Shown: positions 1-64,000 of the stretch, piece by piece | Layout: each line of letters starts with the position of its first letter | How positions within the stretch are numbered: the stretch's first letter is position 1 | NCBI RefSeq assembly: GCF_037975245.1 | Contig: NC_092580.1 | Location: 30,310,001 to 30,374,000, forward strand | Direction of reading: 5' to 3' | Length of the DNA: 64,000 nucleotides | From: Apostichopus japonicus | Lineage: Eukaryota > Echinodermata > Holothuroidea > Aspidochirotida > Stichopodidae | Translations under genes and position numbers: made by a program | The notes under the pieces: generated by a model | The model's input: only the letters and a program-made list of their open reading frames with translations | What the model was told of the DNA's origin: nothing | Databases searched by the model: none

Positions 1-1020
1 AGAAACTTTCTCTTGACCTAAATATATTCTATCGACGCTTACGTCTCCGTGAATTTTTTGCCGACGAAAATGGCAATAACACCACGCAACAAACCAACGA
101 CTTGCATTCCAATTTTCAGCCAAAAAGCTCGTGAAATCCGCCCAAGGCCCATTGTGCACCTCTTGAATCATTTATTTCGGCAATTGAAGAGGATGTAAAA
201 ACACAGACCTCTGCCCCAGACTTTCGTGACAATCTCAACAAAACTGAGAGACAGGCTATCCATGAACTCCGGAAGCGCGATGACATTGTCATCAAGCCAG
301 CCGACAAGGGTTCTGCAATTGTCGCTATGGGCAAACAATTCTACAGAGAGGAAGCCAACTGACTACTCGGCAACCCTCAACACTACATACTCCTGGATTC
401 TGATCCTACTCAAGAAATCACACAGTCTCTAACGGTTCCATTGACCGCAAGTTATGCCAAAACCTCCTTGAAAACGACCCAAAACCTGGTAGCCTAAAAT
501 TCACAAAGAAGGCAATCCCGGGACGCCCATAATATCGGGTAATGGTACAGCGACTGAAAAAAATCCAAATTCGTGGATCTTCTCATCCAACCTCTTGTTT
601 CGGCCCTACCGTTTCTGGACATGGCGTTCACTTCCTGGACACCACTGTGACCCTACACAAAAAAAAAAATCTGGGAACTTAACCTAAAGACCACGGCACC
701 ATTCCGTTTAAACATCAGAAACGATTTGCCGTCCCAGATAAACCAAAACAATTCCTTTGCAATTACGACGGAATCGGATTAAAATAATCCGAATTTCTAA
801 AACTTCTGCTCAATTCAGCAGAAATCAGTAAGTCGCATTGACAACCATGCCGACAATCTTCTCTATAAAATAGTTTCAATTCCTGCTACTCCTTGTCACT
901 TTCCATGATCATGCACTGAAGAAGAGCTAGTTTTGCTCGAAAGCTCTGCAAAAACCAAACATCGGCTGTTTTACTTCCAATTACTTACCTAATTTAATTA
1001 TTGTATCTCACTCGAGATCC
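1..1020 (+). mobile_element. Decayed Penelope-like element remnant, 5' part cut by window edge
   Basis: Plus-strand translation in broken frames gives the N-terminal PLE block: FYRRLRLREFFADENG at the start, then a region ending IKPADKGSAIVAMG from base 291, then PKIHKEGNPGTPIISGNG from about 494. The same two motifs occur in the better-preserved PLE at 13986-16155. The RT catalytic core is missing. Frames shift repeatedly, and a TGA near 359 replaces the AGA seen in the 52.6-53.9 kb copy. A hammerhead-like hairpin follows at 916-942. It is a dead, internally deleted copy. Confidence 0.8.
916..942 (+). other. Hammerhead-like hairpin at PLE 3' end
   Basis: CTGAAGA, one extra A, a GAGC/GCTC stem with a 7-nt loop, then GAAA. 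The order (CUGANGA, helix II, GAAA) resembles the hammerhead ribozyme core known from PLE terminal repeats. The extra A between CUGANGA and the stem is non-canonical, so catalysis is not assured. Confidence 0.5.
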
Positions 1021-1052
1021 AGCCTTTCTCTAAATGCAGCATAGTTGTTCAA

Positions 1053-1059
<7 letters not shown>

Positions 1060-1102
<43 letters not shown>

Positions 1103-1112
1103 ATATATATAT
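1060..1112. repeat. (TA)n microsatellite
   Basis: Nearly pure TA dinucleotide tract. It marks the left side of the palindrome insertion. In the paired block a single TA tract at 53906-53955 occupies this site with no palindrome beside it. Confidence 0.95.
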
Positions 1113-1192
1113 ATTATTAGAGAAAACCAGAGAAATAAGATATGACTCATAATTGACAAATAAGGAGTAAGTTTTAGAAAATATATTGGAAT

Positions 1193-1219
1193 TTTCGGTC
1201 CCCCTGGGACCTTCGTCAG
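1193..1219 (-). other. Hammerhead-like hairpin, left palindrome arm
   Basis: On the minus strand: CTGACGA, extra A, GGTCCC/GGGACC stem with 3-nt loop, GAAA. Mirror copy of 2280-2306. Confidence 0.55.
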
Positions 1220-1359
1220 CAATACTTGGCAGTCGAATGAGAAGTACAAAATGTGACACAATGAAAGTATGACGCTAGATAAGTGTAAGTTGCAATGATG
1301 GAATTAAAACCAAATAAACCATGACTATACAGGAAGCGAATTAAGGAGCAAAGAACGGA

Positions 1360-1728
1360 TTACATATGCTTGTAGAACTGGTAGTTGTTAAGGGGTCCCA
1401 AGTCTTTGTTGAGGCCGGTGATGTGAGACTTAATACGAAAGATCCAATCGATTTCTTTACGTTTACGTTCAGTAGTTGATTTGAAGTTCGAGGCAATTAA
1501 AATACATTTTAGGTTTTTTAGAGAATGACCATGAAGATTGAAATGTTCGGACACTGGGAATCCTGCAAAATTATCACGAATAGATTTTTTGTGATTATTA
1601 AAACGTAAGCGGAATCGGGAGCCTGTTTCACCTACATAATTGCCCTCTTTGCAAAGTACACAATAGAAAATGTAAATAACATTAATAGAATCACAAGAGA
1701 GGGAAGGGGGTCTAAGACTATGCCCCAT
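1360..1728 (-). CDS. GIY-YIG endonuclease domain fragment of PLE (left arm)
   Basis: A 122-codon open frame on the minus strand encodes the C-terminal endonuclease of a Penelope-like element. Visible motifs are NVIYIFYCVLC, then NYVGETGSRFRLRFNNHK (the GIY and YIG equivalents with a conserved Arg and His), then FPVSEHFNLHGHS. No RT is attached, so this is a 3' fragment, not a working element. From the LRPPSLSC motif onward it has the same residues as the plus-strand frame ending at 2139, because both lie in arms of one palindrome. The start codon lies in the spacer side and is probably not a real initiation site. Confidence 0.7.
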   Translation of the reverse strand: MGHSLRPPSLSCDSINVIYIFYCVLCKEGNYVGETGSRFRLRFNNHKKSIRDNFAGFPVSEHFNLHGHSLKNLKCILIASNFKSTTERKRKEIDWIFRIKSHITGLNKDLGPLNNYQFYKHM

Positions 1729-2139
1729 ATGCCAAATATTACCCCAGGCACCGTGGTCAAGATTCCCAATGTTGACTTTAGTCTTAGACCCCCTTCCCTC
1801 TCTTGTGATTCTATTAATGTTATTTACATTTTCTATTGTGTACTTTGCAAAGAGGGCAATTATGTAGGTGAAACAGGCTCCCGATTCCGCTTACGTTTTA
1901 ATAATCACAAAAAATCTATTCGTGATAATTTTGCAGGATTCCCAGTGTCCGAACATTTCAATCTTCATGGTCATTCTCTAAAAAACCTAAAATGTATTTT
2001 AATTGCCTCGAACTTCAAATCAACTACTGAACGTAAACGTAAAGAAATCGATTGGATCTTTCGTATTAAGTCTCACATCACCGGCCTCAACAAAGACTTG
2101 GGACCCCTTAACAACTACCAGTTCTACAAGCATATGTAA
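1720..2139 (+). CDS. GIY-YIG endonuclease domain fragment of PLE (right arm)
   Basis: A 139-codon open frame, the mirror copy of 1360-1728, with an extra N-terminal stretch from the spacer (ITPGTVVKIPNVDF). GIY-YIG-like motifs are NVIYIFYC and NYVGETG, followed by RLRFNNHKKSIRDN. PLE proteins have an RT followed by this endonuclease; only the endonuclease end remains. The stop is 140 bp upstream of the hairpin at 2280-2306. Expression is not indicated by anything in the sequence. Confidence 0.7.
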   Translation: MPHMPNITPGTVVKIPNVDFSLRPPSLSCDSINVIYIFYCVLCKEGNYVGETGSRFRLRFNNHKKSIRDNFAGFPVSEHFNLHGHSLKNLKCILIASNFKSTTERKRKEIDWIFRIKSHITGLNKDLGPLNNYQFYKHM

Positions 2140-2279
2140 TCCGTTCTTTGCTCCTTAATCCGCTTCCTGTAAAGTCATGGTTTATTTGGTTTTAATTCCA
2201 TCATTGCAACTTACACTTATCTAGCGTCATACTTTCATTGTGTCACATTTTGTACTTCTCATTCGACTGCCAAGTATTG

Positions 2280-2306
2280 CTGACGAAGGTCCCAGGGGGA
2301 CCGAAA
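2280..2306 (+). other. Hammerhead-like hairpin, right palindrome arm
   Basis: CTGACGA (2280-2286), extra A, stem GGTCCC (2288-2293) with GGGACC (2297-2302), then GAAA (2303-2306). Same layout as 916-942 but with different stem bases that still pair. Confidence 0.55.
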
Positions 2307-2417
2307 ATTCCAATATATTTTCTAAAACTTACTCCTTATTTGTCAATTATGAGTCATATCTTATTTCTCTGGTTTTCTCTAATAATATTTTCTTTTGGAG
2401 TAAACGTGGATTTTCGT

Positions 2418-2424
<7 letters not shown>

Positions 2425-2454
<30 letters not shown>

Positions 2455-2550
2455 TACACATATATATACACACATATATATACACACATATATATATATA
2501 TAAACACATATATGTACACACATATATATATATACACATATATATTGGCT
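2425..2550. repeat. TA/CA microsatellite
   Basis: Mixed TATA and CACATA repeats on the right of the palindrome. Not present in the paired block. Confidence 0.9.
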
Positions 2551-2739
2551 AGGTGAGACCTGCTCATCATGATATCAGATGAGATTGTTTGTTACGAAAA
2601 TGCCATTTTAATGATATCATCTTACAGTCAGCTGATAAGCTTGCGAAATATGATCTAATTGGACATACTGTGTCAGTTCAAAACATCATTATATTGTTTT
2701 ACCTAACTAAGAGAATAGCTGAAATTAGAAGGGTTAGAG

Positions 2740-3316
2740 GCCATGTTTTCTGCTCTTTAAATTTGTAAATAAGAAAAGGGAGAAAGTGAAGAAAGAAGAT
2801 TGATATTATTTGCAGTAACAAATCCAATCATGTATAGAAACAAACTGCCATCAAGGTTGCATATTTCCACTTTCAATGGGCAAATATCTAGTTGTGTGTC
2901 TTACTCACTACTAGTATAACTATTAAGTTATCGTTGTATTAAAACTAGCAGTAATAAATAGGTATAGGCTATATTTTGGCTAAGATATTGTTTTATGTAA
3001 GTTTCAAGTTGTACCAATAATGTGTATACCACAATATTTGATCAGTTGGAATGTATCCAATGAATTCTAAAAGTTCTGAAAATGAGAAGCCTTGTTTTCT
3101 GCGCGTTAAATTTGTACATGAACCAAGAGAGAAAGTGAAAATAGAAGTAGAATGATAGTATCTGTAGTACCAAATCCAATCATGTATAGAAACAACCTGC
3201 CATTAAGGGTGCATATTTCCACTTTCAATGTGCAAATATCTAGTTTTGTGTCTTACTCACTACTAGTATCATCGTTGTATTAAAGCTAGCAGTAATAAAT
3301 AGGCATAGGCTATATC
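2740..3316 (+). repeat. Two direct copies of a ~235-bp dispersed repeat
   Basis: 2740-2975 and 3085-3316 share a long stretch, including CTGCCAT then GCATATTTCCACTTTCAA and ACTCACTACTAGTAT. A third, more diverged copy lies 3' of gene A near 12885-13035. Equivalent copies are near 54105-54680 and 63450-63600. The repeats therefore flank receptor genes in direct orientation. Confidence 0.8.
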
Positions 3317-4660
3317 CAATTGCTATGAGAGTAATGTAGAATTCAACTCAGGTAATGGTGATAACACATTTTGTTGCGACTGCGATGACAGATGTTTTTT
3401 CAAGTAGGCCTATATAGGCTTAACTGATTTGAAACTTCTAATTAAGCTGCTGAAGGTGAAACACGACGGAGTCCTTTTTGTGCTTTCCAAGCAAATGACG
3501 ATGAAGATTAAATGTTTGTGGTAAATGTATATACATCCTTTCTGAGGTTATGAAGTGATGAATTTTAATATTTTATGACAACTTAAAGTATGCAAATGTG
3601 AGTCACCGTATATCAATGAAGACATTTGAGAATTGTAAAAACTTAGAAACAGGGTGTCAATCATTATTAAACGACATACTTCATTGAAAACCTATAACCA
3701 TTGCATTGGGAGGTGGGGTAGAGGGAGGGTGTAGGGGAAAGTTGGAAATTTAAGAGAGGCTCTCTATGTCTTCTTCCATCTTTGTTTTGCAAGCAAGGTG
3801 TATACCTGTGTCCACTTAGATAATCTAATACGTCCATAGAAAATAGTCAGAAAGTACAGAGAAATATATTTTGAGAAGTTCAATCCAAGACCTATCTTCC
3901 AATTACTTGCATCATCAATTTATACACAGTAATAACGGCATCTTAGTTGTTTTTTTACTAAGAGGTACCTTCAATGCAGCAATTTTTCGAAGATCTTTCA
4001 CGAGCTCCAGCTATTGTATAGACTTAAATTGCCATAAAAATGTTCAATAAAATGTTTTACATTAACATGGCTTTGCAGTGTATGTCAGTATTATCATTCA
4101 ATGAGCAGTTATCTAAGGTGGCCGTATGGCTTCATTTGAATATTAACCCCTCCCCAGCAGTCCGGTAACCAGGCCGAGGTCCAGGGGGCATGCTCCTCCA
4201 TTTTCAGACAAGTGCTCTCCCACCACACCACTTAATTTGTCCTACTATCATGTGAACAAAAACTTCACAAGTAACAGCACATGGGTATTGGTGCCCCCCC
4301 CCCCTCAACCCATAAATTGTTGGTGCCCCTCCAACTCGGGGTACCTTCTCCCAAGGGGCCCAAATATTTATGTAAAGCCGCCTCCATACATTGCTGTGTA
4401 ATAAAATTGAGCATGCTGAACAGTAAAGTCGACTGGGCTTTGTCCATATGCATACGTGAAAGACCCAATTTATTTAAGGGGGGGGGGGGGGGTTCAGGGC
4501 TTAAAGTTTTGTGCCCGAATTTTGCCCGAATCCTTGTCCGAAATGTCAAAACTCACAAGACGAGCCGCATGAAACATGCTGATGCTGGTTGCGAGTATGA
4601 TTTCATTGAAATTTTATTGAAAATAGAATAGAATAGCACCAGGGCGGATACTTCCTTTTT
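3317..4660. other. No gene recognised
   Basis: Non-coding, AT-rich, with short C and G homopolymer runs near 4294 and 4480. Open frames here are short, and their equivalents in the duplicate (54.7-56.0 kb) differ mainly by homopolymer-length changes. I see no domain. Confidence 0.6.
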
Positions 4661-4663
4661 GAG

Positions 4664-4805
4664 AACGATTCGAGTAATTATCAGGAACGATTCGAGCAAA
4701 TATCGGGAATGATTCGGGCAAGTATCGGGAACGATTCAGACAAGAATTGGAAACGATCTGAGCAAGGATCGGGAAAGTTCGGGCAAGAATCGAAGAAACT
4801 TCGGG
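4664..4805 (+). repeat. 24-bp minisatellite
   Basis: About six degenerate units of the type GAACGATTCGAGCAAATATC plus four bases. Frames through it give repeated Ser/Arg/Ile-rich peptides that are artefacts of the repeat. It is duplicated at about 56036-56178. Confidence 0.8.
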
Positions 4806-5559
4806 CAATCGGCCGTGCATTAAAACCTTCGCGATATATATATTTTTTAATCTTTAAATTGAGTTTCATATTTTGTCCGGAGGATGCCCGAATATTGCAA
4901 CAACTTTTGCCCGAATTTTGAGTCCCTGAAATTGGAGGGGGCAGTCTTTCCACTGTCCCCCGCCTCGTACGTCTATGACTTTGTGCCCTTTGTATCTAGT
5001 AAAGGGCATAACGTATGATTGTACATTATTGGGAAAATGATAGGATTTTTGGTTCCTTGCTGGGAGCAATGGAACCTATGCAGCCATGTTGGCGTGTACG
5101 TGTGGGTTGCGGGTATGGGTGTGTGTGTGAGTCTGTGACGCTTGTTTGGATCCGCAATAACACAACAATGCACAACAATGCATGATGGATGTTGGTCATA
5201 CTTGCTATGTAGATGTATTAAGGTGTGCCCGATCGTTTTTGGTGCTGATCTTGTGAATATTAATGAGTTTAAGGGGTCAGATATAGAAAAGCTTTACATT
5301 GCAATAACTCCGCAACCTTCAGTACGATTGTAGCCAAACTTAGTATACAGCTGTTGGTTAGTAGCTGGAACACAGAGGTTTCAATTGGATGTGACCATCT
5401 GGGCTGGCAAAACAATCCGGGACCCTTTTTGCGTAGGATGGGCCCAATATTTATTTCCACCTCGAATACATTTTGGGACACATTCTTTGGGCCTGAATTT
5501 GTGGTCCAAATATGTTTGAGGTCATTTGGTCCCATAAGTGGGATTATAGTCAAACTTGT

Positions 5560-5613
<54 letters not shown>

Positions 5614-6104
5614 TAACATGCCCCAGAATGCACCATTTGAAATTATCTATTTAATTTTCTCGCGGACAGTTTTAATGACCCGGAACAGCCCTAAACGCAA
5701 GATTGCTAATACTGCTAAAATCTGCTGATAAAAACTCTTGAATTTTTGTGTGAGGTTGAATAATGGTGGGGGTTAAGACACTTTACCCCGACAATTCCCC
5801 GACTGAACCATGTCCCCTTCCCTCACTTGTGCATGCCACTAGTCTATGTACGTATATAATCTCCCCTTCGGTGTTTTAAACGAACCCAGTTTGAAGTGAA
5901 GGATCATGCTATGAGTAATTTATCTGATGAGGGGGAGGGGGAGGGGGGTTGGCGAGAGAGGTATCTCAACTGTCGTATAATTTCAACTATCGTAGACTGC
6001 GTCATGTTTGCAGTTTGAATCCATCCGTAAAATTACATATTAGGAATGTAAACCATCAAAACTATCATAGGATACGCCAGGACTGCGCATTACTTACAAC
6101 GGGG
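4806..6104. other. Non-coding, with (TA)n at 5564-5608
   Basis: No recognisable gene. A (TA)n tract occupies 5564-5608 and is shorter in the duplicate. The stretch after it (CTTAACATGCCCCAGAATGC) recurs in modified form near 18688 and 18836, so it is a dispersed repeat. From about 5755 the sequence also resembles 45640 onward, upstream of gene B. This marks where homology among all three receptor units begins. Confidence 0.6.
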
Positions 6105-6108
6105 TTAA

Positions 6109-6903
6109 AGCAGCATTTTGCGTCCTCGACTATGGTATTTCTCAACCTCACTGACTCCACTATGCCATAACGACATACATAACTAGCTTATCTATTTATA
6201 TTTTACTTCAAATGGTGGCATAAAAGTCGAAAAAATTGCAACTTTCAACTGTGTTGTTCTCCAAGATATTTTCCGTTGGGAACCCAATAAACCTCGCCCA
6301 TAATATGAATATTTAAACACTACGAACGTCATTGACAGATACGTAATATAACACCACGCTTGATTTGTGTACAGTCTATATGGCAGTTGTACCAGGGAGT
6401 TGTACCAACGCAAAGTCTTGAATCTATTTTTAGCAACGGCTCATAACTAAACCTGCATCTCTGATTGGTTGAATTCAAACTAGTGGGTTTGGGAACGGAA
6501 TGCGATTTAATTTTGTATGTGGAATACTCGCTAATTAACGTTTTTGGCAGGGAAAAACTTGGCTAATATCTTAATTTGCTGTTTTGTGATTTGATGTAAG
6601 TAAAAAACTCGATGGACATGTCAAAAAAGTAGAAAACGGCGACCAAACGCAAAATGCTCATGAATAAACATACTATTCACTGATTGGTGGAATTCAAACT
6701 AGTGGATTTGGAGATATGAAAACTTGGTCGAGGACACTTTTACTCGTTATCGATATAAATCGTTAATTACTCGCTAATTAACGCTCTTGGCAGGATGAAA
6801 CTTGGATGGTATCTTAGTTTGCTGTTTTATAATTGATACATGTAAAAAAATCGATGCACAGTTTAAAAAGGTGGAAAAAAGCGACCCAACGCAAAATGCT
6901 GCT
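6109..6903. mobile_element. 795-bp MITE with TTAA target duplication
   Basis: Perfect 15-bp terminal inverted repeats AGCAGCATTTTGCGT / ACGCAAAATGCTGCT, flanked by TTAA at 6105-6108 and 6904-6907. The duplicate block has the empty site with a single TTAA at 57471-57474 and matching flanks, which proves the insertion boundaries. TTAA duplications are typical of piggyBac and Kolobok superfamilies; the AG-starting ends fit Kolobok better (inference). It carries no transposase. An internal ~34-bp motif around GAATTCAAACTAGTGG occurs twice (6435-6490 and 6677-6710). Confidence 0.92.
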
Positions 6904-6987
6904 TTAAAATACCCAGGAGCGAGATTCTACATTGTCACACCGACGATCATAACAGAAAATAATATTATCTATGCAATACGTTGCAAA

Positions 6988-7145
6988 TGACGTCGAAACA
7001 TATCATTACAAAAGTTTTGTGACCTAAGTGTTTCAGTAATCACTCAGCCAGTATTACGGAACTTCATATATGAGACTGGTGGTATCGTTTAAGATATACG
7101 CATGCGTGCGTATATAGTTATGTAATAAAAACACGATCGTTCAAT
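6988..7145 (+). promoter_or_regulatory. Putative core promoter of receptor gene A
   Basis: TATATAG at 7111-7117 lies about 32 bases upstream of an initiator-like TCAATAG (7141-7147). A CRE-like TGACGTCG lies at 6988-6995. The same arrangement is kept upstream of genes B and C. The first ATG of the signal-peptide exon is about 265 bases further on. Conservation and spacing support a promoter; no expression evidence is available. Confidence 0.5.
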
Positions 7146-7405
7146 AGTGTGAACAACCTACTCCGGTTTCAACTTGGTTATAGCTACAGGTAATACCAGT
7201 ATCGTGCTTCAGTTGTCCTGCATTTCCGTAAAGATATCTGATAACAACAAACCGAACTCTATTGTACATCCGAACCGATGTTCTTTATTCCCAACAATAT
7301 ACATATATAACCTTGTATACTTCGATTGTTAGTTACGACAATCTGCTTCAGTATTTTTTCTGCTATTGGATTTCTCGTTGGAAAGAAAAGGATATACAAC
7401 AAACT

Positions 7406-10400
7406 ATGGCTTTATATACAAATCTGAAAAGTGTCTTCACAGTGCTTTGGAGTATTAACGTTATCGTGGTACTAGGACAGTCGGAACCAGAAACGGAACC
7501 ACCTCCAGTACGTAAGTACGTAGTTCGCTATGTGGCTAATGGGGTCTGCGGTGTTTTGTGAGCAGAGTAAACGTAGTTGACGATGTTCTTCCCCTGGTTG
7601 GTTTAGTGGGGGGGGGGGCAGGGATGCTTAAATGACTGAGGGTGAAGTCCACTTCCGAACTGCTTCCTTAAATGATAATATTGTAATTAAATTTCGTTAT
7701 GTTCACTCTCATATTATTCTTAGATCTTCCAACATACGGGCTCGATTTGGTTACGAAGGCGTGGCATGGGGGAAGAGGAGAAGGGGGGGGGGGTGGGTGG
7801 GGATTATGACTGTGGTAGATCCATTCATTTAATATTGTAACAAGGAACCGCGAAGTTAACCATATGTAAGGTCGTACCACGTAAATCCTGTCATTTCAAA
7901 ACAGTTCCAAGTACGTATTAGATCTACTTAGGCCTATGGGTTGATATAGTCTAAAGAGTGCAGTGCGTTTGACAATGGAAATGCAACTATTAGTATTAAT
8001 AAACAAATATGCTAACACTGTTAACACAATATGTCAGAAATAAAGTCAACATTACTACGAATAAAATATCGGAATGGAATAAGAAATGAATTACGGGGTA
8101 AAACAACATAAGAAAGATTTAGAAATTTCTTCTCCTGTGAAAACAATCAGTTTCCTGTCATATGTCAAACATCAGTATACATCGCCATCAGTTGTTGTAC
8201 CAAAACAAATTATGGATATGTCAGAAAACTTAAAACAAGAAGGCAATTCACGGATTTGCATATCTCATTGCCAGCAAACACTGATTTCAGTTGAACATGT
8301 TTAATATTAGCTATGCAATCTGGCAATCGGAGGAAATTACTACTTGACATTTGCATTATTGTCAACGTAAGTATTCTCTTAGAAGTGAGGATTTATAGTT
8401 ATTCTTTCTTTTCCATTCACGTTACAGAAACTGTACGGGCTGGGTACTGCACTAGAGATTATGAATGTAGTTCTTCATGTGGTTCTCTGACATCGGTCAC
8501 ATGTTCTTGTCACCCAGCTTGTGAATTATTCCAAGATTGTTGTTACAATACTATCGAAAAAAGTAATCGCTGTTCCAAAGATACCGACACCGAAATATTT
8601 TTGTCTGAAGTTCTTCCCGATATGAGAGATTACTTTCAGTGTGCTACGGATGTTATATCACAGCAAAAATACTGGATGGTGTCTAAATGTCCAGATACAT
8701 GGACGGGGCTTAACGAATGTGACGTCACAGGCGACGACACAGATATCACCGTGGGTAGATTGGAAGATAATTTATCTAGTATTCCAGTTTTATCAAGGAA
8801 AGGACTAACCTACAGAAATTTTTACTGTGCTCTCTGTCATGGAGAGGATTTATCCGACCTTTCACCTTGGTCATTCGAGGCTCAAGATTGTGAAGACACT
8901 GATATTTTTAAAACAGCTACGAACCTGACCGTTAAAGATCAAATCTTTCTACTGAGAGAACACTGTCAAAGCTTGTCCTTCCTTCCACCTTCAGATCATC
9001 CATTTTACGTGTTATCTGTAATACCTTGTTTTGAAATTACCGATGACGTAATCGATACATGTGACGATAACACAGCTAGCGAGGATATCAGACACAAATG
9101 TTCGACCATAGCAGCTCCCATTTCGATTGGAGGGTACTTCAAAAATACCTTCTGTGTTGAATGTTACTATTCTTCTCGTAAATATATCGACTACGAGGTT
9201 TTAGAGTATTGTACAGCTGCATTTGACCGCGAAGAAATATTTCCGCCCGTTTTCGCGGTGCCGTGTCTCTATGACTACGAAACCGGTGAAACCATATGTC
9301 CAACACCTGAACCTCCCCCACCACCTCTCGTACCAATTTCTATAACCTTTAATTTTGGTGGTAATTCTGGTGGTATATCCATCACAAAAAACAATGAAAG
9401 GATCCAAGAAATATCTGTGACTTGTAACGTTGGACAGGTTTTTGATCCACTCGGGGCTTCGTGCAAACTATTAACATGTCCTAGTGGTTACGTTCTGAGA
9501 AGTTCACTATGCGTACAACTGCCAAATATTACTACAAATTCGTCAGAAGAATGTAATCACTATTCTATACATATAAAAGCTGACAACGTGAACTTTATCA
9601 ACAATTCTTGTTTGGAGAACATGGAAACAACTTTTAATTGCCTACCAGCGGATTTGGTATTACTTTTACAAGCAAACATGGAACATTACAATACATCGTG
9701 CAGAATGACGAGCCAAGAACAGGTTGTTTTAGAAGTTGTCACGACTTCTTTAGAAATAATTGGAAGTCTCTTGGCAAAAGCTGGCAGTACATCTTCGCAA
9801 AATTCAGATGCATGCACAAGTTTGAACATTGTGGAGTTTTTGGCGTACTGTCCATCCAAAGTGGAGGACCCGACCCTATATTGTGATTCGGAATGGTACA
9901 GTGAACCCCAGTGGAGTACATCTGGTAATATTACTGCTGGAATTCTTTTCCAAAATTCATCGGAAACTACTGACGTATCTCAAATAAAGATTCGACATTT
10001 ATTTCAATTTTCATCAACACATGGTAACATCTCATCAGAGGACATTTTAGTACAAAGATGCGTATTTAACTCTAGTGAAGTATCATTATGCCCGCTAATT
10101 TCACTCGATTCAAACGTCTTTCTCCCTTTGGAAAACGAGTCCAGTGTTTTAGTATATGCGGCAAATATATCGATTCAATTTACTCCAGATATGTATACAA
10201 TACAACAAAATGGTGACATACAGGTGTGTAACTTTTTGGAAGCCTCTGGCACCGTTGTGACTTATAGGTTTTTGCCTCAATATTCCCAAACACAAAGTAT
10301 CCTGAGCACGGTTGGTATTTCTCTTTCGGTGATTGCACTGCTTTTAACATTGATCAGCTACTCCGTATTTCCTACATTAAGAACCAGACTAGCAAACATT

Positions 10401-12109
10401 ATAATCATGACCCTTTGTGGTTGCCTTGTAGTGGCTCAGTTACTACTTATCTTCGCGGGTATTTCTACTCTTCATGGTACCTTATGTTCAGTAATATCTG
10501 GTCTTGGACATTTCTTTTGGCTGACTGCTTTCTCGTCTAGCTCAATATTAGGTTTTCTTATGAATCAGACTTTTAGTCTCAGAAACCAAACATTAAGAGG
10601 TGTAAAACCTTCCAAAAAATCTATATTTCTTTTCATACTACTGTGTTTTGTTTTGCCAAGTATCATCAGTGGGACATTACTGATTCTTTACTCTGTGGAT
10701 GAAGATGGCATTTACGGAATAGTGTATGGTTCTAACTCAGGATGCTGGATTGGTGGACCAAAGATTAACTTGTATGCCTTTGGTATTCCGGTGGCAGTGA
10801 GTGTTGTCATAAATATGATATTCTTCATACACATAACTGTCTCCATTTGTATTCAAAAGAGGAGTAGTCAGAGAATCAGAAAGACCAAGGAGGAAAGCCA
10901 CTTACGTGAATTGGTGATTTATTCAAAGGTGAGAAGTTTCTTCTTCTCTTTTTCTTCTCTTTTTCTTCTTATAATGTGGCTATGACATCCCATAACCTTA
11001 GCAGGATACGTTAGTATATGATACAATCACAGTTATTCATTAAAAACGCTGTTATGTGGATATTATTTCGAGAAACCGAGTTCATTTATCTTATGGCTCA
11101 TAGTGCCTGTAAATTAGTTTGAACAGTGTGAGAGATGCCGCTGGCTTGTTTTTTAAATTTAGTATTCACTGATGTCAATGATAAGGGCAATCTTACTAGA
11201 ATAACACCAAGCTTTCAAAACCTTCCAGTTCAGGAAAAGTCATGAGATTCCTGACTAGATTTGATATCTGCTTCAATTTTTCTGATACTTAAGCTTGTTC
11301 ATACATCATCAGTTTGACAAAGGTATAAACCGATATAGAAACCTGTTCTTGTTATTCCGAACGTAATTTTGAAATTATTCTTAAAGAGATAGTATGGAGT
11401 TACAAAAAAATAGATGAACGTAAATTACACTTTATGTCATTGGCATTTCCCTCGGTAATTAATAACCAGCAACTTTATATGCGTCGTTAAAGGCTGTGAT
11501 TCTGAGCAACACCTTCCAATTTTGTTTACATTACGGAATCACTAAACATATAATTGCTATATATAAAAAAGTGTGATTCATGAAAGTAGTATCCTTATAA
11601 CTACCTGACTTTGTGAAGAATTGAAAATTCCAATCAAACACACAAGCAAACAACAAGCAAACGCATTAGCCAAAAGAATTTCGGAATCCCATACATATTG
11701 GAAAACAGGAATTGATTGCGTGAAGGTACTTTTCTGTTTTGTACATTAACAATTCAATGATGCCAATTTGGTCACTACTTGAAACATATAGTCTAGTAAT
11801 TCATTAAAATATGCCTTGATTCTATTTTTGATTCTTCAGATTTTCATAATCCTGGGGTTAACCTGGGTCATTGGCTTTGCTGCTGCGTTGTTTGACAAAC
11901 AGTGGCTATGGTATCTCTTTATCATATTCACGTCATTGCAAGGACTTTTCATTTTTCTTGCCTTCACTGTCAAATCCGAAATTTGGGGGATGTGGAGGAA
12001 GCGGCTGGGCATGTCTTCTGACTCGTACATTTCATCTTCACAAGGTGTGTATTATCAACCTGGAAAAGGAAAAAAGACATCTGGATTAACGGCCTCATCA
12101 ACAGTGTAG
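7406..12109 (+). CDS. Receptor A: somatomedin-B domain secretin-fold 7TM GPCR
   Basis: Three coding exons: 7406-7511, 8428-10928 and 11840-12109, giving 958 codons. Exon 1 encodes a signal peptide (MALYTNLKSVFTVLW...) and ends in phase 1 at GTAAGT. Exon 2 starts after TTACAG and completes a Gln codon. A somatomedin-B domain follows at residues 43-84 with C-x5-C-x3-C-x7-C-x-C-x3-C-x5-CC-x9-C spacing, then a long Cys- and N-glycosylation-rich ectodomain with a Pro-rich linker. TM1-TM5 span about 658-840. Exon 3 gives TM6 with the GLTWVIG motif, TM7 with SLQGLFIF, and a Ser-rich tail. Cysteines at the top of TM3 (LCS) and in loop 2 (GCWI) can form the conserved disulfide. No GPS autoproteolysis motif is visible, so it is closer to Methuselah-like receptors than to cleaved adhesion GPCRs. 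It is a plasma-membrane receptor; ligand unknown. Confidence 0.88.
7512..8427 (+). other. Intron 1 of receptor A
   Basis: 916-bp GT-AG intron with a strong GTAAGT donor and TTACAG acceptor. It holds one copy (about 7747-8010) of the unit amplified fourfold in gene B. It also contains an ATG frame from 8313 that runs unspliced into exon 2, including a second GTAAGT at 8367. That frame is intact in A and B but has a 1-base deletion in C. Confidence 0.8.
10929..11839 (+). other. Intron 2 of receptor A
   Basis: 911-bp phase-0 GT-AG intron between intracellular loop 3 and TM6. Donor GTGAG follows AAG; acceptor TTCTTCAG precedes ATTTTCATAATCCTG. The same position is kept in B and C. Confidence 0.85.
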
Positions 12110-13267
12110 CACCTGACACCTGTACTCTGCATTTACATGAGAAGGACAAATACCGGCTGCGTTGCGTTCCTTACACTTCGTTGCGTGTGAAATGTTGTTT
12201 GTGTATATCTGTTTGCTTGTGTATATGTATATTGGCTTTGTTGTACCTGCTCATCATATAGGTCTCGCACCACAATTAATTGTTCCATTGACCTACACAC
12301 TAAACTCGTCACTTTCAAGAGCTGCCTTAGCATAGACAGAAGTTTTCAACTGGTATATTCTACCCACCACACGATAGCTGAAATATTGGCCTATCATGGC
12401 ACTTGCAAACTGCCATATCATGACCGTTTAGATTTTGAGCTAGAAGAGGAGCAAGTTTAAGCATACTGAACCCCAACCCTTCCATCTGCTCGCTCCGAGT
12501 AATATCAACATATAACCAAAGTTTATATGGTTTATATCACCTTCCATCCTCCCTATTTTCACACCATCTGTACTTTAAATTATGCTCTTTCATATAAAGG
12601 GAGAACAAACGATGACAGTAACTGATAACATGCTTAAACAAGCTTTGCCTAAGGTACTTTTACCCCTTTTCTCTGACAATGGTTAAGCTTTCGAGCGGAT
12701 GTATATACACTACTCTAATTGTGGTGCGGTACCTATAATCTGATACAATTGACTATTACGAATATACTATTTTTATAATATCATCTTACTGACAGCTAAT
12801 GGTGACCTTGGACAGACTGTTACAGTTGAAAACACCAGTACATGTTCTACATAACTAACAGAATAGTTGAAAATTAGAATAGTTAGAAGCCCTTACTTTC
12901 TGCTCTTTCAATTTTCTCAAAAAATGGGAGAAAAGAGAAAAGAGTAATCATATTATTTTGTAATACCAAATCCAAATAATATATACAAAAAACCTGCCAT
13001 CAAGGGTGCATATTTCCCACTTTCAATAGGCAGGTCGGTAATTGCTACCAAAAACCACTATCCTTCATTTTTCATTCCTCGGGCTATTAAAACTTATAAT
13101 AAAATTAATTTGTTTTCTTGCCTTTTCTGTACAGCCTGCTGCTTTTCCATGTTTTCTTTCTTTTTAGTTTGACTTGCTAACCTTTTATGTTTTTATTGCC
13201 TTGCGAGCAGTATAGTTTCCTTAGTTAAGGATCAATAGAGTTCTTCTTCAAGTTTATATTATTCTTA
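12110..13267 (+). other. 3' flank of receptor A with a retroelement-like tail
   Basis: No further exon is seen. At 12885-13035 lies a diverged copy of the 2740-3316 repeat. At about 13040-13260 a frame reading FFIPRAIKTYNKIN resembles the C-terminus of LINE proteins, and the stretch ends GATCAATAGAGTTCTTCTTC. The duplicate has AATAAA at this place (63801-63806), a possible polyadenylation signal or LINE tail signal. Both readings are tentative. Confidence 0.45.
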
Positions 13268-13377
13268 CCAGGGAGTTGTTATGGAACATAACAACTCTCC
13301 CTGGTGTATACATATATAGTATGAGTAAGTACAGGGAGTTGCTATGGAATTCTTACTCATACTATATATGTATACAC
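13268..13377. repeat. Two adjacent hairpins, one a perfect 26-bp inverted repeat
   Basis: CCAGGGAGTTGTTATG (13268-13283) faces CATAACAACTCTCCCTGG with a 2-base bulge. Then 13304-13329 is the exact reverse complement of 13352-13377, with a 22-base loop. Part of the first hairpin (CAGGGAGTTG) recurs in that loop. Repeated in the duplicate at 63835-63944. Confidence 0.9.
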
Positions 13378-13812
13378 AACAAGTTTACCGGCAGGAAGCA
13401 TTACTTAGCAAAAGCACTACAACAATACTCTGTCGTAGTTCAAGGTGACTCTATGAATAGCAGGATTCACGGTCAAGGCCAACCACGTACCGTACATTTT
13501 GTATATTTTTACCCTACTATAAGATAACTTACAAAGAAAAGGTGTCCTTGGGAAACTTTTGTTACCTATTTGATGACTTACTGCAATACTATTTTAATCA
13601 GAACTGTGTGTGTACGTATATATGCCTGTGTTTGTGTGAGTGCAAATTATCCATCCAGTCCGCAGTATGCAACTTGTTTTCAATAAAAGAAAAACTAGAA
13701 AAAACACACAAATATATGCGTTAAGTAGGAACCGTTAGGAAAGAGTTATCATAAAGGATGACTTAATATGCATATGGTTCTACATTATAGATATGTTCTA
13801 TATTATAGATAT
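13378..13812. other. No gene recognised
   Basis: Short open frames only, with no domain. Homology with the duplicate block continues to 13433, where the window ends on the other side. Confidence 0.55.
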
Positions 13813-13859
13813 GTTATATATATATATATATATATATATATCAACAAGAAAAAAATGGA

Positions 13860-13908
<49 letters not shown>
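13813..13908. repeat. Two (TA)n tracts with a repeated adapter
   Basis: TA tracts at 13813-13841 and 13865-13908 are each followed by ATCAACAAGAAAAAAATGGA. The duplicated junction lies at the 3' end of the PLE and looks like a terminal-repeat or target-site effect. Confidence 0.8.
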
Positions 13909-13910
<2 letters not shown>

Positions 13911-13985
13911 ACAAGAAAAAAATGGAAAAAAATGATACTTTCATTTCCAACTTTATTACTTAGAACGTAAATAGGTAACAAAATA

Positions 13986-14014
13986 TTTCGAGCGTTTACA
14001 CGGCTCTTCTTCAG
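13986..14014 (-). other. Hammerhead-like hairpin of the 14-16 kb PLE
   Basis: Minus strand: CTGAAGA, extra A, GAGC/GCTC stem with 9-nt loop, GAAA. It sits about 24 bases after the endonuclease stop codon. Confidence 0.55.
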
Positions 14015-14037
14015 TTGTGCTAATGAAATGGAAGAAA

Positions 14038-14994
14038 CTAGACCTTATTGGTATTGAACTTGGCATGTATGCTCATAAAAGAGAGATCCCTGTTGAGCCC
14101 ATTGTTGTGTGTATTGAGGCGTAAGATGGTTTTTAGTTCCCGGTTGCTTCTTTCGTGAGCGGTTTTGAAGAAGCCGTATAGAATGACAAATTTGAGGTCA
14201 GATAAGTTGTGATTGGGGAGATTAAAATGTTCGGCAACAGGGAAACCTGGGTTATTATTGCGGATACTTAGTTTGTGATTATTGAAGCGGAGTCTGAACT
14301 TTGTGCTGGTTTCGCCAATATAGGTGACCTGGGGGCACTTGCAACAATACAGCAGGTAGATGACATTGGCTGAGTCGCAACCAAATCTACCAGGTCTCAG
14401 AGTGGTGCCTGAGGCCCGGTGGAGGAAAGCGGGGGAGGGGTCGAGGTGTGTGCACACCAAGCATCTAGGTTTGTTACAGGGGATGTTACCACTGTCAGGT
14501 TCATTACTGGGTGGGGCGAGATTAGTGCGAACCAGTACTGAGCGGATGTTGCGGGGTTGTCTATATGCTATGACTGGGGGGGCTTTGAAGAGTTCAGCTA
14601 TTGTGGGGTCCGAACCTAGAGTGCCCCAAGATTGTTTGATTTTATTGAAAAGGGGGCGAAGGGAGGGGTGGTAGGTGACAACGAGGGGTAGACTATCTGA
14701 AACAGATTTTTTACGATAGGTTAGGAGACTAGAGCGTTGTAGAGACAGAACCCGTTTGAGGTGGAAGTTAAGTATACGGTATGGGTATCCCCTTTGAAGG
14801 AAAAACTCAAACAGTTCAATGGCCTTATTGAGAAAAGTTTGGTCATGTGAGCAGATACGCCGGTATCTGAGTAACTGGCTGTAGACAATGGAATTTTTGG
14901 TGTGGCGGGGATGAAAACTATTAAAGTGGAGATAAGAGTGCCTATCAGTTGGTTTGGCATACACCGATGTCTCTATTTTGTGATCATCGATCAT
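14038..14994 (-). CDS. PLE C-terminal part: linker and GIY-YIG endonuclease
   Basis: 318-codon frame encoding the part of the PLE polyprotein after the RT. Near residue 10 it reads VYAKPTDRHSYLHF, a conserved post-RT block. CNKPRCLVC near the middle is a zinc-binding-like Cys cluster. GIY-YIG motifs are NVIYLLYCCKC and TYIGETSTKFRLRFNNHK, then FPVAEHFNLPNHN. The natural frame enters from the RT upstream; the ATG at 14994 is only the first after the frameshift. The endonuclease is thought to nick target DNA to prime reverse transcription (family knowledge). Confidence 0.88.
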   Translation of the reverse strand: MIDDHKIETSVYAKPTDRHSYLHFNSFHPRHTKNSIVYSQLLRYRRICSHDQTFLNKAIELFEFFLQRGYPYRILNFHLKRVLSLQRSSLLTYRKKSVSDSLPLVVTYHPSLRPLFNKIKQSWGTLGSDPTIAELFKAPPVIAYRQPRNIRSVLVRTNLAPPSNEPDSGNIPCNKPRCLVCTHLDPSPAFLHRASGTTLRPGRFGCDSANVIYLLYCCKCPQVTYIGETSTKFRLRFNNHKLSIRNNNPGFPVAEHFNLPNHNLSDLKFVILYGFFKTAHERSNRELKTILRLNTHNNGLNRDLSFMSIHAKFNTNKV

Positions 14995-16155
14995 GACGAG
15001 TACGTCGAGGAAGGGATTTGCTTAGTGGACCGTTCGGTGGTAAATTTTATGGAATCGTGAGAATCATTGGCAAACGTGAAAAAGTTGTCAAGTTCTTGTT
15101 CGCCCTTATCCCATAACATAAAAATATCATCAATATATCGTACATAGAGACATGGTTTGTAAGAGGATGAAGAAAGTAATTCTTGTTCTAGGTAGTACAT
15201 AAAAATATTAGCATATGAGGGGGCCATTCGGGTACCCATGGCTGTGCCTTTGGTTTGCAGATAGTGACGACCATTGAAGGTAAAATTATTATGCTCCAGT
15301 ATAAACTTAATGAGCTGCGAGATCTCACCATGTTGGGTGACATCATTAGACGCCATCATCTTATTGCAAGCCAGGACACCTTCGCTATGGGGGATATTGG
15401 TGTACAGGGCAGAAACATCCATGGTTACCAGAATGGTGCCTTCAATGAGGGGCGGGACTTCCCTAAGTATGTTAAGAAAATGGGTGCTATCTTGAATATA
15501 GCTGGGTATGTTGGGGAGAAGAGGTTGTAAAAAATGGTCAACGTAGGCTGAAATGTATTCTGTAAGGGTACCAATACCAGACACAATAGGCCTACCAGGG
15601 GCGAATATATGTTGTTTACGAGCGATTTCGAACACCTCGTGGTCTGACAGTTTATTAGCATTCTTATGTTGATTGCTGACAAGGCCTTTAAGTTTATGTA
15701 TTTTGGGGAGTGTGTAGAAGGGTGCGGGTGTGGGGGCGGAGGGTATGAGCTTTACAACCTCTTCTCTTACCTTAACGTTAAACGAATTTACCAAAGAAAT
15801 TAGGTGTCTGTGGTATTGAGAGGTGGGATCGTTGTCCAGTAGTTCGTAGAAACGGACGTCAGAAAGTTGCTTTTGCGCCTCTGCGACATAGTTGGTGGTG
15901 TCCATAACCACAATGGCTCCTCCTTTGTCGGCTGGTTTGATAATTATGTCTGAGTTGCGACGGAGTTCGTTTAGGGCTTTGTGGTCGGATCTGTCAAAGT
16001 TGCTGGGTGCTGGTGTTTTGGTGCAAATGGACGAGAGGAATGAACTAAGATGCGAGTTGGCTGCATTAACAAAGCTGTCTATAAATGCGTTACGGTTGTC
16101 AGGTGGTGTCCAGGTCTTCTTGGCTATGTTGCGTTGTACGATAAGTGGGCGGTTA
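14991..16155 (-). CDS. PLE reverse transcriptase part (frameshifted at 3' end)
   Basis: The frame is open from 16155, and the first ATG is at 15911. Upstream codons include IIIKPADKGGAIVVMD, the PLE N-terminal block. RT motifs in order are PKIHKLKG, RPIVSGIGTLTEYIS, LVTMDVSALYTNIPHSEG (motif A, catalytic Asp), GTAMGTRMAPSYANIFM (motif B) and YVRYIDDIFMLW (motif C, YIDD). The frame ends at a TGA inside the block that should read NPFLDVLVMIDD, which continues in the other frame at 14994. A single-base indel near 15020-15035 therefore inactivates the fusion. All catalytic residues are present. Confidence 0.88.
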
Positions 16156-16178
16156 TATATATATATATATATATATAT
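16155..16178. repeat. (TA)n at PLE 5' truncation point
   Basis: Pure TA tract exactly where the PLE reading frame stops matching. PLE insertions next to TA repeats recur in this window. Confidence 0.85.
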
Positions 16179-19100
16179 AGCCTACTTATGCTAATTCTAG
16201 ATTTGCGACTCAATGCAGGACAAGGGTATTAGAATAATCCTCAGAATGTGAGATTTGAGATCTGACATTGTTTAAGCTCATTCTTGTTAATACTTTATTG
16301 TACAAAGGCATATAATACCGAAGTGTATTGCGCAATACACTATACACTTGCAGAATATCTTGTTCCGTCGTCATATTCGTCATGACTATGTGGTCTTTTA
16401 CTCTAACATCACTGCTGACATCTTGGTAGAAGAAAATAAACAACACCCCGTTACAAAATACAACATGGACTGACGTTTTTCGTTTTTCTTCTTTGGAATA
16501 TGCTTTCTTAACATATAAAAACTAATTTTGTTACATTAAGTCATCATTTTACCTTAAATGTACAGAGGAGGCTGAACTACATATGGTAGCATCTGAAAAA
16601 TGCGTACAGCCTCAGTGATTCTGCGTACAATTCGTGCAATGATAAGTACATTTTACAGGAATCTTTCGAAGCGTAGGTGAAATACCTACTCATTGAAAGT
16701 CTAGGTTTCTCGGTGGTTGAAATATCATATGATTTTTCTTTCTTCATGTATAGGGCTACATTTAACTAAACTATACCAGAGGTTTGCTTGATTATATTTA
16801 ACATTTCGACCTATACAGCGCATTTTGGATGTCTATATTTGTTATGTTGAATTTTCTTATATGATATGTAATAAAAGTTATTTGTTACAACATTGAAACG
16901 ACATCGAATGACTGTCCATATCATTTTCAAGTGACATATACAACTTTCAGGAAAGAATTGACATAATAGTGGAATATGTATATGGATGGAAATAGAGAAA
17001 TTGGAAAATTCATCAACTCACATTTCAGGACTATTTCGATCAGTCCATAAAACAAGGGCTATTTCAGTCCATTTTCGCAATTACAAGTGTTTCACATGCA
17101 ACACAATCACATATTTTAAGAGCATTGGCCCCTTTCTAGTGTACATAATTATCAATTTTCTCCCAAAACTCATTAGCTCATATTGTTTTCCATCCGGTGT
17201 ATCATTGCAATAGATAATTACTTTCACAGATCTTTTTACTCCATCGTTTGTCTATTAATTATATAATGCTTATTTTTGTTTTAATTCCGTAGTAGTTCTG
17301 CTGGTTTCTCATGTAACGAGATGTGAGAAAAAGATTCCCACAGGAGCTAAAACTAAATTAAAGCTATCTGCTCCGCTAATTATGTTAGCACCTCTCAAAA
17401 GACAAAAACAACAGGAAACAAGAGAGAAGGGGAACAAAATAGTTTTACTAGTTTCCCACGAACTACAGTTTAATAGTTATGTTAATCGACAAAACTAACT
17501 TTCTTTGTTGTTTGTGTAAATTGTTATACAAAATTCAACTATTTTTGTCAGTTTAGAGATTAGTCATACCGCTCTAGTATAAAAACATGTCTGTTTCTAT
17601 CGTGAATTAAAGGATGTTTGCACAAGACAGCCCTGGAAGGACGACATTCCCTTCTGAGGTGAAATGATCTGACCATATATCCGCTCAATGTGAAATCATA
17701 TTTCCGGCTCTAAAGCCCCGATTCCTCTTTGAAGACTCAATTCAAAACAAAAGGAAATCTTGCATGAACCTTGAGGTCACCAATGGTTGAATTTTGGCAC
17801 AAAAGTCATTTTGATAGGTTATAGACCGTTAGAAACACTGCTATTAGTTTAGTAAACTATATAAATATTTCTTGAGAATTTACCACATTAATATCTGAGG
17901 CTCATGAATTAAAGTGGATAGACTACTTTAGTCTGACACGAACTGACTATTGGGGCAATAGTTTTTCTCAGATACCCAACAACCTATCAATCACTGAATA
18001 TGGCCCAAACAACTTTCGCAGTACAGTATAAAACTTCAGTATAGTCACTGGGTAAATCACGAATGGTGCTCACTGTCAGCAACATGGTGCTATACTGTTC
18101 AATTTGATATAAAATTGGAAGAAACATTGCTTTGGTTGAGTAATTAGAATTTTGTTTGATATGGCTAGATTATCAACATTGGCAACTAGATCTACACTGC
18201 AGTTGGGGAACCAATCCCATCAGCAATTAAGCCTTAAAGGAGCATTCCAGAGATTAGGGATATTTTAATACTGAATAAACCGGACTTACGATGTAGACAT
18301 ATTGATATCACTAACATGTCCTTCCGCCATTTTGTTTGTGTTAGACTACATAGAATATACCAAGACTAACATGCTGTCTAATGCCATCTCTTAGCTTAAC
18401 TCCACAGCTTATTATAGATGCATGGCAATGAAAGGAAGGTTTCGAGCACACTCTAGCTCTTCACAAGAGGATCAACCATCGATATTTTCCCCAGATATTC
18501 TAATCAGTTGAAACAAGACCGTTAATTATCTCATTGAGGTCGAATCTGACGATGGCCTTTATATTCATGCAGCCGCTGTTTAATTTTTAGAAGGATTTTA
18601 CTTGCCGTGTAGCCTTACATAAGAAACACGTGGATTTTAAAATTTAAGAGTTAAGTTATTTCTTATATAGACTTAATTTTTAGTCTTAACATGCCTCAGA
18701 ATTTTTAATACAATTAAGTCGGTTTCAATTACACAACGTCATCACCTAGCCTTTATTAAATACTTCATTCGCATCTGGCCCTCTCATAAATGTTAACGGA
18801 CAAGTTTGAGTCTAAAGATCTTAATTATAGTATAAATATACCCCAGAATGCGCCATTTGATGTCCAAAGTTTGTTTTCTTTTGGAAGGACCACAACATCT
18901 CTTACAGTGCTTCAATTAACCCAGGGCAGGATCCCTGCATATATAAACAAAGGCGTTCGCCCGCAGCCTTTCCACAAAAGTTCAGTCCTTAAATAAATCA
19001 GTCTGGGGAAATTTAATTTGTCCCCACACCCCCCTCCTCAAACATTAAGATCATGCGCTCTGGAGACAATTGACACGAGGCCTCGGCTGTATCTCCTTCC

Positions 19101-19998
19101 ACCCTTCCATTATCGTCAGGACTGGACAATTTGAATCCCTGTGATGAGATGACATGTCATCAACCATGTTTCAAAATAAATAATACAGGCTAAAATTTGA
19201 TAGATGTTCATATTTCGGCTTTTAAATCATTTTTTTTATAATGTAATTTTTTTTTTAAATTTTGTATATAATATATATACAAAAAAAATAGTATAAAACT
19301 GGTAACGTTTATTAACCTATGTGTAATTAAGTTACTTGTTCGCAAGTCGTACATTGCGGTCATCCAGTCAGTGGGCGATGTTGTTTATAGCACCATGCAC
19401 AATTGGGCCTATACTGTGACTTTAATTTAATAATATAGGCCTACAAAATTGATTGTCCTTCTTCTTTCACATGTTTCTTGTTGAAGCATATACTGGATTA
19501 TACCGGTACGTGGACAACCAGCGAAAGGAAATGATGTCACCACTAGACAGGATATGAGACAGGTCTGATGACCGAAAACAAAATAACTTCACAACCGGAT
19601 AGACAGTGTAACGTCATGCGTACTTCGTCTGCGCATAAGTTATCTATAGAACAGCTTTGAGCTAGCAGAAGGTTTGGGAGTAATATGCTAATCTTTCACC
19701 AATTCTGGCTCAAAATGTAAACGGATATGGTGGGGTAATTTCTTTCATCTATGCATAAGAGGCCTTGGACAGAGTTGGGGTGGGTAGAGGGGAGACCATA
19801 TCAGAAGGTAAAGCCGTGGATAAGAAACCTAACCCTTAGTTGGTCGATCAGACACTCCAGGCTAGAACCGGCCTCACGACCTATATATTTCATGCATGCT
19901 TCTAATATGCCAACTCGACAATACAGCTGAAAGGAGGAGATGTCGAATTGTAAATTTAAAAGAGAATGAAAATAATCGTTTCCAAGGGTTGCGGAGCT
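16179..19998. other. No gene recognised
   Basis: 3.8 kb of AT-rich sequence with only short chance frames. Near 18688 and 18836 are diverged copies of the motif found after the TA tract at 5609. An A/T homopolymer cluster lies around 19220-19290. An AGGCCTA motif occurs near 19436. Nothing coding is supported. Confidence 0.6.
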
Positions 19999-21090
19999 CA
20001 GTGGCGGCGGAACCGGGGGGGGGGGGCTTGGGGGGATCAGGCCCCCCCAATATAAAAGTTGAGGGGGAAAATGCATGATAAGCCCCCCAATATTTACCAA
20101 GGCTCCGAAACGTGCATGTGCCCATTTTTAAATGCATACTTGTCGATCTGTCCGATGCACACTTATACTATAAAGGTGTAATAATTTTAGTAATTGCTGG
20201 GGGACCTTGGTCCCTCGGACCGTCCCCTGACTATAGACCACATTATCACCCCAACCGCGTCTTCACGCCCCGTGAAAAGTGGAAGCAGTTAGTGTGAGTA
20301 CCGGTAAGCGTAACACAACTTCGTCTTAGGCCAATGACTTGCCTCATTTCAGCCAGTTCTCCAACATCCCCTTACTTAGTGGCGGAGCGTCCATATATAC
20401 AGCCAGGGGGCGGATCCCCCCCCCCCCTCCTGACGGACTCAAATGGACTGCTGGCGCCCTTTTCAGCTTTTCACTACTTTTAACTTATTCGCGATTATTG
20501 ACTATTTTATTGCGCTCTCATATACCTATTGACATTTGTTATATTCTGTTGGTGTAATTTTCCGACAAAATGGCGACGACACCTATTTATTCTCCGTTTA
20601 TCTGTAAATTAGCAAGGCCCGGAAAGGGTCATTTCCTGCAATCTAGGGAGTAACTTTACTCAAAAATTTCTGTACGCTCCGCGCCAACCTGTGATGGCGC
20701 TCCGCTTAGATAGTGTCGAAAGCGCCCCTACAGACCATTCTTGCCCCCCTGACCAATACCCATAGCTCCGCCACTGCCCTTAATACACTCAAAAACGTCT
20801 TTGCGAGTACACTACGAGTAATAGCTACTCTCTTAAAACACCTTCGAATATACAAATTACAATGTTTTTACAGACTTTAACGTGCAATCTGAGAAATTGC
20901 AGGCTTGAGACCCATATTTTAGGGCTAGGTATTCGCAGCATAAAATACTCGGGAAATGCCGTTTCCGGCCATCTGGGGGTTTGAAAAAACCCAAAATTTT
21001 CTTGTACTCTCCGCGCCAACTGATGGTGGCGCTCCGCTTAGATAGTCTCCACAAATTAGCCCCCCAATAATTTTTCCGTTCCGCCGCGCC
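19999..21090. mobile_element. Probable hAT-type non-autonomous element with a nested insert
   Basis: The left end reads GGCGGCGGAACCGGGGGG, and near 21073 the sequence reads CCGTTCCGCCGCGCC, an approximate inverted match. Inside are GCCCCCCAAT blocks in opposite orientation and the family tail GGCGCTCCGCTTAGATAGT, also seen near 20697, 33610 and 37696. Exact ends and target duplication are unclear because a second element (20377-20776) lies within. Confidence 0.5.
20377..20776. mobile_element. 400-bp hAT-type MITE
   Basis: Terminal inverted repeats TAGTGGCGGAGC / GCTCCGCCACTG. Flanking 8-bp direct repeats CCCTTACT (20369-20376) and CCCTTAAT (20777-20784) match at 7 of 8 bases. 8-bp duplications and CAGTGGCGGA-like ends are typical of hAT MITEs. 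No transposase is encoded. Confidence 0.75.
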
Positions 21091-22272
21091 TGCCAGTGGC
21101 GGAGCTGGTGACGCTGTGGAGCCTGGGACAAAGGTGGGACGTGCTCCTCGGGCCAGTTTCCTGAAAACTTTCAAATTCCTCTTTCAATAATGTAGAGCTT
21201 TGTTTTGGTAAAGAAGGGTAGCCTTTGTATGAAATTATTTAAAAGCGCCAATCGGTTGAGAAATTACAACAACAAAAAAGAGCTGGAATTAAAAAATTGC
21301 CATCTTGTTGAAAAACGTTCGAATAAATCAATTTATGGTGCAGATGCACAAATAATTATTTTTTTTCTTGACGTTTTCAGGTGACATTGTGGATTGCCGC
21401 CTCAAAGTCACAATGTCCCACTCAAAACCTCCCCAAGCTGTGATGTTTCTTCCAACTCCCCCTCCCCCAACACCATGCACAATAGTTAACCCTCTTTCAC
21501 CGTCACTGTCAATTTCCACTGGTATCATAAACATGTACACTGCTAAAACCGCAAACATATTGTTTTTAGTAGCTCGAAGAACGAAATTAATTAACAGCTA
21601 TACATATTAAACACGCCACTCTGAAATTGTTTCCACCTACTTTGTGAAGACACACAATGAACACTTCTATGGTACTTAAACTTTACCGTACTATGGTAAT
21701 AGTTCCACGTTAATGGTAACCATAATTTTCTCATACTCTCTCTTCGTCAGGCTTACATTCATGATGTCGAAACGGTTCAGCAACCTAAAAATATATTTAT
21801 ATAAATACAGAAAGAGGGGTAGACTAAATAACACCTGAAATAGATCTCCACTACTTCAATTGGTCAATATAGTTTACAACTGAAAGAGCACATTATCTTC
21901 TGTCAAAGCTATGCCACTCAAACACCGTACACAAGCAGTGTGTTAGACATTTCGTAATCACGTTCCTGGTTGGTGTGTTGTTATTGATCGCTAACTTCAA
22001 TTGAAGTCCCATTGAAATAAAATAAAGTTATTTTACTTCAGTGATCAGGGCACATGGCAAATGGTTGGGCACAGGCTGAAGAGGATCTGTTACACATCTG
22101 TTCACCTTTCATTTCCAAGTTTGGCCTCAAAGGTAGTTCCACGACATGCATGAGAGATTTTATGGACGAGAACCGTATTAATCTCGCCAGATTGACACAA
22201 TTTGGTGGACCATAGGTCTCTTACTTAAAAATCGAATGTGTATCAGAGTTTGAGCAATAAAAGAGGATAATA
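21091..22272. other. Upstream flank of MRPS25; no other gene recognised
   Basis: A further CAGTGGCGGAGC end lies at 21093, suggesting more hAT fragments. The remaining sequence has no domain. The MRPS25 promoter and 5'UTR should lie just before 22273; no clear TATA box is seen, as expected for a housekeeping gene. Confidence 0.5.
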
Positions 22273-25200
22273 ATGCCTATGAAAGGAAAGTTTCCGTTGA
22301 GAAGGACGTTGCGGTATCTTGAAAGGGGAAATGTCCGGTCACACTAATTAGCGTCAACTCACGACAACTCACGACAACTCAAGACAACTCAAGACAACAG
22401 GTTTAAAATAACATCAAATACAATTGATGTTATCAGAGTATATCTGGAAACACGTTTAAAAGTGACTGGAACCAGCGTGCATACAGATCTTTCAAGGGAA
22501 AAAATGTTTTTGTCGTAAAAATCGCCAACTTTTTCCTAACGTTGAATTAGACGACGTGATGCTATTGCGATTGCGCAATGCCATTGGACCGAACCATTAT
22601 AATATGAGTGGGTTTGTGCTAGGTTTGGAAAGTACCTTGTGTACAGTGTCGGTAAGGTGGGTTGTCGTAGTAATAAAGCACCAAAGTATGGTGAATGAAC
22701 TCCAAATCAAATTATTTAATGTTTTAAAATAATGAATACTTCTTATTATTTTTCCATTTTAATTTACATATGTTATTATTAATTTTACAGAGTCTTGCTT
22801 ACTATCATCTTGCCCGGTTTTATTATTCTCTCCGTCAAATCATTGAATGTTTTTAAAATAATGAATACTTATTGTTTTTCCATTGTAATTTACATATGTT
22901 ATTGAAAAATTACACTTACCTGTAGTGTAATGGTTCGGTCCAATGTCATTGCGCAAGCGCAATGGCATCACGTCGTCCAATTCAACGTTAGAAAAAAGTT
23001 GGCGATTTTTACGACAAAAACATTTTTTCCCGTGAAAGATCTGTATGCACGCTGGTTCCAGTCACTTTTAAACGTGTTTCCAGATATACTCTGATAACAT
23101 CAATTGTATTTGATGGTATTTGATGGTATTTTAAACCTGTTGTCTTGAGTTGTCTTGAGTTGTCGTGAGTTGTCGTGAGTTGACGCTAATTAGTGTGACC
23201 CGAAATGTCTACCTAAGAGACACAGTGAAAATTGTAACCATTAACTACAATACGTTAGGAGAAACTCACAAGGGTGCCAGGTATTGATATGTTGTAAAGA
23301 ATTACATACAAACGTGTCACTTGGGTGTGTTTAGGCTAGATCCAAAGGAAAGATTGTTAGCTTTGCCATATAGATCTAGTCTATGCAATCATTGTAATCC
23401 AAATGAATAAGTACTCTAACTTTATGGCCTAGCCTAGGCCTAAGTAAGATAGACACTGGGCCGCTTAGCCTAGGCCTACTTTGTGAGCTAGGTCAACCAA
23501 GTTTGTGAATGATTGCAACTTAATCCATCTAAGAAGAAATGTAGTGGTTGGCCAAATATTTGGTCAGTTTTCTTATGTAGGGCCTACAGCTTAACAGTTT
23601 TATTTGTAAAACACAAACTTGTGGTATGAGTAGGATGGTGACTTCGAAGTTCGGCCACTTAAGACTTAAAACACCCCAAAACTAAATCTTCTGGTCTAAA
23701 TCACCAGAAAATATACTTCATATGGTGGGAGAATTGTGTTTTAGTACAATACACGGCCAAACTTTCTTTCCTGCAAACTGTTTTCACGTTGTTTTCCAAG
23801 AAAATTCTTCGTGATTGTGGAACTGGTATTTCTTGCTAGAGTATTGCGAAGTTCGGACACGCAACCTACAGTGTGGCGCTGGTACAAATTGGTGGCGCTG
23901 TTGCTCTTTCAGTAATTATAACAGACTTCATAGATCTTCGTCATTTTATTGACAAATATGTAAGTAATTTCTTGCACACGGGTCATTTTGGAGAGAAAAT
24001 AACTGTAGCTTCTTACTTTTTGGTGAAATTTGGCTCTTCCTGTAGGTTTTCATGGTGAAAATTGTGTATTTCTTAGGGTGCCCGAACTTCGCAGTATGGC
24101 GAACTTCGCAATACTGACTATACTGTACAACAGCATTCAGAGTAGGCCCTACAAGTAGAATTCCCCTTGGTGTGACCGTATGTGTACTGAATTGTTTTGC
24201 CCTAAATCTTACAGTGCTCTCCAAATCTCCCGAGTAGCTGTACACACAATGAGGCTGTGTAAAAGCACAGGTATCTTTTCTAGAAAATTCAAGAGTACAA
24301 GTACATACAAGGTAGGATATTATTTACAGTAGGCTGCCTGTATTCAGCCAATTTTCTGTTCAATAATGATCCCGGTCATGTAGGTTAAATATGACTGGTG
24401 TAACACGTTTTAACTGACTGTTGCATAAACTCACATATATACGTATGCGTGTATTATTTTTATAAAATTATACTAATATACCTGTACCTCCTACCGAATT
24501 AAGATTATTTATCTTTATACAAACATGCTTTTCTCTTTCAAAAACTTGATATTCCAACATTGTCAAGGGTATCTTTCTTATTTTGTGACAAGAATGTCTA
24601 TATTTTTTCCCAATTCAAAGAGATTTTAACAAATATAGCAATATACTGTGCACAATTACAAGACTGTGAAATTGAAATTGCTAAGTTGCAGTCTTACACA
24701 ATACACTGTAGTTAAGGCTACGTTGAACAGTACTTAATTAGGCTTGACATACATACATGATGATCCCAATGTATTCCTAACGTTGTAGTAAACTTGTATA
24801 AACAGCCCATTTGATGCTGGAAGATATATCTTGATAATTTTGCCAAATTTACAAATAATTTACACAACACTGGGAGCATCTATTCATGATTTGGGGATGC
24901 ACATAAAGTGTCTGTCACAGTGTTTTAAGGTATGTGACAACGTACATGTATGTGTTAATGAGCAAATTCAACTTTAAATATTAGGCCATTGAAGCGCAAA
25001 CTAACATACAGTAGAAATGAATAATGGATACATTTCGATCACTCCACAAACAGCTTTCAATTAAAGGCATTGAAGACTCTGAAAAGTTAACTTTCCGTTG
25101 CGTGCAAGTGAAGATTTCTGCTTGTCGCTACAAAATGCAGACAGTAATGAAACGTGATACCTTGTTATCTTTAGCTGGACCTGAGATAATCCATCGCTGT

Positions 25201-28200
25201 ATCGTTTGTACACTGTGCTGTGGGTATTGACCGCAGCTGTATGTACTGACTGTACACTAGTGTCTAACTACCGACGGTAGCAAGCTGTGTGTGTATTTTC
25301 TGGGATCGATGGTGGTGTCTAACACTTCGGTTACACCTCATTTGAAACTAGGTTAGATTATCAGCAATAAGCATGAGACATTTCTTTTCTTTGTGTGCGA
25401 GTCTTCACACCCTTTAAGTATAAAGATCGAAGAAAGAATTTGGAAATTCCCTTTCCTGCCACATTCTGCCTCAGATTAAGGGCTTTTATACCTGGCTATG
25501 TAGAAATGCAAAGGTACCGTGAAAAATCACGGTTTGGATCTCATACGTAGATCTAGCTAAGCTGACGGAGTACAGCAGTCTGAAGCATATGTCCCTAGGT
25601 TTTAGTCCAGCCTGATCCTATGATTCTTGAGTCTTTCAAAAAATTTGTGTATAATATTCATACTAATGCTGAATAGTATTTCTGAGATTAGGTAATGTTA
25701 ATTAAGGTAATTGATTTTTCTTTCTTTTTTTGTCTCCTCTACAGGGATTTTGTCTTTTACAATTTACCACAGTTGCAGTACAAGAACCATAATGTTCAGA
25801 TGCAAACATTCAAGAACCTCACACCATCACCTTTTATTCGCTGTTTCTTAAGTAAGAACGAAACATTCAAATTCTTTCCTCTTTCGTAACTTTAATTTGT
25901 TCTGTAAATATCTATATATATGTTGTTGTCTAGCTATATGTAGTAGTAGATCTCACTTTTGGATGGAACCAAAATTGTGGTGAATGGAGAAATAGTGTTG
26001 CAGGTTCCCTTAATTTGCAAACAAAATGAAACATATAATGTTAATCCATTTTCCACTTTAATGTTAAAAACTATGAAACATTGATCATCACAAGCTAAAA
26101 TAGTTGATGTATAAAATAAATTCTTATAACTCTAATTCAAAGTATGATACTCTGATAACAATCCAGTCTTCATTTTTGGACTTTCTTTGGTAACTTGCCT
26201 GAGAGCAGAATACCTATGAAGGCTAAGGTAGATCTACTTTTACTGTATGCATTCCGAATAGTGTGTGTGTTTTTGTATGTCCAAGCTTGTAAACACTTTC
26301 TCTGAATCTCAGTACAGATGAAAAGTTTAGTAAAATATAATATTTCATAAAATGCAGCTAGGACATGTAACTGTACATGCCATACCTAAAAGGGATGGGT
26401 TAATATTCATTTATTTTGTAGTAAACAGTGGTTAAATGTGTAATAATGGTCGGTAATTGTAATATAGTCTATTCTAACCCCTAACCGTTTGAACTCAATC
26501 CCATGCCCTCTCATAATGTAGAGAGTAGAACAATTCAACTTGTGTTTTAGTTCATGTTGTTACATTTAATTACCACCGGTCTAAATGTTATCACTTAGAC
26601 ACATCATTATGCTTCCTATCTGTTATCAAATGATTTATTTTTCATAACAGATGCTTTGCTATCAAACACAAGCTGTTTTCTATCAAGAGACTTCAAAAGT
26701 CAAAATAGGAAAAGTTTGTTGTGATCTGCTATAAACACTTATTGATCAAGTAACATTTAAGTAATGATTTTAGAATGCATTATGGCATTAAACTAACTTG
26801 TAACTAAGATCAATACATAGAGAGATTATAAAATCATAGTCTTCAATCTGCAGACAAGAGTATTGTGTTTGATAAGATTTTCACTGTCAAGGTTCATTTG
26901 TTTTAAATGTGTGAATCCTGTCCATCTTTTGCTTGACAAGTTGACAGTATCATGGGTATTGCCCAGGTTACAGAAAGTGCCCAAAAATGTTCAAGAAACC
27001 GCAATGTTGGTTTCCACTGCTTTCAATATGTGCTGAGATGTTGCCTCAATATGTGCCTCAAAGAACAGTTTCATCACCTCTAAGTAATACAACACCAAAA
27101 ATATAAAAGGCAATGCTTGAGAAGTTGAGTACAGCACCTTAATGTGAGAACTAGAATTGAGAACTGGTGCTAAATGAACATAACTGGTGCTAGATTAATA
27201 AAATTGGTGATAGATGAATATAACTGGTGCTACAGTAGATGAATATAACTAGTGGGAGATGAATATAATTGGTGATAGATGAATATAACTGGTGGTAGAT
27301 GAATATAACTGGTGATAGATGAATATAGCTGGTGCTAGATGAATATAAATGGTGATAGATGAACATAACTGGTGCTAGATGAATATAACTGGTGCTAGAT
27401 GAATATAACTGGTGCTAGATTAATATAACTGGTGCTAGATGAATATAACTGGTGCTAGATGAATATAACTGGTGCTAAATGAATATAACTGGTGCTAGAT
27501 GAATATAACTGGTGATAGATGAATATAACTGGTGATAGATGAATATCACTGGTGATAGATGAATATAACTGGTGATAGATGAATATAACTGGTGATAGAT
27601 GAATATAACTGGTGCTAGATAAACATAACTGGTGCTAGATGAATACAACTGGTGATAGATGAATATAACTGGTGATAGATGAATATAACTGGTGGTAGAT
27701 TAATATTACTGGTGATAGATGAACATAACTGGTGATAGAGAATATAACTGGTGCTAATTGAATGTAACTGGCGCTAGATGAATATAACTGGTGATAGATG
27801 AATAAAACTGGTGATAGATGAACATCACTGGTAATAGATGAATATAACTAAAATGAGTTTTACAGGTTAATAGCCCTGTATACACAATAAGTAATCTTTG
27901 TACAGTTTTCCTTCTGGAATAACCACTTGCTCATTTCTGTACAGCAGACACCTAGACCAACTAACCCCATATTCAGTACAAGCTTATTCAAAATCTGTTG
28001 AAATGTTTTGAGAAGCTCTTTTTTCTGTCCAAGATAAACAGTACACATCTGAAGTTTCTGATAATCTGGGAAACTTATTAAATATTTGCACATTATGACG
28101 TGGAGTGTTGCACTCATCAACATTCCTCATTTCAGGCCTGAATAAGTTAACCCCTAAATACAAGCCCACATATATCATTTAAATAATGAGATGTTCCTCC

Positions 28201-29979
28201 TTTTTTTTACATGAATATTTCCAAAAATTGCCTTAGACCACAAAGCTGTGTTCAGTGTCCTTGAAATGAAGGTTGTAAAAACAAAGTAATAACATAACAT
28301 TAAATTAGGCAGTCACTCCCTCTACGTCATCAAATGTGCATAATTAGGGAATGTTTATTCATAAATCAGACTAGAAATTAAGAAAAGATTTGACAAAAGA
28401 ATGGTCAATCTTTGATGGATTTTGATGGGAGATGCAGCTATTTACATGATTTTGAATGTCTATTAGAGGGATTTAGGATAATGCTGTTCATAGGTGTCTG
28501 GAGACCTTAACTGACTATTGCACTCTTTTTTTTTTATTGAGTAACTCATACAGAATGGAACATTTTGCCACAACATATCAGGACTGCATCTTCTGTGGAC
28601 AATTTTAAAACCAAACTGAAAACTCATCTCTTTACCCATTAATTCATTGTCTATATATGTTAGTGCTTTTTTATCCATGGTTATTGCCTTTTGTGTGCTA
28701 TTTTACTTTTTATCATTCGGTCATATGCTTCTTTAGCTGTGTGTTTGACTTGTATTCTTTATGTATTTTTTGACCTTTTTATTTGTAAAGCGCCCTGAGA
28801 CTTCTGTTACGGGCGCTTAATAAGAACTGTTTATTATTATTATTATTATTAACTCTTCAACTTACTGTTGGGTGGAGAATTCATGTTGATTCTTGAACAG
28901 TTTATGATATATATATTTATTTTTTTATATTTCAGATGATGGTGATGAGGTGCTTATAGATATTGACAGTAAATCCAATACATCCATTTTAGAACATGTT
29001 AAGAAACTTTTAGGAAAATCAGAGTGAGTCATATAACTTTTCAAAATCTGTTTTTTACAATATGATTTATGATGTGTCCTTTTTTAGTATTTCTATAGTG
29101 GAACCTTAGCCAGCTCCTTTAAAATTTGAAAATGAAATGTTTTCTGAAGCATCTTGTTTGCATTTGCAAAATAAATGGTCTCAGGCCTCATAAGTATTAG
29201 ATTGTTTAAATGTATCTATTTATATTTAGAAGCTGTCAAAAAGGGGGCGGGGGGTGGGGGGGGGGTAGTCAGCTGCCTCTACCCCCTTCCTATGCATATT
29301 GTACAGCTTTATCAAAGGCATGCACCAAGTTTTCAATATGCCAAGTAAGGAAGTAACCTTTTCCATACAGACCTATGTTACTTCGACCAAATTTGTATCT
29401 TTAACTTTGGACATAAATTGTCATTGTTCCCAAAGAACTGACAGAGCCAGAAACCACCATGAAGACCTGTAACCTATACTTTAGATGTAGCATGCCCGGT
29501 ATGCACATATGGCCACTTAGTGTGAGCTATACACTTAGATGTAGCATTCCCCATATTGCTGGTTAGTGTGTAAAGTAACTGCCTTCAATCCCAATAGTTT
29601 GAGACAAAGTGAAATATATTCTTGTTATCAAATGAACTAACGACACATTGTCAACTAATCAAAGCCCTCCTGGTGTACCAGATATCTAGGCCACTTGTCT
29701 ACAAATTTGATAAATAAACCTTGGTCAAATTTCTTAACTTCTTGCAGAGAGATTCTGTCTGCAGAAAGGAAAGCTAGGGAGAAAAAGACAAATCCAGCTA
29801 ATTTCGGAAGGGAGTTTGCCAGGGAGTGTATTTGCCAGGTTCCAGGACAAGTACCGTGTCCATCTGTCGTGCCTCTACCCGAAGAGCTAAGAGGAAAGAA
29901 TATCGATTACAGAACTCTATTGCTTAAAGCCGCCCGTGGAAGAGACCCTAATGTTCCAGATGAAGAGGAGGATGATTAG
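22273..29979 (+). CDS. MRPS25: Mitochondrial ribosomal protein mS25, exon 1 split by a transposon
   Basis: Nuclear gene for a mitoribosomal small-subunit protein of the L51/S25/CI-B8 thioredoxin-like fold. Coding pieces: 22273-22335 and 23210-23280 (one original exon), 25745-25851, 28936-29023, 29748-29979. Phases agree at every GT-AG junction (2, 1, 2), and without the insertion they total 561 bases, 186 residues; the human protein is about 173. Diagnostic blocks are [69 protein letters not shown], and [20 protein letters not shown] then PLPEELRGK. The tail is acidic (DEEEDD). Exon 1 carries an 866-bp DNA transposon after codon 21, so read straight through it would stop at 22345. This is either a broken allele or a gene that splices the insert out. 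Start chosen by the family N-terminus. Confidence 0.92.
22336..23201. mobile_element. 866-bp foldback DNA transposon inside MRPS25 exon 1
   Basis: Long terminal inverted repeats (about 22336-22599 and 22929-23201, ~265-273 bp) begin CGGTCACACTAATTAGCGTC and pair with the right end at CTAATTAGTGTGACCC. The 8-bp target duplication GAAATGTC lies at 22328-22335 and 23202-23209. Each arm starts with tandem ACAACTCACG/ACAACTCAAG decamers. The ~330-bp centre has an internal near-duplicate (22718-22790 and 22843-22915) and no transposase. The 8-bp duplication fits hAT-like or P-like transposases; the ends do not match the CAG-type hAT elements elsewhere in the window, so the superfamily is open. Confidence 0.93.
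23281..25744 (+). other. MRPS25: MRPS25 intron 1
   Basis: GT-AG intron (GTATTG donor, CTCTACAG acceptor). It holds several AGGCCTA motifs at 23430-23590, a MITE-like element at 23840-24115, and otherwise unremarkable AT-rich sequence. The 68-codon frame at 25024 matches no mS25 region. Confidence 0.8.
23840..24115. mobile_element. 276-bp MITE-like element
   Basis: Perfect 16-bp inverted repeats AGTATTGCGAAGTTCG (23840-23855) and CGAACTTCGCAATACT (24100-24115). A second inner copy of the right end motif lies at 24080-24098. No clear target duplication is seen. Confidence 0.7.
27163..27849 (+). repeat. 20-bp minisatellite, about 34 units
   Basis: Unit ATGAATATAACTGGTGATAG with recurring variants (GGTGCTAG, GGTGGTAG, AACATAAC, ATTAATAT). 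GGTGCT-type units cluster in the middle (about 27360-27500) and GGTGAT-type units around them. The unit is 20 bases, not a multiple of three, and frames contain stops, so it is non-coding. Confidence 0.95.
28545..28858 (+). mobile_element. 3' end of a CR1/L2/Jockey-type LINE
   Basis: A frame reads [20 protein letters not shown] then LKTHLFTH and a stop, the usual C-terminus of such LINE proteins. The 3' UTR ends TGTAAAGCGCCCTGAGAC with a hairpin-forming GGGCGCTTAATAA and a (TTA)n tail at 28834-28850. Severely 5'-truncated. Confidence 0.8.
29024..29747 (+). other. MRPS25: MRPS25 intron 3
   Basis: 724-bp GT-AG intron; donor GTGAGT, acceptor CTTGCAG. A G-rich run lies at 29243-29267. No inserted gene. 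Confidence 0.8.
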
Positions 29980-32900
29980 TAAGGGTGATGAAGCTCTGAC
30001 AAGAGGAAGGAAAAAGAATGGAGAAGTGGCTTTCGGACGTGCGATATACACCTGTTACATGATTCTCATTGAGTGAATGCATGGCATAGTCAACAGTCAG
30101 GTCACGTGATGCTTGTAAACACAAACAGTTATTTTGTTCTGACCATATATGAACAACAAATGAGTAACAACATGGATTTGTTCCTATGGGTTGTAGTTTT
30201 GAGTGGATTGTAATACAGTTTCTACTATGTACATAATATCATGACATCATGGACATAGTTACTGTACTTTCAACTTGATTGTCTGATTGTCTATGCACAA
30301 TACTAGTACTGTATTATCCAGTGGGTCCTTTGATGCAATTAACTAGGGGCCCAGTGTTCAAGGGGGTTTTGTGATCCCTTCCCAGCAAAACATACCAACT
30401 TTCTAATTTTAAACTGTTCCTGCAAATAGCAAATGGGATGGGGGGGGGGGGCAATGGGTTGGTGGGAGTGGAGCACATGGTGTCTTAGTGCTACAGAGGA
30501 GTTCATCTAGCACTGCACATCACTAAGATTCTCAACTTCTACATCAGTCTGTGGATGTGTACATTCAGAGTTGGCAGAGGAGGGTCCAGTTATGGAGGGA
30601 TCAAGAGGGGTGAGGCCCACACTAAACTTTGAAGGGCAGTGGGATATGTGACTTTGATTCGAAGGGGCAAACAACAAGATTGTCATCAGAATGTATCAAC
30701 AGAATTGACCCTCAGTGCATTTTGTACCACAAATTCCCCCATTTGAATATTTTTTTTTCTCAACAAAACAGCCATTTTTAATTTACTATTGTGCTTTGAT
30801 TTTTCATCTAAAACAGCCATTTATTTTGTCACATTGTATTATTAATTTCTCGACAAGAGGACATTACTAAATACACAAGAGCACTTTCTCACGTCAAAAA
30901 TAGCACAATAGTTAGAACAAAAGGGTAACTTCTAATTATGGAAAGGGGGACCTTTTCACAGAAGTGGGTGGCTTGGCCCCTTTTCCGCCATCATTGTGTG
31001 TCGTTGGAATTAAGAAACAATTCACCCAATTGAACAGTAAACAAGGTTCATTACTATTTGTAACACTGTATTAAAGTGTTTGTACACTTAATGCTACTGA
31101 AAGACTGCCCTCATTTTTGTTAGTTTGTTCAGTGTCAAATCAAGTTCTCAAGTAATCATTTTACATTTGGATCATTGCAGCCTCAGGGAACACATAGTTA
31201 TACAGCTCCTTTCTCCATATTGTATCCGCGGAATGACCCTCTAAACTTTGGTTGGAAAATTTCTCTTTGCACCCGCAACTCACAAAATTTCACATTTATG
31301 ACTATATGAGATTATGAACCTGGCTTTACATTCTAGCTCCACCTTTACTTTTGTGTCAGTTTTTTGGGGGACTTTTGGAGGTCAAATCTTTGCCCACATG
31401 AGTGGTCACATGAATCTCACATCACAAACATAATGTCAATAGGAATATATCTACATTCAGACACATAAGTAAAGGCCCATGGCCAGGCTAGAGCACAGGA
31501 GGACTGTGCACCTTCCCCTCCCCACTCATGTGTGTCACCATCATGTCAGTTGCTGGGTGGGCCTACATAAGTATGCAATTTATAGGAAAAGAGCATGATA
31601 CATGCCAAGTTGGAACTAATGGAAATGTTTCTCTTATGTACTCCTTCTTTATGTCAAAGGCTCCCCCTGTGGTCAGTAAAGCTTGTTTTAAATTTTCCAT
31701 CACTAAAAGACATGTCTACTGACACACCCTATTCATTTGGTACTTTACTATTCCATGAGGTGGCTGTATGAAACATTAGAGTGAAATATTAAACCTGATG
31801 AATGGAGATTATATTCTGAAAACCTGACTTATTTGCAGTTAATTTGTATTTTTTATTTTTATTTTGTAAAGGGAAAGTTGCTATTGTAAGAAAGGGGATG
31901 AAATGATAGCATGTAGGAGTTGATTTGTTGGTGTATTTTGATTGAAATTACTTGTTAATATAGTTAACAATTAAGTGTTGTTAGGAAGTGGTCCACAAGT
32001 AGCTTTGCATGAAACTTTGAAGAAAGTCTGTAGAAAAAGAAAAGTAGTTAGGAAATCATTTTTATATTCTCTTGGCAGCTTTGTTTGCTTGTTTGTTCTT
32101 CTTCCTAAAAAAAGAACACTCACAAAATTCTTTGCAAACAAAATGTTGAATGTTTTACTTTTTATATTGTTCCAGACATTCATATTTAAGTGCATCATAC
32201 GAGAAATTTTATGTAATACATATTCATTTCTAAGTTCATTTGAGCTCATATGGAAACCACTTTGTAGTTTAATGACCTACTACACTTACGGTGTAAAAAA
32301 ACAACAACAGGGGTCTGAAAAGTGGGCGCTATTTAAAAATACCTGATCACAGTACCTACTGCCGAGTTTGTTTAGCAGGAACGAAGTACATAGCCTATGT
32401 TCTCTAACTGTAGGGTATTTCAAAACTCACGCCTATTTTGAGACAAAGATGACAAAAAATCATGAGGACCATTGACCCCAAAATCCTTCATTATCGTCCT
32501 GGTGCCCATCAAAGTAATAAATGGAGTTTGACCGTGACAAAAGAATTGTACAACATCTCTGTAGAGATATAAGGCAGATACTATAGTGGATAGTCAATTG
32601 AAGTTACAGGCCAGATGTAATAACTGCTGAAGATATTATCAAGTCAATGCGGTAGAGAATTTAAAAAAAAAGTCCCTTTCACGAAACGGTCCGCTTCATG
32701 AGAGACTCGTGCTTTGTAATTAGGGGTGGGGGGCTTCAGCGTTCCCAATACGTACTATGGCTAATGGTTATACGGACGTGGAACTTAATCATCATCCTCT
32801 GAACATCCAATTGTGGACTCTAAACGAAGTCGAATAAATAAATGGGGGCGTTTAAATATTAAAAAGTCAACCCCTAAAACGAAACAAAAAATAGAAAGAC

Positions 32901-33396
32901 GGAAGAAGCAAGTCAATTGCCCATTCAATGTAAGGAGTAAATAGTGGCTGACCTTGCCAAGCACGTATTTACGAAAGATAATTATACAAACTATAATAAG
33001 CGAATTCCTCGCCTTTGTTAAATACTACGGTTGTACTACTACTCTTGATTGATGTGTTTCACATATATGTTGGGTACATAACCCGACCCATGGATGGTTA
33101 CGGAAATAGTAACTCAAGTTGCGAGGGTCTGTTCTAATCACCGTAATGTTTGGAATTAGATAGTCGATCTCATCACCGTATTGTTTTGAATTGTGGGAGT
33201 GGTTGATCCAATTATATCCCTCCTAAGATGCGATGCGTTGTGTTTGGCAATATATTGTGAAAGTTCATCGTAATGTTACCTGCCGTGCACCATTGCGGTT
33301 TCAACAAAATGTATATGCCTACCGATCGTGTTGATGCCTCAGTGCTTGGACACTTTGCCATCAGGTGTGGTCGCACTCTTGAGGTGAGTAACATGG
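29980..33396. other. 3' flank of MRPS25; no further gene recognised
   Basis: 3'UTR presumably begins here. An ATTAAA near 31070 is one possible polyadenylation signal, but nothing marks it as used. A poly-G run is near 30438. The longest frame (31975-32346, 123 codons) is Lys/Phe/Leu-rich with no domain and is treated as chance. Confidence 0.55.
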
Positions 33397-33404
33397 CTTG
33401 CGAA

Positions 33405-34061
33405 CAAGGGCGGCGGAACCGGGGGGGGGGGCACGTGCCCCCCACTTTTCCTCAGGTTAAAAATGTGCCCTTTTTCTACATAAAAGTTGAGGTGTCTCAA
33501 GTTAGCAAGAGGCCAGGGAACCAAAATGAACACTCGGGAAGGGCCGTTTCCGGCCATCTGAGGGCATTGTAAAACCAAATATGTTCTTGCACGCTCCGAG
33601 CCAACTGATGGTGGCGCTCCGCTCAGATAGTCGTGCACACAAATTTGCAAATCCTGGCTACGCCCCTGACTTTTAATGAATTTATGTGGGTCAAACTCAA
33701 AGCTATTTCGAATGGAAACAATTTGTTAAGATATTAAGATATAAACTCTAATTCGGAAGTTCCTACATTAGCAACTAGCATGATTTCACCTCATTCTGTC
33801 TCAAAAGAAAACTTGTTCCTTGTTTCCCAATTTGCACATTGGATATTGCAGTATTGCAGTGCTAGTATGCATATTTTCCTTGAGGGTGGGGGGGGGGGGC
33901 GGGCGTTGATGGAGTGATGTGTATACGCAAATAAGATAATACAATAAGAGTTATAAAGGGTACTAAATATCAGGCTGTATCAGTCCAATCGAATTTCTGC
34001 AAAGTGCCCTTCGACGTCGGTGCCCCCCCCCCCCAGATTAAAAGTGCTTCCGCCGCCCTTG
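33405..34061. mobile_element. 657-bp hAT MITE with exact 8-bp target duplication
   Basis: Ends CAAGGGCGGCGGAACC and GCTTCCGCCGCCCTTG are inverted repeats starting with the hAT-like CA-G signature. The 8-bp duplication CTTGCGAA occurs at 33397-33404 and 34062-34069. The interior has the shared family block (GTTTCCGGCCATCTG, GGCGCTCCGCTCAGATAGT) and then CTGGCTACGCCCCTG near 33656, an end motif of another hAT family, so the element is probably composite. Confidence 0.85.
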
Positions 34062-34069
34062 CTTGCGAA

Positions 34070-36076
34070 CAATGGGGACTACAACTGCCATGGTGTACAA
34101 CCGGTTGAGGTGAAACCTGTAGGTATGCATTCCATCTTTGTGACTTTATATATTATGCATGCTTTTACGTTGTTGTGCTTATATGACATACTCCTATGCA
34201 GGTTTCTTCATGACTGTCGTATTAGTTTTTGTGATGTCGAGTATTATTTGCTAACATCACTTATCAAATTTGGCTGCTAATATCACCGAATATTCTTTTT
34301 GGCTCCGCCTACCCCTTGTCGATATGTATTAATATTTCTTGATATCAATTTATTTACATGTTTACATGTGGTACCTCACTTTACGGTACGCCATCATGAT
34401 CACGTGGTTACAGTCTCAATATATAGGTCAGAGGGTATTGGGGTTGAAAGTGGATCAAGACTTTCCCAGGGTCTAACTTGAGAGGCTTTTCTAAAAAAGT
34501 ACATGGCAGTGCGGATGGTAGTGTACATGTGTGGCGCATAAATGGAAACCCCTTTCGGCATTTTGACTGGTCATCTGTGATCATGCACTCGTGTTCAAAT
34601 CGTGGTACTACACTGTAGTAAGACTACACCGGAGTAAAATGTTTATCGCCCCCGTTTTATTTTCTGTAATGGAGATGCCAACATAACACCAAGATTCTGA
34701 ATATGACCTAATGAATGCATGGTTTCAGTGTCAACACTTAGCTGTTTAGGAGGTAAAAAGGGGGGGGGGGGCGGGGTGGTCTGCAAAATATATAAGCTAA
34801 AGGTGATAGTATGATTCTTTGCAAAAATTCAGATCCACGATCAATCAGGTTGTTTCGATACGTACTTAAACATATATAAAGAATGTAAATAGTTATTAAA
34901 CCAAACTGTCAATATTAAAGGTTCATTATGTATGGGCTAATTATGGTTATAAGTCTTAATGAGACCAAAAAAAGAAAGAAAGAAGGAAATAAAAGACAAT
35001 AGGAAAACACAATGAGGAAATTACGAGAAAAATAATCTCAAAACTAATCATTCGGGAGCATTTTCAACTGTTTAGAGAGCGCTTGTCCTGAAAGATAAAC
35101 ATGAAATACACAAAACCGAAATGTTGTGATTTTTAAAACCTTCGAATCAGAAAATAGAAAGGATTATCCATCCTTAAATGTCGATTAATGAGCTGAGGTT
35201 TTCGGTTTTTGTGTGAAATTGTTGTATATCATGATCTCACTAACACATACCTGTACCGGATGCCGGGTGACGCCCTTCCATTTAAAGAGAGGTTTGTGAT
35301 CGAAACCGATTCGACGGGTGCTTGTATGTTCTTCGTTCTCTTATTTCTATTTATATATTTTTTGGTTGATGAAACAAGGATGATACGTTGAAATGGTTCT
35401 GGTGGCACAAGGTTATATTTTCTGAAAGATACTTAATTTGGAAATATTGAAGTACCGGTATACAGGCAACCGAATATATAATACAGATATGTAATAAAGT
35501 AGATTACCCATAATATTGAGTACGGTGCATACCGTATTGAATCACCCTGCACCAAGGATATAGAGCTGTGAATTCCACCTCACCAAACGCAACAAGTATC
35601 GTAATAGTAAGATCGCTGTTAAATTCTAATAAGACACTCGTCATGACGTTTCCAGCATATTAACGTTACTTGGCTCAGCGCTGAATAATTCTACTGGAGA
35701 GCGCTGACTGCAGCCGACTCCCCCGCTTTCCTTTCGGGCAGACTGGGAAAGGAAGACATAAATAGAAGAAAACATATATTATGCATAATGATTGTACTAA
35801 AAGTGCTCTCTACTACATTCACGCTGCATATACATAGGTATGCAGACAACACCTTTCATGGTTTCGTACATGCGTAAGCGTACTGAACCCGTATTGAAAC
35901 ATCTATATGTTAGTACTCGCCGTATTCCATATAACACACTCCGTGGATTTATACTGGGACTCTATGCATGACGTACCGTAATACATCTAGTAAATGACTT
36001 AATAGGGCAGGGTTAATACTTACTCTTATTCGCAAGTATTGTATTCGTTCTAGTACTCAAACCAAGGACATTAAGT
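34070..36076. other. No gene recognised
   Basis: AT-rich non-coding DNA with a poly-G run at 34759-34773 and short frames only. Confidence 0.55.
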
Positions 36077-36345
36077 GTATACTTCCAGACATTGAGAAGT
36101 GTTAAAGTATACTACTGCAGTGTACCAGTGTACTTGCAGACATTGAGAAGTGTTAAAATATACTAGTGTAGTGTACTAGTGTATTTCCAGACAATGAGAA
36201 GTGTTACATTATACTGGTGTACTGTAGTAGTGTACTTCCAGACATTTAGGAGTGTTAAATTTTACTACTGTAGTGTTCAAGTGTACTTACAGACATTGAG
36301 AAGTGTTCAATTATACTGGCGTACTGTACTAGTATACTTCCAGAC
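36077..36345 (+). repeat. ~58-bp tandem repeat, about five units
   Basis: Units contain CAGACATTGAGAAGTGTTAA followed by a TACTACTGTAGTGTACTAGT-like stretch. Units differ by several substitutions. A 77-codon frame through it (YFQTMRSV, YFQTFRSV, YLQTLRSV) reflects the repeat only. Confidence 0.85.
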
Positions 36346-36628
36346 AATTTTGAATGGTTTCCCATGGTACCGACAGAAATTAGCAATCACACGTGACAAG
36401 GGAACATTTTAGGCTTTGATAACTCTATGCTACCGTTAGCGAATTTGTAGTAGGGATGGTGTTTGAAATATCCAAAGCAAAGCATAAATAATGTGATATA
36501 AAAGTTTACAAATAAGTTGCAGATGTCTTAAAGACTCCAAATCCACCATTCGACTTGAAATAAAATCGATTCAGAATACCAACTGCTTTCAAACGGTAAA
36601 CTATAGATAATGGGCAGGTTGTATGCCT

Positions 36629-38120
36629 CCAGTGGCGGAGAAACAGGGGGGTTGGGTTTTTTTAATCCCCCCACTTTTTGAAGAGGGGGGTTGGCCCACA
36701 CAATCAACCCCCCTAGTTTTTGCCAGTAATGTTCTGTTATAGCCTATGTTATGTGCTCCAAATGGCATAATAAATCAAATTATTAATTTGAAATTGTTAA
36801 AGTCATTTCAACCTTTTACCTGGTAGGCTACATCAACAATTAACGACCGAAAACCGAGTTAGAATTGACCCACACAATATTTCTAGCCCCTTTCCCCCAC
36901 CTTGCGCATTGGAACTTTTAGCTCATAGCGCTAACTTCACCCCACAACAGACATACACAAAATAACGTTTTGTTGCTGTTGAATAGCTTTGGAACTGTAT
37001 ACACTTGCCAACTTCAACGAGGTGAAGGAAGGAAAAGAAAAAGAAGAAAGAGAGAAAAGGAGAAAAGGATGGAGTAGAAAATACGGCAAGAAAACGGGAA
37101 GAGAAAGAGGAACAGTGACAAAATTATTCGAATTTGTAAAGCAAACAGCAGATATCACATCATATCAGTGAGCATGAAAATGGCGTTCCACGATAAACAG
37201 CCTCCAAACCATGGGCGCAGATCCTGGTGAGGACAGCGGGACGCGTCCCCACCAACTTTTTCAGTAGTGGGGACATGATATACCGTGGCCCCACCAATTT
37301 GTCTTGACCAATAGCTGCATTTCAAGTTCCCCTGTATTGAACTTTGGCGCAGTTTGATCCAGCATTGTGCAAATGACATGCAGCAGTTCTCATTTTATTG
37401 TATTTTATCCACAGTTGTTAAATATAGGACGGAAATCGCATTTGCGGGAGTCTATATTTGTTTTCTGGGAGAGGACCCCAGACCCATCGTATATACATAA
37501 GTCTACTTGGATTATTTGTCCCTGATTTTCTTTCTGCAGACGCCCATGTATTTCTCCAAACTAAATTTCTAAGCCATGAGATCTAAAACTTAAGGAGGTT
37601 TAGGAGCATCATTAGGTCTGGGAAGTGTTATTTCCGGCGATCTGGGAGGTATATTTGCCCAAAAAAATCCCACGCTATGCGCGAACCCATGGTCGCGCTC
37701 CGCTTAGATAGTATCATAGAACCACTGGCGGAGAAACAGGGGGGGTTGGTTTTTTTTAACCCCCCCACTTTTTGAAGAGGGGGGTTGGCCCACACAATCA
37801 ACCCCATTATTTCTAGCCCCTTTCCCCCACCTTGCGCATTGGAACTTGTAGCTCATAGCGCTAACTTCACCCCGTAACAGACATACACAAAATAACGTTT
37901 TGTTGCTGTTGAATAGCTTTGGAACTGTATACACTTGCCAACTTCAACGAGGTGAGGGAAGGAAAAGAAAAGGATCTGTCTACGTTTCTACCCTGTTTCC
38001 CGTTCTCTTTCGTTCTCTCTCCTCTCTCTCCACCCACCTCTCTCTCTCTCTCCCTCTGTCTGTTCTCGTTTTGCTTGGGGTGGAGGGCGTCCGCCCCATC
38101 GCCCCCTGGCTACCCGCTTG
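36629..38120. mobile_element. Duplicated hAT-like element ends and related fragments
   Basis: CCAGTGGCGGAGAAACAGG at 36629 and CCACTGGCGGAGAAACAGG at 37722 begin two direct copies of the same sequence (36629-37050 and 37722-37970). The second lacks about 145 bp present in the first (about 36715-36880). Between them lie a GGGCGCAGATCCTGGTGAGG block and the family tail GCGCTCCGCTTAGATAGTAT. The right part carries a TCTC-rich tract (38000-38060) and ends CCCCCTGGCTACCCGC. No transposase frame. Confidence 0.6.
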
Positions 38121-39050
38121 AAGAAGGTCACTATACTCTTAGCTGATAACTGGTGTGTTCTGTACTCATACGGTGTCCAATACATAAACGTATCGTTCAC
38201 ACTTTGTCTACAAAAGCCTATGCATTTCTTTATAATCGAGTGATTTATTTTTTCAGTAAAATTTGTTATTTTCATATCAAATTTAGAATTTGGAAAAACT
38301 TTAAAAAAAAAACATGCTAGAGCGATGGGATTTTGACAATTGGGTTCAGTTTTCTCCCTATCAATTGTTTTTCTTAAGTTTTGGTCTGGACTATTCAACA
38401 GTACAATTAATGTTTAATCTATCTTATTGTCTATGATTCAAATAGATTTGTATATGAAGCTCAGTTTCATCGATTTAGGCTTTATTCATTCAGCCACAAC
38501 AACACTGTCTGTCCACTGAGCGCCATAGTCCATCGGTTTTATTACATTAATCGGCTTAAGTCTGTAAATTCATATTGCAAACAATTTTTTGGTCAAGCCA
38601 ATTGTAACGACTGATCAGTTTGTGTGAGTTCATACGTGCGATATTGAAATTACGTAATATTTGATGCTGCAGCTTCCAAATAACAACATCACATTAACTT
38701 TGAAGGGTATAAAGTGGTATAAATTATAAACATACACATGGTATAAAAAGCATGGTAGCAGGTTACCTCGTTGGGTAGCATGGGTGTTGAAGGGAGGCAT
38801 GGGTGTTGAAGAGAGGGACATGGTGGGCCCCGTAGCGATGACAGAAAGCAAACTAATAGGATAATTGTTAACATGAGATGCAATTTGGCTTGTATTAATT
38901 TGAGAACTGCCATCAATAACGGATTAACTTCAACCGCGAACTAGTTTACCTGAGTCTTTAAATGTAGTTTGTGTACTTCATCATAATTACAGTGACCGAA
39001 ATTCATTGATTATCATGAACGAAGAGTTCGAAGATGTATTGTTTAAGTTT
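38121..39050. other. No gene recognised
   Basis: Short frames only. An imperfect direct repeat GGGTGTTGAAG(G/A)GAGG occurs near 38785-38815. Confidence 0.55.
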
Positions 39051-39728
39051 GCCTCTGTGTGCAACATTAAAAGGGTTTTGGAAATCTCCTCTCAGACCAC
39101 CAGAAGGTTAATAATCTTTCAATTTCTTAAACTGATCGTATTGAATATGTAGTATTTAGTTCAAAGACTAAAAGATGTACCCTGGCATGGCGGAAAGTTT
39201 TGCCTGTCGTAGTAGAGATCAATTTCCTCACTTCTCGGTAATGATTTTACCATTTGTTGCTGTTTAAACTGCGCATGCAAGGTTTCGTCACATTTGTTCA
39301 CACCATATATTAAAACGGGTTATCTGAAAGTTGATACCTTGCAGTTGCCAATCTATGCTCCAATGTGTGGACATGTAAGTCCTAATGTTGCCTCTGTGTG
39401 CAACATTAAAAGGGTTTTGGAAATCTCCTCTCAGACCACCAGAAGGTTAATAATCTTTCAATTTCTTAAACTTGATCGTATTGAATATGTAGTATTTAGT
39501 TCAAAGACTAAAAGATGTACCCTGGCATGGCGGAAAGTTTTTCCTGTCGTAGTAGAGATCAATTTCCTCACTTCTCGGTAATGAGTTTACCATTTGTTGC
39601 TGTTTAAACTGCGCATGCAAGGTTGCGTCACATTTGTTCACACCATATATTAAAACGGGTTATCTGAAAGTTGATACCTTGCAGTTGCCAATCTATGCTC
39701 CAATGTGTTTTGGACATGTAAGTCCTAA
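39051..39728 (+). repeat. 339-bp tandem duplication
   Basis: 39051-39389 and 39390-39728 are nearly identical, each starting GCCTCTGTGTGCAACATTAA and ending GGACATGTAAGTCCTAA. Differences are a few single bases and a 3-base insertion (GTGTGG versus GTGTTTTGG). A 95-codon frame spans the junction, but no domain is seen. Confidence 0.92.
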
Positions 39729-39914
39729 AATCATAAAAAAAACCTTTATATTTCATCTCCTACCTCTCCTCTTCTCAAAGTTGTTTCTTTCTTCTCTTCA
39801 TCACTTGTCTACTAATCCCCTTACATCTATCTCTTTTGTGTTCACCTTGCTCATTAACCTGTCTGTATTCTGTTCGTGTATTTGTCCCCTCTTTTACTAT
39901 TACTTGTTATTCAG

Positions 39915-39944
39915 CTTAAGAAGAAGATGCTGGTAGGACCGAAA
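39915..39944 (+). other. Degenerate hammerhead-like / PLE terminal motif
   Basis: CTTAAGAAGAAGATGC then GGACCGAAACGTCAG resembles the CUGANGA...GAAA layout at PLE ends, with a broken first box and no clear stem. It follows the 339-bp duplication and a pyrimidine-rich tract, so 39730-39960 may be a PLE terminal fragment. Confidence 0.3.
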
Positions 39945-39959
39945 CGTCAGCCCAACGTA

Positions 39960-41440
39960 CTTTTATACAAGATAAGAAGTCAAAATTTTGAGATTTGGGA
40001 CTTTTTTCCCCTCCTATGTCCTTATTGAGCCACCGTACACTTCCACTTGTTTCAAAGATTGATTCGTAAAACTTGGCAAAATAAAATTAGATTATTTTCA
40101 TATTTTCTGCATCGCTTCATACCTTAAAGAAATAGATTTTACAATCCTCCTTTAATGTGTTAATCAGAGCACCGATACGGGTTTCCTATTGGGGGGGGGG
40201 GGCAAGACAGCCCGAGGCCAACGGCTGTCAAAAGTCATTGCTTTGAAAATTATTGCCCACTCCCCCACCTAACTCCATCCCGGTGTCGGTGGCTCTGTAA
40301 ATGTCATTTCAAAATCTAGTACATATATGCATGGTTTCATTACAATGTCGCTTTGTTCATGGAGTTATTTAGTTCAATGTTATTTTGCTTTGTTTCCAAA
40401 TCCTCGGAACTAGACCAATATATGGAGAAAAAATCATTTCAACTTATCCTATTTTAAAGTTGTGTTAGTTTTCCCATACAAGAATACCAGATATTACAAC
40501 CAAGAGATTTTATTACGACCGCCCTCTCCCCAGTTTGGCATAAAGGTTAGACCATGCTTGTCGCATATAAACGCAGTACCTGGGCTGTAAAAAAGCGCAG
40601 TATCGACGGATCCTGCATGATAGGGAGTTAATCCATAGACTGACGTCCCATCTGCCTTTCCCTAAATTTAGAAACGCATTTGAATGGCTCTCATCCACTC
40701 ACGTTGTTGAAACCGGTTGACCGAGAACTGTATGGTCCGAAATGTTGGGAAACTTACCAGCTTTGGGATCACATCACAATTAATCTTTTGTTTCAAATTG
40801 CATCTATTAATCTGTAAATATACCAAAAAATCATCACGACCATTTAATTGCAAATTCGAATAGATGTGGCTTGAGGATCAGAGAGCTATATAATAATAAT
40901 ACAATAATATTCATATGCTTGATATGTACTGCCGCTATTTGTTCTTTTTAATTCGTTGTTTTTGCGTATATAGACCTTTACCATACTCGTTTAAGAATGA
41001 CAGCAATGGGATCAGTTAATGTTCTACTTGACGTCAAAAACACATACAGGTCATATAACAGTTTTTTGGCTTCAGGTTTTATCACAGAAGTGTATGAGCG
41101 GAAGCAAGTTTTTAACTTTTTAACTAAGTTGCGTTTCAAAAAAATTGAGCAGATTCGTCCCTGGGACGCACGTTTCAAAATCCTAGTAAATCACTGGTTC
41201 GTGAACCGTGATTGGTTTATGTTCGATATCAGATAACGATATTACGAATATTTTATTCCTGACGGTCTTCTTTTCACCACATGTAAAGTTGAGTTGCAAC
41301 ACTGATAATGGTTATCAGACCAGTTGTAAAAGCTGGCGCCTAACGTTTTGTTTTCGATCATAATCGTAACCTTTGCTTTCATGATGGCATATGCGTTTGT
41401 GAAGCCAGCTTGTGTGTAGAAGAACCACATTTAGTACAAG
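39960..41440. other. No gene recognised
   Basis: Non-coding with a G run at 40191-40202. Overlapping opposite-strand frames at 40978-41236 show no known domain. Confidence 0.5.
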
Positions 41441-42150
41441 AAGCCTATTGTTTTTTAGTGGAAATCATTTGGGGTCACCATATGTCAAATTGTGAAAACC
41501 TTGTAAACGAGATATCTCAAGAAGGTATGCTTGGACAGATCTAATATTTAATATGTATATGAACCGCATTGAGTACAAGAAGCCTACAGGTTTTGTAGGA
41601 TTTCAAAGGTCAATTGGGGTCAGCACAGTTCAAATTGTGCAAACCTTGTAAACATGATATCTCAATATTAGAAGCTTGGACAGATCTCACACTTGGTTGA
41701 AGGTGTATAACATTGAGTAAAAGAAGTCTATCGATTTTGATGGAGGTCAAAGGTCATTTCGCGACAACATGTCAAATTGTGTAAGCCTTGTAAACATGAT
41801 ATTGCAAAAGGAAACCTTGAACAGAACTCATATTTGGTTTGTAAAAGTACCATATCAAATGTAAAGAACCTATTATTGCTTTTGGTGGAGGTCAAAGGTC
41901 ATTTGAAGTCAAAAAACGCCAAGTATTTACTTCACTCACTTTTTTACTCTCTACACTAACGCACATTCCTAAACATAATATCACAAGGGAATCTTGGACA
42001 GATTGCATATTTGGTATGTTATTGTAATACATTGAGTAAAAAAAGCCTAATGTTCTGGGCGGAGGTCAATGGTCGCTAGGGTTCACCAGGGGTCAAATTG
42101 TAAAAACAAAACATGTTTTAAACAATATTTCAACAAGGACAGATGTCATA
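41440..42150 (+). repeat. Degenerate ~143-bp satellite with DR1-like motifs
   Basis: About five units recognisable by TCAAATTGTG (41487, 41631, 41774, 42092), CCTTGTAAACATGATATC, and CTTGGACAGA. Several units contain AGGTCAAAGGTCA (exact at 41744-41756 and 41889-41901), a direct repeat of the nuclear-receptor half-site with one-base spacing. Confidence 0.8.
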
Positions 42151-42250
42151 TATAGTATCACATTTAGTATAACAAAAAGCATAGAAAAGAGAGCGGTTCT
42201 ACATTCATCCTCTGTTAACAGCCCATCACATTTATTAACATCTTCAACAT

Positions 42251-43080
42251 TTAAGGATTTTGTAATCTCGATGGGGTTAGCTCAATACGTTGACTAGAAT
42301 ACAGGTCACCATAAAAGGATGCGAGCATGCGAAGAATGGAAGTAGTATCATAAATAATTGAACCACCTGAATCATGCAACTTGCGAATAGCATTTCTAGT
42401 CTTGTTGTGTCTTTCTAGATTAAAGAAGTACTTAGTATTTTTCTCCCCATAGCCTACCCATCTCGCCCTAGGACGTACAATAATACCACGCAGCTTGTTA
42501 TCAAAACTCTGTTCAAGCTTATTTCTTTCAGAATTGAGCTTATGAAGAATATTTAAGGAAAGAGTAGCAAAATAGTCCTCTTCCAACTTAGAAATATTGT
42601 TAACAACATCTATTTCATGTTTTCTACGAGTCCTAGCATTTGCTTTACTATAATTTGATGCACTGTACGAATTTTATATTTTATATAATCCCAGTTTTGA
42701 GAAGGGTTCATAAAGGTTTCATTTGTACAAATCAAGTGAAGAGTTTCTTCAATAATCCTAATGTACTCCTCATCATTAAGTAAAGAACAATTGAATTTCC
42801 AGTATCCTGGACCTCTCTTCTCGCAGAAAACATTTAAATCAATATTGACAATAGAACGATCAGATTGTAAACTGGGAGAAAACGATGTATTTCTTTACAA
42901 GAGGGCCAAGAGAGCGAGAAATAAGGGAAAAAAAAATCAAGCTTACAACTATGGGGCTCTGTTAATAGATAGATGCCTCTCCTATTATTATGCAAATATG
43001 CGAACACTTTTCGCCTCTTTTTGTGCTGCCTGATACCTCTAACGTTATATGAACTAATTTTTAACTCCGCCATTTTGTAA
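42251..43080 (-). mobile_element. Internally deleted Tx1/L1-like LINE fragment
   Basis: Minus strand. It begins MAELKISSYNVRGIRQ, the start of an apurinic-type endonuclease, at 43073. The frame then jumps to the endonuclease end and linker (RGPGYWKFNCSLLNDEEY around 42770-42820) and the post-endonuclease block WVGYGEKNTKYFFNLERHNK at 42400-42480. Most of the endonuclease and all RT motifs are missing. Frames differ between pieces, so it is dead. Confidence 0.82.
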
Positions 43081-43660
43081 CGAAAGAGCTATTAAATAAA
43101 AACATTTTTATAAAGATCGTTAAAAAAGTAGTTATGTTATTATAGCACAATGTACCGATGTTTAAAGTTGAACTCATGACGGCATATAGAAGAAACAAAT
43201 AAATGGCAAGAAAAGAAGAAGGATAATAACAGTAAGGAAAAAACATCAAGTCAAATGGGTACAGGGCTTCCTCCAAAGCAACCGAATGGAACCCAGAGAA
43301 CAAATCTCAGCCCAACTTACAGATTCCTAGCCGGGAACCATGGACGAGGAAACAAACAAGCACATACTCATAAAAATAGAGCTGGTGAAATCCCAATATG
43401 AACAATAAATAGCAAAGCAGGGGTACAAAAGCAAATAAAAGTTGTACTTACAAAAATTCTCCAGTTCGAAAAGAAAAAAAACGTAACAAAATGTCCAAAT
43501 GTCTGAACTGAATGTAATACATTAATATTCAAAACGAATGGTATCCCTGAAGCTTGACGCCATTTGCCTCCAAAAAATCAAAGTTTTGTGCCTTGATAAT
43601 TATTTGCATTCCTTTTCTTTGTCCGCCATTTTCTTTTATAGATCGTCAATACCTTTTAGC
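43081..43660. other. No gene recognised
   Basis: Immediately upstream of the LINE 5' end; may be its 5'UTR or flank. No domain. Confidence 0.5.
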
Positions 43661-43662
43661 TT

Positions 43663-43663
43663 G

Positions 43664-43705
<42 letters not shown>

Positions 43706-43720
43706 ATTATATATACATAT
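43663..43720. repeat. (TA)n microsatellite, outer left of the inverted minisatellite pair
   Basis: TA tract with two TATT/TATA interruptions, directly before the C-rich repeat. Confidence 0.9.
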
Positions 43721-43732
43721 ATGGTTGCCGGA

Positions 43733-44060
43733 CAAATACCCCCCCTGACATATACCCCCCTGACATATACCCCCGGACTCATACCCCCGGGACAAGTACC
43801 CCCCGGACAATCACCCCCCGGACAAAAAACCCCGAGGACGAATACCTCCGAGGACAGCTACCCCCCCCCCGGACAAATACCCCCCGGACATACACCACCG
43901 AGGACAAATACCCCCCAGACAACTACCCCCGGGACAACTACCCCGGACATACACCCACGAGGACAAATACCCCGAGGACAATTAACCCCACCCCCAGCAA
44001 TTACCTCCGGGAAAACTACACCCGCACAAATACACCAGCATAAATACCTCACCCAGGTTA
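43733..44060 (+). repeat. C-rich minisatellite, left arm
   Basis: Degenerate units of about 15 bases, CCGGACAAATACCCC and variants with CATACACC or AACTACC. The frame encodes Pro-Gly-Gln repeats (PPGQIPPG), and other frames do the same, which points to repeat structure rather than selection on protein. Inverted relative to 45303-45560. Confidence 0.88.
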
Positions 44061-45302
44061 CTACCCGACCTAAACCAGAATACGCCCCAGCCCCCCCCCC
44101 CCCCCCTTCACGAGCCCGCTAACCAAGCGGACCTTTAGCTGGCGAACTACGTAGTACGAAAGCCCATTAGGGCCATGAAAGACAATTTTCTTAATCTGGT
44201 ATATCAGATTATTATTCTGATATATCAGATTATTATTCTGATATGAAACGTTATTATAACTTGGGAAAATTAAATTGATTTCTTAGATTATCATCATTCT
44301 TTTTGCAAACAGAATGACCAGAGAATAGGTTTTTTCAAATGGTAGTGACGTCGTGGTCTCAAGCCTCCTTCTTTACTTATGTTTCATACAATCGTACATA
44401 CTATTATGAAACCTTACAGGCAATTCTGTTGGTGTAACGGGCTACACCGTAACCGGGTTTGACTATGATAGCCCAGCGGTCCATGAAACAATGCACGGGG
44501 GTATGGATGATGATCATGCACACCAAACTAGAGGGGTGGACCGTGGTTGTGCTTGCCCCGCCCCTCCCTTCTGCTCCTCCCATCCTAAAATGGGGTGCAC
44601 TTACAGGAAAAAATAGCTTAGAATTAGCAAAACAAGAGGAGCGTGGAGGCCGAGTGGCTAATGCTTTTGTTTGATATATAATCCTGTTATGTTGTGTCCT
44701 TGGGCAAGGCACTTTTATCTCGACTGCCCCTATCCATCCAGGTGTATAAATGGGAACCTGTGAGGTAACTAAGGTGTGTGCGCTGGATTCTTAGCAGCCA
44801 GCCTGATGACCAGAGATTCAAAGTGCAATGAGATGGCTGTGCCATATAAAGCGCTATACAAAAATTAACATAACATAACAAATCATCAAGTAAAATTAGT
44901 CAGAAGAAAACGGAAAATGGTAAGCCGCAATAAGCCGGAATTGTTCGGAGATTAATAATACAGAATAGTGTCACTATAACAAATAGTAAATTAATAATTA
45001 CTACCAGCAGTGAGCAATTCCCAAACCAACCCCCGGGCCTCGGTCCATTGTCAAACCCTATCCAGGAGTATTGGGGGCTTATATATGAAAAGCTCGAATC
45101 TTTTTAAAAGTCGGGAGGAGGTTATAAGGGCCAGGGCACACGACGACCCTAGTGGTGCCAGTTTAACCGTCACCCTGACCCAATTGTAAATATGCTCTCG
45201 GAGCTGCCCGAGGGACCAGGGTATATGTAAAGGCCCGCGGGAAACTAAACTCGAAAAAAGACGGGCGTATCCGTCGCTGTATCCGTCTCCTAAAGTTAAC
45301 GG
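44061..45302. other. Spacer between inverted minisatellites
   Basis: Contains a short triplicated TCTGATATATCAGATTATTA palindromic motif near 44195-44245, a SINE (44636-44880), and no recognised gene. Confidence 0.55.
44636..44880 (+). mobile_element. tRNA-derived SINE
   Basis: The head reads GAGGCCGAGTGGCTAATGC, a tRNA-Leu/Ser-like A box. The body has TGTGTCCTTGGGCAAGGCAC and CCAGGTGTATAAATGGGAAC, hallmarks of a widespread deuterostome SINE body. It ends AAGCGCTATACAAAAATTAA with ACATAACATAACA repeats. The B box is weak, so transcription competence is doubtful. Confidence 0.85.
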
Positions 45303-45560
45303 CATATGTCCAGGGGTATATTCGTCCGGGGGTATTTATCCGGGGGGTAATTGTCTAGGGGGGTTATTGTCTAGGGGGTATTCGTCCTCGGGGGTAGTTG
45401 TCCAGGTGGGTACTTGTCCGGGGGGTTTTTGTCCTCGGGGGTAATTGTCCGGGGGATTTCTGTCCGGGTGGTAGTTGTCCTGGGGGTAGTTGTCCGGGAT
45501 GGTATTTGTCCGGGGGGTATCTGTCCGGGTGGTAATCGTCCGGGGGGTATTTGTCCGGTC
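45303..45560 (-). repeat. G-rich minisatellite, right arm
   Basis: Units such as GGGGGTATTTGTCCGG and GGGGGTAATTGTCC are the reverse complement of the left arm at 43733-44060. It ends GTATTTGTCCGGTCACG directly before a TA tract at 45563-45592. Confidence 0.88.
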
Positions 45561-45561
45561 A

Positions 45562-45562
<1 letters not shown>

Positions 45563-45592
<30 letters not shown>
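45563..45592. repeat. (TA)n microsatellite, outer right of the inverted pair
   Basis: Pure TA tract matching the left tract at 43663-43720 in position relative to the minisatellite. Confidence 0.9.
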
Positions 45593-45594
<2 letters not shown>

Positions 45595-46508
45595 AGCACC
45601 TGTATCATCGCTTATACACAGTTATAACGGCAGCTTGGTTGTGAGGTTGAATAATGGTAGGGGTTAGACACCTGGACGAGTGATACAATTGTTCCCCCTT
45701 CACTGACTGAAGAACATCCTCGACTGAAACATGAGCCCCTCCCCAACCACGTGTGCCTGCTAGTAGTCTATTTACGTAAAATTCCCCCTTCGGGCGGTGT
45801 TTCAAACGAGCTCAGTTTGATAGTAAAGAATCCTTCTATGAGTATTTTATCTGATGGTTGGGGGGGGGGGGTCGGGGGTGGCGGTGACATGAGAGCTGTC
45901 TCAGCTATCATAAAATCTTCTATTAAATATATATCCTAAGCTACTCTCAAATACACAATGAATGCGGAGGTTCTCTACTATTGTAGAATCTCACGCTCTT
46001 TGAGGGGGAAATCACAAAGTAACTTGAACACTTTCCGATAAAATGGTTCCTCTGTACATCTCGCATCACCAATTTCAGTTATTTGGATGTTTTTTGAAAT
46101 ATATGGGCACTTATGTAATTACATATTCATTTAACATTGGCAACAAATTGGAATCCAAATGGACTACATTTTATCATTCAGAGCACTTTTATATTAATTC
46201 ATTTATCTTTGAATGGAACTCAAAGTGTATATCAAACCTCTGAAGGTTCTACCACTCAAATAACAGCTTTCAAAGTTGCTCAACGTCGTGACAGGTATGC
46301 CATTGCCATTTTGTCATCTCGACAAATAGCTTGAGTTCACATGGTAAGGCTTGACAAATACAGGGACACAATTCTGAATAGAGAGCTTCTACTGAGCGGA
46401 CTGAATATAGACTGCGTCATGATTTCAGTTTTTATCCATCCACACTTTTACACTGTAACACCGACGACTAGAATAGAAAATATCAAACTGTATGCAATAC
46501 GCTGCAAA

Positions 46509-46689
46509 TGACGTCACAACAAGGTCATCTCAAAAGTGCTGTGTTCTAAGTTTTGTTTCTATAGAAAACAATAAAGAATTCCTTGTAATCACTCAACTGT
46601 TACGGAAACTCATATATGAGATATGCAGTATCGTTTAAGATTTGCACATGCATGCGTATATAGGTATGTAACATATACGATCATTCAAT
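46509..46689 (+). promoter_or_regulatory. Putative core promoter of receptor gene B
   Basis: Full palindromic CRE TGACGTCA at 46509-46516, TATATAG at 46657-46663, initiator-like TCAATAG at 46685-46691. A and C have TGACGTCG instead of the full CRE. Confidence 0.5.
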
Positions 46690-46949
46690 AGTGTGAACAA
46701 CCTACTCCGGTTTCGACTTGGTTATAGCTACAGGTGATACCTGTATCGTGCTTCAATTGTCCTGCATTTCCGTAAAGATATCTGATAACGACAAACCGAA
46801 CTCTATTGTGCATCGGAACCGATGTTCTTTATTCCCAACAATATACATATATAACCTTGTATACTTCGATTATCAGTTATGATAACCTGCTTCAGTATTT
46901 TTTCTGCTATTAGATTTCTCGTTAGAAAAAAAAGGAAATACAACAAACT

Positions 46950-49900
46950 ATGGCTTTGTATACAAATCTGAAAAGTGTCCTGACAGTGCTTTGGAGTATT
47001 CACGTTATCGTGGTACTAGGACAGTCGGAACCAGAAACGGAACCACCTCCAGAACGTAAGTACGCAGTTCGCTATGTGGCCTATAGGGTCTACGGTGTGT
47101 TGTGAGCAAAGTAAACATATCGTTGCCGATGTTCTTCCCCTGGTTGTTTGGTGAGGGCAGTAGGGGGGGGGGGGGTTGGCTGGAATGCTTAACTGACTGA
47201 GGGTGAAGTCCACCACCAAACTGCTTCCTTAAATGATGATATTGTAATCAAATTTCGTTATGTTCACTTTCATGTTATTTCTATGATCTTCCAAAATACG
47301 GGCTCGATTTGGTTACGTAGGCGTGGCAGGGGGCAGAGAGGGGGAGGGGTGGGGATTATGACTGGGTGAGGGTAGATCCATTCATTTAATATTGTAACAA
47401 GGAACCGCGAAGTAAACCATATGTAGGCTAACAAGGTCGTTCCACGTAAATCGTGTCACTTCAAAACAGTTCCAACTACGTATTAGATCTACTTAGGCCT
47501 ATTGGTTGATATAGCCTAAAGAGTGCAGTGTGTTTGACAATGGAAGTGCAACCATTAGAATTAATGAATTACTTTTTTGATTTGGTTACGTAGGCGTGGC
47601 AGGTCAGAGGAGGGGGAGGGGTGGGGATTATGACTGGGTGAGGGTAGATCCATTCATTTAATATTGTAAAAAGGAACAGCGAAGTAAACCATTTGTAGGC
47701 TAGCAAGGTCGTTCCACGTAAATCGTGTCACTTCAAAACAGTTCCAACTACGTATTAGATCTACTTAGGCCTATTGGTTGATATAGCCTAAAGAGTGCAG
47801 TGTGTTTGACAATGGAAGTGCAACCATTAGAATTAATGAATTACTTTTTTGATTTGGTTACGTAGGCGTGGCAGGTCAGAGGAGGGGGAGGGGTGGGGAT
47901 TATGACTGGGTGAGGGTAGATCCATTCATTTAATATTGTAAAAAGGAACCGCGAAGTTAACCATATGTTGGCTAACAAGGTCGTTCTACGTAAATCGTGT
48001 CACTTCAAAACAGTTCCAACTACGTATTAGATCTACTTAGGCCTATGGGTTAATATAGCCTAAAGAGTGCAGTGTGTTTGACAATGGAAGTGCAATCATT
48101 AGAATTAATGAATTACTTTCTTGATTTGGTTACGTAGGCGTGGCAGGTCAGAGGAGGGGGAGGGGTGGGGATTATGACTGGGTGAGGGTAGATCCATTCA
48201 TTTAATATTGTAAAAAGGAACCGCGAAGTTAACCATATGTTGGCTAACAAGGTCGTTCTACGTAAATCGTGTCATTTCAAAACAGTTCCAAGTACGTATT
48301 AGATCTACTTAGGCCTATGGGTTAATATAGCCTAATGAGTGCAGTGTGTTTGACAATGGAAGTGCACCCATTATAATTAATAAACCAATATGCTAACACT
48401 GTTAACACAATATGTCAGAAATATAGTCAACATTTCTACGATTAAATATCAGAATGGAATAAGAAATGAATTACGCTTCAAAACAACCTAAGAAAGAAAT
48501 TTCTTCTCCTGTGAAAACAATCAGTTTCCTGTCATATGACAAACATCATTATACATCGCCATCAGTTTTTGTACCAAAACAAATTATGGATATGTCAGAA
48601 AACTTATAACAAGAAGGCAATTCACGGATTTGCATATCTCATCGACAGCAAACACTGATTTCAATTGAACAAGTTTTATATTAGCTATGCAATCTGGCAA
48701 TCGGAGGAAATTACTATTTGACATTTGCATTATTGTCAACGTAAGTATTCTCTTAGAAGTGAGGCTTTATAGTTATTCTTTCTTTTCCATTCACGTTACA
48801 GAATTTGTACGGACTGGGTACTGCGCTAGAGATTATAAATGTAGTTCTTCATGTGGTGTTCTGACATTGGTCAAATGTTCTTGTCACCCAGCTTGTGAAT
48901 TATTCCAAGATTGTTGTTACAATACTATCGAAGAAAGTAATCGCTGTTCCAAAGACAAAGACACCGAAATATTTTTGTCTGAAGTTCTTCCCGAGATGAG
49001 AGATTACTTTCAGAGTGCTACGGATGTTATATCACAGCAGAAATACTGGATGGTGTCGAAATGTCCAGATACATGGACGGGGCGTAACGAATGTGACGTC
49101 ACAGGCGACGACACAGATATCACCGTGGGTAGATTGGAAGATAATTCTGGTATTCCAGTTTTATCAAGGAAAGGACTAACCGACAGAAATATTTACTGTG
49201 CTGTCTGTCATGGAGAGGATTTATCCGACCTTTCATCTTGGTCATTCGAGGGTCAAGATTGTGAAGACAGTGATATTTTGGAAACAGCTACGAACCTGAC
49301 CGTTAAAGATCAAATCTTTCTACTGAGAGAACACTGTCAAAGCTTGTCCTTCCTTCCACCTTCAGATCATCCATTTTACGTGTTATCTTTAATACCTTGT
49401 TTTGAAATTACCGATGACGTAATCGATACATGTGACGACAACACAACTAGCGAGGATATCAGACACAAATGTTCGACCATAGCAGCTCCCATTTCGATTG
49501 GAGGGTACTTCAAAAATACCTTCTGTGTTGAATGTTACTATTCTTCTCGTAAATATATCGACTACGAAGTTTTAGAGGAGTGTAGAGCTGCTGATGATGT
49601 CCGCGATGAAATAATTCCTCCCATTTTCCCGGTGCCGTGTCTCATATGTCCAACACCTGAACCTCCCCCAACACCCCTCGTACCAATTTCTATAACATTT
49701 AATTTTGGTGGTAATTCTGGTGGTATATCCATCACAAAAAACAACGAAAGGATCCAAGAAATATCTGTGACTTGTAACGTTGGACAGGTTTTTGATCCAC
49801 TCGAGGCTAAGTGCAAACTATTAACATGTCCTAGTGGTTACGTCCTGAGAAGTTCACTATGCGTACAACTGCCAAATATTACTACAAATTCGTCAGAAGA

Positions 49901-52236
49901 ATGTAATCACTATTCTATACATATGAAAGCTGACAACGTGAACTTTATCAACCATTCTTGTTTGGAGAACATGGAAACAACTTTTAATTGCCTACCAGCG
50001 GATTTGGTATTACTTTTACAAGCAAACATGGAACATTACAATACATCGTGCATAATGACGAGCCAAGAACAGGTTGTTTTAGAAGTTGTCACGACTTCTT
50101 TAGAAATAATTGGAAGTCTCTTGGCAAAAGCTGGCAGTACATCTTTGCAAAATTCAGATCCATGCAAGAGTTTGAACATTGTGGAGTTTTTGGCGTACTG
50201 TCCATCCAAAGTGGAGGACCCGACCCTATATTGTGATTCGGAGTGGTACAGTGAACCCCAGTGGAGTACATCTGGTAATATTACTGCTGGAATTCTTTTC
50301 CAAAATTCATCGGAAACTACTGACGTATCTCAAATAAAGATTCGACATTTATTTCAATTTTCATCAACACATGGTAACATCTCATCAGAGGACATTTTAG
50401 TACAAAGATGCGTATTTAACTCTAGTGAAGTATCATCATGCCCGATGATTACACTCGATTCAAACGTCTTTCTCCCTTTGGAAAACGAGTCCAGTGTTTT
50501 AGTATATGCGGCGAATATATCGATTCAATTTACTCCAGATATGTATACAATACAACAAAATGGTGACATACAGGTGTGTAACTTTTTGGAAGCCTCTGGC
50601 ACCGTTGTGACTTATAGGTTTTTGCCTCAATATTCCCAAACACAAAGTATCCTGAGCACAGTTGGTATTTCTCTTTCGGTGATTGCACTGCTTTTAACAT
50701 TGATCAGCTACTCCGTATTTCCTACATTAAGAACCAGACTAGCAAACATTATAATCATGAACCTTTGTGGTTGCCTTGTAGTGGCTCAGTTACTACTTAT
50801 CTTCGCGGGTATTTCTACTCTTCATGGTATCTTATGTTCAGTAATATCCGGTCTTGGACATTTCTTTTGGCTGACTGCCTTCTCGTCTAGCTCAATATTA
50901 GGTTTTCTTATGAATAAGACTTTCAGTCTCAGAAACCAAACATTAAGAGGTGTAAAACCTTCCAAAAAATCTATATGTCTTTTCATACTACTGTGTTTTG
51001 TTTTGCCAAGTATCATCAGTGGGACATTACTGATTCTTTACTCTGTGGATGAAGATGGCATTTACGGAATAGTGTATGGTTCTAAGTCAGGATGCTGGAT
51101 TGGTGGACCAAAGATTAACTTGTATGCCTTTGGTATTCCGGTGGCAGTGAGTGTTGTCATAAATATGATATTCTTCATACACATAACCGTCTCCATTTGT
51201 ATTCAAAAGAGAAGTAGTCGGAGAATCAGAAAGACCAAGGAGGAAAGCCACTTACGTGAATTGGTGATTTATTCAAAGGTGAGAAGTTTGGCAGATTTCT
51301 TTACCCCATTCTTCTCATAATGTGCCAATGACATCCAATAACTACCTCAGCAGGATACGTTTGAATATATATATATATATATATGATACAACCACAATTA
51401 AACACTAAAAACGCTGTTATGTGGATATTATTTCGAGAAACCGAGTTCATATGTCTTATGCTCATAGTGCCTGTAAATTAGTTTGAACAGTGCGAGAGAT
51501 ACCGCTGGCTTGTTTTTTTTTTTTTAATTTAGTGTCTACTGATGTCAATGATAACGACTCACGGACAATCAAACTAGAATTACACCAAACTTTCAAAAAC
51601 CTTACAGTTCAGGAAATTACAAGAGATTCCTTCCAAGTTTGTTTAAATTACAGAGCTCATGCACAAGTGACTAAACATATAATTGCTGAATAGTAACGAT
51701 GTGATTTTTGAAAGCATTATCCTTACAACTACCTGACTTTAAATAGAAACGAAAACCCCAAACAAACCCACAAACAAACAAACGCATTACCCAAAAGAAT
51801 TTTGAAATGCCATACATCTAGGAAAACAGGCATCGATTGCATAATTTACTTTTTTGTTTTGAATTGTATATAAACAATTCAATTATGCCAAGTTGGTCAT
51901 TACTTGAAGCTCATAGGCTATTATTAATTCATTAAATGTGATTTGGTTATATTTTTGCTTCTTCAGATATTCATAATCCTAGGGTTAACCTGGGTCACTG
52001 GCTTTGTTGCTGCGTTGTTTGATGAACCTTGGCTATGGTATCTCTTTATCATATTCACGTCATTGCAAGGACTTTTCATTTTTCTTGCCTTCACTGTCAA
52101 ATCCGAAATTTGGGGGATGTGGAGGAAGCGGCTGGGCATGTCTTCTGACTCGTACCGTTCATCTTCACAAGGTGTGTATTATCAACCTGGAAAAGGAAGA
52201 CAGACATCTGGATTAACGGCCACATCAACAGTGTAG
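46950..52236 (+). CDS. Receptor B: somatomedin-B domain secretin-fold 7TM GPCR
   Basis: Exons 46950-47055, 48802-51278 and 51967-52236, 950 codons, same phases as gene A. Differences from A include Leu for Phe in the signal peptide and an eight-residue loss in the ectodomain just before the Pro-rich linker (A has CLYDYETGETICPTP, B has CLICPTP). The stretch preceding it is also altered (EECRAADDVRDEI against EYCTAAFDREEI). The somatomedin-B Cys pattern and TM motifs are intact: LCS in TM3, GCWI in loop 2, GLTWVTG in TM6, SLQGLFIF in TM7. The tail differs by RQ for KK. Exon 2 readthrough past the donor would give a short alternate end (VRSLADFFTPFFS). No break is seen, so it is probably functional. 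Confidence 0.88.
47306..48390 (+). repeat. Four-copy 272-bp tandem array in intron 1 of gene B
   Basis: Units start GATTTGGTTACGTAGGCGTG at 47306, 47579, 47851 and 48123, spacing about 272. Each holds a G-rich block, TAGATCCATTCATTTAATAT, CGTGTCA(C/T)TTCAAAACAG, and TAGATCTACTTAGGCCTAT. Genes A and C have one unit. The expansion makes this intron 1746 bp against 916 in A and C. Confidence 0.95.
51279..51966 (+). other. Intron 2 of receptor B
   Basis: 688-bp GT-AG intron, shorter than the 911 bp in A and C because of internal deletions (for example the segment equivalent to 11240-11500). A small TA tract is at 51366-51384. Confidence 0.8.
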
Positions 52237-52309
52237 CACCTGTCACCTGTACTATGCCTGTACTATATTACCTGTACATTGCGTGTGAATCGCTGCTTGT
52301 GTATATCTG

Positions 52310-52312
<3 letters not shown>

Positions 52313-52347
<35 letters not shown>

Positions 52348-52506
52348 CATACACATATACATATATATATGTATATATATATATATACATATTGATATAA
52401 ATATACATACACATGTGAATCGCTGCTTGTGTATATCTGTTTATATATATATATATACATACACATATACATATACATATATATGTATGTATATATATGT
52501 ATATAT

Positions 52507-52584
<78 letters not shown>
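52313..52584. repeat. Long TA/CA microsatellite
   Basis: Two blocks of TATA/CATA repeats, each preceded by GTGAATCGCTGCTTGTGTAT (52286 and 52416), then a ~80-bp pure TA tract. It separates the gene B unit from the PLE of block C. Confidence 0.92.
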
Positions 52585-52586
<2 letters not shown>

Positions 52587-52591
52587 TTGAA

Positions 52592-53880
52592 CCTCTCACA
52601 TACCCTAGCTTCAAGACAATTTCACAAATTGAAGAGGGATAATGTCACCCAAAGAGAGGTAGTTAAGTCTTCTGGTGAAACCCAACTTGAAACCTCAAAA
52701 AGAACCAGGTCTCGCACATTCCGTCGCAAAGAGATACAGACGTGATGTAACACTACCAAAGGTGCAGTTGTTACCATTGAGTGCCAACTCTCGGTAGGAG
52801 AAACAAACTTACTCTCCAAAGGTCTAAATTTTTGCCCTAAAACACGGCAAGTTAACGCTCAGAAACTTTCTCTTGACCTAAATATGTTCTATCGACGCTT
52901 ACGTCTCCGTGAATTTTTTGCCGACGAAAATGGCAATAACACCACGCAACAAACCAACGACTTGCATTCCAATTTTCAGCCAAAAAGCTTGTGAAATCCG
53001 CCCAAGGCCCATTGTGCACCTCTTGAATCATTTATTTCGGCAATTGAAGAGGATGTAAAAACACAGACCTCTGCCCCAGACTTTCGTGACAATCTCAACA
53101 AAACTGAGAGACAGGCTATCCATGAACTCCGGAAGCGCGATGACATTGTCATCAAGCCAGCCGACAAGAGTTCTGCAATTGTCGCTATGGGCAAACAATT
53201 CTACAGAGAGGAAGCCAACAGACTACTCGGCAACCCTCAACACTACAAACTCCTGGATTCTGATCCTACTCAAGAAATCACACAGTCTCTAACGGTTCCA
53301 TTGACCGCAAGTTATGCCAAAACCTCCTTGAAAACGACCCAAAACCTGGTAGCCTAAAATTCACAAAGAAGGCAATTCCCGGGACGCCCATAATATCGGG
53401 TAATGGTACAGCGACTGAAAAAAATCCAAATTCGTGGATCTTCTCATCCAACCTCTTGTTTCGGCCCTACCGTTTCTGGACATGGCGTTCACTTCCTGGA
53501 CACCACTGTGACCCTACAAAAAAAATAAAAAAAAAATTGGGAACTAAACCTAAAGACCACGGCACCATTCCGTTTAAACATCAGAAACGATTTGCCGTCC
53601 AAGATAAACCAAAACAATTCCTTTCCTTTCCTAATCCGAATTTCTAAAACTTCTGCTCAATTCAGCAGAAATCAGTAAGTCGCTTTGACAACCATGCCGA
53701 CAATCTTCTCTATAAAATAGTTTCAATTCCTGCTACTCCTTGTCACTTTCCATGATCATGCACTGAAGAAGAGCTAGTTTTGCTCGAAAGCTCTGCAAAA
53801 ACCAAACATCGGCTGTTTTACTTCCAATCACTTACCTAATTTAATTTTTGTATCTCACTCGAGATCCAGCCTTTCTCTAA
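52592..53880 (+). mobile_element. Penelope-like element remnant (less truncated partner of 1-1020)
   Basis: It extends about 260 bp further 5' than the copy at the window start. Translation gives TNLLSKGLNFCPKTRQVNAQ (52806-52865) leading into FYRRLRLREFFADENG, IKPADKGSSAIV and PKIHKEGN-type blocks with frameshifts. The RT core is absent. The hairpin follows at 53763-53789. It keeps the AGA codon where copy 1 has TGA. Confidence 0.82.
53763..53789 (+). other. Hammerhead-like hairpin at PLE 3' end
   Basis: Same bases as 916-942: CTGAAGA, extra A, GAGC/GCTC, GAAA. Confidence 0.5.
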
Positions 53881-53902
53881 ATGCAGCATAGTTGTTCAAC
53901 AG

Positions 53903-53905
<3 letters not shown>

Positions 53906-53955
<50 letters not shown>
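53906..53955. repeat. (TA)n microsatellite (empty site of the palindrome)
   Basis: Single TA tract joining the two flanks that lie either side of the palindrome region in copy 1. Confidence 0.9.
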
Positions 53956-53956
<1 letters not shown>

Positions 53957-53957
53957 T

Positions 53958-56935
53958 ATAAAATGCCATTTTAATGATATCATCTTACAGTCAGCTGATA
54001 AGCTTGCGAAATATGATCTAATTGGACATACTGTGTCAGTTCAAAACATCATTATATGGTTTTACCTAACTAAGAGAATAGCTGAAATTAGAAGGGTTAG
54101 AGGCCATGTTTTCTGCTCTTTAAATTTGTAAATAAGAAAAGGGAGAAAGTGAAGAAAGAAGATTGATATTATTTGCAGTAACAAATCCAATCATGTATAG
54201 AAACAAACTGCCATCAAGGTTGCATATTTCCACTTTCAATGGGCAAATATCTAGTTGTGTGTCTTACTCACTACTAGTATAACTATTAAGTTATCGTTGT
54301 ATTAAAACTAGTAGTAATAAATAGGTATAGGCTATATTTTGGCTAAGATATTGTTTTATGTAAGTTTCAAGTTGTACCAATAATGTGTATACCACAATAT
54401 TTGATCAGTTGGAATGTCTCCAATGAATTCTAAAAGTTCTGAAAATGAGAAGCCTTGTTTTCTGCGCGTTAAATTTGTACATGAACCAAGAGAGAAAGTG
54501 AAAATAGAAGTAGAATGATAGTATCTGTAGTACCAAATCCAATCATGTATAGAAACAACCTGCCATTAAGGGTGCATATTTCCACTTTCAATGTGCAAAT
54601 ATCTAGTTTTGTGTCTTACTCACTACTACTATTATCGTTGTATTAAAGCTAGCAGTAATAAATAGGCATAGGCTATATCCAATTGCTATGAGAGTAATGT
54701 AGAATTCAACTCAGGTAATGGTGATAACACATTTTGTTGCGACTGCGATGACAGATGTTTTTTCAAGTACGCCTATATAGGCTTAACTGATTTGAAACTT
54801 CTAATTAAGCTGCTGAAGGTGAAACACGACGGAGTCCTTTTTGTGCTTTCCAAGCAAATGACGATGAAGAATAAATGTTTGTGGTAAATGTATATACATC
54901 CTTTCTGAGGTTATGAAGTGATGAATTTTAATATTTTATGACAACTTAAAGTATGCAAATGTGAGTCACCGTATATCAATGAAGACATTTGAGAATTGTA
55001 AAAACTTAGAAACAGGGTGTCAATCATTATTAAACGACATACTTCATTGAAAACCTATAACCATTGCATTGGGAGGTGGGGTAGAGGGAGGGTGTAGGGG
55101 AAAGTTGGAAATTTAAGAGAGGCTCTCTATGTCTTCTTCCATCTTGATCTTTGTTTTGCAAGCAAGGTGTATACCTGTGTCCACTTAGATAATCTAATAC
55201 GTCCATAGAAAATAGTCAGAAAGTACAGAGAAATATATTTTGAGAAGTTCAATCCAAGACCTATCTTCCAATTACTTGCATCATCAATTTATACACAGTA
55301 ATAACGGCATCTTAGTTGTTTTTTTTTACTAAGGTACCTTTTAGTTAAACAATGCAGCAATTTTTCGAAGATCTTTCACGAGCTCCAGCTATTGTATAGA
55401 CTTAAATTGCCATAAAAATGTTCAATAAAATGTTTTACATTAACATGGCTTTGCAGTGTATGTCAGTATTATCATTCAATGAGCAGTTATCTAAGGTGGC
55501 CGTATGGCTTCATTTGAATATTAACCCCTCCCCAGCAGTCCGGTAACCAGGCCGAGGTCCAGGGGGCATGCTCCTCCATTTTCAGACAAGTGCTCTCCCA
55601 CCACACCACTTAATTTGTCCTACTATCATGTGAACAAAAACTTCACAAGTAACAGCACATGGGTATTGGTGCCCCCCCCCTCAACCCATAAATTGTTGGT
55701 GCCCCTCCAACTCAGGGTACCTTCTCCCAAGGGGCCCAAATATTTATGTAAAGCCGCCTCCATACATTGCTGTGTAATAAAATTGAGCATGCTGAACAGT
55801 AAAGTCGACTGGGCTTTGGCCATATGCATACGTGAACGACCCAATTTATTTAAGGGGGGGGGGGGGTTCAGGGCTTAAAGTTTTGTGCCCGAATTTTGCC
55901 CGAATCCTTGTCCGAAATGTCAAAACTCACAAGACGAGCCGCATGAAACATGCTGATGCTGGTTGCGAGTATGATTTCATTGAAATTTTATTGAAAATAG
56001 AATAGAATAGCACCAGGGCGGATACTTCCTTTTTGAGAACGATTCGAGTAATTATCAGGAACGATTCGAGCAAATATCGGGAATGATTCGGGCAAGTATC
56101 GGGAACGATTCAGAAAAGAATTGGAAACGATCTGAGCAAGGATCGGGAAAGTTCGGGCAAGAATCGAAGAAACTTCGGGCAATCGGCCGTGCATTAAAAC
56201 CTTCGCGATATATATATTTTTTAATCTTTAAATTGAGTTTCATATTTTGTCCGGAGGATGCCCGAATATTGCAACAACTTTTGCCCGAATTTTTAGTCCC
56301 TGAAATTGGAGGGGACAGTCTTTCCACTGTCCCCCGCCTCGTACGTCTATGACTTTGTGCCCTTTGTATCTAGTAAAGGGCCTAACGTATGATTGTACAT
56401 TATTGGGAAAATGATAGGATTTTTGGTTCCTTGCTGGGAGCAATGGAACCTATGCAGCCATGTTGGCGTGTACGTGTGGGTTGCGGGTATGGGTGTGTGT
56501 GTGTGAGTCTGTGACGCTTGTTTGGATCCGCAATAACACAACAATGCACAACAATGCATGATGGATGTTGGTCATACTTGCTATGTAGATGTATTAAGGT
56601 GTGCCCGATCGTTTTTGGTGCTGATCTTGTGAATATTAATGAGTTTAAGGGGTCAGATATAGAAAAGCTTTACATTGCAATAACTCCGCAACCTTCAGTA
56701 CGATTGTAGCCAAACTTAGTATACAGCTGTTGGTTAGTAGCTGGAACACAGAGGTTTCAATTGGATGTGACCATCTGGGCTGGCAAAACAATCCGGGACC
56801 CTTTTTGCGTAGGATGGGCCCAATGTTTATTTCCACCTCGAATACATTTTGGGACACATTCTTTGGGCCTGAATTTGTGGTCCAAATATGTTTGAGGTCA
56901 TTTGGTCCCATAAGTGGGATTATAGTCAAACTTGT

Positions 56936-56979
<44 letters not shown>

Positions 56980-57554
56980 TAACATGCCCCAGAATGCACC
57001 ATTTGAAATTATCTATTTAATTTTCTCGCGGACAGTTTTAATGACCCGGAACAGCCCTAAACGCAAGATTGCTAATACTGCTAAAATCTGCTGATAAAAA
57101 CTCTTGAATTTTTGTGTGAGGTTGAATAATGGTGGGGGTTAAGACACTTTACCCCGACAATTCCCCGACTGAACCATGTCCCCTTCCCCCACTTGTGCAT
57201 GCCACTAGTCTATGTATGTATATAATCTCCCCTTCGGTGTTTTAAACGAACCCAGTTTGAAGTGAAGGATCATGCTATGAGTAATTTATCTGATGAGGGG
57301 GAGGGGGAGGGGGGTTGGCGAGAGAGGTATCTCAACTGTCGTATAATTTCAACTATCGTAGACTGCGTCATGTTTGCAGTTTGAATCCATCCGTAAACTT
57401 ACATATTAGGAATGTAAACCATCAAAACTATCATAGGATACGCCAGGACTGCGCATTACTTACAACGGGGTTAAAATACCCAGGAGCGAGATTCTACACT
57501 GTCACACCGACGATCATAACAGAAAATAATATTATCTATGCAATACGTTGCAAA
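53958..57554. other. Non-coding flank, copy of 2598-5740 and 5741-6987
   Basis: Holds the dispersed repeat pair (about 54105-54330 and 54450-54680), the 24-bp minisatellite (56036-56178), a (TA)n tract at 56938-56974 and the empty TTAA site at 57471-57474. No gene recognised. Confidence 0.7.
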
Positions 57555-57712
57555 TGACGTCGAAACATATCATTACAAAAGTTTTGTGACCTAAGTGTTT
57601 CAGTAATCACTCAGCCAGTATTACGGAAACTCATATATGAGACTGGTGGTATCGTTTAAGATATACGCATGCGTGCGTATATAGTTATGTAATAAAAACA
57701 CGATCGTTCAAT
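57555..57712 (+). promoter_or_regulatory. Putative core promoter of receptor gene C
   Basis: TGACGTCG at 57555-57562, TATATAG at 57678-57684, TCAATAG from 57708, at the same spacing as gene A. Confidence 0.5.
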
Positions 57713-57972
57713 AGTGTGAACAACCTACTCCGGTTTCAACTTGGTTACAGCTACAGGTGATACCAGTATCGTGCTTCAGTTGTCCTGCATTTCCGTACAG
57801 ATATCTGATAACAACAAACCGAACTCTATTGTGCATCCGAACCGATGTTCTTTATTCCCAACAATATACATATATAACCTTGTATACTTCGATTGTTAGT
57901 TACGACAATCTGCTTCAGTATTTTTTCTGCTATTGGATTTCTCGTTGGAAAGAAAAGGATATACAACAAACT

Positions 57973-60900
57973 ATGGCTTTATATACAAATCTGAAAAGTG
58001 TCTTCACAGTGCTTTGGAGTATTAACTTTATCGTGGTACTAGGACAGTCGGAACCAGAAACGGAACCACCTCCAGTACGTAAGTACGCAGTTCGCTATGT
58101 GGCTAATGGGGTCTGCGGTGTTTTGTGAGCAGAGTAAACGTAGTTGACGATGTTCTTCCCCTGGTTGGTTTAGTGGGGGGGGGGGGCAGGGATGCTTAAA
58201 TGACTGAGGGTGAAGTCCACTTCCGAACTGCTTCCTTAAATGATAATATTGTAATCAAATTTCGTTATGTTCACTCTCATATTATTCTTAGATCTTCCAA
58301 CATACGGGCTCGATTTGGTTACGAAGGCGTGGCATGGGAGAGAGGAGAAGGGGGGGGGGGGTGGGTGGGGATTATGACTGTGTTAGATCCATTCATTTAA
58401 TATTGTAACAAGGAACCGCGAAGTTAACCATATGTAAGGTCGTACCACGTAAATCCTGTCATTTCAAAACAGTTCCAAGTACGTTTTAGATCTACTTAGG
58501 CCTATGGGTTGATATAGTCTAAAGAGTGCAGTGCGTTTGACAATGGAAATGCAACCAATGGTATTAATAAACAAATATGCTAACACTGTTAACACAATAT
58601 GTCAGAAATAAAGTCTACATTACTACGAATAAAATATCGGAATGGAATAAGAAATGAATTACGGGGTAAAACAACATAAGAAAGATTTAGAAATTTCTTC
58701 TCCTGTGAAAACAATCAGTTTCCTGTCATATGTCAAACATCAGTATACATCGCCATCAGTTGTTGTACCAAAACAAATTATGGATATGTCAGAAAACTTA
58801 AAACAAGAAGGCAATTCACGGATTTGCATATCTCATTGCCAGCAAACACTGATTTCAGTTGAACATGTTTAATATTAGCTATGCAATCTGGCAATCGGAG
58901 GAAATTACTACTTGACATTTGCATATTGTCAACGTAAGTATTCTCTTAGAAGTGAGGATTTATAGTTTTTCTTTCTTTTCCATTTACGTTACAGAAATTG
59001 TACGGACTGTGTACTGCGCTAGAGATTATGAATGTAGTTCTTCATGTGGTTCTCTGACATCGGTCAAATGTTCTTGTCACCCAGCTTGTGAATTATTCCA
59101 AGATTGTTGTTACAATACTATCGAAAAAAGTAATCGCTGTTCCAAAGATAACGACACCGAAATATTTTTGTCTGAAGTTCTTCCCGGTATGAGAGATTAC
59201 TTTCAGTGTGCTACGGATGTTATATCACAGCAAAAATACTGGATGGTGTCTAAATGTCCAGATACATGGACGGGGCTCAACGAATGTGACGTCACAGGCG
59301 ACGACACAGATATCACCGTGGGTAGATTGGAAGATAATTTATCTGGTATTCCAGTTTTATCAAGGAAAGGACTAACTTACAAAAATTTTTACTGTGCTCT
59401 CTGTCATGGAGAGGATTTATCCGACCTTTCACCTTGGTCATTCGAGGCTCAAGATTGTGAAGACAGTGATATTTTTAAAACAGCTTTGAACCTGACCGTT
59501 AAAGATCAAATCTCTCTACTGAGAGAACAATGTCAAAGCTTGTCGTTCCGTCCACCTTCAGATCATCCATTTTACGTGTTATCTGTAATACCTTGTTTTG
59601 AAATTACCGATGACGTAATCGATACATGTGACGACAACACAACTAGCGAGGATATCAGACACAAATGTTCGACCATAGCAGCTCCCATTTGGATTGGAGG
59701 GTACTTCAAAAATACCTTCTGTGTTGAATGTTACTATTCTTCTCGTAAATATATCGACTACGAGGTTTTAGAGTATTGTACAGCTGCATTTGACCGCAGA
59801 GAAGAAATTCCGCCCGTTTTCGTGGCGCCGTGTCTCATACACATTGAAACCGGTGAAATGATATGTCCAACACCTGAACCTCCCCCACCACCCCTCGTAC
59901 CAATTTCTATAACCTTTAATTTTGGTGGTAATTCTGGTGGTATATCAATTTCAAAAAACAATGAAAAGATCCAAGAAATATCTGTGACTTGTAACGTTGG
60001 ACAGGTTTTTGATCCACTCGAGGCTAAGTGCAAACTATTAACATGTCCTAGTGGTTATGTCTTGAGAAGTTCACGATGCGTACAACTGCCAAATATTACT
60101 ATAAATTCGTCAGAAGAATGTAATCACTATTCTATACATATGAAAGCTGACAACGTGAACTTTATCAACAATTCTTGTTTGGAGAACATGGAAACAACTT
60201 TTAATTGCCTACCAGCGGATTTGGTATTACTTTTACAAGCAAACATGGAACATTACAATACATCGTGCAGAATGACGAGCCAAGTACAGGTTGTTTTAGA
60301 AGTTGTCACGACTTCTTTAGAAATAATTGGAAGTCTCTTGGCAAAAGCTGGCAGTACATCTACGCAAAATTCAGATGCATGCAAAAGTTTGAACATTGTG
60401 GAGGTTTTGGCGTACTGTCCATCCAAAGCGGAGGACCCGACCCTATTTTGTGATTCGGAATGGTACAGTGAACCCCAGTGGAGAACATTTGGTAATATTA
60501 CTGCTGGAATTCTTTTCCAAAATTCATCGGAAACTACTGACGTATCTCAAATAAAGATTCGACATTTATTTCAATTTTCATCTACACATGGTAACATCTC
60601 ATCAGAGGACATTTTAGTACAAAGATGCGTATTTAACTCTAGTGAAGTATCATTATGCCCGCTAATTTCACTCGATTCAAACGTCTTTCTCCCTTTGGAA
60701 AACGAGTCCAGTGTTTTAGTATATGCGGCAAATATATCGATTCAATTCACTCCAGATATGTATTCAATACAACAAAATGGTGACATACAGGTGTGTAACT
60801 TTTTGGAAGCCTCTGGCACCGTTGTGACTTATAGGTTTTTGCCTCAATATTCCCAAACACAAAGTATCCTGAGCACGGTTGGTATTTCTCTTTCGGTGAT

Positions 60901-62676
60901 TGCACTGCTTTTAACATTGATCAGCTACTCCGTATTTCCTACATTAAGAACCAGACTAGCAAACATTATAATCATGACCCTTTGTGGTTGCCTTGTAGTG
61001 GCTCAGTTACTACTTATCTTCGCGGGTATTTCTACTCTTCATGGTACCTTATGTTCAGTAATATCTGGTCTTGGACATTTCTTTTGGCTGACTGCCTTCT
61101 CGTCTAGCTCAATATTAGGTTTTCTTATGAATCAGACTTTCAGTCTCAGAAACCAAACATTAAGAGGTGTAAAACCTTCCAAAAAATCTATATTTCTTTT
61201 CATACTACTGTGTTTTGTTTTGCCAAGTATCATCAGTGGGACATTACTGATTCTTTACTCTGTGGATGAAGATGGCATTTACGGAATAGTGTATGGTTCT
61301 AACTCAGGATGCTGGATTGGTGGACCAAAGATTAACTTGTATGCCTTTGGTATTCCGGTTGCAGTGAGTGTTGTCATAAATATGATATTCTTCATAACCA
61401 TAACCGTCTCCATTTGTATTCAAAAGAGAAGTAGTCGGAGAATCAGAAAGACCAAGGAGGAAAGCCACTTACGTGAATTGGTGATTTATTCAAAGGTGAG
61501 AAGTTTTTTCTTCTCTTTTTCCTCTCTTTTTCTTCTTATAATGTGGCTATGACATCCCATAACCTTAGCAGGATACGTTTGTATATGATACAATCACAGT
61601 TATTCATTAAAAACGCTGTTATGTGGATATTATTTCAAGAAACCGTGTTCTTATGGCTCATAGTGCCTGTAAATTAGTTTGAACAGTGTGAGAGATGCCG
61701 CTTGTTTTTTTAATTTAGTATGCACTGATGTCAATGATAACGACTCACGGTCAATCTAACTAGAATATACACCAAGCTTTCAAAACCTTACAGTTCAGGA
61801 AAAGTCATGAGATTCCTGACTAGATTTGATATCTGCTTCAAGTTTTCTGAAACTTAAGCTTGTTCATACATCATCAGTTTGACAAAGGTATAAACCGATA
61901 TAGAAACCTGTTCTTGTTATTCCGAACGTAATTTTGAAATTATTCTTAAAGAGATAGTATGGAGTTACAAAAAAATAGATGAACGTAAGTTACACTTTAT
62001 GTCATTGGCATTTCCCTCGGTAATTAATAACCAGCAACTTTATATGCGTCGTTAAAGGCTGTGATTCTGAGCAACACCTTCCAATTTTGTTTACATTACG
62101 GAGTCACTAAACATATAATTGCTATATATAAAAAAAAGTGTGATTCATGAAAGTAGTACCCTTATAACTACCTGACTTTGTGAAGAATTGAAAATTCCAA
62201 TCAAACACACAAGCAAACAACAAGCAAACGAATTACCCAAAAGAATTTCGGAATCCCATACATATTGGAAAATAGGAATCGATTGCGTGAAGGTACTTTT
62301 CTGTATTGTACATTAACAATTCAATGATGCCAATTTGGTCACTACTTGAAACATATAGTCTAGTAATTCATTAAAATATGCCTTGATTCTATTTTTGATT
62401 CTTCAGATTTTCATAATCCTGGGGTTAACCTGGGTCATTGGCTTTGCTGCTGCGTTGTTTGACAAACCATGGCTATGGTATCTCTTTATCATATTCACGT
62501 CATTGCAAGGACTTTTCATTTTTCTTGCCTTCACTGTCAAATCCGAAATTTGGGGGATGTGGAGGAAGCGGCTGGGCATGTCTTCTGACTCGTACATTTC
62601 ATCTTCACAAGGTGTGTATTATCAACCTGGAAAAGGAAAAAAGACATCTGGATTAACGGCCACATCAACAGTGTAG
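57973..62676 (+). CDS. Receptor C: somatomedin-B domain secretin-fold 7TM GPCR
   Basis: Exons 57973-58078, 58995-61495 and 62407-62676, 958 codons, same phases as A. Exon 2 has the same length as in A (2501) with scattered replacements, mostly in the ectodomain: Val for Gly just before the first somatomedin-B Cys, and CLIHIETGEMICP for CLYDYETGETICP beside the Pro-rich linker. TM1-TM7 are almost unchanged; TM5 has FITITV for FIHITV. The signal-peptide exon differs at one codon (Phe for Val). The unspliced ATG frame seen at the start of exon 2 in A and B is broken here by a 1-base deletion near 58922, which argues that the spliced first exon is the real start in all three. Probably functional. 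Confidence 0.88.
58079..58994 (+). other. Intron 1 of receptor C
   Basis: 916-bp GT-AG intron, same length as in A and nearly the same sequence, with one copy of the 272-bp unit. Confidence 0.85.
61496..62406 (+). other. Intron 2 of receptor C
   Basis: 911-bp GT-AG intron, same length as in A, despite several small compensating indels. Confidence 0.85.
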
Positions 62677-63834
62677 CACCTGACACCTGTACTCTGCATT
62701 TACATGAGAAGGACAAATACCGGCTGCGTTGCGTTCCTTACACTTCGTTGCGTGTGAAATGTTGTTTGTGTTTATCTGTTTGCTTGTGTATATGTATATT
62801 GGCTTTGTTGTACCTGCTCATCATATAGGTCTCGCACCACAATTAATTGTTCCATTGACCTACACACTAAACTCGTCACTTTCAAGATCTGCCTAAGCAT
62901 AGACAGAAGTTTTCAACTGGTATATTCTACCCACCACATGATAGCTGAAATCTTGGCCTATCATGGCACTTGCAAACCTCCATATAATGACCGTTTAGAT
63001 TTTGAGCTAGAAGAGGAGCAAGTTTAGCATACTGAACCCCCACCCTTCCATCTGCTCGCTCGGAGCCTTCATATAACCAAACATTTTCTAAAATGGTTTA
63101 TATCACCTTCGATCCTCCCAATTTTCACACCATCTGTACTTTAAATTATGCTCTTTCATATAAAGGGAGAACAAACGATGACAGTAACTGATAACATGCT
63201 TAAACAAGCTTTACCTAAGGTACCTTTAACCCTTTACGTTGGCAATGGTTAAGCTTTCGAGCGGATGTATATACACTACTCTAATTGTGGTGCGGTACCT
63301 ATAATCTGATACAATTGACTATTACGAATATACTATTTTTATGATATCATCTTACTGACAGCTAATGGTGACCTTGGACAGACTGTTACAGTTGAAAACA
63401 CCAGTACATGTTCTACATAACTAACAGAATAGTTGAAAATTAGAATAGTTAGAAGCCCTTACTTTCTGCTCTTTCAATTTTCTCATAAAATGGGAGAAAA
63501 TAGAAAAGAGTAATCATATTATTTTGTAATACCAAATCCAATAATGTATAGAAAAAACCTGCCATCAAGGGTGCATATTTTCCACTTTCAATAGGCAGGT
63601 CGGGATAATTGCTACTAAAAACCACTATCCTTCATTTTTCATTCCTCGGGCTATTAAAACTTATAATAATATTAATTTGTTTTCTTGCCTTTTCTGAACA
63701 GCCTGCTGCTTTTCCATGTTTTCTTTCTTTTTAGTTTGACTTGCTCACCTTTTATGTTTTTATTGCCTTGCGAGCAGTATAGTTTCCTTAGTTTAGGATC
63801 AATAAAGTTCTTCTTCAAGTTTATATTATTCTTA
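62677..63834 (+). other. 3' flank of receptor C
   Basis: Equivalent to 12110-13267, with the dispersed repeat near 63450-63600 and AATAAA at 63801-63806 in the retroelement-like tail. No further exon. Confidence 0.5.
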
Positions 63835-63944
63835 CCAGGGAGTTGTTATGGAACATAACAACTCTCCCTGGTGTATACATATATAGTATGAGTAAGAACA
63901 GGGAGTTGCTATGGAATTCTTACTCATACTATATATGTATACAC
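63835..63944. repeat. Nested hairpins, copy of 13268-13377
   Basis: 63871-63896 and 63919-63944 are exact 26-base inverted copies; the bulged 5' hairpin precedes them. Confidence 0.9.
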
Positions 63945-64000
63945 AACAAGTTTACCGGCAGGAAGCATTACTTAGCAAAAGGACAACAACAATACTCTGT

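Follow-up and report, generated by a model that had tools for sequence, protein, structure and literature searches.

A foldback transposon has very probably inactivated one of four tandem copies of the mitoribosomal protein gene mS25 (MRPS25) in Apostichopus japonicus, with the other three copies sufficing and the interrupted one left as a fresh pseudogene. The interrupted copy, c1, lies in the window, by which we mean the whole 64,000-nucleotide stretch analysed (C20:30310001-30374000), while the intact copies c2-c4 were found further along the same chromosome. Coordinates of all relevant features are collected in Table 1.

The insertion in mS25 copy c1

A sequence-only reading of this DNA had placed a foldback transposon with an 8-bp target duplication inside exon 1 of MRPS25; the coordinates were confirmed, and the corresponding site in c2 is empty. 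Translation bears out that the mS25 N-terminus halts at 22335 and is picked up again at 23210 past the insert. The frame runs through 21 codons, enters the insert with RSH and meets the in-frame TAA at 22345, where an unspliced transcript had indeed been expected to stop. The 8 bases GAAATGTC stand on both sides of the 866-bp element, just as described, and the downstream exons, which had been called intact and in phase, keep their phase, have GT/AG boundaries and end in a stop codon. The best protein match of c1 is the annotated A. japonicus protein P0001, which is unbroken at the insertion point. A search of viral contigs found no mS25 relatives. Intron 2 of c1 holds a 20-bp minisatellite of approximately 34 copies (27162-27849).

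Table 1. Features of the interrupted mS25 copy, its insert and the tandem array (positions refer to the window unless preceded by C20)
Feature	Position	Strand	Remarks
Tandem unit 1, part	1..13433	.	two long stretches, 1113-2596 and 6105-6903, lacking in unit 2
mS25 c1 exon 1, 5′ part	22273..22335	+	translation; alignment with 12 mS25 proteins
Left target-site duplication GAAATGTC	22328..22335	+	empty site in c2
Nonautonomous foldback element, 866 bp, ends C-GGTCACAC...GTGTGACC-C	22336..23201	+	
Left inverted arm, 263 nt	22337..22599	+	
In-frame TAA met by unspliced c1 transcript	22345..22347	+	translation
Left-arm 10-bp tandem units, 4.4 copies	22355..22398	+	
Middle domain	22600..22927	.	imperfect direct repeat 22731-22777 / 22857-22903
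Right inverted arm, 273 nt	22928..23200	-	
Right-arm 10-bp tandem units, 4.4 copies	23139..23182	-	
Right target-site duplication GAAATGTC	23202..23209	+	empty site in c2
mS25 c1 exon 1, 3′ part	23210..23280	+	23 residues given, then GT donor
mS25 c1 exon 2	25745..25851	+	
mS25 c1 exon 3	28936..29023	+	
mS25 c1 exon 4 with stop codon	29748..29979	+	
Tandem unit 2, part	52861..64000	.	its mS25 is c2
mS25 c1	C20:30332273-30339976		exon 1 split in two pieces
mS25 c2	C20:30383110-30391799		past window end; 50.8 kb downstream of c1
mS25 c3	C20:30451869-30458761		
mS25 c4	C20:30586469-30593314		

The inverted arms, put at about 270 bp by the earlier reading, measure 263 and 273 nt and share 93.8% identity with indels counted; the transposon end lies one base beyond the symmetric arms (C-GGTCAC...GTGACC-C). 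When the region is folded in silico, pairing between the two arms prevails, with a predicted -538 kcal/mol for 1018 nt. A search of the window for the 24-base arm end, tolerating 3 mismatches at most, hit two places, both belonging to this element, against a mean of 0 in 100 shuffles, and no second copy of the element was found within the window. No Pfam match was obtained for 22466-22729, the longest ORF overlapping the middle domain, and the single Rfam match on 22000-23600 (22.9 bits) was far below its gathering score of 48. The arm end was not found in the viral and prokaryotic collections. Long terminal inverted repeats, tandem sub-repeats in the arms and a target duplication of fixed length are all present, and by these sequence features we class the element as a foldback-type nonautonomous DNA transposon, which is a structural class.

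Four tandem copies of mS25

The assembly searched comprises 671,581,487 bases in 35 contigs. Protein P0001 gave 17 exon matches, every one of them on C20 (19/19 candidates scored), which form four complete exon sets, and no mS25 was found outside C20 in the assembly searched. The genome search for a second MRPS25 copy, proposed in the sequence-only reading, thus returned three further copies, c2-c4, all intact: exon 1 is uninterrupted, the GT/AG boundaries match and the reading frames are full-length. Only c1 carries the insert. The product of both c2 and c3 is exactly P0001, and that of c4 departs from it at residue 171. Where c1 is interrupted, c2 has the exact empty site AAGGGGAAATGTCTACCTAAG, with the same bases in c3 and c4, and in the c1/c2 blast alignment the blocks on either side of the insert overlap by exactly the 8 duplicated bases.

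The mS25 gene is single in humans. The sequence-only reading implied the breakage of a single core gene, a view that does not stand with four exon sets on C20, three of them uninterrupted. The puzzle of a broken essential gene is gone because the genome search finds intact copies. Among the three alternatives offered for the broken core gene, a compensated copy is upheld by c2-c4, and a new intron is disfavoured by weak splice sites. Among the best-ranked literature matches, none dealt with the copy number of mS25 in sea cucumbers.

Self-comparison showed that positions 1-13433 recur at 52861-64000, so that one period of a tandem duplication fits within the window. The c1/c2 region consists of collinear blocks, the mS25 loci follow one another on C20 at 30.33-30.59 Mb, and further partial copies of the tandem units exist. 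Spacings between successive copies are unequal (50.8 kb for c1-c2, 68.8 kb for c2-c3 and 134.6 kb for c3-c4). Over 6.0-7.4 kb of aligned locus, c1 diverges from c2, c3 and c4 by 4.4, 4.8 and 4.4%, with dS of 0.061-0.070, and c2-c4 diverge among themselves by 3.2-3.8%.

These values bear on whether c1 and c2 could be the two haplotypes of a single locus that the assembler set in tandem, the insert marking one allele. The flanks 1-13433 and 52861-64000 differ by 1.84% (204/11098 aligned bases), near the 1.59% heterozygosity of A. japonicus (PMC5638244), but we hold this explanation to be unlikely: the c1 locus is far from c2-c4 in both divergence and dS, and the unequal spacings and further partial unit copies fit a real tandem duplication. 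Excerpts of PMC10344927 describe a published A. japonicus assembly, made from HiFi reads with hifiasm, whose contigs total 671.63 Mb and which matches the one searched in size. Treatment of the flanks as alleles was dropped, the mS25 locus itself being more divergent. The array could in part be an assembly effect, yet all six pairwise divergences (3.2-4.8%) exceed the heterozygosity of 1.59%.

Other features of the window

The segmental array that holds mS25 (C20:30332273-30593314) also includes adhesion-GPCR-like genes. Three of these lie in tandem in the window (8427-12106, 48807-52233 and 58994-62673), with more matches past it. Between the first and third gene the main exon shows dN of 0.027 and dS of 0.035, which amounts to fast protein change. 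Exon 8427-10931 matches A. japonicus protein P0121 at 833/835 residues, and both mismatches are terminal residues, at the edges of the stretch. A different stichopodid as the source, suggested by the c1 protein departing from P0001, was rejected on this match and on P0001 being the product of c2.

Two long stretches are present in unit 1 only. One is a 799-bp insertion (6105-6903) with TTAA bounds and inverted ends AGCAGCATTTTGCG, whose site in unit 2 is empty. The other is the 1484-bp stretch 1113-2596, lacking in unit 2 at 53960; here two perfectly matching inverted 610-nt arms around a 58-nt loop (1111-2388) reflect either a genuine inverted duplication or a hairpin artefact of assembly. 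A run of 5000 N (C20:30305001-30310000) lies directly left of the window. At 43695-45592 lies a second foldback-like element, in which 15-bp units (CCGGACAAATACCCC) form inverted arrays beside TA repeats, and on the minus strand at 14041-16181 an RVT_1 match, together with a GIY-YIG match just under its cut-off, is read as a Penelope-like element.

Age of the insertion and possible constraint on c1

The insert is identical over 866/866 bases to a copy at C20:17167745-17168610, 13 Mb away, and 0 differences in 866 give an upper 95% bound of approximately 0.35%. Because the element is identical throughout to another copy and the mS25 loci are 3-5% apart, the insertion is far younger than the mS25 duplications.

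Across 186 codons, c1 and c2 differ synonymously at 7 and nonsynonymously at 5 (dN 0.0115, dS 0.0606); for codons 1-180 the counts are 7 and 3, respectively. With c1 modelled simply as unconstrained over its whole branch, P for counts this low was 0.066 with the tail counted (5/12) and 0.020 with the tail left out (3/10). This is suggestive, not strong, of constraint on c1 until recently, which would fit a fresh insertion and equally a copy still in use. Cysteines 137, 139 and 147 are retained in c1 and, in the alignment made here, correspond to C139, C141 and C149 of human mS25, which excerpts of PMC11791143 give as iron-sulphur ligands. At residue 60, 11/11 other species in the alignment have P, the intact copies Q and c1 H; having changed in both lineages, this residue does not set the broken copy apart. 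Like several relatives, c1 retains A at residue 171.

An insertion with full identity to another copy is very young and may therefore still segregate, and heterozygosity in the species is high (PMC5638244). Both would suit c1 as a null allele tolerated only through heterozygosity, but with c2-c4 intact on this assembled chromosome heterozygosity is unneeded, and we regard this as very unlikely. Heterozygosity may be an added factor; the three intact copies are a sufficient explanation for tolerance.

Candidate splice sites around the insert

Were the element a new intron, cryptic splice sites near its ends would remove it and c1 would still make a slightly altered mS25. The arms would fold as a long hairpin bringing the element ends together, and excerpts of PMC9860276 report elements with terminal inverted repeats and target duplications that serve as introns, some adding codons (introners). 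We combined 6 GT, from the start codon to the stop codon region, with 37 AG up to the 3′ part of exon 1; 16/222 GT-AG pairs were in frame and open, their donors at 22333 and 22338 (left end) and 22314 (exon 1) pairing with AG in the right arm or exon. Scored with position weights, however, the best three donors reached -0.8, -2.0 and -3.0 vs. 0.4, 0.6 and 2.6 for the own donors of c1, and the four acceptors in the 16 pairs only -4.6 to -7.4 vs. 2.9, 5.2 and 12.3 (own sites of the last intron taken at 29024 and 29748). The exact mS25 protein was restored by 0/16 pairs, and three intact mS25 copies take away the selective need for an intron. We give such an intron even less credence; if true, it would be intron gain from a DNA transposon in an animal, caught at its very start. 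Least credible is a retained role of c1 transcripts other than making mS25, such as silencing of the transposon family by arm-arm dsRNA, for although the arm-arm stem dominates folding, any transcribed foldback copy would give dsRNA and c1 is not singled out.

The element family in the genome

The foldback element inserted in c1 belongs to a family with members elsewhere in the A. japonicus genome. With up to 3 mismatches allowed, the 24-base arm end was found at 187 places in the assembly, and at 0 in the control. Among the 40/159 candidates scored, at least 10 full-length places show 97-100% identity, that of the window included, at least one more, at 98%, is missing its final bases, and many others vary in length. 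Compared with six other copies (L003-L008), the insert shows 1-5 mismatches and 0-10 gap positions. With the copy 13 Mb away identical to the insert over all 866 bases, the family has moved recently.

Target duplications were examined at 32 loci with paired ends and were exact at 22 (8 bp at 20 loci, 9 bp at the other 2), had one mismatch at 3 and were absent at 7, the last being counted against the preferred explanation. All 32 have the asymmetric end bases C...C (G...G if reversed). The 32 include two pairs, L038/L039 and L059/L060, with flanks alike within each pair, which look like mutual duplicates. The single-end loci L028-L033 were left out of the count, as the same places are entered as the longer loci L059-L064.

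Taking the best 100 of 187 and 100 of 117 arm-end places, we found no transposase, whether of Mutator/Phantom or of P type (THAP), among the ORFs of ten long paired-end loci; Pfam on 5 ORFs from these gave one weak RVT_1 match, under its cut-off. An 8-bp duplication, a feature of the hAT superfamily, flanks the element. Ends of hAT elements start with CA, and hAT-type ends are absent here, the element ends being CGGTCAC / GGGTCAC. Reverse-transcriptase remnants, kin to the Penelope-like element of the window, were detected in 7/10 long loci (L059-L064 and L068, on C17, C17, C2, C5, C14, C7 and C8). Five of the seven are flanked by exact 8-9 bp target duplications of their own, so that a composite of foldback and reverse-transcriptase remnant seems to have moved as one unit; foldback relatives with retrotransposon remnants are mildly notable.

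Comparison with known systems

Sea-urchin TU elements have 8-bp duplications and 15-bp outer repeats. By description they too are echinoderm foldbacks, and the units are 10 bp in the mS25 element and 15 bp in the separate foldback-like element of the window; sea urchin is named among foldback hosts in excerpts of PMC4079207. Most foldbacks are assigned there and in excerpts of PMC3169594 to Mutator, with exceptions such as Galileo of the P superfamily. As far as the same excerpts describe them, Tetris of D. virilis (PMC4079207) and Tm1 of root-knot nematodes (PMC3169594) resemble our element in long arms with tandem repeats, a noncoding middle and 8-10 bp duplications. Yet the arm unit of Tetris is approximately 220 bp vs. 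10 bp here, and Tm1 includes copies with a Phantom/Mutator-like transposase, whereas none was found for the mS25 element among the loci examined.

Introners, in the excerpts of PMC9860276, are like the mS25 insert in being nonautonomous, with terminal inverted repeats and target duplications inside a coding exon, but the mS25 insert has just weak candidate splice sites. As in pseudogenisation within tandem arrays, one of four similar genes is interrupted here and the rest are intact; in this case the gene encodes a mitoribosomal protein.

Probable mechanism and meaning of the loss

The mechanism is ordinary: a transposon knocking out one member of a tandem gene array. The element would have inserted by cut-and-paste transposition, with the transposase supplied in trans. 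Transcripts of c1 would then end at codon 25 and yield no mS25, while c2-c4 would be expressed and make it, so that the animal would be unharmed. Copy c1 would have just become a pseudogene, its decay not yet begun.

Excerpts of two studies indicate what loss of mS25 costs human cells: knockout lines could be generated and showed among the greatest loss of the mitoribosomal small subunit (PMC11251090), and depletion lowers mitochondrial translation by approximately 60% (PMC11791143). In A. japonicus the loss through the insertion is probably harmless because three unbroken mS25 copies remain downstream on C20. Copies elsewhere can in this way account for an 'essential' gene that is broken in one part of an assembly.

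The fourfold tandem amplification of a mitoribosomal protein gene in this A. japonicus assembly is mildly notable. In a farmed sea cucumber, the locus offers a clean, young insertion from a foldback family of recent activity, with filled and empty site on one chromosome. Copy c1 would show a pseudogene at the onset of its formation or, with lower probability, the start of an intron gain.
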